DNA from: Clostridia bacterium
GTDB lineage: Bacteria; Bacillota; Clostridia; Oscillospirales; Acutalibacteraceae
Direction: 5' to 3'
Assembly (NCBI GenBank): GCA_017416345.1
Contig: JAFQCR010000004.1
Coordinates: 1 to 51,782 of the forward strand
DNA length: 51,782 nucleotides
Each line of letters begins with the position of its first letter. Position 1 is the first letter of the stretch. The notes under the pieces were generated by a model. That model did no database searches and was not told the DNA's origin. It saw only the letters and a program-made list of their open reading frames with translations. This document shows, piece by piece, positions 1-51,782 of the stretch. Position numbers and translations under genes: made by a program.

Positions 1-861
1 ACCAACTCTCCCGTTGCAAATTATAAGGGTGAGCTGTATTCCTTGCCCTTTAATATGTACACCTTCAATAAAATGTGGGGTGTTGTGACACCCGACGAGG
101 CCGCCGCAAAAATTGAGGAGCAGCGTGCCGCCGCAGGTATTGTGGAGCCTAAAAATTTGGAGGAGCAGGCTATTTCATTGGTCGGAACCGATATTTACGA
201 AAAGCTTATCAAGGGTTATACCGAAAAGCAGTGGGGAAGACCCTGCACCGAGCTGCCGAGCTTCATCATCAAGCGTTTGCCCGTGCGTCTGACCTTTGAC
301 AATAACTATTTCAATGCGTTGTACCAGGGTATCCCTGTGGGCGGCTACACCAAAATGGTGGAAAATATGCTGGACGGTATTGAGGTGCGTTTGGGTGTCG
401 ATTACCTCGAAAACAAGGCCGAATACGATGCCTTGGCCGACAAAGTGGTCTACACCGGTGCTATAGATGCTTACTTCAATTATTCTTTGGGCGCTTTGCA
501 GTACCGCTCGGTAAGGTTTGAGACCGAGGTGTTGGATATTCCCAATTTCCAGGGCAATGCCGCCGTCAACTACACCGATTCCGAGACCCCTTACACACGT
601 ATTATTGAGCACAAGTGGTTTGAGTTCGGTACACAGCCCAAGACCGTTATCAGTAAGGAGTACAGCTCCGAGTGGAAGGTCGGGGATGAGCCTTACTATC
701 CCGTCAATGACGAGAAAAACGGAGCTTTGTATGCCGAATACAAGAAGCTTTCCGAGAGTGAGTCGAAGGTCATCTTCGGCGGTCGCTTGGGCGAGTATAA
801 GTACTACGATATGGATACCGTTATTGCCGCATCGCTTGACCTTTGCGAAAAGGAATTGTAA
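1..861 (+). CDS. glf: UDP-galactopyranose mutase, C-terminal part (5' end outside window)
   Basis: The frame is open from base 1, so only the C-terminal ~286 residues are present. The enzyme is a flavoprotein that interconverts UDP-galactopyranose and UDP-galactofuranose, supplying galactofuranose for cell-surface glycans. Seen: the family-typical stretch LPFNMYTFNKMWGV near the start, the KGYTEKQWGR segment that contributes to substrate and FAD binding, the QGIPVGGYTKMVENML segment, and the terminal IFGGRLGEYKYYDMD block that closes the FAD site in Glf proteins. The call rests on these consecutive conserved blocks, and I see no frameshift. It is followed at once by a strong terminator, so it ends its transcription unit. 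Its upstream neighbours, probably glycan synthesis genes, lie outside the window. Confidence 0.95.
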   Translation, partial: TNSPVANYKGELYSLPFNMYTFNKMWGVVTPDEAAAKIEEQRAAAGIVEPKNLEEQAISLVGTDIYEKLIKGYTEKQWGRPCTELPSFIIKRLPVRLTFDNNYFNALYQGIPVGGYTKMVENMLDGIEVRLGVDYLENKAEYDALADKVVYTGAIDAYFNYSLGALQYRSVRFETEVLDIPNFQGNAAVNYTDSETPYTRIIEHKWFEFGTQPKTVISKEYSSEWKVGDEPYYPVNDEKNGALYAEYKKLSESESKVIFGGRLGEYKYYDMDTVIAASLDLCEKEL

Positions 862-868
862 CTTTATT

Positions 869-899
869 ATCCCTGCACTTTTGGTGCGGGGATTTTTTT
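869..899 (+). terminator. Rho-independent terminator after glf
   Basis: A 10-bp stem (ATCCCTGCAC / GTGCGGGGAT, one G-T pair) closes a short loop and is followed by a run of Ts. It begins 8 bases after the glf stop codon. Confidence 0.92.
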
Positions 900-910
900 G
901 CAAGATTTTA

Positions 911-939
911 TTGCATATCACAAAAATATATGGTATTAT
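911..939 (+). promoter_or_regulatory. Promoter for the LRR surface protein
   Basis: TTGCAT (911-916), a 17-bp spacer and TATTAT (934-939) lie between the glf terminator and the ribosome site GGAGGA at 960-965. The spacing is ideal for a housekeeping sigma factor. Confidence 0.6.
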
Positions 940-971
940 TTTTGCGTAAAAATATTATTGGAGGAATGTTT

Positions 972-2762
972 ATGAAACCGGCAAAGTTTTTATCCTTGAT
1001 CTTGGCGATCATCCTGCTTTTGTGTGCGTTGCCCATGACGGTAAGCGCCGCACTCGATAAGGGTAACACGGGTGTTTACGACGGTATGCTGTCCTATAAG
1101 ATCGGACGCAACGGTACCGTCACCATTACAAAATGCGCCCAGTTTACTTCGGGAGCGGTGGTCATCCCTGCCGAGATCGACGGTGCGATCGTCACCTCTA
1201 TCGGGGATTATTCGTTCCAGCATTGCGTCAAGATAACCTCGGTCGAAATTCCGCCCACCGTGACCGAGATCGGCTACAGCGCATTTTACGGCTGTGTTGC
1301 ACTTGAGGAGGTCAATATTCCCGACAGCGTTACAAAGATCGAGTACGGTGCATTTTATAACTGCAAAGCACTCAAAAAGGCCGATATTGCCGATCTTGCC
1401 GCCTGGTGTCATACCTCCCTGGACGGCCCTTACGCCAACCCCTCGCACATCACGGGTGAGCTGGTCGTCGGCGGTAAGGCTTTGACAGCGGTGGAGATTC
1501 CGCAGTATGTCACCAAAATTTCGGGTTATACCTTCTACGGATGCGATAAGATAACCTCGGTCAGCATTCCCGACGGTGTTACCGAGATAGGCGAGTGTGC
1601 ATTTTACGGCTGTCAGTCTCTCGGTGAAATGAACGTTTCGGCGGCCGTCACCTCCATCGGTGAGGGTGCTTTTTCCGAGTGCTACGGTCTTAAGGTCATC
1701 AATGTGGCCGACGGCAACACCCGTTATGTCAATATCAAGGGCAACCTTGTCGAGCGTGACACCAAGATGCTCATCCGTGGCTTTGACGAGGGCAAGATCC
1801 CCTCTGACGGCAGCGTTACCAACATCGGCAGCTATGCCTTTGCAGGCTGTAAAAAACTGAAGGAGATCACTATCCCCGAGGCTGTTACCTTTATTTCTCC
1901 CTCGGTTTTTGAAAACTGTATCGAGCTTCAGAAGGCCACATTGCCCAACAGCATTACATTTATAAACGCAAGTATGTTTGCAGGCTGTGAAAAGCTTTCC
2001 GAGATCAATGTTCCCGAAAGTATCACAAGGATCGGCGTCAGCGCATTCAGAAACTGCAAAGCACTCAAAAAGCTCGACCTGCCCGATAATCTTGAGCAGA
2101 TCGACGGCTTTGCGTTTGCGTACTCGGGACTTGTTTCGTTCGAGCTGCCCAAGTCGGTCAAAAAGCTGGGCGAGGGTGCATTTGACGGATGCTCAAAGCT
2201 TCTGGCTCTGAACGTAGAAAAGGGCAACGGCTATTATTACAGCAAAAACAATTGCATCATCAAAAACGGCGGAAAGCTCATCCGCGGCTGTAAGACCAGC
2301 CTTATTCCCGCCGACGGAAGCGTTAACGAGATAGCGACCTATGCCTTCTCGGGAACCGATAAGATAACGGCAGTCGTTATTACCGAAAGCATCAAAAATA
2401 TAGGTGTCGGTGCGTTTTCGGGCTGTGATGCGCTTAAAAAGGTGTACTACGGCGGCAACGATATGGCCTTCAGAGGTATTAAGATTGCCAATGATAATGA
2501 GCCTCTCAAAAATGCCGAGCTGGTGACCGGAACCACCGTCATCACCGACGGCAAGCATTACATCGAGGAGGAGAGCGACAAGCAGTTTGAGGATCTGATC
2601 GAAGATAACCTCAAGGGCGACGGTGAAGGCGAAGGTACGCCCGGCGGCCTTAAATGGTGGATATGGGTGATCATCGGTGCGGCGATCGTTGCGGTCGTGG
2701 CAGTTGTTGTGATCATCGTGAAGAGATCCGGCTCCAAAAAGGAAGCCGAAACCAAAGAATAA
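972..2762 (+). CDS. Secreted BspA-type leucine-rich repeat protein with C-terminal membrane anchor
   Basis: The start is set at ATG 972, 6 bases after GGAGGA, giving 596 residues. An upstream extension to 843 would read through the glf terminator and promoter. Residues 1-27 form a signal peptide (MKPAKF, then a Leu/Ile-rich core, ending TVSA). The bulk consists of LRR_5/BspA repeats of about 23 residues with the pattern 'aFxxCxxLxxIxIPxxVtxIg', in at least ten copies, interrupted by two 'GxIPSDGSV'-type insertions. An acidic spacer leads to a transmembrane helix around residues 555-580 (WWIWVIIGAAIVAVVAV), followed by a basic tail. The protein is therefore displayed outside the cell and held by its C-terminus. 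BspA repeats mediate adhesion or glycoprotein binding in several gut and oral bacteria. The ligand here is unknown. Two further LRR_5 proteins lie in this window. Confidence 0.88.
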   Translation: MKPAKFLSLILAIILLLCALPMTVSAALDKGNTGVYDGMLSYKIGRNGTVTITKCAQFTSGAVVIPAEIDGAIVTSIGDYSFQHCVKITSVEIPPTVTEIGYSAFYGCVALEEVNIPDSVTKIEYGAFYNCKALKKADIADLAAWCHTSLDGPYANPSHITGELVVGGKALTAVEIPQYVTKISGYTFYGCDKITSVSIPDGVTEIGECAFYGCQSLGEMNVSAAVTSIGEGAFSECYGLKVINVADGNTRYVNIKGNLVERDTKMLIRGFDEGKIPSDGSVTNIGSYAFAGCKKLKEITIPEAVTFISPSVFENCIELQKATLPNSITFINASMFAGCEKLSEINVPESITRIGVSAFRNCKALKKLDLPDNLEQIDGFAFAYSGLVSFELPKSVKKLGEGAFDGCSKLLALNVEKGNGYYYSKNNCIIKNGGKLIRGCKTSLIPADGSVNEIATYAFSGTDKITAVVITESIKNIGVGAFSGCDALKKVYYGGNDMAFRGIKIANDNEPLKNAELVTGTTVITDGKHYIEEESDKQFEDLIEDNLKGDGEGEGTPGGLKWWIWVIIGAAIVAVVAVVVIIVKRSGSKKEAETKE

Positions 2763-2788
2763 TCAACAGCGCTAAAGTAAATACACAG

Positions 2789-2823
2789 CAACCCCGATGC
2801 AAAGCCCTTTTGCATCGGGGTTG
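2789..2823 (+). terminator. Hairpin downstream of LRR gene
   Basis: A perfect 15-bp inverted repeat (CAACCCCGATGCAAA at 2789-2803, complement at 2809-2823) lies 26 bases past the stop codon. It lacks a following T-run, so it may be a weak terminator or an mRNA 3'-end stabiliser. Confidence 0.55.
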
Positions 2824-2917
2824 CTTGCTGCTGAACGAATCTATGGACGTTAAGTGCCCAAAATTTCGACCAAAAGTCACAAAATTCAAAATTGTTTTAA
2901 AAATATCGAAAAACCTC

Positions 2918-2946
2918 TTGACAAAATCGCTTTAAAGTGCTAAAGT
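2918..2946 (+). promoter_or_regulatory. Promoter for the sodium:solute symporter
   Basis: A perfect TTGACA (2918-2923), a 17-bp spacer and TAAAGT (2941-2946). CGCTTTAAA occurs in the spacer, and CGCTTTAAAC-like sequence recurs just downstream, a possible operator. Confidence 0.6.
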
Positions 2947-3000
2947 ATATAACATCAAGAGCGCTTTGCCGCTTTAAACCAGAAAAGAGACGTGTGCATT

Positions 3001-4614
3001 ATGAATTTTTCAAACCTCTTATCCATTTCGCCCACCGTGCTGATATCGGTGCCGATGCTTGTCTGCTTCTTCGGACTTATGATATTCGTCGGCTTTGCCT
3101 GCCGTAAGCACGCCAAAAGCGTTGACAGCTTTGTTTTGGGCGGCCGTTCGGTCGGTCCGTGGCTGACCGCCTTTGCGTTCGGTACTTCATATTTCTCGGC
3201 CGTTATCTTTGTAGGCTACGCAGGTCAGTTCGGCTGGAACTTCGGTCTGGCTTCTACCTGGATCGGTCTCGGCAATGCCTTTATCGGTTCGTTGCTTGCG
3301 TGGACGGTTTTGGGACGCAGGACCCGTGTTATGACACAGCACCTCGGCTCAAAGACCATGCCCGACTTCTTTGAAAAGCGTTACGATTCCAAGAACCTCA
3401 AGGTGGTTTCTTCGTTCATCGTTTTCGTTTTCCTTATTCCGTATACCGCTTCGCTCTACAACGGTCTGTCCTCGCTCTTTAACAATGTTTTTGAGATTCC
3501 TTACTGGGTCATCGTTGTGGGAATGGCAGTTCTGACCGGTGTTTACGTTATCTTCGGCGGATATATGGCTACCGCCGTAAACGATTTTATCCAGGGTATC
3601 ATTATGCTGGTGGGTATCGTTGCGGTCATCGTTGCCGTGCTTAACCAGAACGGCGGTTTTACGGAGGCCGTAAATTCACTTGCCGCAAGCGAGCAGGCAG
3701 GTCCCGAGTACACCTCTATGTTCGGTCCCAACCCGATCTTCCTGCTGTTTGTTGTCCTTCTTACCTCTCTCGGTACTTGGGGTCTGCCTCAGATGGTCGG
3801 CAAGTTCTACTCCATCAAGGATGAGGGCGCTATCAAAAAGGGTACCATCATTTCCACCGTATTTGCCATCATCGTTGCAGGCGGATGCTACTTCCTCGGC
3901 GGTTTTGGCAAGCTGTACTTTAAGGAAATGGCCGCCGCAGGCTTTACCTCGGCTGCAGGCACCAAGTTTGACAAGGTCATCCCCACAATGCTGCAGAATC
4001 TTCCTGCAGTTATCGTAGCTCTCATTATCGTTTTGGTTCTTGCCGCATCCATGTCCACACTTTCCTCGCTGGTACTTACCTCGTCATCGACCCTCACTCT
4101 CGACGTTGTAAAGCCTGCGATGGAGAAGAAAAAGTCGGTCTCCGAAAAGAAGAGCGTTCTTATCATGCGTCTGTTCATCGTGTTCTTCATTGCTGTTTCC
4201 GCAGTCATCGCAATTCTGAAGGACACCATCTGGGCCGACTCGGTATTCATCGCACAGATGATGGGTGTTTCGTGGGGTGCGCTGGCCGGTGCGTTCTTGG
4301 CACCGTTTATGTACGGCCTCTATTGGAAAAAGACCACCAAGGCCGCAGTTGTCGCCAGCTTCATCTTCGGTGTCGGACTTGAAGTGATCCAGCTTTTGAT
4401 CGGTATTGGGCTGTTCAGCGTTGAGAATATTCCCGTCATCAGCTTCATTTTCACCAACTCGCTCTACTCGGGCGTATTTGCGATGGTCGGCGGACTTATC
4501 ATCGTTCCCATCGTAAGCCTTTTGACCAAGAAGACCCTGCCCGAAAACATTGACCGGAAGTTTGAGTGCTACGATCATCAGGTCGTCACCAACAAGAAGG
4601 ATTCCTTGGGCTGA
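3001..4614 (+). CDS. Sodium:solute symporter (SSS family)
   Basis: Predicted secondary transporter that uses the sodium gradient to import an organic solute. ATG 3001 (537 residues) is preferred because AGAGA lies about 10 bases upstream. A GTG at 2992 sits too close to it. The protein has about 13 hydrophobic segments. SSS-family signatures are visible: the N-terminal 'DSFVLGGRSVGPW' and 'FGTSYFSAVIFVGYAGQFGWNFG' region of TM1-2, 'LGSKTMPDFFEKRY' before TM4, 'GVYVIFGGYMATAVNDFIQG' (the family's G-G-x-x-A-V-x-x-D-x-x-Q motif), and a Ser/Thr-rich 'SMSTLSSLVLTSSSTLT' segment in the region that forms the Na2 site. The substrate cannot be told from sequence. Neighbouring genes give no metabolic hint, and the gene appears monocistronic with its own promoter and terminator. 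Confidence 0.9.
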   Translation: MNFSNLLSISPTVLISVPMLVCFFGLMIFVGFACRKHAKSVDSFVLGGRSVGPWLTAFAFGTSYFSAVIFVGYAGQFGWNFGLASTWIGLGNAFIGSLLAWTVLGRRTRVMTQHLGSKTMPDFFEKRYDSKNLKVVSSFIVFVFLIPYTASLYNGLSSLFNNVFEIPYWVIVVGMAVLTGVYVIFGGYMATAVNDFIQGIIMLVGIVAVIVAVLNQNGGFTEAVNSLAASEQAGPEYTSMFGPNPIFLLFVVLLTSLGTWGLPQMVGKFYSIKDEGAIKKGTIISTVFAIIVAGGCYFLGGFGKLYFKEMAAAGFTSAAGTKFDKVIPTMLQNLPAVIVALIIVLVLAASMSTLSSLVLTSSSTLTLDVVKPAMEKKKSVSEKKSVLIMRLFIVFFIAVSAVIAILKDTIWADSVFIAQMMGVSWGALAGAFLAPFMYGLYWKKTTKAAVVASFIFGVGLEVIQLLIGIGLFSVENIPVISFIFTNSLYSGVFAMVGGLIIVPIVSLLTKKTLPENIDRKFECYDHQVVTNKKDSLG

Positions 4615-4629
4615 TCAAAATGAAAAGCA

Positions 4630-4663
4630 AACCGCAACGGTCGAACCGACCGTTGCGGTTTTT
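4630..4663 (+). terminator. Rho-independent terminator after symporter
   Basis: A 14-bp perfect stem (AACCGCAACGGTCG / CGACCGTTGCGGTT) with a 3-base loop is followed by TTT. It starts 15 bases after the stop codon. Confidence 0.9.
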
Positions 4664-4794
4664 GTATATTTATAAAAAATAATGTCACCCCCTTATTTAA
4701 TCGAGGAAATTTTCATATAGAATCTTGATGTGGCAACAAAGGGCATATTTATGCGGAATTATGAATAAATTATTGCGAAAAATTGTCCTGATTG

Positions 4795-4823
4795 TTGACA
4801 TCTTTCGACACTTGTGATACAAT
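4795..4823 (+). promoter_or_regulatory. Promoter of the vWA/tubulin-like operon
   Basis: A consensus TTGACA (4795-4800), a 17-bp spacer and TACAAT (4818-4823). It leaves a ~110-base leader before the first gene. I see no comparable promoter before any of the next three genes. Confidence 0.75.
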
Positions 4824-4839
4824 CGTATGTATGAAAATG

Positions 4840-4911
4840 GGTTTTTTGTCTAATTTTATACAAAAAACCTCAAATTTGTCGTTTTAAATGTTTGAAATGG
4901 TCATAAAACGA
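4840..4911 (+). promoter_or_regulatory. Structured 5' leader of the vWA/tubulin-like operon
   Basis: Two inverted repeats lie in the untranslated leader: GGTTTTTTGT / ACAAAAAACC (4840-4849 with 4860-4869) and TCGTTTTA / TAAAACGA (4879-4886 with 4904-4911). The rest of the 325-bp gap from 4615 holds the preceding terminator, AT-rich sequence and the promoter. Function is unknown. Confidence 0.4.
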
Positions 4912-4939
4912 TAAAATTTTTCGAAGAGGGGATAGCCAA

Positions 4940-7525
4940 ATGAAGAAAAATTGGAAGCCGGCCGTAAAGCTCAAGCGAATATGCGCTGTTGTAGCGGCGG
5001 TCGCGCTGCTCTTGACGGGGATGATGATCCCGACCACGGTCAACGCCGCACAGCAGGAGGCCAGCAACGTTTCAAGACTGATAAACGTTGTGTACGATGA
5101 CTCCCGCAGTATGTTCCTCGGCGGCTTGAACGCATGGGCGCAGGCTAAATACAGCCTTGAGGTATTCTCGTCAATGATGCAGGAAAACGACATTATGAAT
5201 GTCTATTTCATGAGTCAGTTTGACGGAAAATACGGCAATGCGGCCATTGGAAGAGCTCCGCTTATCAGCGGAATTTCCGGTAAGGATTCCTTAAAGCAGG
5301 AGAATATCGACAAGATACATACCACGGTCTCCAAGGCATCGGGTACTTATTTCGGTGCTATCGATGCTGCTTATGAGAATCTTAAGACCGAGGGCTCGAA
5401 ATACGACGAAAAATGGCTGGTCGTTATCACCGACGGTGATTCGCTCAGTAACGGCAACGATTCGGGCGTAAGGAGCGATCCGGTAGGATATCTCAACAAT
5501 AAGTTTAAAAACACCGTTTCGGACGGCATCGAGGTCGCTTACTTGGGAATCCAGCCCAGCAACGGTAACGCCATCGTGCCTGCCGTCAGCGAATCGGTCA
5601 GAGTTTACAATGCCGCCGGCAATAAGCCCAACAGCGAGGACGGAATCCTGGCCAAGGTCACCGAGATCTGCGAGGAGATATTCCAGCGTCCTCCCGTTAA
5701 GTCCAACGGCGGAAGCATTGACCTCAGCATCCCGGTAAGCGAGATCGTTGTTTTTGCCCAGGGCTCCAATGTTTCGATCGGCAACCTTGCAGGTGCCAAC
5801 AAGTTTGAGACCTCCTCAAAAATATCGGCGGCCGACAAAAAGTATGCCACAACGGTCGAGGCTGACCGCAATGTTGCGGGAACGGTCGAGCTTTCGGGTA
5901 CCGTTGCCACCTTTACACCCACCTCGGGCAACTACTTTGATGCAGGCAGCTATAACATAAGCGTAACGGCTGATGAATATGTTGTATACTATAAGCCTTG
6001 TCTTGATGTTGTCCTCAAGATCCGTGATGCGCAGGGAAGCATAGTCACCGATGATGTTATCCCCATCGGCAACTATTCGGCAGAATATTGGCTGACCTAT
6101 CCCGAAAATCATCCGAGATACGGCGACAAGATCAGCACCTCGCTGTTCGATGTCACCTATCAGCTTTACATTTCGACCAACGGCGGTCGCAAGGAAAGAC
6201 TTACCGCCAACAACTTCTACCTTGACATCGGTCAGAACACCGAGATCTCGGTAACTGCAAGCTATCTTAACTATATCTCCTCCGATAAGGCACAGAAATT
6301 TGCCGCTGTTGAGGATTTCACCGTTGAGGAGCTCAAGGTCGAGCTCGAGCTGCACCAGGAAAAATACATCCTTTCGAGAATGAAGGATGAAAACGAGGGT
6401 ATGACCGTTAAGGTCTCGAAGGACGGTGCTCCTTTGTCGGGCGACGATTGGAACCGTTGCGGACTTGAGCTTATCGCCGAGGGCGTTGACTTCAACGTTA
6501 CCAAGAACGGTGACAGCACCTTTACCGTAAAGCCGACATGGAAGAACGGCGACCGTGCCTCGACCGCTACGGGTGAGGTCAACTTCCAGGCTGTTGCCAC
6601 CATTTCGGACGGCAGAAAGCCTACTCACAAGGGTGCGGTGCTCGGTTGCATCGAAATATATGATGACGTTACGGCCGTAAAGCTGGGCGTCACCGTTGAT
6701 AACAACAACGATTCTCTTAAGAGCGATGCCTTCAATGAATCCAAGCCTTCGATAACCGTTAAGGTCGATTGGGCCGGCAATCCGCTTACCAAGGAGCAGT
6801 ACGAGGCTCTTAAAAAGAACGGCCTTTCGGTCAAGTTCAAGGATATGGAAAAGGTCGAGGTCAACGGCAAAAAGGTTCCGCTTGTTGAGGTCAGCGAGAT
6901 CGTTTTCGCAGACTTTAAGGAGGGTGAACACACCACCGCCGTTATCTACTTCAAGGCCAACGGCGATATCGGTGACCAGCGTACCATGCTGGACGATTGC
7001 GACGAGTTTACCGTCAACGCCACCATCGACCGTGAGGGTCTGGTCTCCAAGGGTAAGGCCGAGGGCGACCTTGATGTCACACGAGTCTACACTCCGTTTG
7101 AGATCATACTGTTCGTTCTGATACTGCTCTTTATCATCGGACATCTTCCCCCGTTCAAGTGGTATCTGCCCTTCAGGATCAAGTACGATCCTTACAACTC
7201 GGCCTTCGGCAGAAAGAGCCCCAAATATGCATACTGCTATTTCAATCCCATCTCGTGGATAACCGTGCTCCTGCCGTTCTGTCCCGTTATCACACACGTC
7301 AAGTTCGTGTGGTTCTCGGGCGTAAGCAAGGCCGCTCCCATGACCCTGTGCTCAAGGATCTTCTCATTCAAGGGAAGATCGTGCAAGGTCCTCAACGCAA
7401 ACACGCTTAAGGACGCGATGAGGATATACATCGATTCGCCCAATGCAAACGGAAGCAAGGATGTGCTTAAGTACAGATCCTCCAAGCTCCGCAATGACGG
7501 GCGTGTGGTAGTCACCACAAAATGA
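4940..7525 (+). CDS. Membrane-anchored von Willebrand factor A domain protein
   Basis: First gene of a four-gene operon, with AGAGGGG 10 bases before ATG 4940; 861 residues. Residues 1-37 are a signal peptide (basic start, then an Ala/Val/Leu core, ending TTVNAA). A vWA domain follows: beta-1 with the metal-ion site D53-D54-S55-R56-S57 (DxSxS), and VVITDGD with D165 as the later metal ligand. The central ~500 residues look like repeated beta-sandwich modules. A transmembrane helix at about 718-738 (FEIILFVLILLFIIGHL) is followed by a ~120-residue tail that should be cytoplasmic. The intact metal site suggests a ligand-binding sensor or adhesion domain outside the cell. The cytoplasmic tail could contact the tubulin-like protein encoded 57 bases downstream (inference). 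Confidence 0.82.
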   Translation: MKKNWKPAVKLKRICAVVAAVALLLTGMMIPTTVNAAQQEASNVSRLINVVYDDSRSMFLGGLNAWAQAKYSLEVFSSMMQENDIMNVYFMSQFDGKYGNAAIGRAPLISGISGKDSLKQENIDKIHTTVSKASGTYFGAIDAAYENLKTEGSKYDEKWLVVITDGDSLSNGNDSGVRSDPVGYLNNKFKNTVSDGIEVAYLGIQPSNGNAIVPAVSESVRVYNAAGNKPNSEDGILAKVTEICEEIFQRPPVKSNGGSIDLSIPVSEIVVFAQGSNVSIGNLAGANKFETSSKISAADKKYATTVEADRNVAGTVELSGTVATFTPTSGNYFDAGSYNISVTADEYVVYYKPCLDVVLKIRDAQGSIVTDDVIPIGNYSAEYWLTYPENHPRYGDKISTSLFDVTYQLYISTNGGRKERLTANNFYLDIGQNTEISVTASYLNYISSDKAQKFAAVEDFTVEELKVELELHQEKYILSRMKDENEGMTVKVSKDGAPLSGDDWNRCGLELIAEGVDFNVTKNGDSTFTVKPTWKNGDRASTATGEVNFQAVATISDGRKPTHKGAVLGCIEIYDDVTAVKLGVTVDNNNDSLKSDAFNESKPSITVKVDWAGNPLTKEQYEALKKNGLSVKFKDMEKVEVNGKKVPLVEVSEIVFADFKEGEHTTAVIYFKANGDIGDQRTMLDDCDEFTVNATIDREGLVSKGKAEGDLDVTRVYTPFEIILFVLILLFIIGHLPPFKWYLPFRIKYDPYNSAFGRKSPKYAYCYFNPISWITVLLPFCPVITHVKFVWFSGVSKAAPMTLCSRIFSFKGRSCKVLNANTLKDAMRIYIDSPNANGSKDVLKYRSSKLRNDGRVVVTTK

Positions 7526-7582
7526 TCAACACAGCGCTAAATTTACTTAACATACAAATTTACTATAAAGGAGTTAAGAATC

Positions 7583-10500
7583 ATGGCAGAGAAAAATACT
7601 AAAAAAGCTAAAACCGTTGAGAAGATGCCTCCCACACTGTTGGTAGGTCTCGGCGGTACCGGTTGCGATATCGTAGGAAGAGTTTACAAGCTCGCCAACG
7701 ATGAGCAGAAGAAGTACCTGGAGTTCGTATTCCTCGATACCGACGCAAACGAGCTCAGAGAAAGAAAGTTTGAAGCTCCCTTTGCACACACCGTTCAGAC
7801 CTCCAGAAAGATCACTGTTGGTCAAGCTTTGAGAAATGATCCCGAGGCCTTTAACCACACCTTCCCCATCAATCCCCAGCTTATGAACAAGCCCTTGACC
7901 GAGGGTGCAGGCCAGATCCGTGCCGTTTCCAAGCTGGCATTCGATATGTGTGTCCGTGAGGGCAGACTTAAGGAGCTCCACGAGGCTATCAACAACCTCC
8001 AGAAGCTTAACAGCGACGATATGGAGCAGTCCATCCGTGTGCTTATCGTTTCCACCCTTGTAGGTGGTACCGGTTCGGGTATTTTGCTGCCCGTTTCCAT
8101 GTATCTCCGTAACTACCTGGAGAACACCTGCCACAAGAAGCCCATTATCCGTGGCTTCTGCATCCTGCCCGATATCTTCTTCACCGATCCCAACAAGACC
8201 GAGATCGAGAAGGTAAACCTCAGAACCAACGCTTACGCAACCCTTCGTGAGATCGATGCATTTATGCTCAAGGCTGACAGCAAGCGTGATTCCGATATCC
8301 GCAAGCGCTTTGGCCTCAAAATGCCCAGACCCGGCACCATTGACAAGTATGACGATTACGATCTCAATCCGCTGGATTACTGCTTCCTCTTTGATGCACA
8401 GAACACCGACGGCGGCACTCTGACCCACTTTGAGGAGTACAAGCAGCACGCTGCCGACTGTATCTATGCTTCCTCGGTCAGCCGTCTGCACAAGCGTCTT
8501 AACTCTTCGGAGGATAACACCATTCTGGAGCGTTGCGCACAGAACGGACGTAACCGTTACTGCGGTACCGGTACCTCCAAGATCATTTATCCCTTTGAGG
8601 CAGTAAGAGATTACGTAGCTCTCAACTGGATGAGCCAGGCTATGACCGACGACTGGCTCCGTTACGATAACAAGGTCGCACGTGAGCTCATCAAGTATCA
8701 GAAGAGCCGTGCAAAGGGCGTTGTTCAGAAGCCCATCGATTCCAGGCTTGTTTACCGTGAGGGCGTTACCAACGATATCGAGAACAAGAACTACTTCGGA
8801 TTTGCTATCCAGGAGGAGTGCAGCTTGCTCGATTCGTCCGGCACCTTCTATGTTGACGACCGTTGGAACTGCTATCTTGAGAAATTGATGGCCAAGATCA
8901 AGGAAAAGGCCGAGGATAAGGTTGACGACGAGGCAGTTAACAAGCTGCTCAGCGCCTGCCGTACCGAGGTTGAGGAGACCGGTAATGCCTCCACCTTCAA
9001 GGCAATGTTCAACTCCATTGCCCAGCAGCTCAAGATGCTCTTTGCCAAGACCACCAAGGTCGCTGAATCCAGCGCATCCATCCTTGCAGACAGTATGTTC
9101 TCTATCGATAACTACGATCCCAGCCTTGAGGACCGTATCGAGCACTGGCTGCACATCAAGGGCGTTCCGCTCCATCCCAACTCTGCAAGATACTTCCTTT
9201 ATAACCTTGAGGAGTGCCTCAAGAAGGAGCTCCAGAAGATCGAAGCTCCCGCCAAGGGCTCCGGCGAGGGCGAGGAAGAGGGCGAGACCATCTCCTTTGC
9301 AAAGGCAGAGCAGATCGTTGCCAACTTCTTCACCGAAAAGACCCACACCGACGAGAGCAACGAGTCCGGTGCAAGTGTAACTCTGCAGCAGCACGTCAAC
9401 AGCCTCCAGGGCAGCTTCTTCAAGAAGGGCGAGTTCAAGGAGCAGGCTACCGGTATCCTCGATCTGTGTGACGAGCACGTTGAGAATATCAAGCTTTACT
9501 ACAAGCTGTATGTTCAGGTTGCAGTTCTTAAGAAGTCCTTGGAGTTTATCGACAATCTCTGCAAGAACTACGAGCATTTCTATCAGCTGCTTGAGGCCGA
9601 GATCAAGAACATCTCCTACAGAACCTCCCGCATCGAGGAGACCTACGAGAACCGCAAGGGCAGCCCCGTTATGTACGTTTGTGCATCCAAGAACTGCCTC
9701 GAGCGTATTCTTGCCGAGTGCCCCAACACTATCGACAGCATCCAGCTGACCGCCGACTTCCGTGAGCAGCTCTTTGAGGTCATCTACAAGAGCTCCGATG
9801 TCAGCGCAGCCGCAACCCAGAAGAAGCAGAAGCAGGTCATCGAAGAGCTTGTTTCCGAGGGTATCCTTGACTTCTGGAGAAACGCAGTTATCGATCAGTA
9901 CGGCCACCGTGTTGATATGGACGTTATCGATGCACTTTGCAAGGAAGCCGAGTTTGAAGAGGATTGCTTTGCCCAGAACCAGAAGCTCAACTATGTTGAG
10001 AGAAAGCAGGATGCAGCATTCAAGCTGGCAGCACCGTTTATCGACAAGCCTATCGGCCAGCCCTATGAGATCCTTGCCTGCGGTATGAGCAGCGCCATCG
10101 CCAACAAGAACGATCTTGCCAAGATGGAGATCCTCAAGCTCTTCGGTTCTTACGAGAAGGATTCTCTGATGGACAGATATCAGATCCTCTTTATGAGAGC
10201 TCTTTATAACCTCCGTGTCTGCGACCTGCAGAAGTTCGCTCCCTGTGACGAGTGTCCTGCCGACTTTAAGGAAGAGGGTAGCTACTACAGAGACTACGTT
10301 GCCAGAATCGACAACGTTCTCCCCGATCCCGAAAAGTCCAACACCATCACTCCTCACCTTGACAGAAGATGGCACTTCACCGGTGTTATGCCCGATCTTG
10401 ACGACGAGACCGAGCAGAAGAGCATCACCAGAGCACAGAAGGCATTCTTCGCCGCATTTGTATTCGGTTATGTCAAGTACCACCGTGACAGATATCAGTT

Positions 10501-11134
10501 TGTCGGTGCCAACGGCGATACCATCGACGATGAGATCGTTGTTCTCGACGGCAAGTGCGACAAGCTCCACGAGATCTACGACGCACTCCGCATCAACCGT
10601 CCGCTGGTCAGAGATTTCATCAAGAGATTTGACGACAGCGTTAAGGAGGAGAATGATGCAGGCGGCGTAGCCAACACCTCTTATCAGCAGTCCCGTCTTT
10701 ACAAGGCGCTTGGAAAGATGCATCTTAACAAGTTCCCTGTGATCGAGCACGTCAGCTATCTTGAGCTGCCGCTCCTCTTCAAGGTATCGGTCGGTAACAG
10801 CGAGTTCAAGGATTCCGATGCTGTTGAGATGCTCAAGAACTTCATCGGCTTCACCGAGGAGTACCTCACCACCTTCTATGTAGACCATATCGTACGCAAC
10901 AGATACTTTGTTGAGTGGTTGGATGAGCAGTTCACCCTTATGCTCAGCAATATCGAGAAGTACTATGATCAGGGCGAGACCTACATCCTCCAGAATCCGT
11001 TCAACGATACTCTCCTTGCCAGACTTATGGGCGTTATCATCGGTATCTTCGATAAGTACTCCGTAAACGATGAGTTTGCCGAGGAGTGCTACAAGAAGTA
11101 CGAGGCAAAGCGTAAGGAACTTTCCGGACAGTGA
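7583..11134 (+). CDS. Tubulin/FtsZ-like GTPase (Tubulin_2 type), 1183 residues
   Basis: The start is ATG 7583 after AAGGAG. The N-terminal third is a recognisable tubulin/FtsZ-superfamily GTPase fold: strand plus phosphate loop LLVGLGGTG (residues 19-27), FVFLDTDANE (48-57) in the position of the nucleotide-contacting T3 region, and the tubulin signature VSTLVGGTGSG (156-166). Next comes the NxxAYAxLREIDAF helix that I associate with the large Tubulin_2 (FtsZl) family rather than with FtsZ itself. The remaining ~850 residues are mostly alpha-helical with an acidic insertion near 555-565 and have no recognisable domain. There is no membrane segment. Family members are proposed to act in membrane remodelling, often next to vWA genes (recalled from comparative genomics). 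Codon use is strongly optimised, which suggests high expression. Confidence 0.85.
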   Translation: MAEKNTKKAKTVEKMPPTLLVGLGGTGCDIVGRVYKLANDEQKKYLEFVFLDTDANELRERKFEAPFAHTVQTSRKITVGQALRNDPEAFNHTFPINPQLMNKPLTEGAGQIRAVSKLAFDMCVREGRLKELHEAINNLQKLNSDDMEQSIRVLIVSTLVGGTGSGILLPVSMYLRNYLENTCHKKPIIRGFCILPDIFFTDPNKTEIEKVNLRTNAYATLREIDAFMLKADSKRDSDIRKRFGLKMPRPGTIDKYDDYDLNPLDYCFLFDAQNTDGGTLTHFEEYKQHAADCIYASSVSRLHKRLNSSEDNTILERCAQNGRNRYCGTGTSKIIYPFEAVRDYVALNWMSQAMTDDWLRYDNKVARELIKYQKSRAKGVVQKPIDSRLVYREGVTNDIENKNYFGFAIQEECSLLDSSGTFYVDDRWNCYLEKLMAKIKEKAEDKVDDEAVNKLLSACRTEVEETGNASTFKAMFNSIAQQLKMLFAKTTKVAESSASILADSMFSIDNYDPSLEDRIEHWLHIKGVPLHPNSARYFLYNLEECLKKELQKIEAPAKGSGEGEEEGETISFAKAEQIVANFFTEKTHTDESNESGASVTLQQHVNSLQGSFFKKGEFKEQATGILDLCDEHVENIKLYYKLYVQVAVLKKSLEFIDNLCKNYEHFYQLLEAEIKNISYRTSRIEETYENRKGSPVMYVCASKNCLERILAECPNTIDSIQLTADFREQLFEVIYKSSDVSAAATQKKQKQVIEELVSEGILDFWRNAVIDQYGHRVDMDVIDALCKEAEFEEDCFAQNQKLNYVERKQDAAFKLAAPFIDKPIGQPYEILACGMSSAIANKNDLAKMEILKLFGSYEKDSLMDRYQILFMRALYNLRVCDLQKFAPCDECPADFKEEGSYYRDYVARIDNVLPDPEKSNTITPHLDRRWHFTGVMPDLDDETEQKSITRAQKAFFAAFVFGYVKYHRDRYQFVGANGDTIDDEIVVLDGKCDKLHEIYDALRINRPLVRDFIKRFDDSVKEENDAGGVANTSYQQSRLYKALGKMHLNKFPVIEHVSYLELPLLFKVSVGNSEFKDSDAVEMLKNFIGFTEEYLTTFYVDHIVRNRYFVEWLDEQFTLMLSNIEKYYDQGETYILQNPFNDTLLARLMGVIIGIFDKYSVNDEFAEECYKKYEAKRKELSGQ

Positions 11135-11142
11135 TTTTAAAT

Positions 11143-11227
11143 TTTGCGTCTGACGCAAATCTCTGCGTAAGGGTGCGGTGATGTGTCACCGTACCCAAGG
11201 CGCAGACCGAACGGCTTTGAGCCGTTC
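11143..11227 (+). other. Three consecutive RNA hairpins between operon genes 2 and 3
   Basis: In the 122-base gap there are TTTGCGT/ACGCAAA (11143-11149 with 11153-11159), a long bipartite stem TCTGCG...CGCAGA enclosing GGGT-CGGTGA/TCACCG-ACCC (11162-11206), and GAACGGC/GCCGTTC (11209-11215 with 11221-11227). None has a T-run, so these are not classical terminators. They more likely set mRNA processing or relative expression. Confidence 0.65.
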
Positions 11228-11256
11228 AAATAAATCAGAAAAGGAGGTTCACGCTG

Positions 11257-13332
11257 TTGCTGTCGATTTTGATAATTGACGGTGAGATCTTCGACCATTA
11301 CAGTAAATACGAATACTTTTTGGACCGCTTTGAAGCGGAAGGAGACGTAGCCGTCTGCGTATGGAACAAGGGTGCCGGTGAAAATGATATTGCCGCAATG
11401 GTACCGCAGTTGATGGATACCATTAAGAATATCCCTGCCTGGAACGCTTATATCATCTGTGCGCCGCATCATTCGATAGATTTTCTGCAGGACGATTTCA
11501 ACAATAAAACGCAGTATGCCATCAACCCGTATGAAAGAGCAAACCGCGAGGATTATTGTGCCGAAAAAGACCCGCTGTTAAATCTCGTTTACTTGCTTGG
11601 CGGACGCGGTGAAAGCAGCTACTCGTTTGATAACGGTATCAGGCAGGAGCACAATATCAAGTATATTGAGCAGTATCAGTTCCGTGCCGCAAGGCCGGAC
11701 AACATCTTTCTCATCACGCCGAGAATATTCAAGAACATCAGCCAGCAGAAGCACTTTTTGCTGACCGAAATACAGGATGAATACGCAAAGCTGCGCATTC
11801 AGGATAATCCTAAATATATTCTCGCAGGCGAGATCGATGTCACCACCAGATATTCCGAGTTCTGGGAGAGATATGAGTATCCGTCCAACTGCCGCTTCCT
11901 CGTATATGATCTGCCCGAAGAACAGCATCAGAAGTATGAGGATAGCTGGTTCCCGTTCTGGATATGCATACTCACGCTCACAAAAAACTATATCGGCAAC
12001 TCAATACTTGCACCTTACAAGTTGCATTTGCTCGATATTGAAATAAACGACGATAAATTTGCTGAATATTTCAACAAATTTTATACCATGCTGCTCGATA
12101 ACCGTGACATTAGCGAGCACGAGATCAAAGCGGAAAAGGATGCCATCAAGTTAGAGGCATCCAGCACCGATATTACCGTGTCGAACGGAAAAACGGCACC
12201 GGTTTATGTCACATTCCCGCACGTTGATGTTGCCAACCTTTTTGCAAGCAAAGCCAATATAGGACTTGTGAAGGACCGTCCCGTCCTTGATGAAGAGGAT
12301 TGGCGCCGACAGATGCAAAGAACAAGGGAGACCGTTGCAAAGTTCTTCAAGGCCATCGGCCGAGGCAAGGGTGAAGCCGTTGATTACACCAACGACACCT
12401 TCGAGGCCGACCGAGGTGCGCTTGTAAACAAGCGTATCACCAAGTATGACGCTGAAGAGCTGCGTGATGCTATGAACGAAGACGAGCTTCGCATGATCGA
12501 GCTTAATACCGGTTATGCCGCAAGCCGTGCCGAGTTTGAAAAGGAACAGCGCAAGGCCGACCGTATCGTCCGCACCTATATGAAGCGCCGTCTGAAGTTC
12601 AAGACAGCCGCATGGCTCATTGCTGCCTGTATGCTGATCTACTTCCTGGGCTTCATACCGTTTATGATAAATTCCGTTAAGCACAGTCTCACAAGCTTTC
12701 TTGTGGCCTGGCCTATATCGGCCGCAGCGTTTATCGTTCCGCTCGTCAGCGGCATTATAGCGCTTGCCGTGCTTAAACGCAGAATGAACAAGCTGATCGA
12801 TCTGTATAACAACACGATCAACAGCTGTTACGAAAAGGCCAAGACCGGTGCCGAGATCCAGGGCGAATATCTTTCGCTTTTGCTGGATTATATGAAGAAA
12901 TATCAGCTTTTGAGCAACTCGATAGTTGATAATTCTCATTCCCAGCGCATTGACGAGCTGGTGCTTGCCATTGCCGTGTTTGACGATGCTATCATCGAAT
13001 GCGAGGCTTTGGCCGCATTGCGTAACATCAAGCTGAAGAAGATCACCGACCGTTATGTTGAAAACACCATCGCTTCAACACCCGGCTCGCATATCAGCCT
13101 GTATGAGGACAACGAAAACGGCACCATGTCCTTGAACGAGGTTCCCGATGCATTGTCTGCTCCGTTCTCGTTCACCGACGATATGTCGATAATAGCCGAG
13201 GAGCTTTATGAGTGCGTGGGCTACACCAAGCGTAAGGCTTCAAACGATAACGGCGCAACCGATGAGGGTGAGGGCGACGGCTCGTTGCCCGAATCGCAGA
13301 CCGTTACCGAAACTGTAGAGGAGGGTGAATAA
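11257..13332 (+). CDS. Two-helix membrane protein of unknown family in the tubulin-like operon
   Basis: The start is taken at TTG 11257, 9 bases after AAGGAGG; no ATG is placed better. The 691-residue protein has no signal peptide. Residues 1-447 are soluble and begin with a beta-strand-rich LSILIIDGEIFDHY segment, a Rossmann-like beginning. Basic and helical sequence from ~400 to 447 leads into two transmembrane helices, about 449-471 (AAWLIAACMLIYFLGFIPFMI) and 482-507. The last ~180 residues are helical and end in a very acidic tail. With only two helices, both termini should be cytoplasmic. I do not recognise the family. Gene order (after the tubulin-like gene, 1 base before the next gene) indicates that it works in the same membrane complex. 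Confidence 0.7.
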   Translation: MLSILIIDGEIFDHYSKYEYFLDRFEAEGDVAVCVWNKGAGENDIAAMVPQLMDTIKNIPAWNAYIICAPHHSIDFLQDDFNNKTQYAINPYERANREDYCAEKDPLLNLVYLLGGRGESSYSFDNGIRQEHNIKYIEQYQFRAARPDNIFLITPRIFKNISQQKHFLLTEIQDEYAKLRIQDNPKYILAGEIDVTTRYSEFWERYEYPSNCRFLVYDLPEEQHQKYEDSWFPFWICILTLTKNYIGNSILAPYKLHLLDIEINDDKFAEYFNKFYTMLLDNRDISEHEIKAEKDAIKLEASSTDITVSNGKTAPVYVTFPHVDVANLFASKANIGLVKDRPVLDEEDWRRQMQRTRETVAKFFKAIGRGKGEAVDYTNDTFEADRGALVNKRITKYDAEELRDAMNEDELRMIELNTGYAASRAEFEKEQRKADRIVRTYMKRRLKFKTAAWLIAACMLIYFLGFIPFMINSVKHSLTSFLVAWPISAAAFIVPLVSGIIALAVLKRRMNKLIDLYNNTINSCYEKAKTGAEIQGEYLSLLLDYMKKYQLLSNSIVDNSHSQRIDELVLAIAVFDDAIIECEALAALRNIKLKKITDRYVENTIASTPGSHISLYEDNENGTMSLNEVPDALSAPFSFTDDMSIIAEELYECVGYTKRKASNDNGATDEGEGDGSLPESQTVTETVEEGE

Positions 13333-13333
13333 T

Positions 13334-16300
13334 ATGTGGGATACTATATGGGCCATCCTTAAATTTGTTCTCCCCATCCTTCCTATAGTTCTGGCCGCCT
13401 TGATAGGTATCAAGGTCAACCTCAAGAAGGAAAAACGTCACCACCAGCTTTTACTCCCCGTTGTGGCACTTATCTACGGCATCGTGTACCTGCTGTTGGT
13501 CGACGATATTGCACTTTTGCTGCTTAAGGGTATCTATTACCTTATCAGCAGGTTTGAGTTCCTGGCGTTTTTGGACAAGGTCAATTGGGCATACGGCGTA
13601 ATGTATGTTGCCAACACCGTTATGATCCTGCTGTTTATGGCCATCAAGGGAATGCTGATGCCGTTGCTGGCGGCCTTCCCGCCCGAAAAGAACTCTGTCA
13701 CAAGGTTTTTGACCGGTCTTTTCTATGATTACGATGAAAAGGCCGAGGATGATGACTCCGACAAGGATAATAACGGCAAAAAGGCTCAAAGCGGCAAGTG
13801 GTACTTAAAGGATAAGCTGGGACACGCCAAAAAGGTTTTGATGGCGGTCTATATCGGCGTTATCGCTTTCTCGTGCCTGCTGTTTGCAACTACCTGCTAT
13901 CTCATTTCCAAGAGCGTTCTCAGCGTTCCGTTCTATCCCGCATTTGGCATTCTTATTTTGGGAGAGGTATTCTTCTTCCTCGGCGGTCTGCCCAAAGGCG
14001 GGGATGACGAGGAGGAGATCGCCGATGCTCCCGAAGATGAAAAGGCCGAGATCGATTACAGCACCTTGAAGGAGATCTACGAAAAGCTGTTTGGCGACCG
14101 TATTTCAAACAGCGTTGATCTTCCGCCAATCGAAAACAAAAAGATCCCCGTAGCCCAGCTTTTGCTCCGCTACCGTGAGGAATATGAGGAGACCGGCTCC
14201 CAGGAAGCACATTTGCTGTTCAAGTATTTCACCAATATGCTGCTTTCCGGCGAGGAGCTTGACGATGGCTTGATCGCTTCGGCAAGAAATATTATCGAGG
14301 GCAAGAATATCTTGTTCAGCACGCCCTTTTATGAGGATGCTTCAAAGTACATCTTCCTGCCGATAACCCGTCACTTGATGCAGAACAAAAAGATACTCAT
14401 CGTGGTGGGCCGTATCGGTGCCGAGAAGAACATTATTGATTGGTTCAAGCGCGGTCTTTACGGTGTCAACAACTTTGAGAATATCTGGAAGACTGCATTG
14501 CTTTGTGAAAGCAATGAGGAGACCAAGATAGCCGTTCTTCCGATGAAGGACATCTATAATCTCAAGATGCTCAACTCCAAGGCGCAGTTCTTGGAGGAAA
14601 CCTCGATGGTCATCATCACCGACCCGACCAGACTTCTGGGAACCATGCAGGTCGGCTTGAGCACCGTTGTAAGCCTTATCCGCCGTGGCGAAAAGCCGCA
14701 GTACATTGCGTTCGACCGCAACTGTGACGGACTTGTGGACAGCTTGTCCCACGTTCTGAACAGCAGTATTGAGGAGGTCACCGCCACCACCGTTGCAAGT
14801 GCCAAGAGCACGGCCATCCTTTGGGAGGCCGACGGTAAGAACCTGCACCATCGTCTCGGACTTGATACTGCACGCTATCTTGGCGTCGGCTCCGAGCTGG
14901 CGGCAGTTGCTGTTGCCAACAAGGTCAGCGAGGTCAACTGGTTCGCTTATGAAAAATTCCCTGCGACCGATATGCGTTGGATAATCTCGCAGTATTACGG
15001 GCCGCTCTGTAAGGTCATGGATCTGCCGGTCTCGCAATCCGAGCTTGAGGAGCACGTAAAGGTCAGCGATGACCTTTGGTCAATGCCGCAGGGCAAGGAT
15101 CGCTTTATCATTGCCGAGGACGAGTACAACAACGCCTATGAGATAATTAGACAGTTCTCGTCACGTGCAACCAACCAGGCGTTCATCCATGTTCTCAGCC
15201 AGAACTATCTGTTGCGTGATTATATGAGCGAAAATGCTCAGATATTTACCTACGATCCCAAGGCTATCCCCAATATTGCGGCCGACTATCAGCGTGTCCG
15301 TTGCAATATGGTCTACAAGCTCGTTATGCGCCTTATGAACGGCGAAATGTACGAGGAGGAGATCAAGGAAGCCCTTGTTCTGATGGGTGTTTACAGCAAC
15401 GATGTTCACTCCGACCTCACCTCGCTTATTATGGAGAGCTTTGTCCCTGCCCATTCGAGCGAGAAGATCGCACCCGAGAGCATCGTCAACGTCAGAACCG
15501 ATCTGGTTATTGACAAGAAAACACGCCGTCCCGAAAGAAAGCGTGTTTATGCCATTACCAATACTCTGTTTATCGACCGCTTCCTGCAGCAGCTGCAGGT
15601 AGTGCATTGCGTAGCCGAGGATGAGGCTGATAAGAACCTTTACCTCAACTCGATACTTTACGGTCACGTTTATCAGAAATACCTGCCCGGTACCTTCACG
15701 GTTTACGACGGCAAGTATTATGAGGTCGTGTCGGTCACCAGAAATAACGGAATCATCTTCCGCCGTGCTGCCGACCACATCACCAAGCGTAGCTATTACC
15801 GTCAGATAAGGACCTATAACGTTTCGGGCTTTGAGCCTTCGACCGAGGCGGCCACACAGACCACCTTCGGCAACGTTGTGTTCGAGCGCGGTAACGCCGA
15901 GATCGACGTTACTACCGACGGATACTTTGAGCTTGGCGATTACGGTAACCTTAGGAATGCCAACAAGGTACTGCTTAACGGTATACCGGTACGTAAGTAT
16001 CAGAACAAGAGCATTATCAGGGTCAAGCTTACCGGCGCAGACCAAAAGGTCCGCTTCACCATTGCCACAATGATGAACGAGCTGTTTGTAACTCTGTTCC
16101 CCGAAATGCACGAGTATGTTGTCGCAACTACCAACGGAACCGACCCCGACAAGTGTGACGGTTATGTGCCGAGACTTGTTGTCAGCGGTGCCGACGGAGT
16201 TGTTGAGGACGACGGCTATATCTACATTATTGAAGACAGCCTTATCGATATGGGCCTACTCATCAATGTTGACCGTTATTTCACCCGCATTATGGAGATC

Positions 16301-18178
16301 ATCACCGATCTTCTTTGCTGGCATAACGAGCGTCTTGATGAGGAAACTGCCCAGGAGGAAGGCGGCGAAGGCCCTGCCGAGGAAGGCGAGGGCGGCGAGG
16401 ACGGAACCGAAGAAGGCGGAGAGGACGGACCCAAGAAAAAGAAGGGTTGTTCCGGCTGGTTCGGATCCATCTTCAAGAAGAAAAAGACCGACGACGGTGT
16501 CGATGAGGGCGGCGAAGCTCCTGCCGAGGAAGGCGAGGGCGGAGACGTTCCCGAAACCGCACCCGAAGGCGGAGAGGACCAACCGCAGGGCGGCAACGAC
16601 GAGCCTCAGGGTGGCGACGGCGAGACCGACGCACCTCAAGAGCCCGGCGATGAGCCCGAAGCACCTGCTTCTGCTCCCGATGATGCGTTTGACGATCCTC
16701 AGGTTCCCGGCGAAACTGCTGTGGGCGGCTCATCTGATGACGGCGATGCCTTCGCAGAACCGCAGGTTCCCGGCGAGGTAGCCGAAACTCCGCAGTCAGC
16801 ACCTGCCGAGGATGATGCATTTGCAGAGCCCGAGGCACCTGCCGATGAGCCTGCAACCGAGCCCGAGGCTCCCGTAAGTGAGCCCGAGGCACCTGCCGAG
16901 GTCAACGAGCCTGCACCTGCAGAGGAGCCCAAGCCCGTAGAAGAGCCTGCATCGGCTGAAAAGCCCAAGAAGAAGGGCTTCTTCGGTTGGCTGGGCGGTC
17001 TGTTCGGCAAGAAGAAAAAGCAGCCCATTCAGGAGCCTGCACCCGTGCCCGAAGAGGGCGTGTCCGACTTCCCCGATGTTACCGAGATCCCTGCTGAAGA
17101 GCTTGGCGGCGCTCCCGTTGATGCTCCTGCAGAAAATTCCGACGGCAACGGCGAAGATGCCAATGCACAGGATGATTCGGTCATCACCAGCGGCAACTTT
17201 ATGTCTAGACCGTTGTTCAATATGATCCCTGCTCCCGAGATGGATGTTGTCGATGACAACGAGGATGCCATCACGGGTGAGGACGAGGAGTCGGTCGAGG
17301 TCGATTCCGAGGATGCCGAAGGCGGCTCGGGCGGTAACAGCACCGAGCGCAAGAAGTATTCGCAGAGATTCTTTATGCTTTACGGAAATGAAGCTGTTCC
17401 CGAGGTCTTTGACCTTGAAGCCACATTGAAGTATCTTAAGGAAAACGGCTTTGAGGATAATTACCTCAAGCAGTCCCGTGACAGCGCAAAGAACACCAAG
17501 CTTAAGTGGTATAACTACCGCTATGAGCCGGGCGAGCATTATTGCGACTTCTGCGGAACCAAGCTTGAAGGTAAGATCTCGGTCCTTAAGGACGGCCGTG
17601 AGCGTTGCAACGAGTGTAAAAAGACCGCCATCAACCGTGTGCGCCAGTTCAAGAAGCTGTACAAGGAAGCACACCGTCAGATGGAGGAGATCTTTGGAAT
17701 CAAGATCAAGTCCAAGATCCAGATCCGCATAACCAACGCCGAGGAGATCGCCAAGGAAGGCGGCTACGAGTTTACTCCCACTCCCGGCTTTGACGGACGT
17801 GCACTCGGATTTGCACAGCGTCTCGGCAACGGTAAGACCAGGATCATGCTTGAAAACGGAGCTCCGAAGTTAGAGACCGAGAAGACGCTGGTTCACGAGA
17901 TGACACATATCTGGCAGTATGAAAATATGCTGAATCTGTGGAGTCCCGAGCGTGATCTCGTCGCTATCGAGGGTATGGCCGTTTGGGTAGAAGCGCAGTA
18001 TCTGACGAGTCTGGGACTTGAGGAACGTGCAAAGGCTTATGTCGATGCCCGTTGCTATGAGGATTCCGAGTACGGTCAGGGTATGCGTGAGTATATCAAA
18101 CGCTATCCGCTGAGAAAGGGCAAGAAGGTCACCCGAGGAACACCGTTCTGCAAACCGGGTCAAAACCCGCTCAAATAA
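13334..18178 (+). CDS. Giant membrane protein: TM region + degenerate helicase-like core + acidic linker + zinc ribbon + HExxH peptidase
   Basis: ATG 13334 follows GAGGAGGG and lies 1 base after the previous stop; 1614 residues. Residues 1-225 hold five or six membrane helices. Residues ~315-990 resemble superfamily-2 helicases of the DUF1998/YprA type in order: 'EGKNILFSTPFYEDAS' where TPTGSGKS is expected, 'KILIVVGRIGAEKN' (motif Ia-like), 'MVIITDPTRLL' (TPDML-like), 'YIAFDRNCDG' where DExH is expected, then a DUF1998-like end with 'YIYIIEDSLIDMGLL'. Walker A and B residues are lost, so ATPase activity is unlikely. Residues ~1000-1330 are an acidic Pro/Ala/Glu linker with two KKKxG-x-x-GW-x-G motifs. 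A Cys4 ribbon (CDFC near 1404, CNEC) precedes a zinc peptidase motif H1521-E-M-T-H1525 with E1546. This zinc-module-plus-peptidase end resembles DA1-like proteins. The domain calls are inference from motif order. Confidence 0.72.
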   Translation: MWDTIWAILKFVLPILPIVLAALIGIKVNLKKEKRHHQLLLPVVALIYGIVYLLLVDDIALLLLKGIYYLISRFEFLAFLDKVNWAYGVMYVANTVMILLFMAIKGMLMPLLAAFPPEKNSVTRFLTGLFYDYDEKAEDDDSDKDNNGKKAQSGKWYLKDKLGHAKKVLMAVYIGVIAFSCLLFATTCYLISKSVLSVPFYPAFGILILGEVFFFLGGLPKGGDDEEEIADAPEDEKAEIDYSTLKEIYEKLFGDRISNSVDLPPIENKKIPVAQLLLRYREEYEETGSQEAHLLFKYFTNMLLSGEELDDGLIASARNIIEGKNILFSTPFYEDASKYIFLPITRHLMQNKKILIVVGRIGAEKNIIDWFKRGLYGVNNFENIWKTALLCESNEETKIAVLPMKDIYNLKMLNSKAQFLEETSMVIITDPTRLLGTMQVGLSTVVSLIRRGEKPQYIAFDRNCDGLVDSLSHVLNSSIEEVTATTVASAKSTAILWEADGKNLHHRLGLDTARYLGVGSELAAVAVANKVSEVNWFAYEKFPATDMRWIISQYYGPLCKVMDLPVSQSELEEHVKVSDDLWSMPQGKDRFIIAEDEYNNAYEIIRQFSSRATNQAFIHVLSQNYLLRDYMSENAQIFTYDPKAIPNIAADYQRVRCNMVYKLVMRLMNGEMYEEEIKEALVLMGVYSNDVHSDLTSLIMESFVPAHSSEKIAPESIVNVRTDLVIDKKTRRPERKRVYAITNTLFIDRFLQQLQVVHCVAEDEADKNLYLNSILYGHVYQKYLPGTFTVYDGKYYEVVSVTRNNGIIFRRAADHITKRSYYRQIRTYNVSGFEPSTEAATQTTFGNVVFERGNAEIDVTTDGYFELGDYGNLRNANKVLLNGIPVRKYQNKSIIRVKLTGADQKVRFTIATMMNELFVTLFPEMHEYVVATTNGTDPDKCDGYVPRLVVSGADGVVEDDGYIYIIEDSLIDMGLLINVDRYFTRIMEIITDLLCWHNERLDEETAQEEGGEGPAEEGEGGEDGTEEGGEDGPKKKKGCSGWFGSIFKKKKTDDGVDEGGEAPAEEGEGGDVPETAPEGGEDQPQGGNDEPQGGDGETDAPQEPGDEPEAPASAPDDAFDDPQVPGETAVGGSSDDGDAFAEPQVPGEVAETPQSAPAEDDAFAEPEAPADEPATEPEAPVSEPEAPAEVNEPAPAEEPKPVEEPASAEKPKKKGFFGWLGGLFGKKKKQPIQEPAPVPEEGVSDFPDVTEIPAEELGGAPVDAPAENSDGNGEDANAQDDSVITSGNFMSRPLFNMIPAPEMDVVDDNEDAITGEDEESVEVDSEDAEGGSGGNSTERKKYSQRFFMLYGNEAVPEVFDLEATLKYLKENGFEDNYLKQSRDSAKNTKLKWYNYRYEPGEHYCDFCGTKLEGKISVLKDGRERCNECKKTAINRVRQFKKLYKEAHRQMEEIFGIKIKSKIQIRITNAEEIAKEGGYEFTPTPGFDGRALGFAQRLGNGKTRIMLENGAPKLETEKTLVHEMTHIWQYENMLNLWSPERDLVAIEGMAVWVEAQYLTSLGLEERAKAYVDARCYEDSEYGQGMREYIKRYPLRKGKKVTRGTPFCKPGQNPLK

Positions 18179-18190
18179 CCCAAAATAGCA

Positions 18191-18231
18191 AACACCCATC
18201 CTGCAGTTAAGCTGTAAGATGGGTGTTTTTT
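18191..18231 (+). terminator. Terminator of the tubulin-like operon
   Basis: The stem AACACCCATC / GATGGGTGTT, extended inward by TGCAG/CTGTA, is followed by TTTTTT. It begins 13 bases after the stop codon of the giant protein and fits transcription ending after four genes. Confidence 0.92.
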
Positions 18232-18261
18232 AAATAGACCATGGATTTTAAAATTTAATGC

Positions 18262-18290
18262 TTGACTTTTTGCCGTGATGATTGTATAAT
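18262..18290 (+). promoter_or_regulatory. Promoter of tRNA-Leu
   Basis: TTGACT (18262-18267), a 17-bp spacer and a perfect TATAAT (18285-18290), about 30 bases before the tRNA. Confidence 0.8.
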
Positions 18291-18319
18291 ATACCCCGTG
18301 GCATAGCCAAAGTAAATAT

Positions 18320-18406
18320 GCGGGTATGGCGGAATTGGCAGACGCGCTAGATTCAGGTTCTAGTGAGAGCGATCTCATACAGGTTCAAGTCCTGCTACCC
18401 GCACCA
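18320..18406 (+). tRNA. tRNA-Leu (anticodon CAG)
   Basis: An 87-base class II tRNA with encoded CCA. The acceptor stem is GCGGGTA (18320-18326) with TACCCGC (18396-18402). The anticodon stem CTAGA/TCTAG holds the loop TTCAGGT, so the anticodon is CAG at 18354-18356, reading CUG. A long variable arm TGAGA-GCGA-TCTCA is present, and the T arm contains GTTCAAGTC. It stands alone with its own promoter and terminator. Confidence 0.97.
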
Positions 18407-18408
18407 TA

Positions 18409-18446
18409 AAAAGCGACGTGTTTTAACACGTCGCTTTTCTTTTTGG
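18409..18446 (+). terminator. Terminator after tRNA-Leu
   Basis: A 12-bp perfect stem AAGCGACGTGTT / AACACGTCGCTT with a tight loop is followed by a T-rich run. On the other strand it also lies downstream of the convergent phosphatase gene, so it may act in both directions. Confidence 0.9.
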
Positions 18447-18487
18447 CAGTATTATTTGATATTCCTCACGACAATTCTGAGGCCTTT

Positions 18488-19201
18488 TTAATCAAGGTAT
18501 ATCTCCTCGAGGTCGTCCAGGCGTAAAAGGGCGGGGGAGCAGCCGTAGGGGACACCGACATCAATATCTATCCACGTGTCGGTGTGTAGGATCTTGCCCT
18601 TGCTCATATGGTCATACGACATAGTGGGAGTGTGACCGAAAACCGTGATGACATCGTCAAAATAATGGGTCTCAATGTCGGGCCATGCCCAGATGAGATC
18701 ATCGGCCGAGTACTGTGATAACGGCTTTTTGGGGTCAAAATTATCGAGCCCCGAGTGTACCAGCAGAAAATCTTTGCCGTTTAAAGACACGGTCTCGTAA
18801 AGCGGTGCCTCACGCAGATAATCGAGTATGTCGGCCACCGTGTCGGGGTCGGTCTGCATCAGCTCACGTAAAGCCTTCAGCGTTACACCGCCGCCGTTGT
18901 CGTTATAATTGTTCAAAAGCTCCAATTTTTCGGCCGAGAGAGACCTTATGCTGTTTTCGGTTATCTCATCAAACACAAAATCGCACGAAAGCAGCATAGC
19001 CTCGTGGTTGCCGAGGATAAGCTGAACGTTGGGTTGCTCCAACAGCCATTTTAAGATCTCAACGCCGCCGTCATTCTGGCGGTCGATGACATCCCCTAAA
19101 ATATACAGCCAGTCGCTGTCCTTAAAGCCTGCTTTTTTGAGCAGGCTTTTTAATTTTTCAAGCTCAAGTCCGTGAAGATCCGATGTTACATAAACAGCCA
19201 T
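18488..19201 (-). CDS. PPP-family metallophosphatase
   Basis: 237 residues with ATG at 19201. It carries the three metal-binding motifs of PPP-type serine/threonine or bis(5'-nucleosyl)tetraphosphatase enzymes: SDLHG (D8, H10), GDVIDRQNDG (35-44) and GNHE (near 64-67). Later histidine motifs follow: LLVHSGLDN and VFGHTPT. The two-metal centre hydrolyses phosphomonoesters or dinucleoside polyphosphates in the cytoplasm. Length and motif order fit the bacterial PrpA/ApaH-like group. The substrate is unresolved. It is transcribed alone, from a consensus promoter on the reverse strand and towards the tRNA terminator. Confidence 0.9.
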   Translation of the reverse strand: MAVYVTSDLHGLELEKLKSLLKKAGFKDSDWLYILGDVIDRQNDGGVEILKWLLEQPNVQLILGNHEAMLLSCDFVFDEITENSIRSLSAEKLELLNNYNDNGGGVTLKALRELMQTDPDTVADILDYLREAPLYETVSLNGKDFLLVHSGLDNFDPKKPLSQYSADDLIWAWPDIETHYFDDVITVFGHTPTMSYDHMSKGKILHTDTWIDIDVGVPYGCSPALLRLDDLEEIYLD

Positions 19202-19245
19202 AAGCGTTCCTTTCCAAGAGCGTAGTAGATTTAGTGTACATATAT

Positions 19246-19274
19246 ATTATACCACATTTTGGGCTGTTTTTCAA
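19246..19274 (-). promoter_or_regulatory. Promoter of the phosphatase gene
   Basis: On the reverse strand: TTGAAA (19274-19269), a 17-bp spacer and TATAAT (19251-19246), about 45 bases before the start codon. Confidence 0.8.
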
Positions 19275-19304
19275 CGAAGGGGAGCAAAAATTACGGACTT
19301 GACC

Positions 19305-20108
19305 TCAACCCAACATAACATCCAACAGCATCATAACGGCAAATCCGAGTATTATACCCATAGTGGCCGAGTAGGGCTGTGATGAGCGGTTGCGTTGACA
19401 TTCCGGGATAAGCTCGTGCACGGCAACAAGTATCATCGCACCGGCCGCAAATGACAGAGCATACGGCAATATGGCCTCAATGTAGACCACCAAGGCTGCA
19501 CCGATAACGCCGGCGATAGGTTCGACCATTCCCGAGGCCTGGCCTAATAAAAAGCTCTTCCAGCGTGAATATCCTTCACGTCTGAGCGGCACGGATACAG
19601 CCGCACCCTCCGGGAAATTTTGCAGTCCGATCCCAAGTGCAACCGATATTGCTCCCGTTATGCTTTCGGCAGAAAGCGGCTGGCTTTGAAGCGCACCGAA
19701 TGCAACGCCGACAGCCAGACCTTCGGGAATATTATGCAGCGTTATGGAAAGGGTCAGCATAATGATACGGTGCAGTCGCTCGTTTGGTTGAATGTTGGTG
19801 CTTTCGGCCTTTCGGGTGGCAAGCGACACCGCCTTGTCCGAAAGCCACATAAACAAGGCACCCGACAAAAAGCCGAGCGTTGCCACGATATAAGGCGGCA
19901 GACCCGAAGCCTGCTCTGCACGTTCTATCGCAGGCTGCAGCAATGACCAAAAGCTTGCGGCGATCATCACCCCTGCGGCAAAGCCCAGCATAATATTCAG
20001 ACCCTTTAGGTTCGGTGACTTAAAAAATACTACGGTTGCGGCACCCAGGGCGGTAACCAGCCAGGTGCCCAAGGTGGCCATCAACCCCCATAAAACATAA
20101 ATATCTAT
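19305..20108 (-). CDS. ZIP-family divalent metal transporter
   Basis: About 267 residues with eight hydrophobic segments. Like other ZIP proteins it should carry zinc or other divalent metals into the cytoplasm. Seen: the TM4 signature LHNIPEGLAVG, the TM5 counterpart GLQNFPEGAAVS (Gln replaces the usual His), and ELIPE in a later helix. The long TM3-TM4 loop is basic and polar rather than His-rich. An ATG exists at 20150, but a TATAAT on the reverse strand (20154-20149) overlaps it, and the only good ribosome site, GGAGGAG, lies at 20122-20116. Seven bases after that is the in-frame codon ATA at 20108, giving IDIYVLWGLMATLG, where TM1 begins. I therefore place the start at 20108 as an unusual AUA. 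An annotation to 20150 would add 14 basic residues. Confidence 0.85.
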   Translation of the reverse strand: MDIYVLWGLMATLGTWLVTALGAATVVFFKSPNLKGLNIMLGFAAGVMIAASFWSLLQPAIERAEQASGLPPYIVATLGFLSGALFMWLSDKAVSLATRKAESTNIQPNERLHRIIMLTLSITLHNIPEGLAVGVAFGALQSQPLSAESITGAISVALGIGLQNFPEGAAVSVPLRREGYSRWKSFLLGQASGMVEPIAGVIGAALVVYIEAILPYALSFAAGAMILVAVHELIPECQRNRSSQPYSATMGIILGFAVMMLLDVMLG

Positions 20109-20122
20109 AGTACATCTCCTCC

Positions 20123-20139
20123 ACGGCTGTTTCAGCCGT
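20123..20139 (-). promoter_or_regulatory. Hairpin abutting the ribosome site of the ZIP gene
   Basis: A perfect 7-bp stem ACGGCTG/CAGCCGT with a 3-base loop ends exactly where GGAGGAG begins. A reverse-strand TATAAT lies at 20154-20149, although the -35 is poor. The hairpin would be the 5' end of the mRNA. Confidence 0.5.
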
Positions 20140-20207
20140 TCTTTATACATTATATTGTGAGGAGCAAATTAGGTGCCTTGTGTAAAAATAACAAAGCCCG
20201 AGACCGT

Positions 20208-20420
20208 TTAACGGTTGATCTCGGGCACATCGGTTCGGCAGAGGATGTAATCGATGCTCACGTCATAAAATTCGGCTAACCTTATAAGCGTTTCGGTCGG
20301 CGGTACACGTTCTCCTGTTTCAAATTTAGAGAGCAGCGCCTGCTCGATGCCGGTCTTCATCTGAACGGCGATCTGCGTGTAGCCTTTCTGCTTTCTTAAC
20401 AGCTTTAAGTTGTTCTTCAT
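20208..20420 (-). CDS. Small XRE-family transcriptional regulator
   Basis: A 70-residue single-domain repressor-like protein. A lambda-Cro/XRE helix-turn-helix fills the chain: KLLRKQKGYTQIAVQMKTG, then the recognition helix EQALLSKFETGER, then PPTETLIRLAEFYDVSIDYIL. GAGGTGG lies 5 bases before the ATG. Upstream, two near-identical palindromes with arms ATGACA/TGTCAT overlap a consensus promoter reading away from this gene and also flank this gene's own start region. That is the classic layout for an autoregulated repressor that also controls a divergent unit. The divergent unit is the Mor-like gene and the surface proteins that follow. Confidence 0.88.
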   Translation of the reverse strand: MKNNLKLLRKQKGYTQIAVQMKTGIEQALLSKFETGERVPPTETLIRLAEFYDVSIDYILCRTDVPEINR

Positions 20421-20432
20421 AACACCACCTCA

Positions 20433-20447
20433 ATGACATTATGTCAT
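20433..20447. promoter_or_regulatory. Probable operator 1 of the XRE regulator
   Basis: The palindrome ATGACA-TTA-TGTCAT lies 13 bases upstream of the repressor start codon. Its arms and 3-base spacing are the same as in operator 2, 31 bases away. Confidence 0.65.
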
Positions 20448-20455
20448 ATTTCTTC

Positions 20456-20484
20456 TTGACTGTTATGACAGTTTGTCATATAAT
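20456..20484 (+). promoter_or_regulatory. Consensus promoter with embedded operator 2
   Basis: TTGACT (20456-20461), a 17-bp spacer and TATAAT (20479-20484) read rightward. The palindrome TATGACA-GTT-TGTCATA (20464-20480) fills the spacer and overlaps the -10 box, so a bound repressor would block polymerase. The next ~180 bases are AT-rich, with poly-A/poly-T runs, then the 12-bp repeats. No larger gene is seen in 20490-20663. Confidence 0.7.
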
Positions 20485-20663
20485 ATAGGCGTGTCATTTC
20501 AAAATATACCCAAAGCGGACTTTAATTTCAGCCTGACGGACGCTGTATTTAACATATAAAGTGTCGGATGGCAAATTTTTTGAAAAATTTTTAAAAAAGT
20601 TCGTAATTTTTTTGAAAATTTGAGTCTAATGGGGCGAGAACGGACAGTTCGGGGGAAAGAGCC

Positions 20664-20753
20664 TTGAACAAATCACGGAACAAAGCAAGGAACAGTACAA
20701 GGAACAATTTCCGATACGGCGGCTCTACACAGTTCCGAGCTGCGGATGTATAA
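20664..20753 (+). CDS. Candidate 29-residue Arg/Asn-rich peptide (speculative)
   Basis: A TTG at 20664 follows GGGGGAAAG and opens a 29-codon frame ending 2 bases before the AGGAGG of the next gene. The product is basic and begins with the tetrapeptide series NKSR, NKAR, NSTR, NNFR. No family is recognised. The adjacent frame is also open and would read EQIT, EQSK, EQYK, EQFP, so the repeat may be coding in either frame, or not coding at all. Confidence 0.2.
   Translation: MNKSRNKARNSTRNNFRYGGSTQFRAADV
20666..20713 (+). repeat. Four tandem 12-bp repeats (GAACA-N6-G)
   Basis: Units start at 20666, 20678, 20690 and 20702. Each begins GAACA and ends in G (GAACAAATCACG, GAACAAAGCAAG, GAACAGTACAAG, GAACAATTTCCG). 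They lie between the repressed promoter and the Mor-like gene. They may be protein-binding iterons or a tetrapeptide repeat. Confidence 0.75.
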
Positions 20754-20767
20754 TTAGGAGGTATATT

Positions 20768-21046
20768 ATGAGGGGTGTTGTAATGGAAGTTGATATAGAA
20801 AAGGTAGATCCGCAGGACTTAAACGGTGTGTATGCGGAGATAGCACAGCTTTTGGGACTTGAGGCGGCGGTCACGCTGTATAAAAAGTACCGAGGTACAC
20901 AGGTATCGTTCCCGGTCGAAATGCTGAGCAGGGAGTACATAGCCAAACAGATAAGAAATGACTACAACGGCTACAACATCCGTGAGCTCGCCACCAAATA
21001 CGGCTACACCGAGAAGTGGATAAGACGGATAGTGGTGGAGGTTTAA
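20768..21046 (+). CDS. Mor-like transcriptional activator
   Basis: 92 residues; AGGAGG at 20756-20761 lies 6 bases before ATG 20768. The layout matches the Mor/C activator family (named for the phage Mu middle-gene activator): an N-terminal dimerisation part DLNGVYAEIAQLLGLEAAVTLYKKYRGTQVSFP, then a C-terminal helix-turn-helix IAKQIRNDYNGYNIRELATKYG with YTEKWIRRIV as recognition helix. It follows a repressor-controlled promoter and precedes the large surface-protein gene by ~90 bases, so it is a candidate activator of that gene. There are no phage structural genes nearby. Alone, it is either a domesticated regulator or a remnant of a mobile element. Confidence 0.85.
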   Translation: MRGVVMEVDIEKVDPQDLNGVYAEIAQLLGLEAAVTLYKKYRGTQVSFPVEMLSREYIAKQIRNDYNGYNIRELATKYGYTEKWIRRIVVEV

Positions 21047-21133
21047 TTGAAAACAGATAACGGTGCGGAAATGCTGAAAAAGATTATATAAATTATTGTA
21101 AATATGGTTTTATAAAAAGGAGACTAAATCAAA

Positions 21134-24100
21134 ATGAAAAAAGCATTATCAATAGTATTAACATTAGTTCTGGTGTTTTCAATTGTACCGACAGGGCTGT
21201 TTAATGTTACTGCAAGCGCTGAAAACAGTGGGTTTTATACTATAACTTATCATTTGGGTGGTGGTACGAATGCACTGAAGAATCCGGATGTATATACAGA
21301 AGATGATGTTATAACCTTAATGGACGCAACAAAAGTTGGCTATGATTTTGTTGGTTGGTTTTTGGATGAAAATATGACCGAACAAATAGCCGAGATTTCC
21401 AATATGACAGGAAATATTGAGTTGTATGCAAAATTTGCGCCGAAAACATATGTGGGTGTGTTTGACGATAATGGTGCAACTAGTTCAAATTCTATTTCTG
21501 TTAAATTATATAATTCGTTTGGTCAAACAAAAGAAGTTTCATTAAACAACGGTGATGTTTTTGACCCTTATTCATATTGGACACCCAGCTATAGCGGTTA
21601 TGTGTTTTTAGGATGGTATAATAATTCTGAATTAATATCTGGTTCATTAAAGATTACTCAAGATTTGTCTCTTGAGGCAAAATGGCGTAATTGTGGGCAA
21701 AATGGTATTTTGGGCGGGAATTTAAATAGCGTTAATGTAAGCTCGGATGTATATGATGATGTATATTCTGATAGTGCGTATGTTTACATTTCAGCTGGTA
21801 TTACCACAGTGTATTATGAAGGTGAGAGCCGCTATAAAAATGTATATTATCTCAATCAATATAAGACTTCAATAGAAGGGAATTTTATAATATATGATGA
21901 AACCCATAAAACAACGTTGGTTGATGGTTCAAAAGGTGGATATGGTGAAAAAAGCGGCGAGTTAACTGTTGCTCCGGGCACTCTTTTGAGGATAACTGCT
22001 ACGGGCGAATATGCAGCCGTCAATTTGGGTTATAGTGCTAACGGAAGGTGTAGCTTAACTGCAGGAAAACGAAGAAGCTCAAATATCACAGTGTCAAATC
22101 AACGACAAATTGAGCAAGAATTCGATTCAACGATAAACACCCCGAACGTTATAAAAACAGGGTATGCTTTGCTAGGTTGGTATGATGCTGACGAAAACGA
22201 AGTATCTGAAACTTGGAAGTATACCGAGAACCAAACCTTTACTGCAAAGTGGACACCAATAGAATATAATATTTTATATAATATTGATGGTGGAATAAAC
22301 CATGAATCCAACCCTGAGAAATACACGATAGAAGACAACATTGAATTAAAAACTCCGACAAAACCCGGTTATACTTTTGTGGGATGGTATTCGGACATTA
22401 ATTTCACAACACGGGTTGCGTCCGTTTCCAACAAAACGGGAAATATCACATTATATGCAAAATGGAAAGCAAATAGCTACAATCTAACAGCAAACGCGAA
22501 TGAAGGCGCGTTTGCCCCTAAAGTGACTTTTATTAGCGATGGCGTAGAAATCAAAAAATGTTATTTGTATGAGCAAGATTCATTAACTGCTTATCGTCCG
22601 GATAACAAAGAAGGCTACATATTTGCCGGATGGTATAAGGACGTGTCCTTAAATGAGTTGTTTGTGTTTAATGGAACTGTTATAGATGATGTGAACTTGT
22701 ATGCAAAGTGGATTGAATGTAGCGAGAATGTCATCAATGTAGAGAGTATAGATAGCTTTGAAACTACCGTAGATGGAAGAACTGAACAACTATATGCATT
22801 TATGCCTTTGGTAGACGGTAAGATCGTTGTTAGTTCCTCGTCTGACGGCTTGGATTTGTATGGAATTCTTTATGATTCTACAAAAAACAAACTGATTGAA
22901 GCAGATGATATTAGCGATAATAATTTGGATTTCTCCTATACATATAATATAAAGGCGGGACAACTCTACTATATCGCTATCAAGGGAAATACAGTTTTAA
23001 CTTCAGGTGAAGCAACGATCAATGTGGAGTGGACTGGCAATTGCACGATTACAGGTACAACTTATCCTAATAGGCAGACAACTATTGTTTATGACACCAA
23101 TTATACACTACCCGAAAAGCCTACTAAAGAGGGATATATTTTCCTCGGTTGGTTTGATGAAAATGACACGCAAATCACTGATGGAACATGGAATTTTGTT
23201 ACGGACAAAACCTTGACTGCAAAATGGGAAGAAGCTACATACCATACGATTGTGTTTAAGGACATTGACGGAAATGTAATTTCCAGTGAAACGTATTATC
23301 TCAGCGAAGATATTATTGCTCCGACTCTGCCAAAAAAGGCACCTGATAATACATATATTTATCACGCTAAGTGGGACAATGGCTACACGGGTGTTTGTAT
23401 TGGTGATGCAGTATATTCTCCGACTTTTGACGCGGAATATATCGAGTACACCGTTGTCTTTGTAGACGAGGATGGCACAGAGCTTTCAAGAGGAACGTAC
23501 CATTGGGGCGATGTAGTAACAGCTCCTGCTGCTCCTACCAAGGCCACCGATGCCAACTATGCCAACACCTATACGTTTGCAGGTTGGGATAATCCTGTCA
23601 CTAATTGTGCCGGTGATACCACCTATACCGCAACCTATACTGCTGTGCCGCTTAAGCAATTGGTAGTTACCTCATTGCCTGAAAAAGTGCGCTACTGTAT
23701 AGGCGACACTCTTCATTTAACGGGACTTACCTTGCAGTTGGTATACGAGAATGGCACAACGATTCCCCTTGATATTGTTGATGCACAGTTTGTTAGTGCG
23801 AATATTTCAACTTCCGGAAGAAAGACTGCTACCATCACAATAGCTGGTGTATCTGCCGAATTTGAGATATATGTACATGATGTTGGCTATGTAGTTGTAA
23901 ATGTTGATTCCTATTTGTATCCTCAAAGTTCTCATGATTATAGTAACAATTTGAATGAAACAAAAACATTTACTTACCCGGGAGCAGAATCTTTGGTTAT
24001 TACCTTTAATAGTCAGACCAGTGTAGAAAATAATTACGACTATATTTATATCTATGACGGTGCCGGAAATCAGATTGCAAAATACACCGGTACTACAGCT

Positions 24101-25561
24101 GCGAACAAGACGCTGACTATCACAGGAGATACTTTTAAAGTTAAGCTTACATCCGATAGCTCACAAGTAAGATATGGATATGCCTTCTCCAAGATTCAAG
24201 CCAATATAAAAAATGCGGATGAAATCATACATCAACCCGTAACAGATCCCGCAACTGTAACCTGCACACAGGGCGGTTTAACCGAAGGCAGCCATTGTGA
24301 GATTTGCGGGGACATTCTGGTAGCGCAAGAGGAAGTCACTGCTTTAGGACACCAGCATAAAACTGCTTTCACTTGGTCTGAAGACCATACTTCTTGTACT
24401 GTAACAATCACTTGCGAAAGAGGTTGTGGTCTTTACGAGTCGGTCGAATGTGTAGTTACTCACAACGAGCCTCATCAAGCACAAACCGTTCATACTGCTG
24501 TAGCCGAGTTTGATGGTGAAAGGTTTACGGATATTTTAACCTGTGATAATTTCTTGGTTGTTTTTAAAGATTGGGATGGTTCACAGATTAGTAGCACTTA
24601 TTATCATGCTGGAGATACAGTAATCGTGCCTGCCAATCCTGCACGTGCAGCCGACAAAACCTATACCTACACCTTCAAAGGTTGGAATAAGGCGATTGTC
24701 AATTGTGTCAGCAATGCAACTTATACAGCAACTTACAATTCCACCTACATTGACTATACAGTTACATTCAAAAACTGGAATGGTGATGTGTTATCTACTA
24801 AGACCTATCATTATGGCGATAAGGTTACAGCACCCAGTAATCCCACAAAGGAAGCCAATAAAACCTATACCTACACCTTTGCAGGATGGGATAAGGCGGT
24901 TGTGAATTGTGCTGGTGACACAACATACACTGCAACTTTTACTCCTAATTATATTGATTATATAGTAATCTTTAAGAACTATAATGGTGTCGTTTTGTCT
25001 ACTAAAACTTATCATTATGGTGATAATGTAATCGCACCCAGCACACCTGCTAAGCCGTCAGACAATACTTATACCTACGCCTTTGCTGGTTGGGATAAGA
25101 ATGTTGTCAACTGTGCTGGTAATGCAACCTATACAGCAATCTACACACCTAACTATATTGACTATACGGTTATATTTAAGAATTATGATGGCACTGTGTT
25201 ATCAAACAAGACCTATCATTACGGCGATACTGTTATAGCACCTAATACTCCAACTAAATCTGAAGATGATGAATATACATACATTTTTGCGGGTTGGGAT
25301 AGTAGTGTAGTAGCATGCAGTGGAAATAAGACATACATCGCAACATTTAATTCTATAAGAAAATATGTTGTTGGTGATATTGACGGTGTAGAGGGTGTAA
25401 CTGACCGAGATGCAGTATATTTGCTTTATCATACATTCTTGTCGGATATATATCCCGTAAATCAAGATTGTGATTTTAATGGCGACGGAGAGGTCAACGA
25501 TAAGGATGCAGTGTACTTGCTATATTACACGTTCTTACCCGACCTTTACCCTATAAATTAA
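21134..25561 (+). CDS. Giant secreted repeat protein with CUB-like and C-terminal dockerin domains
   Basis: 1475 residues from ATG 21134, with AAAGGAG 12 bases upstream. A signal peptide (1-32) is followed by several Listeria-Bacteroides/InlB B-repeats ('YNIxYxxxGG...P..Y......L..PTKxGYTFxGWYxD...', ending 'LYAKW'). A PPC/beta-sandwich-like module lies near 530-640, and more GW-type repeats follow. A bacterial Ig-like module lies near 830-920 and a CUB-like sandwich near 925-1030 (DYIYIYDGAG, ISTSGRK nearby). Then come four 68-residue tandem repeats. The end (from ~1413) is a dockerin: two calcium-loop/helix units, DRDAVYLLYHTFL and DFNGDGEVNDKDAVYLLYYTFL. Dockerins bind cohesins, and the next gene encodes a cohesin-like domain. 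AT-rich codons unlike the neighbours suggest horizontal transfer. Likely an adhesin or scaffold component, with no catalytic domain seen. Confidence 0.85.
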   Translation: MKKALSIVLTLVLVFSIVPTGLFNVTASAENSGFYTITYHLGGGTNALKNPDVYTEDDVITLMDATKVGYDFVGWFLDENMTEQIAEISNMTGNIELYAKFAPKTYVGVFDDNGATSSNSISVKLYNSFGQTKEVSLNNGDVFDPYSYWTPSYSGYVFLGWYNNSELISGSLKITQDLSLEAKWRNCGQNGILGGNLNSVNVSSDVYDDVYSDSAYVYISAGITTVYYEGESRYKNVYYLNQYKTSIEGNFIIYDETHKTTLVDGSKGGYGEKSGELTVAPGTLLRITATGEYAAVNLGYSANGRCSLTAGKRRSSNITVSNQRQIEQEFDSTINTPNVIKTGYALLGWYDADENEVSETWKYTENQTFTAKWTPIEYNILYNIDGGINHESNPEKYTIEDNIELKTPTKPGYTFVGWYSDINFTTRVASVSNKTGNITLYAKWKANSYNLTANANEGAFAPKVTFISDGVEIKKCYLYEQDSLTAYRPDNKEGYIFAGWYKDVSLNELFVFNGTVIDDVNLYAKWIECSENVINVESIDSFETTVDGRTEQLYAFMPLVDGKIVVSSSSDGLDLYGILYDSTKNKLIEADDISDNNLDFSYTYNIKAGQLYYIAIKGNTVLTSGEATINVEWTGNCTITGTTYPNRQTTIVYDTNYTLPEKPTKEGYIFLGWFDENDTQITDGTWNFVTDKTLTAKWEEATYHTIVFKDIDGNVISSETYYLSEDIIAPTLPKKAPDNTYIYHAKWDNGYTGVCIGDAVYSPTFDAEYIEYTVVFVDEDGTELSRGTYHWGDVVTAPAAPTKATDANYANTYTFAGWDNPVTNCAGDTTYTATYTAVPLKQLVVTSLPEKVRYCIGDTLHLTGLTLQLVYENGTTIPLDIVDAQFVSANISTSGRKTATITIAGVSAEFEIYVHDVGYVVVNVDSYLYPQSSHDYSNNLNETKTFTYPGAESLVITFNSQTSVENNYDYIYIYDGAGNQIAKYTGTTAANKTLTITGDTFKVKLTSDSSQVRYGYAFSKIQANIKNADEIIHQPVTDPATVTCTQGGLTEGSHCEICGDILVAQEEVTALGHQHKTAFTWSEDHTSCTVTITCERGCGLYESVECVVTHNEPHQAQTVHTAVAEFDGERFTDILTCDNFLVVFKDWDGSQISSTYYHAGDTVIVPANPARAADKTYTYTFKGWNKAIVNCVSNATYTATYNSTYIDYTVTFKNWNGDVLSTKTYHYGDKVTAPSNPTKEANKTYTYTFAGWDKAVVNCAGDTTYTATFTPNYIDYIVIFKNYNGVVLSTKTYHYGDNVIAPSTPAKPSDNTYTYAFAGWDKNVVNCAGNATYTAIYTPNYIDYTVIFKNYDGTVLSNKTYHYGDTVIAPNTPTKSEDDEYTYIFAGWDSSVVACSGNKTYIATFNSIRKYVVGDIDGVEGVTDRDAVYLLYHTFLSDIYPVNQDCDFNGDGEVNDKDAVYLLYYTFLPDLYPIN
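24563..25366 (+). repeat. Tandem 204-bp coding repeats in the dockerin protein
   Basis: Units start at 24563, 24767, 24971 and 25175, an exact 204-bp (68-codon) period. Each begins with F-K-(D/N)-(W/Y)-(D/N)-G and contains TYHYGD and TYTYxFAGWD. The last three are more alike than the first. Confidence 0.85.
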
Positions 25562-25576
25562 AAGGAGAAATTTAAA

Positions 25577-26992
25577 ATGAAAAAGATTTTTTCATTAATT
25601 ATTTGTTTGGTTTTAGTTTGCAGTTTTTCTGTAATTGCTTCTGCAGCAGGTGCAACCGCCAGTTTGAGTGGTGTACCAAGTGAAATCAAAAAAGATGCAA
25701 CCGCCACAATAACTGTAAACGTTAGCGGAAGCCCATCAATGAGCTCCGCACTTGTTCAGGTAACGCTTGGTAATGGACTTGAACTTGTGTCGGGTGAATG
25801 GAAAAAAGACGGTATTATGAAAGATTTCACTGTTTCTAACGGCTATGGTGTTATTGCCTTTTCGGGTGCAGGAACAATGGACGGGACAGTATTTAGCTTT
25901 GTTGTTAAGGGTAAAACAGTTTCACAAACTGCACAAAATGTAAAGGTTGATCTGACTTTTAAAAGTGGTTCATCGGTAGTTGGTACAGCAAGTACCAGCA
26001 AAACAGTTAAGGTTGCTTGTGCAAGCCATGCATACGGTAACTATGCTAATGCAAATGCAACAAACCACACACGCACCTGTTCCGCTTGCGGAGCTGTTGA
26101 AACCAAGGCGCACACATGGAACAGCGGTAGCGTGACCAAGCCGACAAGCTGTAAAGAGGCAGGCACCAAGACCTACACCTGTACCGCTTCTGGTTGCGGC
26201 GCTACCAAGACCGAGACCATTGCAAAGACCAATAATCACAACTTCGGTGCTTGGAGTGTTACCAAAAAGGCTACCTGTACTGCAAACGGAACGCAGACAC
26301 GCACCTGCTCGGTTTGTTCTAAAAACGAGACACAGACCATAAAGGCAACCGGACACAAGTTTGGTGCCTGGACGACCACAAAGGGTGCTTCCTGCACGGA
26401 AGAGGGTCAGCAGGTGAGAAAGTGCACCAACGCAGGCTGCACACATTCCGAGACCAAGGCTATCCAAAAGACTGCACACAAATTCTCAGCTCCCACAGTA
26501 ACCAAGCAGCCTACCTGCACCGAGACCGGTCTTGAGGTCGGCAAGTGTACCGCCTGCGGTAAGGAATCCACCAACACGGTTGCCGCCACCGGCCACAAGA
26601 TGGGCGAGTTTGTGATAACTACCGAGCCCACCTGCACCGAGGCAGGCGTTAAAGAGGGCACTTGCTCCGTTTGTAACGCAAAGGCTACCGAAGCTGTCGA
26701 GGCCAAGGGTCACAGCTACGGCGAGGCTGTTGTGACAAAGGAACCCACCGAGACCGAGACCGGTATCAAGACCGCCACCTGCACCGTTTGCGGTGACAAA
26801 CACGAGGAAGAGATCCCCGTGCTGACCGTAAATGACAGCTCATCCGATTCTTCGCAGGTTGGGAACGGCAGCGAGCCGCAGAATAACGACGGCGGAGACA
26901 ACAGCATGGTGCTTTGGATCGTTATCGGTGTTGTTGCGGCCGCTGCGATCGTTGCAGTCATCGTAATCCTTGCAAAGAAGAAAAAGGCGTAA
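25577..26992 (+). CDS. Cohesin-like, Cys-repeat membrane-anchored surface protein
   Basis: 471 residues, starting 15 bases after the dockerin gene with AAGGAG upstream. A signal peptide (1-23) is followed by a cohesin-type jelly-roll, ~25-150: the 'KKDATATITVNVSG' strand, 'SSALVQVTLGNGLELVSGEW', 'GVIAFSGAGTMDGTVFSFVVKG'. Residues ~150-405 are six or seven ~38-residue Cys repeats with the pattern 'H.Fg.w.vtk.aTC...G...r.C..C...et..i.atgH'; each unit carries three Cys and could bind metal or form disulfides. A polar linker leads to a transmembrane helix (~445-467) and a KKKKA tail. Anchored in the membrane, the cohesin could hold the dockerin protein at the cell surface. The first ~450 bases are AT-rich like the upstream gene, and the rest has host-like composition. 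Confidence 0.8.
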   Translation: MKKIFSLIICLVLVCSFSVIASAAGATASLSGVPSEIKKDATATITVNVSGSPSMSSALVQVTLGNGLELVSGEWKKDGIMKDFTVSNGYGVIAFSGAGTMDGTVFSFVVKGKTVSQTAQNVKVDLTFKSGSSVVGTASTSKTVKVACASHAYGNYANANATNHTRTCSACGAVETKAHTWNSGSVTKPTSCKEAGTKTYTCTASGCGATKTETIAKTNNHNFGAWSVTKKATCTANGTQTRTCSVCSKNETQTIKATGHKFGAWTTTKGASCTEEGQQVRKCTNAGCTHSETKAIQKTAHKFSAPTVTKQPTCTETGLEVGKCTACGKESTNTVAATGHKMGEFVITTEPTCTEAGVKEGTCSVCNAKATEAVEAKGHSYGEAVVTKEPTETETGIKTATCTVCGDKHEEEIPVLTVNDSSSDSSQVGNGSEPQNNDGGDNSMVLWIVIGVVAAAAIVAVIVILAKKKKA

Positions 26993-27028
26993 TTTAAAAT
27001 CTGATCACGATATGCTCTTTTGAAGAGG

Positions 27029-27064
27029 GCACAGGCCGAAGCGGTGCTTCGGCCTGTGCTGTTT
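27029..27064 (+). terminator. Terminator of the dockerin/cohesin unit
   Basis: A 14-bp perfect stem GCACAGGCCGAAGC / GCTTCGGCCTGTGC with a 3-base loop is followed by TGTTTT. Confidence 0.9.
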
Positions 27065-27159
27065 TGGTGAAGATGAATTTTCTTGAATAGGCTTAACGGT
27101 GAAATTGAGGGTATACGGCTTTGAGACAGCGCTTTCGATGTCCCGCAAACACGTCTTAC

Positions 27160-27278
27160 GGCGACAGGGATAAATCCCTGCCCTACAACAGACCTTGAGA
27201 TTTTTGTAGGGGCGCATCACGATGCGCCCGAATGGCTGAAATCGGCAGGCTATTCGGGCGGCCATTGGCCGCCCCTAC
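27160..27278. repeat. Cluster of three GTAGGGGCG-type palindromic repeats
   Basis: In the 465-bp gap 26993-27457: CAGGGAT-AA-ATCCCTG with CCCTACA (27165-27187), GTAGGGGCGCATC-AC-GATGCGCC (27206-27228), and in the opposite orientation GGGCGGCCATTGGCCGCCC plus CTAC (27256-27278). They belong to the same family as the arrays at 43.5 and 47 kb. The rest of the gap holds the terminator and the next promoter. Confidence 0.8.
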
Positions 27279-27363
27279 GACTGACTGCAAGGTCTGATCT
27301 GTATGGGATGGCGATCTCGCCGTAAGATCGGGTGTGCGATCGGAGCTTTATGTGATAATCTAC

Positions 27364-27392
27364 TTGAAAAAAGAAACCTTATAATGTATTAT
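27364..27392 (+). promoter_or_regulatory. Promoter of the sigma/LRR fusion gene
   Basis: TTGAAA (27364-27369), a 17-bp spacer and TATTAT (27387-27392). TATAAT at 27380 overlaps the spacer as an alternative -10. The start codon is 66 bases downstream. Confidence 0.5.
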
Positions 27393-27457
27393 AGTATTGT
27401 ATAAAATGTGGGAGTGTGTGCTCTAACATCTGATATTGAAACAAGGGGGGTGACGGT

Positions 27458-29710
27458 GTGAGCGTGAACGAGGCAGAGACCCTATTTAATGCCGAAAACA
27501 GCAGCCGGGTGCTGCCATTTTGTGCAGGGCGGATCATGAACGACCCCGTGGACGGCAACACGGTACGGTTGGCTATGGACGGCGACGACAAGGCGTTTTC
27601 GTCGCTTTTTATGAACACCTACCGATACGTCTACACCGTTGCCAGGCACTACCTTTCCAACGACGAGGACATCTACGATGCCATTCAGGAGACCTACACC
27701 AAGGTCTATGCCAACATCGGCCGCCTGAAAGACCCCGAGGCGTTTCATTCATGGCTCGGCAAGATAGCCGAAAATTCTGCCAAGGACATAATTTCGGCCA
27801 ACGGCCGTCCCACCTCCGAGTTGAACGATGAGACCGATGAATATCTTAATGATACGTCGGCCGAATCAAGCAAAAACGAGGTCAATATGGACATCACGGC
27901 GGTTTTTTCGCAGTTATCGCAGGAGGATGCCCAGCTTTTGACCTACATTTACTACGACGGCTTCAAGGTGACCGAGGTGGCACGTATGCAGGGTCTTGCC
28001 GCCACCACCGTCTATAGCCGACTTAATGCCGCCAAGCGCCGTTTAAAGCAGCTTTTGAAGCTTCGCGGCATAGAAAAGCCGATATACGGCGGCGATATCG
28101 TGGCACTTATCACAACCGTTATCCGCAACGCCATCGGTACAAACCTGCTTTCGGCCGCCGTTGCCGACGAGATTTTGCAATCGGTCACGGGCAAAAAGAC
28201 CAAGGCAGGCGTTGTCATTTCCACAGTAGCCAGAAAACAGCGCAACGCCGCCGTGCTTCGCATTGCATCGCTTATCGTGCTTATCGTCATACTCACCGTC
28301 GGCGTGTTTATGGGCGTGTATTTTGCCGTGCGCTCGGCGCTTAAGGGCGGTGCTCCAACGGGCGGCTCGGGCTCGGACACAATTGGTGTTTCGACCGAGG
28401 TCGGTTCAACAAATGAGAGCAGCTCAAGTGAAAATATCTCAAGCGAGAACAACTCAATCGAAGATATCTCAAGCTCGGAGCTTGACGCTTCAAGCCCCGA
28501 TCAGACCGTGTCGGAGGGCAACACCTCGACAGGAACCTCGGGCGACATCAGCGACACAAACGACCCCGATAGTGACGATAACACACCCGATGACAACACC
28601 TCCTCGGGCGGCACCTCATCGCAAAAGCCGTCGTCAAGTGTCATCACCTCGTCGTCCAAGCCGTCGACCTCAAGCACAACGACAAGCAGTAAGCCGTCGA
28701 CATCGAATTCATCAACATCGTCAGCCACCGATTACCCCGACTCGAACCCCGTATCTTACTATACATATACCGTATCCAACAGCGCCGCAACTATTACGAG
28801 CGTGAACAAGGCCATAAGCGGTGACGTAACCATACCGTCAACCTTAGGAGGATACCCCGTAAAGGCGATTGGACGGGAGGCTTTTGAGAACTGCACAAAG
28901 CTTAATTCGGTCGTAATACCCAACGGTGTGACAACTGTGGATTATTATGCGTTTAATAATTGCACAAATCTCAGATCCATCAGCATTCCGCCGAGTGTGA
29001 CCACAATGCACCCTGCTTTTAGGAATTGCATAAACCTTTCGGCCGTTCATATAACCGATTTTAAGGCTTGGTGTAACATTTTTGCGGACGACGGGAATTA
29101 TCACGAATTACCCACGTATCATTCACGCAAGCTTTATCTTGACGGCAAATTGGTTTCAGGAGAGGTCGTCGTTCCCTCGGGCGTAAGCTTTGGCCCTATA
29201 TACAGTCCGTTACAGTTCCTTGAGGATGTTACGTCGATTGTGATATCGGAAGGGGTGCAAACGAACGGCAGTATGGTTAACATTTTCTACGGATGTACCA
29301 ATCTCAGATCGATCTCGTTGCCGAGCAACTTTAAGAATGCTTTTGGATTTTTGGGAGGATGCCCGTCGCTTGAGGAGATCAAAATAAGCAGCGCTCACCC
29401 AAACTATATCAGCAAAGGCCTATGTGTTATCGACAAAGCCACCAAGACATTGGTCTCCGGCTGTGATAACAGCACCATTCCTTCTGACGGGAGTGTTACA
29501 AGCATTGGGCGAAATTCATTTGACTATTGTGAAAGCATAGAATCGATCACTATCCCAAGCAGCGTGGTGTCCATAGGGATACACGCATTTACAGGCTGCG
29601 GCAATTTAAAAACTGTCTACTATGACGGTACAAAAGAACAGTGGGACAAGATAGATATCAAAACCCCGAACTCTGTCCTTCTGAATGCCAATATTGTTTA
29701 CTTAAAATAA
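27458..29710 (+). CDS. Membrane-tethered ECF-type sigma factor fused to extracellular LRR domain
   Basis: 750 residues from GTG 27458 (AGGGGGG 7-8 bases upstream). Residues ~38-110 are sigma-70 region 2 (DKAFSSLFMNTYRYVYTVAR, DIYDAIQETYTKVYANI, FHSWLGKIAENSAKD). Residues ~146-200 are region 4 (LSQEDAQLLTYIYYDGFKV, then helix-turn-helix VTEVARMQGLAATTVYSRLN and AAKRRLKQL). A transmembrane helix follows at ~267-290. Then comes a ~130-residue Ser/Thr/Asp-rich stalk and, from ~435, BspA/LRR_5 repeats ('aFxnCtxLxsIxIPxxV', SIPSDGSV-type insertion). The DNA-binding module is thus inside the cell and the LRR sensor outside, in one chain: a one-component membrane sigma factor. No anti-sigma gene is adjacent. 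Release by proteolysis or in-place transcription are both possible (inference). The frame is unbroken across the junction. Confidence 0.87.
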   Translation: MSVNEAETLFNAENSSRVLPFCAGRIMNDPVDGNTVRLAMDGDDKAFSSLFMNTYRYVYTVARHYLSNDEDIYDAIQETYTKVYANIGRLKDPEAFHSWLGKIAENSAKDIISANGRPTSELNDETDEYLNDTSAESSKNEVNMDITAVFSQLSQEDAQLLTYIYYDGFKVTEVARMQGLAATTVYSRLNAAKRRLKQLLKLRGIEKPIYGGDIVALITTVIRNAIGTNLLSAAVADEILQSVTGKKTKAGVVISTVARKQRNAAVLRIASLIVLIVILTVGVFMGVYFAVRSALKGGAPTGGSGSDTIGVSTEVGSTNESSSSENISSENNSIEDISSSELDASSPDQTVSEGNTSTGTSGDISDTNDPDSDDNTPDDNTSSGGTSSQKPSSSVITSSSKPSTSSTTTSSKPSTSNSSTSSATDYPDSNPVSYYTYTVSNSAATITSVNKAISGDVTIPSTLGGYPVKAIGREAFENCTKLNSVVIPNGVTTVDYYAFNNCTNLRSISIPPSVTTMHPAFRNCINLSAVHITDFKAWCNIFADDGNYHELPTYHSRKLYLDGKLVSGEVVVPSGVSFGPIYSPLQFLEDVTSIVISEGVQTNGSMVNIFYGCTNLRSISLPSNFKNAFGFLGGCPSLEEIKISSAHPNYISKGLCVIDKATKTLVSGCDNSTIPSDGSVTSIGRNSFDYCESIESITIPSSVVSIGIHAFTGCGNLKTVYYDGTKEQWDKIDIKTPNSVLLNANIVYLK

Positions 29711-29746
29711 AAAAATCTGTCCAACTTTGGTTGGACAGATTTTTTT
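29709..29746 (+). terminator. Terminator of the sigma/LRR gene
   Basis: The stem AATCTGTCCAA / TTGGACAGATT is flanked by A-run and T-run, so it can act in both directions. It overlaps the stop codon. Confidence 0.92.
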
Positions 29747-29769
29747 GCTTGTCTCTTCAGCGAAGAATG

Positions 29770-29794
29770 AACCCCCGGTTGAACCGGGGGTTTT
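29770..29794 (+). terminator. Second terminator between convergent genes
   Basis: AACCCCCGGTT / AACCGGGGGTT, followed by TTTT on the plus strand. It sits just past the stop of the convergent isomerase gene. Confidence 0.75.
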
Positions 29795-29797
29795 GAT

Positions 29798-30709
29798 TTA
29801 GTTTATTTTAGGTTCGGTGTAGTAGGTCCAGGCCATACAGCCCTCGTGGTTAGGGGTGCCGATGGGTGCGGTCGGCTGTTTATTTATGCAGGCGGCGTGG
29901 TTCACCTTAAAATCGTCAAAGTTAAGGTCACGGTCACGGTCGATGTTTTTGCCGGCCTTGAAGCCGATCTCATACATCCAGACACCGTTGTAGTCAACAT
30001 TTTCAAGTGCCTCAACAAGTTCAATCCAATTCACCTTGCCCTCATACGGCAACCAATGGCGCTCGTTGCAGAAATCGTAGTCTGAAACGTGCAGGGTGAC
30101 GATTTTATCGCCAAGCTCACGCACAAAATCGACGTTGCGCTCATCAAGCAGGTGGTTGGTGTCAAAGCAGACGCGGAGTGCAGGGTGCTTGGCGATCAGC
30201 TTTTTCATATCGCTTGAGCAGTTGCCGAGGCAGGTTCTCGGAATATCCTCAACGGCAATTGTAACGCCCTTGGGCTCTGCGTAAGCGGCAAGCTCGGCCA
30301 ACGAATTTGCGGCGATCTCAAGCAGCTCTTCCCTATCCTCGGGGCTGTTGGGTTCACCGCTCGGATGGATGACGGCAATTTTTATCCCAAGCTCTGCAAT
30401 GCGGTCGATACAGCCACGGTAAAACTCCATAGTATAGTTCAAAAGCTGCTCGTCACGCGTGGCTATATTAAGCTTGCTGAACGGTCCAAACGGTATGTGG
30501 AACGACCAAACCTTCACGTTGGGATATTTACAGATACACTTTTTCACAAGTTCCCAATCAATGTCAAGGTAATTGTCGTGATAGCCGTAGCTCAGCTCCA
30601 TATACTCAATACCGTTTTTGGAATAGGCCTTGAAAATACCCTCAACCCCGAAATCGGCACTCATACAGCAGGTCGACAGTCCAAGCTTCCAATCCTTTGC
30701 TTTTGTCAT
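29798..30709 (-). CDS. Sugar phosphate isomerase/epimerase-like TIM barrel (copy 1)
   Basis: 303 residues from ATG 30709, 4 bases after the upstream paralogue ends. A longer reading to 30790 would overlap that gene and is not favoured. The fold is the xylose-isomerase-like/AP-endonuclease-2 TIM barrel: LSTCCMSADFGVEGIFKAYSKNGIEYMELS, VIHPSGE, the metal-binding VAVEDIPRT region with Glu, 'VCFDTNHLL' and 'TLHVSDYD' (Asp/His ligands), and 'WMYEIGFK' with a final Glu. Such enzymes isomerise or epimerise ketoses, inosose or related sugars with a divalent metal. The exact substrate is unknown. It is closely similar along its whole length to the next gene, so the pair arose by tandem duplication. 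Confidence 0.88.
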   Translation of the reverse strand: MTKAKDWKLGLSTCCMSADFGVEGIFKAYSKNGIEYMELSYGYHDNYLDIDWELVKKCICKYPNVKVWSFHIPFGPFSKLNIATRDEQLLNYTMEFYRGCIDRIAELGIKIAVIHPSGEPNSPEDREELLEIAANSLAELAAYAEPKGVTIAVEDIPRTCLGNCSSDMKKLIAKHPALRVCFDTNHLLDERNVDFVRELGDKIVTLHVSDYDFCNERHWLPYEGKVNWIELVEALENVDYNGVWMYEIGFKAGKNIDRDRDLNFDDFKVNHAACINKQPTAPIGTPNHEGCMAWTYYTEPKIN

Positions 30710-30713
30710 ATTA

Positions 30714-31637
30714 TCAGCCTCTTTTATAGTCGGGTCCGTGGAACTCTTCGGGATTTTCGATAAAGGTGTGTTCCTTGCAGAACTCCTCATCCCACTTACT
30801 GAACTTCGGCCAAACCTCTTTATTCATAAGGCAACGGTGGTTTTCCTTAAGGTCGGCTGCGGTCACGGGGCGCTCACGGATGACGGCCTTGCGCTCACCA
30901 AGTCCGCACTCATACATCCAGACACCGTTGTAGTTGACCTTCTCGAGCTCCTCAACAAGCTCGATCCACTTGATATCGCCCTCGTAAGGGAACACGTGGC
31001 GCTCGTCGTGGAAATCGTAGTCCGAAACATGGAGGGTGACTATTTTGTCGCCCAGCTCACGGATAAAATCAACGTGACGGTTGCGAAGCAGGTGGTTGGT
31101 GTCAAAGCAGACACGGAGTGCAGGATGGCTGTTGACAAGGCGCTTCATTTCTTCAACGGTGTTGCCAAGGCCGGTTCTCGGCATATTCTCAATGCAGATG
31201 GTAACGCCCTTGGGTGCGCCGTACTCGGCAAGCTCGGCCAAAGCGTCGCAGGCGTTCTGCATACATTTTTCACGGTTTTCGGGGTCAAACATATCAACAC
31301 CCGAGTGGATAACAAGGTGGGGGATCTTCTGCTCACCCATACGGTCGATGGCATTTTTGGCCATCTGAATGGTGTATTCCCTTGCAGGGCCTGCTGTATC
31401 GCCGAAATTGATGATCTTGTAGGGCATAAAGGGCAGGTGTACCGACCAAAGATTGATGCCGCACTCTCGGGCATTCTTGCCGACCTCGTCCCAATCTATC
31501 TTCAGAAAATTGTCGTGTCCCATCGAGACCTCGATATTCTCGATACCGTTGTCACGGTAAAATTCAAAGGTCTCACGGCTTGCCTTTCCCTGCCAACCTG
31601 TGCTTAAACCTATTTTCCAATTCTTAGCATCTGTCAT
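30714..31637 (-). CDS. Sugar phosphate isomerase/epimerase-like TIM barrel (copy 2)
   Basis: 307 residues. AAGGAGG lies 7 bases before ATG 31637, which overlaps the upstream stop as ATGA, a sign of coupled translation. It has the same family and landmarks as copy 1: LSTGWQGKASRETFEFYRDNGIENIEVSMG, 'LVIHSGVD', 'ICIENMPRT', 'VCFDTNHLL', 'TLHVSDYDFHDERH', 'WMYECGLGE'. Identity to copy 1 is highest from the ENMPRT region to the 'GVWMYE' strand, so the active sites should be alike while the N-terminal halves differ, perhaps for different sugars or successive steps. The operon also holds a polysaccharide deacetylase, which suggests carbohydrate handling. Confidence 0.88.
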   Translation of the reverse strand: MTDAKNWKIGLSTGWQGKASRETFEFYRDNGIENIEVSMGHDNFLKIDWDEVGKNARECGINLWSVHLPFMPYKIINFGDTAGPAREYTIQMAKNAIDRMGEQKIPHLVIHSGVDMFDPENREKCMQNACDALAELAEYGAPKGVTICIENMPRTGLGNTVEEMKRLVNSHPALRVCFDTNHLLRNRHVDFIRELGDKIVTLHVSDYDFHDERHVFPYEGDIKWIELVEELEKVNYNGVWMYECGLGERKAVIRERPVTAADLKENHRCLMNKEVWPKFSKWDEEFCKEHTFIENPEEFHGPDYKRG

Positions 31638-32335
31638 AAAAGAACCTCCTTGTTTGTTCCGTAAAATATATCGTCACGACCCGAGATCATTTTGCAAAAT
31701 TCCTCAAAATAATCCCACGTGTCGGCAATATCAAATTCATAAGAATGACCCCAAACGTAGAAAATCTTGGGGGTTTCGGGGGCAAGGTTTACAAACTCCT
31801 CGGCCAATTCCATAAGCCGCTCCTTACGGTTTTCCATAACGTGGTACACCGTGGGGTTGAAGCGGTAAAGATTGGTCTGCGGGTCGTAGGTGTATGTAGA
31901 GGTGATGGTTCTGGCGTACTTTATGCCTGTGTTTTTCCTTATCAGCTCGGCAACACGCTCGTTATTGTTGACACCGCCGCCGGGATAGGCCATTCCGACC
32001 ACCTCATAGCCGAAAAGCTCGCTCAAATTGAGGCGATCCTCTTCAACCTGGCGGATGACCTCGGAGTCGGTCGAGTTGGGCAACAAAGGATGGGTCAGCG
32101 TGTGTGCGGCAACCTCGTGACCCGAGTAAACGGCCTTCACGTCCTTGGGGTCTATCTTATTATGGTTTACGGTCACACCGCCACGGACAAGGGTGTTACT
32201 CTTGCCCAAAAGCCCGGAATTAAGGTTAAATGTTGCCTTCAAACCGTATTTGTTAAGTATTTCAATCAGCCGTTTGTCCTGCGTAACGCCGTCATCATAG
32301 CTGAAGGTGACGGCTTTCATTTTTCCGTTGAACAT
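31634..32335 (-). CDS. Polysaccharide deacetylase (NodB/CE4 family)
   Basis: 233 residues, with the NodB motifs in order: FSYDDG (motif 1, catalytic base and metal Asp, 11-16), GHEVAAHTLTHP (motif 2, metal His pair), AYPGGGVN (motif 3), and IFYVWGHSYEFD near the C-terminus. There is no signal peptide or membrane segment, so unlike most CE4 enzymes it appears cytoplasmic. It may act on soluble oligosaccharides or imported sugars, which fits the two isomerases downstream. The start is ATG 32335, just after the membrane-protein gene (13-base gap). Confidence 0.87.
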   Translation of the reverse strand: MFNGKMKAVTFSYDDGVTQDKRLIEILNKYGLKATFNLNSGLLGKSNTLVRGGVTVNHNKIDPKDVKAVYSGHEVAAHTLTHPLLPNSTDSEVIRQVEEDRLNLSELFGYEVVGMAYPGGGVNNNERVAELIRKNTGIKYARTITSTYTYDPQTNLYRFNPTVYHVMENRKERLMELAEEFVNLAPETPKIFYVWGHSYEFDIADTWDYFEEFCKMISGRDDIFYGTNKEVLL

Positions 32336-32348
32336 TAAAATTTCCCCT

Positions 32349-32897
32349 TTACAGATCGTTTTTCATTCTCAAAGCCCTTCGCACCGAGCGGCGGAATTTT
32401 ATAAAATAAAGGTTGATTCCCCGTGTCAGTGCTATGTCGTACACAATAAAGGCGAGGTTGCCGATCAAAAGTATACCCACGGCCATAACGGCGGCCGAAA
32501 AATGTTCGTTTTGCAGAACGTTAAGGCCAAGCACCTTGATTATCACCAAAAAGCACCCAACCAGCGCCGCATTGAACAGCAGCGTTTTCAAAACAATTCC
32601 CATAAGGCGGCTTTTGAGCCGTTCGATCAGTATTTTTACTATCGGATAGAATCCCAGTAGTCCAATGTACATCACAAGCGCTTCACGCTCGGTTGGCAGG
32701 ATAAGACCCAGCACCGAGGTCACACCGTAGCACAAAAATGCCCATTTTGCGCCAAGCTCAAGGCAGGGGATAAGGAAAAGTATACCTACTATGGCAGGGA
32801 CGGTGTAAAGGAAGATCGGGATATTTGTGCCAAGCAGCAGCACCGTGCCAAGTGCTGAAAAAATTCCGCAGGTGGTGATTTTTACTGTGCTTTTCAT
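32349..32897 (-). CDS. Small integral membrane protein, possibly ECF-transporter S-like
   Basis: 182 residues with five or six hydrophobic segments: an N-terminal STVKITTCGIFSALGTVLLLG helix, IFLYTVPAIVGILFLIP, WAFLCYGVTSVLGLILP, EALVMYIGLLGFYPIV, and two more C-terminal. The early 'GIFSALGTVLL' and 'YTVPAIVG' segments resemble substrate-binding (S) components of energy-coupling-factor vitamin importers, but no diagnostic motif is present. It starts 1 base after the DnaJ gene stop and lies inside a tight operon. The family is not firmly recognised. Confidence 0.7.
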   Translation of the reverse strand: MKSTVKITTCGIFSALGTVLLLGTNIPIFLYTVPAIVGILFLIPCLELGAKWAFLCYGVTSVLGLILPTEREALVMYIGLLGFYPIVKILIERLKSRLMGIVLKTLLFNAALVGCFLVIIKVLGLNVLQNEHFSAAVMAVGILLIGNLAFIVYDIALTRGINLYFIKFRRSVRRALRMKNDL

Positions 32898-32898
32898 A

Positions 32899-33501
32899 TC
32901 ACATACAACGGCAGCACATATCCATGCACATCAGACCTGCACAACAATCACAACAACTCACGCTGGTCGTTCCGCCGTAGCCACCGCCGCCGTAAGGGTT
33001 GTAGCCGTTGCGGCTTTGCTGCATACGGTTCAAAGCGGCACGGTATTCGGCGTTTGAAGGGTCCATTCTGACAGCGGCCGACATACTTGTGTAAGCGGCA
33101 TCAAACCAGCCTCTGCGGTAAAGCACGATACCGTTCAAAAAATACCACTCGGCATCACGCTGCTCGGGAGGAACACCGTCAAGAATCTCCTGTGCTTCCT
33201 CAAGTCTTCCCGATGCAATAAGCTGACGGACGTCGTTAAAATTAGAGTCGGCGGTGGTGTTGTTGGCGCCCCAGTTGTTAGAAGCACCCGATCTGCCCGA
33301 ACCGCCCGACTTACGGCGCTTGATAATGGCGTCGTAAGCCTCGTTGATCTCCTTCATCTTCTCGGTTGCCATTTCGGCGGCCGCAGGATTGTCGGTAAAA
33401 TTGTCGGGATGGAACTTTCTGGCCTTTTCACGGTAGGCGGCCTTTACCTGTTCATCGGTGGCGTCACGGCTGACGCCCAATACCTCATAAGGGTCTTTCA
33501 T
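32899..33501 (-). CDS. DnaJ-domain protein with TPR and Cys-rich tail
   Basis: 200 residues from ATG 33501, whose A is the last base of the preceding TAA (TAATG overlap). A TTG at 33510 is too close to AAGGAGA. Residues 1-65 form a J domain ([22 protein letters not shown], with the HPD motif in KFHPDN) that should stimulate a DnaK-type Hsp70. A Gly/Ser/Asn linker leads to a TPR-like helical repeat ([46 protein letters not shown]). The tail [19 protein letters not shown] has eight Cys in its last eighteen residues, a possible metal or lipid-modification site. It is not the standard DnaJ: the central zinc domain is missing. Confidence 0.88.
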
Positions 33502-34364
33502 TATTGGCAATTCTCCTTAAGGAATATTTGTTTTTGTCTTTGCTTCAAGCCTTCATAAAGGATGTTATCTAAGATAGGCTTGTATTTTTTTATCTCCAAC
33601 AGCTCCGAGTAGGTCGAGCACTCGATAAAGCAGTTGTTCATAATGGGGGTAAGCCGTTGCTCGGCAAATTTTATTGGGTCTGTGCCCTTTGGCAACTCTT
33701 TTGTAAGCGGATTGAAGTTGCCTTTTTTTATGTCCTTTTTGAGGTCGTCGGCCACATCGCAAAGATATACCCATTTACCAAGGCAGTAACCCATTCTTTC
33801 CAGCACAAATTTGTACTTTTGGTCGGTTTCTATCAGCATAAGTATCCGGCTGACGGCCTTTGCGGTCGGCTCGGCGGCCTTGTCAAGACAACATTCGGGG
33901 TCGCTTTCGGCCAAACGCTGACCGTTTAAGTATTCCTCAACTATCGGTTTAAGGTCGGGGAATTTTTTAAAGGCTTTTTTACTCCAATGCTTGGTGAAAA
34001 GCCGTAAAGATCTGCAAAAAACCGATTTTATAAAACCGCTGTCCTCAATATTGTCCAGCACCTTCATATCGGTCAGCACAACGCCTGCCGCGGCGGCAAG
34101 CTCCTGGCTTTGACCGTCATTTTTACAGTAGGTGCATTTTTTGAGTGGGTTCACACGGCACCTTTTTTGTTCAAACCCGTCACAGCCGTCACGCAAAGCG
34201 GCATCGAGCAATGAAACAAAGGTCATATCGTAGCTTAAACAGAATTTAGAAAGTGCGCCGTAGGTCTTGCCCATATGACGGCAAAGTCCGCAATAAATTG
34301 CGTTGTAGATCTCAAATTCCTTGACCTTCATTTCGGGCTTATAAACCTTTATATAACCAAACAC
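33501..34364 (-). CDS. DUF5685-type protein with terpene-synthase-like helical fold
   Basis: 287 residues from GTG 34364, chosen because family members begin 'MFGY(I/V)...' and because GGTGA lies ~5 bases upstream; an ATG at 34400 is the alternative. Seen: [27 protein letters not shown] near the start, a Cys-rich stretch ([16 protein letters not shown]), and [21 protein letters not shown], which resembles the aspartate-rich motif of squalene/phytoene-synthase-like all-alpha enzymes. The function of the family is unknown to me. It heads a six-gene operon and is translationally coupled to the DnaJ-like gene, as is often seen for this family in Clostridia (from memory). Confidence 0.8.
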
Positions 34365-34433
34365 ATTGCTCACCGCCTTTATGCACCCATTGTGCCACAA
34401 TTTGGATCACAATAGGTTAATACTTTGTGAATT

Positions 34434-37268
34434 TTAAAGCATTTTCTTCAAAAATTGACCCGTGTAGGACTCTTTACACTTTGCAACCTGCTCGGGTGTG
34501 CCGCAGACCACGACGTTGCCGCCACGGTCGCCGCCCTCGGGACCTAAGTCAATGATATGGTCGACCGATTTGATAACGTCGAGGTTGTGCTCGATGATTA
34601 TCATGGTGTTGCCTGCGTCGACAAGGCGGTTGAACACGTCGATAAGTCGGTGAACATCGGCGGTGTGCAGGCCTGTCGTGGGCTCGTCGAGGATATACAC
34701 GGTGCGCCCCGTGGGACGCTTCGAAAGCTCGGTTGCAAGCTTGACACGCTGTGCCTCACCGCCCGAAAGGGTGGTTGCAGGCTGTCCGAGCTTGACATAG
34801 CCCAAGCCAACATCGTAAAGCGTTTTTAATTTGCGGTATATCTTCTGATGGTTTTCAAAGAAGTACATTGCCTCCTCAACCGTCATTTCAAGCACGTCGT
34901 AAATGCTCTTGTCACGGTACTTGACCTCTAAGGTCTCACGGTTGTAGCGGCTACCCTTACAAACATCACAAGGCACGTAAATATCGGGCAAGAAGTGCAT
35001 TTCTATCTTGATTATTCCGTCACCCTCGCAGGCCTCACAACGGCCGCCTCTGACGTTGAATGAAAAACGTCCTGCGCCGTAGCCCTTGGTCTTGGCGTCC
35101 TTGGTTGCGGCAAAAAGCTCACGGATATCGTTAAAAACACCTGTGTAGGTGGCGGGGTTGGAACGGGGCGTTCTGCCGATGGGCGACTGGCTTATCTCGA
35201 TAACCTTGTCAAGATGCTCTAATCCCTCAATGCTCTTATGCTTGCCCCAGATGCGCTTGGCACCGTTAAGCTCGCAGGCAAGGCGCTGATACAAAACGCT
35301 GTTTATAAGCGACGATTTGCCCGAGCCCGAAACGCCCGTGACACCTATCATCTTGCCAAGCGGAAACTCAACGTCAACATTTTTGAGGTTGTTTTCTTTA
35401 GCGCCGATTATTTTAAGCAGCTTGCCGTTGCCCTCACGACGGGTGGTGGGCACGGGAATCTTTTTACGACCCGAAAGGTAGTCACCCGTGATCGATTCCT
35501 TGCAGTTGCAGACCTCCTCGGGCGTGCCGGCGCATACCACGTGACCGCCGTGAATACCTGCGCCCGGACCGATATCAACAATAAAATCGGCGGTACGCAT
35601 GGTGTCCTCGTCGTGCTCGACAACGATAACGGTGTTGCCAAGGTCACGGAGCTGTTGCAGAGTTGCGAGCAGCTTTTCGTTGTCACGCTGATGCAGACCG
35701 ATGCTCGGCTCGTCAAGAATATACAAAACACCCATCAGCGATGAGCCTATCTGCGTGGCAAGTCGGATACGCTGACTTTCGCCGCCCGAAAGCGTTCCGG
35801 AGGAACGGGAAAGCGTGAGATAATCAAGGCCAACGCTTTTGAGGAACGACAGTCTTGCCTTGACCTCTTTAACTATGGGTGCGGCAATGCTCTCGGCACG
35901 TGTGTCGAGCTTTAATTCATCAAAGAATTTCAGCGCATCAACTATCTGCAGGTCGCACAGCTCCTTGATGTTAAGACCGCCGACCGTTACGCTCAATATC
36001 TCGGATTTAAGCCTTGCACCCTTACAGTCGGGGCAGGGACATTCGGTCATAATCGACTCTATCTCGGTGCGTGAATACTCACTTGTGGTTTCCTTATAGC
36101 GGCGCTCAAGGTTGTTGACAACGCCCTCAAACGGTACTGAAAAGCTGCCGCCGCCCCAGGCGGAGTTGCGGGTGAAGCTTATCTTTTCGCCGTTTGTACC
36201 GTACATTATAATGTCCTTGACCTCGTCCGACAGCTCACGGTAGGGCGTGTCGATACTAAAGCCGTAGTGCTCGGCAAGACCCTTATAGTACATCAAAGCA
36301 ATGGTGCCTTCCTCCTTGGCACCCCAGCCGGTCGTACCCCAACCGCTGGCTCTGATACAGCCCTCGGCCAACGATTTCGACTCGTCGGGCACAAGCAAAA
36401 GCGGATTTATCTTCATAAAAATACCGAGACCCGTACAGGTGGGGCAGGCACCGAAGGGACTGTTGAACGAGAACATTCTGGGGGCCAATTCGGGCATGCT
36501 TACATCGTGATCGGGGCAGGCGTAGTTTTCCGAAAAGGTGTATTCTTCGCCGCCGATGACTGAAATGGTGACAATACCGCCCGAAAGCCTCAAAGCGGTC
36601 TCAACGCTGTCGGTCAAGCGCTTGCCGATACCCTCTTTAAGCACAAGACGGTCGATAACGGTCTCAATGGTGTGCTTTTTGGTCTTCTCAAGCTTGATAT
36701 CCTCCGAAAGGTCATAGACCTCACCGTCGATACGCACACGGACATAGCCGTCCTTGCGTGCTTTTTCCAAAAGCTTTACGTGCTCACCCTTTTTGGCACG
36801 GATGATGGGCGACATTATAAGTATCTTGTCACCCTCGCCGTTTTCCATAATGCGGTCAACTATCTGGTCGACCGACTGCTTGACTATCTCCCTGCCGCAA
36901 ACAGGGCAATGCGGAACACCCACGTGGGCATAAAGCAGACGCAGGTAGTCGTATATCTCGGTAACGGTACCCACGGTGGAGCGTGGGTTTTTGGAGGTGG
37001 TCTTCTGATCTATCGAAATGGCGGGTGAAAGTCCGTCGATACTGTCAACGTCCGGCTTTTCCATCTGTCCCAGGAACTGACGGGCATAACTGGACAGCGA
37101 CTCGACATAGCGGCGCTGACCCTCGGCATAAAGGGTATCAAACGCCAATGACGATTTGCCCGAGCCCGAAAGACCCGTAAAAACCACCAGCTTGTCACGT
37201 GGGATCTCAATATCTATATTTTTAAGGTTGTGCTCTTTAGCACCTCTGATAATTATTCTGTCGATCAT
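34434..37268 (-). CDS. uvrA: UvrA, excinuclease ABC subunit A
   Basis: 944 residues, the usual full length. It is the DNA-damage recognition ATPase of nucleotide excision repair and works as a dimer with UvrB. Seen: N-terminal Walker [21 protein letters not shown], the CPVC zinc element (CPVCGREI), the central zinc finger [11 protein letters not shown], signature [19 protein letters not shown] with Walker [14 protein letters not shown], a second Walker [13 protein letters not shown], the third zinc finger ([10 protein letters not shown]...CDVCKGSRY), and the second signature [14 protein letters not shown] with [16 protein letters not shown] lies 8 bases before the ATG. A weak LexA-like site lies about 90 bases upstream. 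Confidence 0.98.
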
Positions 37269-37355
37269 TTTTTGAACTCCCGATACTCATAATGTATATA
37301 CACTATAATCATTATCATTTTACAATATTTTATTTTAAATGTAAACAATTTTCGA

Positions 37356-37367
37356 GAACAAATATTC
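37356..37367. promoter_or_regulatory. Weak LexA-box-like site between uvrA and the ABC operon
   Basis: GAAC-AAAT-ATTC resembles the GAAC-N4-GTTC core of Gram-positive LexA boxes with one mismatch. It is included only because uvrA is a typical SOS gene. Confidence 0.2.
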
Positions 37368-37387
37368 CAAATTTTGCACAAAAAGAC

Positions 37388-37416
37388 TTGACATTTTTAT
37401 GTTATCGTGGTAATAT
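37388..37416 (+). promoter_or_regulatory. Promoter of the amino-acid ABC operon
   Basis: A consensus TTGACA (37388-37393), a 17-bp spacer and TAATAT (37411-37416), 55 bases before the first gene. A short hairpin GCGTT/AACGC follows in the leader. Confidence 0.75.
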
Positions 37417-37470
37417 ATTAGCACGCTAAAGCGTTTTTGAACGCAAATTTTATTTTAAGAGGGTAATATT

Positions 37471-38292
37471 ATGAAAAACACTATCAGAATTTTGAGCCTT
37501 ATGCTCGCATTGCTTATGTGCATGTTCTGCTTCACCGCCTGCGGCGAAAAGGAAGAAGCCAAAAAGCCCACCGTAGTTGTCGGCTACACTCTTTATGAGC
37601 CTATGAACTACCTTGATGCTGACGGCAAGCTTATCGGCTATGATACCGATCTTGCCAAGAAGATCTTCACCAACCTCGGTTACGAAGTCATCTTCAAGGA
37701 GATCAACTGGGACAACAAGTACACCGACCTTAACTCCGGCGTTATTGACTGCATTTGGAACGGCTTCACCTGCAACTCGGCCGATGATGACGGCATCCTT
37801 CGTTCCGACAAGGTCGACTTTTCCTACAAGTATATGGAGAACCGTCAGGTCGTAGTTATCAAGAACGGTACTACTGTTGCTACTGCAGAAGACCTTAAGG
37901 GCAAGATCGCCGCTGCCGAAAGCGGATCTGCCGGTGAGTCTTATGCCAAGGACTTCGAAGGTATTTCCTACAAGGGCGTTACCAAGCAGACCGACGGTCT
38001 TATGGAAGTAAACGCAGGCACCGCTGATTTCGCAGTTGTTGACGAGCAGCTTGCCAAGAGCTACTGTGGCCAGGGCGACTATGCTAACCTTACCATTGTT
38101 GAGGCTCTCTCCAGCGATGTTGAGTACTATGCGATCGGCTTCAAGAAGGGCAGCGAGCTGACCAAGAAGGTCAACGAGCAGCTTGAGAAGTGCGGCCAGG
38201 ACGGCACCATTGATGCTCTTATCAAGGCATATCCCAAGTGCGCCAACACCGCCATCAAGGATTTCTCTGATCAGAAGACCGTTAAGAAATAA
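37471..38292 (+). CDS. Amino-acid ABC transporter substrate-binding lipoprotein
   Basis: 273 residues; a signal peptide with lipobox FTAC places the lipid-modified cysteine at C24. The mature part is a family-3 (SBP_bac_3) solute-binding protein: GYTLYEPMNYLDADGKLIGYDTDLAKKIF at the start, 'DLNSGVIDCIWNGFT', 'FSYKYMENRQVVVI', and the hinge 'LKGKIAAAESGSAGES'. It captures an amino acid, probably a polar or branched-chain one, outside the membrane and delivers it to the permease encoded downstream. It is separated from the permease gene by 119 bases with a stable hairpin, an arrangement that usually gives more binding protein than permease. Confidence 0.93.
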   Translation: MKNTIRILSLMLALLMCMFCFTACGEKEEAKKPTVVVGYTLYEPMNYLDADGKLIGYDTDLAKKIFTNLGYEVIFKEINWDNKYTDLNSGVIDCIWNGFTCNSADDDGILRSDKVDFSYKYMENRQVVVIKNGTTVATAEDLKGKIAAAESGSAGESYAKDFEGISYKGVTKQTDGLMEVNAGTADFAVVDEQLAKSYCGQGDYANLTIVEALSSDVEYYAIGFKKGSELTKKVNEQLEKCGQDGTIDALIKAYPKCANTAIKDFSDQKTVKK

Positions 38293-38323
38293 TTTAAGCA
38301 AAAAAGTAAACACTAAAACATAA

Positions 38324-38349
38324 GCTGACGGGATGAAAATCCCGTCAGC
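38324..38349 (+). other. Intra-operon hairpin after the binding-protein gene
   Basis: A perfect 11-bp stem GCTGACGGGAT / ATCCCGTCAGC with a GAAA tetraloop and no T-run. It probably protects the 3' end of the binding-protein mRNA. Confidence 0.75.
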
Positions 38350-38411
38350 AATACTGTTGTATAGGGGTCTGAATACCTGACCTTGTTACACCCGAATTTG
38401 GAGAAGAATTA

Positions 38412-39140
38412 ATGACTTTTGCTGAAATAACACTGTTTTTGGCCAACGGCTTTGTCGTGTCGTTGCTCATATTTGCGGTAACTCTGCTTTGTGCCGTACC
38501 TTTAGGCCTACCGATAGCATTCTGCTCAATGAGCCGCTTCAGACCTGTCAAATATGTAGCCAAAACGATCGTCTGGATCATCCGCGGCGTTCCGCTGATG
38601 CTGCAGATATTCATTATCTATTATGTGCCGGGTCTTTTGTTCGGCAACCCGATATTTGCCCAGATCGACCGTTACATATTAAGAAATTTCGACATCCCCA
38701 ATGACGGCGGTGTTTTGCAGCTTTTGCTGACCAATGCCGGCGGTCTTGTGGCGGTATTTATCGCTTTTGCGCTGAATTACGCCTGCTATTTTTCCGAAAT
38801 ATACCGCGGAGGTATCGAAAGCATCTCCAAAGGACAGTATGAGGCAGGCTATGTGCTTGGTATGTCCAAGTCGCAGGTCTTTAAAAAGATCGTTTTAAAG
38901 CAGGTAATCAAGCGCATCGTGCCGCCTATGTCCAACGAGATCATCACCCTTATCAAGGATACTGCGCTGGCCAACTGTATCATGATCCCCGAGATCATCA
39001 AGCAAGCCAAGGAGCTTGCCGCCACCAAGGCGCTTATCTGGCCGCTTTTCTACACAGGTGTTTTCTATCTGCTGTTTGTCGGACTTCTGACCATTCTGCT
39101 GGGCAGGTTGGAAAAGAAGCTCAGCTACTTTAAGGATTGA
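38412..39140 (+). CDS. Amino-acid ABC transporter permease
   Basis: 242 residues, GGAGAAG before ATG 38412. A His/Glu/Gln-type (HisM/GlnP) inner-membrane permease with about five transmembrane helices. The family marker [14 protein letters not shown] is present, as is the EAA loop contacting the ATPase: '[27 protein letters not shown]' with '[12 protein letters not shown]'-like continuation. An '[15 protein letters not shown]' segment follows. It probably forms a homodimer, since no second permease gene is present. Ten bases separate its stop from the ATPase start. Confidence 0.94.
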
Positions 39141-39150
39141 GGTGACGGAA

Positions 39151-39903
39151 ATGGCAGTTTTAGAGGTAAAAAACATCTGCAAGGCCTTTGGCAAGACCGA
39201 GGTCTTAAAGGGTATAGATTTTTCGCTTGAAAAGGGTCAGGTTTTGTCCATCATCGGTTCGTCCGGCTCGGGCAAGACCACTCTGCTCCGTTGCCTTAAC
39301 TCGCTTGAGTTTGCCGACAAGGGCACCATCACGGTCAACGACACCGTTATTTTTGACGGCAGCCGCACGACTAAACGCTCGGATGCCGAGCTTCGTGAGC
39401 GCAGGCTTCATTTCGGACTTGTGTTCCAGTCTTTCAATCTTTTCCCGCAGTACACCGTGCTGGAAAACATCACGCTTGCACCCAACCTTTTGAAAAAGGA
39501 TACCCCCGAAAACAACAAGGAAAAGGCATTGAAGCTACTCGATGAGGTAGGCCTTTCGGAAAAGGCAAACAACTACCCGTGCGAGCTTTCGGGCGGTCAG
39601 CAGCAGCGTGTGGCCATTGCACGTGCCTTGGCAATGGACCCTGAGATACTTTGCTTTGACGAGCCGACCTCGGCACTCGACCCCGAGCTTACGGGCGAGG
39701 TCTTAAAGGTCATCCGCTCGCTTGCCGACGGACATATGACCATGATCGTTGTCACCCACGAAATGGGCTTTGCCAAGGATGTTTCAGACACCGTTATTTT
39801 TATGGACGACGGTGTTATAGCAGAGCAGGGCACTCCCGACGAGGTGTTCGGCAACCCCAGAACTGAACGTCTCAAAGCCTTCCTTGCATCGTACAGCAAA
39901 TAA
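39151..39903 (+). CDS. Amino-acid ABC transporter ATP-binding protein
   Basis: 250 residues from ATG 39151, with GAGG 8 bases upstream; a GTG at 39142 overlaps that site and is less likely. Complete ATPase motifs: Walker [15 protein letters not shown]-loop [18 protein letters not shown], signature [17 protein letters not shown], Walker [16 protein letters not shown]-loop [14 protein letters not shown]. It is the polar amino-acid uptake (GlnQ/HisP) subfamily and energises import with the preceding permease and binding protein. Confidence 0.95.
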
Positions 39904-39918
39904 TAAAACCAACACAAA

Positions 39919-39956
39919 AAAGCCGTCCCAAGCAAATACTTGGGGCGGCTTTGGTT
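39919..39956 (+). terminator. Terminator of the ABC operon
   Basis: A 14-bp stem AAAGCCGTCCCAAG / CTTGGGGCGGCTTT (one T-G pair) with a 6-base loop, then a short T-run. It lies between convergent genes and may serve both. Confidence 0.8.
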
Positions 39957-39982
39957 TTGCATTTCAGAGTATCGGCCCTAAA

Positions 39983-40798
39983 TTACAGGTTAAGGAAATC
40001 CTTTCTGTAGGGCAGACCGAAGGCTTCGATAACATCACGAAGCTCGGTGTCAAGAATGGTGTTGACGTGGGGCATATGAGCGGTCAGCATATAAAGCTGT
40101 GCGGCCTTTTCAACGGTCTCGATAAGACCGAAGGTCTCGTCCATATCACGGCCTGCGCCGTAGATTCCGTGCAGACCCCAAACAACAAGGCGGAACTCCT
40201 CCATCTTCTTGGCGGTGGCAACGCCGATCTCGTTATTGCCGCAGACCATCCAGGGCAGAACGCCGATACCGTCGGGGAAAACAACGATACACTCGGTACA
40301 CATCTCCCAGATGGTGTGGGTGAACTTCTTGTCATCCAGCTCGTGAACGTGGGTCATTGCAAGGGTGTATGTAGGATGGGTGTGCATAACGATGCGGTGC
40401 TGGGGATCCTGCTTAAGTCTTGCCATATGGCTCATAAGGTGAGCAGGGAACTCACTGGTGAATTTGCCGCCGTCCTTATAGCCCCAAAGAAGCTCTGCGG
40501 TGGTGCCGTCCTTGGCAATGCGGACGATGCCGAGGTTGGTCTCGGGGTCAAATTCAACGTTCTTGAAGTACTTTCCGGTACCGGTCACGATGAAGATCTT
40601 GCCGATAAGATCGGTTGCATCAAAGCCCAAAGGAATTGTGCGGAGCACCTTGTCAAGGTCAAGATACTCGGCGACCTCTTCGGTCTCAAGCATATAGCTG
40701 ATGTTTCCGCCGTTACGCTCGTCCCAGCCGAGACGGTACATATTGGCGGTGGTCTTTTTCATTTCTTCAACAAACGGAGCGGTAAAAATGTCTTTCAT
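39983..40798 (-). CDS. rhaD: Rhamnulose-1-phosphate aldolase
   Basis: 271 residues from ATG 40798; a TTG at 40819 is a less likely start. It is a class II zinc aldolase that splits L-rhamnulose 1-phosphate into dihydroxyacetone phosphate and L-lactaldehyde. Seen: GWDERNGGNIS (phosphate-binding region), 'SEFPAHLMSHMARLKQDP', zinc ligands in VMHTHPTYTLAMTH, and the third His region WGLHGIYGAGRDMDETFGLIETVEKAAQ. Length and motifs match RhaD rather than L-fuculose-phosphate aldolase, which is shorter. No other rhamnose genes are next to it. It has its own promoter. Confidence 0.93.
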   Translation of the reverse strand: MKDIFTAPFVEEMKKTTANMYRLGWDERNGGNISYMLETEEVAEYLDLDKVLRTIPLGFDATDLIGKIFIVTGTGKYFKNVEFDPETNLGIVRIAKDGTTAELLWGYKDGGKFTSEFPAHLMSHMARLKQDPQHRIVMHTHPTYTLAMTHVHELDDKKFTHTIWEMCTECIVVFPDGIGVLPWMVCGNNEIGVATAKKMEEFRLVVWGLHGIYGAGRDMDETFGLIETVEKAAQLYMLTAHMPHVNTILDTELRDVIEAFGLPYRKDFLNL

Positions 40799-40832
40799 TC
40801 TTTTCACACTTTCTCTCAAATTTAATACTACT

Positions 40833-40860
40833 ATTATATACCATTTTTTTATTTTGTAAA
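40833..40860 (-). promoter_or_regulatory. Promoter of rhaD
   Basis: On the reverse strand: TTTACA (40860-40855), a 16-bp spacer and TATAAT (40838-40833), ~35 bases before the ATG. Confidence 0.65.
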
Positions 40861-40943
40861 GTGGTTTCTGTTAAATTTTTGTTGTTTTATTTGGCTTTAT
40901 TTATATAAAACAGGAAATTTTGCGACAAATGTCGGTTAATGCC

Positions 40944-40979
40944 CAAAAAAGCTCCTCTCAAAATGAGAGAAGCTTCTTT
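40944..40979 (-). terminator. Terminator of the XRE regulator gene
   Basis: On the reverse strand: AAGCTTCTCTCA / TGAGAGGAGCTT with a short loop, then TTTTTT. It lies 5 bases past the stop of the reverse-strand regulator. Confidence 0.88.
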
Positions 40980-40983
40980 TTGA

Positions 40984-41529
40984 TTATTCAAATTCTTTTT
41001 CGGCCAGGGCGATTATCTCGCTGTACTTGTCGGGAATATTGTGCGGCAGACGTTTTCTTTCCTTGCCAAGCTCACTCAAAGCAGCATAAATGCAGCCTAT
41101 CTTACCGTTGCAGATGTCACGGTACTCTTTTCCGTCGTGCTGAAATGTGAAAAGGTTGCTTCTCGAGGCGGTGTCGCAAAGCGAGCGTGCCATACGGTAG
41201 CTTTCCAAACGTGAAACACGGCAAAGTATGTCATACACCTGCTCGTTGTGGTCCTTGGCTATCTTCAGAATGCTGTCCAAAGCGGCCGCCTCGGGCTCGG
41301 TCGCATATACTGTGGGGTTTTTGATGGTGCTTTTGCCCAACAGATAATCACAGCTGACCGAGTAATACTCGGAGAGCCTTAAAAGAAAATCCAGTCCGCA
41401 TTCACGGATTCCGTTTTCGTAATGTGATAAAAGTGCAGGGGAGATGCCCAGCTCACTTGCCGCCTTCTTCTGTGAAATGCCTTTTGTACGGCGAAGTTCT
41501 GATAAAATTTTAGGAAATTCGCAAAGCAT
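40984..41529 (-). CDS. XRE-family regulator with C-terminal extension
   Basis: 181 residues; GAGAGG lies ~8 bases before ATG 41529. Residues 5-65 are an XRE helix-turn-helix (ILSELRRTKGISQKKAASELG, recognition helix SPALLSHYENGIREC, then LDFLLRLSEYYSVSCDYLLG). The remaining ~115 residues are helical and may bind a ligand or dimerise, with no family recognised. The divergent upstream gap holds nested inverted repeats over two outward-facing TATAAT-like boxes, which suggests that it controls itself and the adjacent histidine phosphatase gene. Confidence 0.88.
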   Translation of the reverse strand: MLCEFPKILSELRRTKGISQKKAASELGISPALLSHYENGIRECGLDFLLRLSEYYSVSCDYLLGKSTIKNPTVYATEPEAAALDSILKIAKDHNEQVYDILCRVSRLESYRMARSLCDTASRSNLFTFQHDGKEYRDICNGKIGCIYAALSELGKERKRLPHNIPDKYSEIIALAEKEFE

Positions 41530-41543
41530 TTGTAAAACCTCTC

Positions 41544-41572
41544 TTGAAAATATATGTTTATGACATTATAAT
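41544..41572 (+). promoter_or_regulatory. Promoter toward the histidine phosphatase gene
   Basis: TTGAAA (41544-41549), a 17-bp spacer and a perfect TATAAT (41567-41572), whose -10 is part of an inverted repeat. Confidence 0.65.
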
Positions 41573-41633
41573 GGTTATAGTAAAAATTGTCCACGCCATA
41601 AAAACGCCTTTTTCGGCGTGGGTAACCATTATA
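41567..41633. repeat. Nested inverted repeats in a divergent promoter region
   Basis: The outer arms are TATAATGGTTA (41567-41577) and TAACCATTATA (41623-41633). The inner arms are CCACGCC (41591-41597) and GGCGTGG (41615-41621). The outer arms each contain a TATAAT, one on each strand. Confidence 0.75.
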
Positions 41634-41757
41634 CAACAAAGTTTTTGTTTTGTATAGAGTAAAAGTATACAAATAGTATAGCAACTTTTTGGCAATTTCT
41701 CAAAAATTTATCCGTTTTGTATTATCAAAATGCTAAAATCACCTTTTGGAGGATCAT

Positions 41758-42387
41758 ATGAAGACCTACAGAATACACTTTATCCGCCACGGACTGACCG
41801 ACGGAAATCTTGAAGGACGCTACATCGGCGTGACCGATATCGGACTTTCGGACGACGGTGCCGACCGGCTTGACGCCATAAGAGTAAAGGGCGAGCTGCC
41901 TGACACGGGTATGCTTTTCACAAGTCCCTTGAAGCGTTGCCTTGAGACCTGCGACCTGCTTTTCCCCGACAATGAGCCTATCGTCATCCCCGAGCTGCGT
42001 GAGTTTGACTTTGGTGATTTTGAAAATAAAAAGGCCGCAGAGCTTGAAAACGATCCCCAATACATTCAATGGATATCGGGACGTGCCTGCCCGCCCAACG
42101 GTGAGGCCTCGGACGATTTTGTTAAGCGAATCGCCTTGGGTCTTAACATTATGGTGCGAAAAATGATGGAGGCCGAGGTCTTTGAGGCGACGGCCGTTAT
42201 GCATGGCGGCGTTATGATGACGCTGTTTGCCTCCTGCGCTCTGCCCCAACGTCGTGCGGTCGAGTGGTCGAGCCCCGTCGGCGGCGGCTACACCGCACTT
42301 ATCACCCCATCACTCTACGGCCGAAGCGGTGTTATCGAGATAATCGACACTGTGCCTTCTTCTGCAATGCCCGTCGAGGAGGAATAA
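41758..42387 (+). CDS. Histidine phosphatase superfamily (phosphoglycerate-mutase-like) protein
   Basis: 209 residues; GGAGG sits 6 bases before ATG 41758. The phosphohistidine motif is IHFIRHGLTDGNLEGRYIG (R-H-G near residue 9), followed by LSDDGADRL. There is a second catalytic stretch PELREFDFGDFENKKA, and the later His is in VMHGGVMMTLFA. This matches cofactor-independent phosphatases of the CobC/GpmB type, which hydrolyse small phosphoesters. The substrate is not evident, and no cobalamin genes are nearby. A putative XRE-controlled promoter lies ~190 bases upstream. Confidence 0.88.
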   Translation: MKTYRIHFIRHGLTDGNLEGRYIGVTDIGLSDDGADRLDAIRVKGELPDTGMLFTSPLKRCLETCDLLFPDNEPIVIPELREFDFGDFENKKAAELENDPQYIQWISGRACPPNGEASDDFVKRIALGLNIMVRKMMEAEVFEATAVMHGGVMMTLFASCALPQRRAVEWSSPVGGGYTALITPSLYGRSGVIEIIDTVPSSAMPVEEE

Positions 42388-42430
42388 TGCCCCACTTAAT
42401 AAATAGTGGTGTAAAATTTGCAATAAACTA

Positions 42431-42459
42431 TTGCAAAATAGGTCGTTTGGTTGTATAAT
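42431..42459 (+). promoter_or_regulatory. Promoter of the KDPG aldolase gene
   Basis: TTGCAA (42431-42436), a 17-bp spacer and TATAAT (42454-42459). The same CTATTGCAAAA block recurs in the promoter at 44077. Confidence 0.75.
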
Positions 42460-42496
42460 CAATTTGAAATAAATATCTTTTTAAGGAGAGACCATT

Positions 42497-43459
42497 ATGA
42501 ACCCAATTTTGGAACAAATCAGTAATATCGGTCTTGTACCGGTTATTAAGATCGACGATGCCGAAAAGGCCGTTCCTCTGGTACGTGCACTTAAAAAGGG
42601 CGGCATTCCCGTGGCCGAGGTTACCTTCAGAACCGCTTGTGCCGCTGAGGCTATCCGCAAGATCGCCGATGCTGAGCCCGACGTTCTGGTCGGTGCAGGC
42701 ACCGTTATCTCGGTCGAGCAGGCCAAGGCCGCCGTTGAAGCCGGCGCAAAGTATATCATTTCCCCCGGTTTTGATGCCGAGGTCGTAAAATGGTGTATCG
42801 ACAACAACGTTCCCATTACCCCCGGCTGCTCGGATGCAAGTGATGTATCGGTTGCCGCCAAAATGGGTCTTGAGGTCGTAAAGTTCTTCCCTGCAGAGGC
42901 TGCAGGCGGACTCAAGGTGCTCAAAGCTCTGTCCGGTCCGTTCCCCAACATGAAGTTTATCCCCACCGGCGGTATCGGTCCCGACAACCTCGGTTCCTAC
43001 CTTGCATTCAAGAAGATCATCGCCTGCGGCGGCAGCTGGATGGTCCCCGGTGATATGCTTGATAACAACGACTGGGACGGCATTACCGCTTTGGCAAAAG
43101 AGGCAATTCTCAAAATGCTTGACATCAAGCTTCGTCATATCGGCATCAACTCGGCTTCCGAGGAGGAGGCTGTCTGCACAGCCGAGCGCTTCTCCGCAAT
43201 GACCGGCGGTGCTGTCAAGGACGGCAACAAGTCGCTCTTTGCAGGCACCGAGTTTGAGGTCATGAAGTTTATGGGAATGGGCAAGTGCGGACATATCGCT
43301 CTGTCGGTTACCGACGTTGACCGTGCCGTGACCTTCTTTAAGTCGCAGGGCTTCGAGTTTGACGATGCATCGGCAACCTATTCCGACGACGGCAAGCGCA
43401 AGTTCATCTACTTCAAGGATGAAGTCGGCGGATTTGCAGTCCATCTTGTAAAGGCATAA
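42497..43459 (+). CDS. eda: KDPG/KHG aldolase fused to a glyoxalase (VOC)-like domain
   Basis: 320 residues; AAGGAG lies 8 bases before ATG 42497. Residues 1-~205 are a class I aldolase of the Entner-Doudoroff/uronate pathways, which splits 2-keto-3-deoxy-6-phosphogluconate to pyruvate and glyceraldehyde 3-phosphate, or 4-hydroxy-2-oxoglutarate. Catalytic E41 and R45 are in VAEVTFRT, the Schiff-base lysine is K129 in EVVKFFPAE, and phosphate-binding GGI follows in PTGGIGPDNL. Residues ~212-320 are an extra domain with the VOC pattern: LRHIGINSASEEEA, then GHIALSVTDVDRAVTFFKSQGF, and FIYFKDEVGGFAVHLV. A standalone aldolase is about 210 residues, so this is a fusion. The added domain may bind a metal or dimerise. 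Confidence 0.93.
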   Translation: MNPILEQISNIGLVPVIKIDDAEKAVPLVRALKKGGIPVAEVTFRTACAAEAIRKIADAEPDVLVGAGTVISVEQAKAAVEAGAKYIISPGFDAEVVKWCIDNNVPITPGCSDASDVSVAAKMGLEVVKFFPAEAAGGLKVLKALSGPFPNMKFIPTGGIGPDNLGSYLAFKKIIACGGSWMVPGDMLDNNDWDGITALAKEAILKMLDIKLRHIGINSASEEEAVCTAERFSAMTGGAVKDGNKSLFAGTEFEVMKFMGMGKCGHIALSVTDVDRAVTFFKSQGFEFDDASATYSDDGKRKFIYFKDEVGGFAVHLVKA

Positions 43460-43478
43460 CAGAATATTGTGACCCACC

Positions 43479-43513
43479 ACCCGACCTCGGAGCAGCTCCG
43501 AGGTCGGGTTTGT
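43479..43513 (+). terminator. Terminator of the KDPG aldolase gene
   Basis: A 13-14-bp stem CCCGACCTCGGAG / CTCCGAGGTCGGG with a 3-base loop, then TT-GTT. Confidence 0.85.
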
Positions 43514-43540
43514 TATATCGTAAAAAGCAATCGGTCTTGC

Positions 43541-43641
43541 CGTAGGGGAGGCCGTTGGCCTCCTGCGGGCGTTCACAGAACGCCCCTACGGTAAGAGAAA
43601 ATAGGCGGTCTGTCGTAGAGGCGAACTGCGTTCGCCCGCCG
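43541..43641. repeat. Three GTAGGGGCG-type palindromic repeats
   Basis: CGTAGGGGAGGCCGTTGGCC with TCC (43541-43563), the opposite-orientation GGGCGTTCACAGAACGCCCC plus TACG (43567-43590), and CGTAGAGGCGAACTGCGTTC followed by GCCCGCCG (43614-43641). They match elements at 27.2 kb and 47 kb. Confidence 0.8.
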
Positions 43642-43678
43642 TGAGACGGCTATATTGTATCATTTGTGATCTTTTGTG

Positions 43679-43797
43679 ACGGTGGACACCTCATCCACCA
43701 TCTTCGATGGTCTACCGACCCGTCCCTCTCTGTCTGCTACGCAGACATCTCTCCCATCTTATGGGAGAGTCTTCCCCTTCCCCTTAAGGGGAAGGCT
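43679..43797. repeat. Composite palindromic element ending in AAGGGGAAGGCT
   Basis: The order is GACGGTGGACACCTCATCC, short stems (CCATCTTCGATGG, GTCTGCTACGCAGAC, CTCTCCCATCTTATGGGAGAG split by loops), and CTTCCCCTTAAGGGGAAG. The block beginning at the preceding GACGGCTATATTGTAT and running through GTGGACACCTCATCC recurs at 46986-47037. Confidence 0.75.
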
Positions 43798-44076
43798 AAA
43801 AAGCGACACGGATGTTTTTATGTGTAAGCAATAATATCGAAATGTGCAATAAAAAATATTGATTTGTGGATTTTGATGTACAAATACGCATGATATAATG
43901 AAAAATAATCGACGTGGGAACTACTATGTAAGTTGATCTCGAAATGCATACGGGGGGTTCAATGCTTAATTTTCTTTTGTTTCGATGCCCTGAAACGGTA
44001 GTTTAGGTTTATTTTATTAAGTTGCGAATTAAGAAAGTTAATATAATTTGTATTTTATGAATTTGAAATTAACCTA
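43798..44076. other. AT-rich intergenic stretch without a convincing gene
   Basis: The rest of the 682-bp gap 43460-44141. A 14-codon frame (43962-44006) follows GGGGGG and a TATAAT at 43892, but is too short to call. Nothing else is seen. Confidence 0.5.
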
Positions 44077-44105
44077 TTGCAAAACAAAATAAACCGCTTT
44101 ATAAT
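44077..44105 (+). promoter_or_regulatory. Promoter of the YitT-type gene
   Basis: TTGCAA (44077-44082), a 17-bp spacer and TATAAT (44100-44105), 36 bases before the start. Confidence 0.78.
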
Positions 44106-44141
44106 GTTTTTGCAAATTCAAACTGCTTGGGGATGTGCAAA

Positions 44142-44981
44142 ATGAAAAAAGTTAAGGAAATACTTTGGCTGCACGTTGGCATTGTGCTTTTGTCGATGGG
44201 TGTTTATTTTTTCAAGATACCCAATGGCTTTTCCACGGGCGGCGTGACGGGTATCGGAACTATTTTAGGTGCGCTTTCGCCCATCAGCTCGGGTGTGTGG
44301 ATATGGATACTTAATATCGGTCTACTTTTGGTGGGCTTTCTGTTTTTGGGACGTGCAACGGGGCTAAAAACGGTCTACTGCAGTATGGCATATTCAGCAT
44401 TAATATACGTTTTTGAGTATTTTGTTCCGCTTGAAAATCCGTTGTCCGACCAACCGTTGCTCGAGTTGGTCTACGCAATGCTCCTGACCTCTATCGGCTC
44501 GGCCATGATATTCAATGCAGGCGCATCGTCGGGCGGTACCGACATTGCGGCGCTCATTCTAAAAAAATATGTGAAGATCGACGTTGGCAAGGCGCTTTTG
44601 TGTGTCGATTTTGTTGTTGCCGCAAGTGCGTTTGTCGTTTTCGACATCAAAACGGGTCTGTTTTCGTTGCTCGGACTGTTCGCCAAGGCATTTATCGTCG
44701 ACGGCGTTATCGAAAGCCTTAACACCTGCAAATATTTTATAGTTATAACCACCAAGCCGCAGGAGATCTCGCAATTTATAATGACAGCGCTACACCACGG
44801 TGTTACCACCGGTAAGGCGGTAGGCGAATACACCCATGAGGAGCGCACCATGATACATACCGTCTGCAAGCGTGCCGAGGCCGTACGTCTTCGTGAGCGC
44901 ATCCGTGAGATCGACCCCAAGGCCTTCACCATCATCACCACCTCAAGCGAGATAATCGGACGAGGCTTCAGAGGTGTGTGA
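44142..44981 (+). CDS. YitT-family membrane protein (DUF161 + DUF2179)
   Basis: 279 residues from ATG 44142 (GGGGA 7 bases upstream; TTG 44127 and ATG 44133 are worse placed). About five transmembrane helices form the YitT membrane part, with GFSTGGVTGIGTIL near the start and IFNAGASSGGTDIAALIL in the middle, both diagnostic glycine-rich repeats of this family. The C-terminal ~80 residues are the soluble DUF2179 domain: 'YFIVITTKPQEISQFIM', 'GVTTGKAVGEYTHEER', 'IREIDPKAFTIITTSSEIIGRGF'. The exact role is unknown in most bacteria. The gene stands alone between its own promoter and a weak hairpin. Confidence 0.93.
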   Translation: MKKVKEILWLHVGIVLLSMGVYFFKIPNGFSTGGVTGIGTILGALSPISSGVWIWILNIGLLLVGFLFLGRATGLKTVYCSMAYSALIYVFEYFVPLENPLSDQPLLELVYAMLLTSIGSAMIFNAGASSGGTDIAALILKKYVKIDVGKALLCVDFVVAASAFVVFDIKTGLFSLLGLFAKAFIVDGVIESLNTCKYFIVITTKPQEISQFIMTALHHGVTTGKAVGEYTHEERTMIHTVCKRAEAVRLRERIREIDPKAFTIITTSSEIIGRGFRGV

Positions 44982-45006
44982 ATCAAGGGCAAAACAGTAG
45001 TTTTCA

Positions 45007-45048
45007 AATGCGCAAATATACAATCTTTTTCTTGGAGATTTGCGCATT
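45007..45048 (+). other. Long-loop hairpin after YitT-type gene
   Basis: A perfect 11-bp stem AATGCGCAAAT / ATTTGCGCATT with a 20-base loop that itself contains a T-run. No T-run follows, so terminator function is uncertain. Confidence 0.55.
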
Positions 45049-45062
45049 GTTGGGTTAATTTG

Positions 45063-45091
45063 TTGACAAAAACCCCTCTGTTTGTTAAATT
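45063..45091 (+). promoter_or_regulatory. Promoter of the GH16 gene
   Basis: A perfect TTGACA (45063-45068), a 17-bp spacer and TAAATT (45086-45091), 28 bases before the ATG. Confidence 0.6.
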
Positions 45092-45119
45092 GAAAATAGA
45101 AATATACAGGAGGTCTGTT

Positions 45120-46880
45120 ATGAAAAAAATACTCGCTTTGACACTTTGCCTTTTGTTTGCTGTAACCCTTTTTGCGGGCTGCGGCGGTGATGACGGGAGC
45201 GGCGATACCGCATCCTCGGCTGACGGCATCATCTCAAAGGCTGATGTTGTTTACGTTCAAAACGGCGATTCGGTCTATACCATTATCCGTCCCGAGGAGA
45301 ACACCGATGTGGACGAGACTGCATCAGCGTCCTACCTTTTCAAGCAGATGAAAGGTGCTCTTGGTGTTAACATCAAAAACACGGCCGACAACACTGACGG
45401 TACCGACAAATATGAGATCCTTCTGGGCGCAACCAACCGTCCGGAATCCAAACAGGCACTCGACTACCTTTTGTCGCAGGACGGCGGACGTTATAACGAT
45501 TGGATAATCTGCACCATCGGCAAAAAGATAGTTATCAACGCTTATTCTTCCGAAGGCCTCAAGGCTGCCACCGAGCATTTTGTCAAGAACTTTGTCAAAG
45601 CCGAGGGCGTTAAAGGCGGAATTGAGTACGTCAACAAGGTAAAGGGTGATTTTGTGGACATTACGGTAAACAACGTTAATCTTAACAAATTCTCTATAGT
45701 CAGACCTTACTTCAATTTCTCATACCTTGCACAGGTCGAGGTCGACAAGGTCGTTGAGACCATTCTTACCAAGACCGGCTTTAAGCCTTCGGTCGTTTTT
45801 GACCAGAAGACCGAGGCCGCAGAGTATGAGATAATTATCGGCAATGCATGCCGTGACGGTGTTGAGACCATCACCGACCACGATGCATACAACATAACCG
45901 TAAGTGGCAAGAAGATATACTTAAACGGTGGAAGTGCACACGCAACGGCTATCGCTATCAGTGAGTTCGGCAAGATGCTTGAGAACAACGCCATTGCCGA
46001 TACTGCCAAGAGCGGAAGCTATGCCGAAACGGTCAAGACCTACGGTGATGATACCTTCAAGTATGCTTGGGGTGACGATTTTGACGGCAATGCCCTTGAT
46101 ACCACCAAGTGGCGACAGATGAATGAAAAGCAGATGTCGTCCGCCGGTCAGTACGGCAAAACCTCAGTCCGCAACACCGATCCCAATTATGTATTTGTCA
46201 AGGACGGCAAGTTCCACATCTGCGCAACACAGGACGAAAACTATTACTACGGCGGTATGGTCCGTACTCAGGATATTATGATGTATAAGTACGGCTATGC
46301 CGAGATAAGCGCCGTTGTGCCCCACGGTCCCAGCTTCTGGGTCGCATTCTGGGCATCGCACGCAACATCATCTACCGCAATGAGCAACACCGACCCTTCG
46401 ATCCCGATGTGGATGCGTCCCGAGATCGACATTATGGAGATGTTCGGCAACTCGGCTTCCTATGCCGCCAACGGCCACCGTTGGCCGACCGATAGCGGCA
46501 AGAATATGGGCTACGCACATACCTCACTTGACGGTAAGCAGTTCGGTCAGTCCAAGAAGTACAGCCACCCCGAAGCAGGCGGACGTTTGACCGATGACTA
46601 TCACACCTACGGCTTCCTTTGGGACAACACTCAGATCTCCTTCACCTGCGACGGTAAGCTATTCTTTAAGTATGACACCACCACCAAGGAAGAGGACAAG
46701 GAATGCTTCAACCACGAGATGTACCTCATTTTGAGTATGGCTCTGGGCTATGCAAGCCAGAGTGCCGACATCGGCACCGCCACCGAGGATGAGTGGACCA
46801 AGACCAACAAGTTCATCATCGACTACTGCAACATTTATCACAAAAACGACGGTGTGAGCTACATCCGTTATCTGAAGTGA
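45120..46880 (+). CDS. GH16 beta-glucanase lipoprotein with N-terminal accessory domains
   Basis: 586 residues from ATG 45120 (AGGAGG 6 bases upstream). Lipobox LFAGC gives a lipid-modified C21, so the enzyme is tethered outside the membrane. Residues ~40-320 hold two similar alpha/beta units (IRPEENTDVDETASASYLFKQ, 'YEILLGATNRPES', then 'VFDQKTEAAEYEIIIGNACR') like the N-terminal non-catalytic domains of GH67/GH20-type enzymes. The catalytic GH16 jelly roll starts near 325 (WGDDFDGNALDTTKWRQ), with the active-site motif E435-I-D437-I-M-E440: nucleophile, assisting Asp and acid/base. 'GRLTDDYHTYGFLWDNTQISF' is also typical. The likely target is a beta-1,3(-1,4)-glucan. There is no adjacent transporter, and the gene appears monocistronic. 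Confidence 0.9.
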   Translation: MKKILALTLCLLFAVTLFAGCGGDDGSGDTASSADGIISKADVVYVQNGDSVYTIIRPEENTDVDETASASYLFKQMKGALGVNIKNTADNTDGTDKYEILLGATNRPESKQALDYLLSQDGGRYNDWIICTIGKKIVINAYSSEGLKAATEHFVKNFVKAEGVKGGIEYVNKVKGDFVDITVNNVNLNKFSIVRPYFNFSYLAQVEVDKVVETILTKTGFKPSVVFDQKTEAAEYEIIIGNACRDGVETITDHDAYNITVSGKKIYLNGGSAHATAIAISEFGKMLENNAIADTAKSGSYAETVKTYGDDTFKYAWGDDFDGNALDTTKWRQMNEKQMSSAGQYGKTSVRNTDPNYVFVKDGKFHICATQDENYYYGGMVRTQDIMMYKYGYAEISAVVPHGPSFWVAFWASHATSSTAMSNTDPSIPMWMRPEIDIMEMFGNSASYAANGHRWPTDSGKNMGYAHTSLDGKQFGQSKKYSHPEAGGRLTDDYHTYGFLWDNTQISFTCDGKLFFKYDTTTKEEDKECFNHEMYLILSMALGYASQSADIGTATEDEWTKTNKFIIDYCNIYHKNDGVSYIRYLK

Positions 46881-46908
46881 TCGGCATAATTAAATAATAT
46901 TTATAATG

Positions 46909-46954
46909 AAAAAATCCTTCGCTTGCATCATTGAGGTGTAGCGAAGGATTTTTT
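46909..46954 (+). terminator. Terminator of the GH16 gene
   Basis: A 15-bp stem AAAAAATCCTTCGCT / AGCGAAGGATTTTTT ends directly in the first palindromic repeat of the following array. Confidence 0.92.
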
Positions 46955-47612
46955 GTAGGGGCGATTCACGAATCGCCCGCCGCAAGACGGCTATGTTGTA
47001 TTATTTTTAGTCCATTGTAACGGTGGACACCTCATCCGTCAGGCTTCGCCTGCCACCTTCCCCTCGAGGGGAAGGCTAATTGTAGGGGCGGCCATTGGCC
47101 GCCCGCCGTAAGCCGGCTTTGCGGGACGGATAAATCCGTTCCCTACAATTAGACCTACAGACACAATGTAGGGACCGACCTCCCGGGCGGTCCGCCGTAA
47201 GCCTGCTCACAGAATCCCTCCGTCTTTTTGCTTCGCAAAAATCCACCTCCCTTTAGGCAAGGGAGGCTGCGTAGGGGCTTTCCTGTTCGCCCGCCGTGAG
47301 CTTACTTTCGGGAGGACACAGAGGCCATCCCCCTACAATCAAACCTACAAAAATCAGTTTACCTCATTGTAGGGGCGATTCACGAATCGCCTGCACCCTC
47401 TCACCCGACGTTCGTCGGGAGCTCATGCCTTGGGGAGAGCCTTTTGAAGCCTCTCCTTTTGGGAGAGGTGGCACACGAAGTGTGACGGAGAGGGTCTATC
47501 GTAGGGGCGAACTGTGTTCGCCCGCGTGAGCCAAATTTTCGGAACGGATAAATCCGTTCCCCACAGCAGATCCATCAGCCATTTTTGTAGGGCAGGGATT
47601 TATCCCTGCCGC
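46955..47612. repeat. Dense array of about twelve palindromic repeats (REP/MITE-like)
   Basis: Most of the 866-bp gap 46881-47746. GTAGGGGCG-type units: 46955, 47082, 47368 and 47501, plus degenerate ones at 47168 and 47271. Units with the ACGGATAAATCCGT core: 47126 and 47540. A GCAGGGATTTATCCCTGC unit lies at 47592. Composite units: 47022-47077 (GGTGGACACCTCATCC to AAGGGGAAGGCT), ~47211-47268 (CCCTCCGTC, a TTTTTGC-TTC-GCAAAAA stem, ending GGGAGGCT) and ~47394-47496 (ACCCTCTC to GAGAGGGT, with inner stems CCCGACG/CGTCGGG and CACACGAAGTGTG). I see no credible gene. An open frame at 47296-47529 runs only through repeats. Confidence 0.85.
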
Positions 47613-47746
47613 CTTAAGCCGATTATATAGTATTATTTATACTTTGTCGTGGCGGTGTTACAAAAATGTAAATTATTTGTAATAAAAATCGCATTAAATT
47701 GATGCAATAAGCCGCTATAATAATTTACGTAAAGAGGTGAAGGGAT

Positions 47747-48943
47747 GTGTTGCACGTGAGGAAAATGATTTTTGCCGTTTTGACGGTTTTGGTTGTTGCT
47801 TTGGCGTTGCCTTTAAGTGCAAATGCCGCAAGCGCAAGGTCTGGGCATTTGAGCAGCGGACTTGAGTGGAGCCTTGATACAAACGGCGTTTTAACCGTAA
47901 AGGGCAACGGCAAAATTCCCGATGACGAGAGACCGTGGGCCGAGTTTTATGAAAACGACGGGATAAAAAGCATCGTTATCGAATCGGGCGTGACCGAGAT
48001 AGGTAAAGGTGCTTTTGCAGGCTGTTCTGCCAAAACCGTTTCTCTGCCCGACACCGTCACAAGGCTCAATGAGGAATGCTTTGCAAAATGCTTTGAGCTT
48101 GAAAGCATCACCGTCCCAAAGGGCGTAAAGGTCATTGAGCGTGCGGCCTTTGGCAAGTGCTACGGAATAAAAGAGGTCATTCTGAACGAGGGCCTTGAGG
48201 AGATAGCCGGCGGTGCGTTTCAGTTTAACAAAATCGAAAAAATCGTGATTCCGCAAAGTGTCAAAAGCCTTGGCGGACTCCAGTATAACCCGATAAAGGA
48301 GATCCATATACCCAAAGGCGTTACCGAGATAGAGCAGGGCGTTTTGTCGGGGTGTGTTCAGCTCGAAAGCATCACGGTCGATGCCGAAAATCCGAGCTTT
48401 AAAGCCGTCGGAAACTGTCTTATCGAAACCGAAACGGGGCTGTTGCTTGCCGCTTGTGATAACAGCGTGATACCGTCCGACGGCAGCGTGAGGGCGATCG
48501 GAGAATATGTTTTCAATGAACACGCTGACCTGCAACACATCGACCTGCCTGACAGCATTGAGACCATCGGACAATGTGCGTTCAGATACTGCAATGGCCT
48601 CAAAAATGTGGTTTTGCCGAAAAGACTTAAAACCATAGGCACCGCTGCTTTTTACGGCTGTAAAAGCTTGAGGGATATAACCGTGCCGAAGAGCGTCACG
48701 TTTATCGATGAGCACGGTATTTTTCCCTTCGACAAAAATCTGTTGACCGTTCACGGCTACAGCGGCTCTTATGCAGAAGTCTTTGCCAAGGAAAACGGAA
48801 TAACCTTTGCGGCGTTGCCCGAAGGCTCACCCGATACGGGCGAAAAGGCCTTGTCCGTGACCGCAAGTGCGGTTTTGCTCGGTTTGTCTTTGGCGGTTTT
48901 GGCGATGCTCGGGGCTTTAAAAATGACGGCCAAGAGAGGTTGA
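47747..48943 (+). CDS. BspA-type LRR surface protein with SPDTG sorting-like signal
   Basis: 398 residues from GTG 47747 (AGAGG 9 bases upstream; TTG 47750 is possible). A signal peptide (1-28) ends SANAAS. The chain then holds about nine LRR_5 repeats ('aFxxCxxLxxIxxPxxVxxI') with a NSVIPSDGSVRAIG insertion like those in the other two LRR proteins of the window. The C-terminus has SPDTG (S-P-x-T-G), a hydrophobic helix (VLLGLSLAVLAMLGALKM) and a basic end TAKRG. This is the arrangement of a sortase substrate of the (S/N)PxTG type, so it may be covalently attached to the cell wall rather than merely membrane anchored. A small membrane protein follows after 4 bases. Confidence 0.87.
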   Translation: MLHVRKMIFAVLTVLVVALALPLSANAASARSGHLSSGLEWSLDTNGVLTVKGNGKIPDDERPWAEFYENDGIKSIVIESGVTEIGKGAFAGCSAKTVSLPDTVTRLNEECFAKCFELESITVPKGVKVIERAAFGKCYGIKEVILNEGLEEIAGGAFQFNKIEKIVIPQSVKSLGGLQYNPIKEIHIPKGVTEIEQGVLSGCVQLESITVDAENPSFKAVGNCLIETETGLLLAACDNSVIPSDGSVRAIGEYVFNEHADLQHIDLPDSIETIGQCAFRYCNGLKNVVLPKRLKTIGTAAFYGCKSLRDITVPKSVTFIDEHGIFPFDKNLLTVHGYSGSYAEVFAKENGITFAALPEGSPDTGEKALSVTASAVLLGLSLAVLAMLGALKMTAKRG

Positions 48944-48947
48944 CATA

Positions 48948-49148
48948 ATGCATATCATACTTGGCATATTTTTGACACTTGCAGGCGTTGGGATGCTGTT
49001 TTTCCCAAGCGTGTTTTACGAAATGAGCTATTGGTGGCGGTCAGACGCCGAAACCGACCCATCAAACGGCATGCTGGTTCTGATCCGCATTTCGGGCGTA
49101 TTGGCGCTGATAATCGCCGTCGGGTGCTTTGTTTACGGTTTTATTTGA
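48948..49148 (+). CDS. Small two-helix membrane protein (DUF6199-like)
   Basis: 66 residues; GAGAGG precedes ATG 48948, 4 bases after the LRR gene stop, so it is co-transcribed. There are two membrane helices (IILGIFLTLAGVGMLFF and VLIRISGVLALIIAVGCFVYGF) joined by a short loop YEMSYWWRSDAETDPSNG. The W-(K/R)-S-x-(A)-E-x-x-P-S pattern resembles DUF6199 proteins. Function is unknown. Confidence 0.75.
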   Translation: MHIILGIFLTLAGVGMLFFPSVFYEMSYWWRSDAETDPSNGMLVLIRISGVLALIIAVGCFVYGFI

Positions 49149-49157
49149 TAAAAGTAC

Positions 49158-49197
49158 GGGGTTGTGTGCTTGTTGAGCATCACAGCCCTATTTTTTT
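49158..49197 (+). terminator. Terminator after the LRR/DUF6199 pair
   Basis: The stem GGGTTGTG-TGCT / AGCA-T-CACAGCCC (one bulge) with a 5-base loop is followed by seven Ts. Confidence 0.85.
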
Positions 49198-49209
49198 ATC
49201 GTTTGGCAC

Positions 49210-49238
49210 TTGTAAACGGGTCTGCAATGTGGTAAAAT
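49210..49238 (+). promoter_or_regulatory. Promoter of metG
   Basis: TTGTAA (49210-49215), a 17-bp spacer and TAAAAT (49233-49238). The ~70-base leader has two small hairpins (TTTATGC/GCATAAA and GTGC/GCAC) but no T-box signature. Confidence 0.55.
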
Positions 49239-49316
49239 AAGGTGTATATTTATGCGCTTTCATTCGGTGCATAAAAATTTTGGTGCTTCATTAGCACGAA
49301 GGAAGGTAGATTCCAC

Positions 49317-51254
49317 ATGGAAAAACAGAAATTTTATATTACAACGGCTATCGCTTATGCCTCAAAAAAGCCGCATATCGGTAACTCTTACGATATCGTG
49401 CTGGCCGATATGATAGCAAGATATAAGAGGAAAAAGGGCTTCGACGTCCGTTTCCTCACCGGCTCCGATGAGCACGGTCAGAAGATCGAAGAAAACGCAA
49501 AAGAAATGGGTCTTACTCCCAAACAGTTGGTTGACAAGGTTGCAGGCGAGATAAAGTCGGTATGGGACTGCCTTAACGTTACCTATGACCGCTTCATACG
49601 CACCACCGATTTGGACCACGAGGATGCTGTTAAAAAGATTTTCAAAAAGCTCTACGAAAAGGGCGATATCTATAAGTCCGAGTATGAGGGCAAGTATTGC
49701 GTACCGTGCGAGTCGTTCTTCACCCCCTCACAGCTCAAGGACGGCAAGTGTCCCGATTGCGGCCGTGACTGTATCGATTCCAAAGAGGAAGCTTATTTCT
49801 TAAAGCTTTCCAAGTATCAGGACAAGCTGGTCGAGTATTACGAGAATACTCCCGATTTCTTCACACCCGCATCCCGCAAGGCCGAGATGATCAACAACTT
49901 CATCAAGCCCGGTCTTTCCGACCTTTGCGTATCCCGTACCTCGTTCAAGTGGGGTATCCCCGTTGATTTTGACGACAAGCACGTTATCTACGTCTGGCTT
50001 GACGCTTTGACCAACTATATCACCGGTGTCGGCTACAATCCCGACGGCTCGAGCGAGGACTACAAGAAGTATTGGCCTGCCGACCTGCACGTTATCGGTA
50101 AGGATATCGTCCGATTCCACACCATTTATTGGCCTATCATCCTGATGGCCTTGGGTGAGCCGTTGCCGAAGCAGGTCTTGGGTCATCCTTGGCTGTTGTC
50201 GGGTGACGACAAGATGAGTAAGTCCAAGGGCAACGTTATCTACGCTGACGATATGGTCAAGCGCTTCGGCACCGATGCCGTGCGTTACTATCTCCTTTCC
50301 GAGATGCCCTTTGCGCAGGACGGCGTTATCACCTACGAAAACTTTATGAATAAGTATAACACCGACCTTGCAAATACTTTGGGCAACCTTGTAAACCGTA
50401 CCATTGCCATGACCAACAAGTATTTCGGCGGTACTGTTTCTAAGCCCACCGCCGATTTTGACGAGTTTGATACCGACCTTCGCAATGTTGCGATCGAAAC
50501 GGTTGAAAAGTATGACAAGCTGATGGACGTTTACCACAACGCCGATGCCTGCGAGACCGTGATGAACCTTGCACGCCGTTGCAACAAGTATATTGACGAG
50601 ACCATGCCTTGGTCGTTGGCCAAGGACGAGGCAAGTAAGGATCGCCTGGCCGCCGTTATGTATAACCTGCTTGAGGGCATCCGTATTTTGGCACAGCTGA
50701 TCGCACCCATCTGCCCCGAGTCGGCCGACAAGATAATTGCACAGATCAAGTGCGATTGTGATTCACTTGATTTCGGCGCAGTTGACAGTTATACTGTCGG
50801 CGAGGGTCAGCCGTTGTTTGCACGTCTTGACACCGAAAAGGTGCTGGCCGAATTGGCCGCCGAGCAGGAGGCAGCCGCAAAAGCCGCAAAAGCCGAGGCT
50901 AAAAAAGCAGAAGGCATTGCATTCCTTGACGAGATCACCTTCGACGAGTTTATGAAGATTGATCTTCGTGCCTGCAAGATAGTCAACTGCGAGCCCATCA
51001 AAAAGGCCAAGAAGCTCTTGAAGCTGACCTTGGATGACGGCAGCGGAAAAGAGAGGATCGTGGCTTCGGGTATTGCCAAGTGGTACACCCCCGACGATCT
51101 TATCGGCAAGACGGTCATCTGCGTTGCCAACTTAAAGCCTGCCGTGCTTTGCGGTGTTGAGTCCTGCGGTATGATCCTTGCCGCCGATGCAGGTGAGGAC
51201 GATGTCAAGGTGGTATTCCTCGACGGTGTTCCTGCAGGTGCAAAGGTAAGATAA
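49317..51254 (+). CDS. metG: Methionyl-tRNA synthetase with C-terminal tRNA-binding domain
   Basis: 645 residues. Charges tRNA-Met with methionine in the cytoplasm. Seen: the class I motif HIGN near residue 21 (in the form KPHIGNSYDIVLADM), a four-Cys zinc knuckle (C128, C131, C145, C148), the substrate region FKWGIPVDFDDKHVIYVWLDAL, and the ATP motif K299-MSKS. After the anticodon-binding helical domain comes an Ala/Lys/Glu-rich linker (~515-535). Then a C-terminal OB-fold EMAP/Trbp111-type tRNA-binding domain (FMKIDLRACKIVNCEPI, LKLTLDDGSGKERIVASGI, 'VICVANLKPAVLCGVESCGMILAA') completes the Gram-positive form. Its stop overlaps the next start as TAATG. Confidence 0.97.
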   Translation: MEKQKFYITTAIAYASKKPHIGNSYDIVLADMIARYKRKKGFDVRFLTGSDEHGQKIEENAKEMGLTPKQLVDKVAGEIKSVWDCLNVTYDRFIRTTDLDHEDAVKKIFKKLYEKGDIYKSEYEGKYCVPCESFFTPSQLKDGKCPDCGRDCIDSKEEAYFLKLSKYQDKLVEYYENTPDFFTPASRKAEMINNFIKPGLSDLCVSRTSFKWGIPVDFDDKHVIYVWLDALTNYITGVGYNPDGSSEDYKKYWPADLHVIGKDIVRFHTIYWPIILMALGEPLPKQVLGHPWLLSGDDKMSKSKGNVIYADDMVKRFGTDAVRYYLLSEMPFAQDGVITYENFMNKYNTDLANTLGNLVNRTIAMTNKYFGGTVSKPTADFDEFDTDLRNVAIETVEKYDKLMDVYHNADACETVMNLARRCNKYIDETMPWSLAKDEASKDRLAAVMYNLLEGIRILAQLIAPICPESADKIIAQIKCDCDSLDFGAVDSYTVGEGQPLFARLDTEKVLAELAAEQEAAAKAAKAEAKKAEGIAFLDEITFDEFMKIDLRACKIVNCEPIKKAKKLLKLTLDDGSGKERIVASGIAKWYTPDDLIGKTVICVANLKPAVLCGVESCGMILAADAGEDDVKVVFLDGVPAGAKVR

Positions 51255-51782
51255 TGGACTTAAATCAGGAATTTTTTGCGCCGCCGAAAAGTATTTTTGA
51301 CACCCATGCACATTATGATGACGAGCGTTTTGATGAAAACCGCCGTGAGCTTCTGAATACTTTGTCCGAGCACGGCGTAGGATATATTATAAACAACTCG
51401 ACCGACCTTTACGGGTCGGCCGAGAAGTGCCTTGAAATGTCGGCCGAGCACGGTTTTTGCTACACAGCGGTCGGCATTCACCCCGAGGCGGTCGAAACCA
51501 AGGGAACAGCGGTTGACGAAGCAAGGCTACGTGAGCTTTTGAAGCGCCCCAAGGTGGTGGCGATAGGGGAGATAGGTCTTGACTATTATTGGTCGACCGA
51601 CCGAAAAGAGCAGCAAAAGGCGGTTTTTAGCCGCCAATGCGAGCTTGCCAATGAGCTTGGGGTTCCCGTCATCATCCACGACCGTGAGGCTCACGGCGAC
51701 ACGCTGGACATTATCCGTGAGATAAGACCAAAGGGTAGTCTGCATTGCTTTTCGGGAAGCCGTGAAATGGCGCTTGAGCTTG
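51254..51782 (+). CDS. TatD-family metal-dependent hydrolase, N-terminal part (3' end outside window)
   Basis: The first ~176 residues are present; ATG 51254 overlaps the metG stop (TAATG), so translation is coupled. The TatD TIM-barrel metal motif DTHAHYDD appears at the start (family H-x-H). Next come 'YTAVGIHPE', the catalytic-region VVAIGEIGLDYYW, 'RKEQQKAVFSRQCELANELGVPVIIHDREAH' and 'SLHCFSGSREMALEL', all in family order. TatD proteins are DNases or phosphoesterases. Gene order metG-tatD is common in Firmicutes. Confidence 0.95.
   Translation, partial: MDLNQEFFAPPKSIFDTHAHYDDERFDENRRELLNTLSEHGVGYIINNSTDLYGSAEKCLEMSAEHGFCYTAVGIHPEAVETKGTAVDEARLRELLKRPKVVAIGEIGLDYYWSTDRKEQQKAVFSRQCELANELGVPVIIHDREAHGDTLDIIREIRPKGSLHCFSGSREMALEL

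What the first reader, a model, noticed from the sequence alone, without database searches (positions are those of the whole stretch)
4940..18178. Four-gene membrane system built around a large tubulin-like GTPase, with vWA, pseudo-helicase and peptidase parts
One promoter (4795) and one terminator (18191) enclose four genes: a vWA protein facing outward, an 1183-residue tubulin-like GTPase, a two-helix membrane protein, and a 1614-residue polytopic protein with helicase-like and zinc-peptidase domains. Tubulin_2/vWA neighbourhoods are known from comparative genomics and were proposed to remodel membranes. The combination with a dead helicase core plus an HExxH peptidase in one membrane chain is not one I know. 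Inference: the vWA domain senses a ligand, the tubulin-like protein polymerises on the membrane proteins, and the peptidase is an effector.
Basis: partly seen in the sequence, partly recalled or inferred. Interest (0 to 1): 0.92.

Follow-up and report, generated by a model that had tools for sequence, protein, structure and literature searches.

The report
Tubulin-like membrane machine with dead helicase
Some Clostridia share a four-gene membrane machine that pairs a tubulin-like protein with an outward-facing sensor and a membrane-bound, burnt-out helicase carrying a peptidase; the four genes keep the same order and seem to move together between bacterial families, so they very likely work as one unit whose job is still unknown.

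Summary
Genes at 4940-18178 encode a vWA protein (signal peptide, intact MIDAS, one strong TM), a Tubulin_2 GTPase (PF13809, E=6e-54), a two-TM protein (P3) and a 1617-residue polytopic protein (P4). Their trees agree (r 0.885-0.959), while host-family labels are scattered, so the set appears to move as a unit. P4 occurs in 25 of 394 genomes of the order; a P4 without peptidase sits beside a Tubulin_2 gene on an Azospirillum plasmid.

P4's core matches the first RecA lobe of SF2 helicases; motifs I and II are gone. The closest reference tried was MrfA/YprA-like; that subfamily assignment is tentative. The HExxH peptidase is not core: two lineages lack it, and it is lost in 6 of 21 complete clostridial P4, all 6 with a transglutaminase-like domain.

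Known: the FtsZl1/Tubulin_2–vWA partnership (Makarova and Koonin 2010) and DO-GTPase versions (Kaur 2020). Not found in my paper searches: the P3/P4 half. Mechanism is inferred: vWA receptor, tubulin switch, dead-helicase scaffold, proteolytic output.

The parts
4795..4823 (+). promoter-like site TTGACA-17-TACAAT with TG
   Evidence: 11 of 12 consensus matches
4940..7525 (+). gene 1, vWA receptor-like protein, 861 aa: signal-like segment (res ~14-32), ectodomain, one strong TM (res 716-734; a weaker hydrophobic stretch at 774-792), basic tail after res 735 (21 K+R against 5 D+E)
   Evidence: homologue in 26 of 26 complete loci
5096..5110 (+). MIDAS motif D53-D-S55-R-S57 of the vWA domain
   Evidence: (invariant in 6); (DxSxS in 24 of 26; in the other two, L153 and L154, the gene start lies outside the fetched stretch)
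7583..11134 (+). gene 2, Tubulin_2 (FtsZl1-type) GTPase, 1183 aa
   Evidence: PF13809 E=6e-54, 184 bits, cut-off 27
7637..8644 (+). Tubulin_2 domain; T4-type signature GGTGSG at res 161-166 (8063-8080)
   Evidence: glycine-rich T1- and T4-type strings in 26 of 26
11257..13332 (+). gene 3 (P3), 691 aa, large N-terminal soluble part and a TM pair (res 446-464 and 487-505)
   Evidence: a protein at this place in 26 of 26 loci (that set has L033 and L156 and lacks L170 and L172), 25 with two or more TM calls, one (L031) with one
13325..18178 (+). gene 4 (P4), 1617 aa, overlaps gene 3 by 8 bp
   Evidence: the same 8-bp overlap in 12 of the 25 other complete loci
13355..13981 (+). P4 N-terminal membrane region, about five TM segments (res 11-219)
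14279..14839 (+). P4 degenerate RecA1 lobe of an SF2 helicase (res ~319-505, limits approximate); motifs I (GxxxxGKT) and II (DExH) lost
15668..15820 (+). P4 block YLPG..dGkYYev, placed like the OB-fold region of MrfA (tentative)
   Evidence: (E=0.015, same order)
16202..16330 (+). P4 block IYIIEDS.iDmGLL, placed like DUF1998 (not significant alone)
17543..17617 (+). CxxC-CxxC zinc-ribbon-like segment of P4
17417..18175 (+). P4 C-terminal metallopeptidase-like domain; HEMTH at 17894-17908, conserved downstream E in EGMAVW at 17969-17986
18190..18232 (+). intrinsic-terminator-like hairpin
   Evidence: -23.9 kcal/mol, z -5.9

Best explanation
A horizontally mobile, four-protein transmembrane signalling machine. 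SHOWN: four linked, co-inherited genes; an exported-looking MIDAS vWA protein with one strong TM and a basic tail; a Tubulin_2 GTPase with its nucleotide signatures; a two-TM protein; a polytopic protein whose main domain resembles the first RecA lobe of SF2 helicases without the ATPase motifs and whose tail carries a metallopeptidase-like and/or a transglutaminase-like domain. INFERRED: the vWA ectodomain binds a ligand or a neighbouring surface; its tail, with P3 and P4, forms a membrane platform on which the tubulin-like GTPase assembles as a switch or thresholding polymer; the dead helicase serves as a scaffold or nucleic-acid/peptide-binding module rather than a motor; assembly unleashes proteolysis or transpeptidation in the cytosol. 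In some lineages other outputs seem wired to the same core (a CASTOR-like channel and an RyR-domain protein, or an ESX/type VII-type ATPase with WXG100-like partners). The likely role is an accessory response to an external or envelope threat, not housekeeping.
For: Linkage: 26 of 26 judgeable loci with order vWA-tubulin-P3-P4 on one strand (35 loci given: the rest are 7 contig fragments, the Azospirillum plasmid, and L169, which carries none of the four). Distances of the four protein trees correlate r=0.885-0.959, 0 of 999 permutations each. P4 was found in exactly the 7 of 117 order genomes that hold a strong (E<1e-20) match to this tubulin. Accessory and mobile: 25 of 394 genomes of the order, 22 of 169 genera; family labels need 16 changes on the tubulin, P3 and P4 trees and 15 on the vWA tree (minimum 10, shuffled mean 18.3); of three congeners two lack P4 and G397 has two copies, not beside its SSF gene, whose next neighbours differ. 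RecA1 relic: hhalign of 9 divergent P4 against 14 MrfA-like helicases score 49.1, E=9e-5, probability 59%, 0 of 150 column shuffles as high, maximum 27.3; an SF2 helicase from G889 scores 49.9, E=2.5e-5, six other comparisons 18.4-25.5; that helicase was first hit by a P4 profile in a search of 259 genomes (E=1.9e-7 per genome). Catalysis retained: 15 of 21 complete P4 keep HExxH and all 6 that lost it have a transglutaminase-like C, H and D; 4 have both. Recurrent neighbours: RyR-domain protein and/or CASTOR-like channel within about 6 kb at 9 of 26 loci. Azospirillum ramasamyi NZ_CP029832: Tubulin_2 gene with a P4 (profile E=4e-16) that lacks the peptidase.
Against: The vWA-tubulin-membrane connection is inferred from linkage and topology. 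Tubulin_2 does not need P4: of 9 class genomes with Tubulin_2 over the cut-off, 4 have P4. The six HExxH losses fall in about two clades, so the complementarity is not 6 independent events. Tree correlations include shared host history, and old duplication with loss could mimic part of the transfer signal. The window's own locus has neither the channel/RyR proteins nor a secretion ATPase within the 51.8 kb.
Confidence: 0.42

Rival explanations
1. Anti-phage or anti-mobile-element defence: the dead YprA-like core senses foreign DNA or RNA at the membrane and the peptidase, transglutaminase or channel kills or arrests the cell.
For: Patchy and apparently mobile; YprA helicases are central to DISARM, Dpd and Druantia (PMC12458937, abstract and one section read); tubulin/vWA/DO-GTPase sets were proposed as conflict systems (PMC7159879); variable effector-like tails.
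Against: No PADLOC match for the four proteins; P4 not found in phage, plasmid or viral collections with the window's sequence or alignment; among 30 neighbouring proteins scanned with Pfam (20 window ORFs, 10 flanking ORFs of other loci) I saw no clear defence family (PADLOC was not run on these).
Confidence: 0.22
2. Membrane remodelling or vesicle machinery, as Makarova and Koonin proposed for FtsZl1.
For: Same tubulin family with vWA partner and membrane proteins (PMC2875224, parts read).
Against: Peptidase and transglutaminase tails and the ion-channel neighbours are not explained; nothing here tests membrane shape.
Confidence: 0.18
3. Accessory of an ESX/type VII secretion apparatus: the machine gates or builds the secretion channel or processes substrates.
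For: EssC (TIGR03928 E=4.6e-226, just under its curated cut-off) 36 bp downstream of P4 with WXG100-like genes in G590; EccC-like ATPase (4.7e-21) 38 bp downstream with small proteins of only marginal WXG100 similarity in G678; EssC about 10.6 kb away in G013.
Against: EssC is in 4 of 29 P4-positive and 5 of 51 P4-negative genomes tested, so there is no enrichment; the window's genome has none.
Confidence: 0.1
4. The P4 core is not helicase-derived; the RecA1 similarity is a generic alpha/beta resemblance.
For: The clade of the window alone gives no match to the MrfA-like set (E=0.33); the DrmA-like set gives none; plain hmmsearch with default filters gave no hit among 21 helicases, and with filters off most scores were weak; the RecA2 block is not significant.
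Against: Two helicase references at E about 1e-5 to 1e-4 in the same register, shuffles and non-helicase controls far lower; later blocks in the same order.
Confidence: 0.1

Closest known systems
FtsZl1 / Tubulin_2 (PF13809) operons with vWA proteins (Makarova and Koonin 2010, PMC2875224)
   Same: Tubulin_2 GTPase next to a vWA protein with signal peptide, TM and intact MIDAS; other membrane proteins in the operon
   Different: No P-loop GTPase, protein kinase or OmpA match among the four proteins; instead P3 and P4, which the parts of the paper that I read do not describe
DO-GTPase / GAP1-N2 conflict systems with tubulins (Kaur et al. 2020, PMC7159879)
   Same: Firmicute sets with tubulin and extracellular vWA proteins; proposed GTP-dependent thresholding; variable effectors
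   Different: DO-GTPase not found in the window; DO-GTPase loci in related genomes (L054, L060) lack recognisable P3 and P4 within 17-19.5 kb
YprA/MrfA-family helicases (DISARM, ARMADA, Druantia, Dpd; PMC12458937)
   Same: RecA1-lobe similarity and later blocks placed like OB and DUF1998
   Different: ATPase motifs lost, no cysteines in the DUF1998-like block, about five TM helices, fused to peptidase or transglutaminase; the words tubulin, transmembrane and peptidase do not occur in that paper's main text
ESX/type VII secretion (EssC, WXG100)
   Same: Adjacent in 2 of 26 complete loci (one with a divergent ATPase) and about 10.6 kb away in a third
   Different: Absent from the window's genome and not enriched in P4-bearing genomes

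Membership tests
Tubulin_2 / FtsZl1 | N-terminal FtsZ/tubulin-like domain above the Pfam cut-off | tested here: met
   184.1 bits against cut-off 27
Tubulin_2 / FtsZl1 | glycine-rich GTP-binding signature | tested here: met
   T1- and T4-type strings in 26 of 26 loci
Tubulin_2 / FtsZl1 | operon with a vWA protein | tested here: met
Tubulin_2 / FtsZl1 | GTP-dependent filament formation | not testable with these tools
   none; the 2010 paper says they may form filaments by a novel mechanism or not at all
vWA | MIDAS residues DxSxS, T, D | tested here: met
DO-GTPase/GAP1 system | DO-GTPase gene | tested here: not met
   Pfam scan of the four proteins and 20 further window ORFs
DO-GTPase/GAP1 system | GAP1 protein | tested here: inconclusive
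   no GAP1 name among the Pfam matches of the window ORFs scanned; P3 shows no significant similarity to the genes beside the tubulin of L053, L054 and L060
SF2 helicase | RecA1-lobe homology | tested here: met
   E=9e-5 and 2.5e-5, 0 of 150 shuffles; only through the divergent P4 clade
SF2 helicase | Walker A and DExH motifs | tested here: not met
   alignment and string search of 26 P4: no DExH at the aligned place; Walker-A-type strings only elsewhere (window res 1501, L146 855, L148 1272, L153 502)
YprA/MrfA family | OB-CON-DUF1998 module after RecA2 | tested here: inconclusive
   blocks in the same order, E=0.015 and 0.068; RecA2 block not significant
YprA/MrfA family | four-cysteine DUF1998 zinc cluster | tested here: not met
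   no cysteines in the aligned block; canonical Dpd has lost it too
gluzincin-type metallopeptidase | HExxH plus downstream Glu | tested here: met
   HEMTH and EGMAVW; Pfam matches stay below cut-off; the Glu as third zinc ligand is recalled
type VII secretion | EssC ATPase in the genome | tested here: not met
   none in G000 at E<=1e-60

The most novel reading that the evidence does not exclude
A burnt-out YprA-type helicase was moved into the membrane and became the scaffold of a tubulin-driven, vWA-triggered signalling machine that travels between bacterial families as a four-gene cassette, with interchangeable outputs (metallopeptidase, transglutaminase-like enzyme, ion channel and RyR protein, ESX secretion): a prokaryotic cytoskeletal receptor complex.
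Probability: 0.33. Interest if true: 0.88.

Novelty: new variant of a known kind. Interest (0 to 1): 0.72.

Why it matters
The function of FtsZl1/Tubulin_2 proteins has been open since they were described in 2010, as far as the papers I found show. This cassette gives a defined, compact, naturally mobile set of partners with testable residues (MIDAS, GTPase loops, HExxH, transglutaminase triad) and shows, if the fold assignment holds, a helicase relic reused as a membrane component. The recurrent RyR/CASTOR-like and occasional ESX neighbours suggest concrete outputs to look for.

Tried and rejected
PDB profile searches with all four families gave no meaningful relative. Viral-contig scans with P4 and tubulin alignments gave nothing; P4 was absent from phage and plasmid collections when searched with the window's protein. 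The window's tubulin matched 5 plasmid records; only the Azospirillum one was opened; phages were not searched with the tubulin. The idea that the operon is an obligate part of type VII secretion was tested and dropped (I chose the 51 negatives myself from genomes without a P4 match, 28 of them from the window's family). The idea of a tRNA-linked integration site was not supported: of the window and 26 other loci, the operon lies within 0.5 kb of a tRNA only in the window (141 bp) and in L160 (about 0.3 kb); L027 has one about 2.6 kb away. P3 was tested as a relative of the genes beside the tubulin in L053, L054 and L060 and found unrelated at this sensitivity. The labels MrfA-like (14 proteins of 758-931 aa) and DrmA-like (6 proteins of 1604-1746 aa) are mine, from an MZB (PF09369) match and length. 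DrmA-like set as reference: no match. Region VI/RecA2 of P4 against the MrfA-like set: plausible register but E=0.51. Default hmmsearch of the two P4 core profiles against 21 helicases gave nothing; with filters off the RecA1 register came back, E 4e-11 for the G889 helicase with the broadest profile and 5e-4 or weaker for the others with that profile, 2e-4 at best with the divergent-clade profile (tiny database, and the G889 protein had been picked by the same profile). Iterated profiles include the loci they score, so E-values there are inflated; membership was first established. Trees used only the first 1150 residues of P4. The transglutaminase count uses 26 P4: 5 were set aside (L028, L150, L156 cut by contig or fetch ends; L149 with its ORF broken and HELTH in the next ORF; L052 without such a domain); L170-L172, fetched later, are not in it. 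Flanks were not fetched to equal length, so the neighbour count (9 of 26) is a lower bound; some of those matches are partial ORFs at the edge of a locus. Small pieces L032 (rest of G055's P4) and L058 (piece of G186's P4) were not among the 35 loci.
Full report
What is there. The window (contig 2 of a 2.47 Mb genome in 38 contigs; the nearest named P4 relatives are MAGs labelled Clostridia bacterium and Oscillospiraceae bacterium) holds four same-strand genes at 4940-18178 behind a good promoter-like site and before a strong terminator-like hairpin. Gene 1 looks exported: a signal-like segment, a vWA domain with complete MIDAS, one strong TM and a basic tail. Gene 2 is a Tubulin_2 protein. 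Gene 3 has a TM pair after about 440 residues. Gene 4 has about five TM segments, a 700-residue core, a long low-complexity linker, a CxxC-CxxC segment and an HExxH domain. The first P4 loop is basic (5 K+R in 11 residues), which by the positive-inside rule puts it, and probably the bulk of the protein, in the cytosol; this is inference, not a topology experiment.

Is the set real? A survey with single sequences found strong matches to the tubulin (E<1e-20) in 7 of 117 genomes of the order and P4 in exactly the same 7 (two more genomes, G062 and G080, have weaker tubulin matches and no P4). With a P4 profile, 25 of 394 genomes of the order (22 of 169 genera) are positive at E<=1e-4, 4 of 291 in the class with a narrower profile at E<=1e-10, and 3 of 259 in the phylum, one of which is a canonical helicase rather than P4. 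In the class, Tubulin_2 passes its cut-off in 9 of 291 genomes, so about half of those have no P4. I fetched the surroundings; 35 loci were scored. Twenty-six show vWA, tubulin, P3 and P4 in that order on one strand (recounted; in L052 a second vWA gene and two small ORFs lie between vWA and tubulin); seven are contig fragments that end before the missing genes (L033, L057, L059, L156, L157, L158, L171); one is the Azospirillum plasmid; one (L169) carries none of the four. P3 and P4 overlap by exactly 8 bp in the window and 12 other loci.

Co-inheritance and mobility. Distances on the four trees correlate at 0.885-0.959. Host-family labels need 16 changes on the tubulin, P3 and P4 trees and 15 on the vWA tree (minimum possible 10); shuffled labels need 18.3 on average, and 57, 51 and 47 of 1000 shuffles are as low for the first three, 12 of 1000 for vWA. 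So the four genes seem to travel together across families, though a weak host signal remains and old duplication with loss is not excluded. Within the window's genus, G396 and G398 lack P4, and G397 has two copies on other contigs; the SSF gene that precedes the operon in the window is followed by unrelated genes in G397.

The helicase-like core. Curated libraries do not see it. Aligning 26 P4 shows two groups; the divergent one keeps helicase-like sequence at motif Ia (rVLFiCkDkkEieNA) and often a D.D in place of DExH. Its profile (9 sequences) aligns with the RecA1 lobe of 14 MrfA-like helicases over 181 columns (score 49.1, E=9e-5, HHalign probability 59%; 0 of 150 column shuffles above 27.3). 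A phylum search with the P4 profile then hit, unasked, a canonical SF2 helicase in G889 (SPTASGKT, DEVH, SAT; E=1.9e-7 for one of 259 genomes), and direct comparison gives score 49.9, E=2.5e-5, against 18.4-25.5 for tubulin, vWA, P3, EssC and two DrmA-like profiles. Further blocks line up in the order of MrfA: a PGQ..Ng.xYtI block (E=0.015; 60 shuffles at most 20.3 against 24.8) and an IIED..GGxG block (E=0.068), neither convincing alone. The group of the window gives no significant match by itself (E=0.33), all 26 together E=0.0045; it inherits the assignment through its clear homology with the divergent group. I therefore hold SF2 RecA1 ancestry as well supported and YprA/MrfA ancestry as likely. 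No P4 of 26 has DExH at the aligned place, and Walker-A-type strings occur only elsewhere, in four of them, so ATP-driven translocation is not expected.

The catalytic tails. Of 26 P4, 21 have a complete C-terminal region. Fifteen keep HExxH at the aligned place. Six have lost it (L031, L153, L154, L155, L159, L161) and all six carry a transglutaminase-like segment with C, H and D in place; four more (L034, L030, L144, L147) have both (Pfam Transglut_core confirmed for L034, L030 and L031, the others by motif only). In L160 the transglutaminase is a separate neighbouring gene. L052 and the Azospirillum protein end without either. The core machine is thus vWA, tubulin, P3 and membrane pseudo-helicase; the enzyme tail is the variable output. 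The six losses lie in about two clades, so the complementarity is suggestive, not six independent events.

Azospirillum. On plasmid NZ_CP029832 a Tubulin_2 gene (4e-46) is followed by a 710-aa protein, a 1118-aa P4 relative (profile E=4e-16; hhalign E=2e-7) and an 897-aa protein that the vWA profile recognises after iteration (inflated E; not by Pfam). The 710-aa protein is P3-like by place and size only (no significant similarity, one TM call).

Neighbours. Nine of the 26 complete loci have an RyR-domain protein and/or a CASTOR-like channel within about 6 kb of the operon (RyR type: L144, L159, L030, L172, L160, L152; channel: L027, L144, L151, L143; L144 and L151 seen through the extended stretches L194 and L181). 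Identification: RyR repeats of solved proteins, best E=2e-13, bacterial ones 5e-6; CASTOR ion channel E=0.0034 over 70 residues, which is weak. Two loci continue into an FtsK/SpoIIIE ATPase (G590: EssC 4.6e-226 with WXG100-like neighbours of 1e-9 and 2e-3; G678: EccC-like 4.7e-21 with small proteins of marginal similarity), and a third (G013) has EssC about 10.6 kb away. In a test of 80 genomes, EssC occurred in 4 of 29 with P4 and 5 of 51 without, and not in the window's genome, so secretion is an occasional partner. Related loci of the DO-GTPase type (L054, L060) have tubulin and vWA but no P3/P4 in the stretch fetched, which suggests alternative partner sets for the same tubulin family.

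Literature. Makarova and Koonin 2010 (PMC2875224; first fifth and sections 6 and 7 read) describe the family and its vWA partner and propose membrane remodelling. Kaur et al. 2020 (PMC7159879; section 29 and passages) describe firmicute tubulin/vWA/DO-GTPase sets as conflict systems. The YprA survey (PMC12458937; abstract, passages and section 7) has no occurrence of tubulin, transmembrane or peptidase in its main text. The FtsZ/tubulin evolution paper (PMC9871819; passages) sets Tubulin_2 aside as divergent. I found no paper on the four-gene set in searches (listings seen); most subscription journals are not in the library.

Mechanism. Best reading: an extracellular vWA sensor, coupled by its basic tail and by P3/P4 to a tubulin-like GTPase that acts as an assembly switch, with a dead helicase as scaffold or binding module and a proteolytic or transpeptidase output. 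Every step after anatomy and linkage is inference. Defence, membrane remodelling and secretion accessory remain open rivals.

Noticed in passing
window 27458-29710: A 750-aa ORF combines sigma-70 regions 2 and 4 (ECF-like) with BspA-type leucine-rich repeats in one chain; an unusual fusion.
   Followed up: no
window 7574-11158, - strand: An open frame of 1194 codons lies opposite the tubulin gene; most likely a by-product of codon usage.
   Followed up: no
L181 (G678:C7) 672-6480 and L182 (G590:C10) 349-9568: ESX/type VII-like clusters with EccC- or EssC-like ATPase, WXG100-like or small helical proteins and candidate effectors (judged by eye) directly downstream of P4.
   Followed up: partly
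L194:445-4348 (G484), L027:14277-16400, L181:6458-8632: A TM/RyR-domain protein and a CASTOR-like channel recur next to the operon, in L194 as an apparent extension of it.
   Followed up: partly
L193 (G013:C1) 4330-9993: Next to EssC: a protein-kinase-like and a PP2C-like gene and two proteins with ESX-like N-termini (all judged by eye).
   Followed up: no
L162 (Azospirillum ramasamyi NZ_CP029832) 8366-25549: Alphaproteobacterial relative: Tubulin_2 gene, 710-aa protein in P3's place, 1118-aa P4 without peptidase, vWA-profile 897-aa protein, and a second vWA gene (VWA_2 2.5e-6) on the other strand.
   Followed up: partly
L170 and L171 (G397): The congener carries two divergent copies on different contigs; the second shows only P3 and P4 before its contig ends.
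   Followed up: partly
window 4629-4661: A 15-bp bidirectional terminator-like hairpin separates the upstream SSF symporter gene from the operon.
   Followed up: no
L053 (G062:C2): A locus with two Tubulin_2 genes and a vWA gene but no recognisable P3/P4, resembling the firmicute sets of Kaur et al. 2020.
   Followed up: partly
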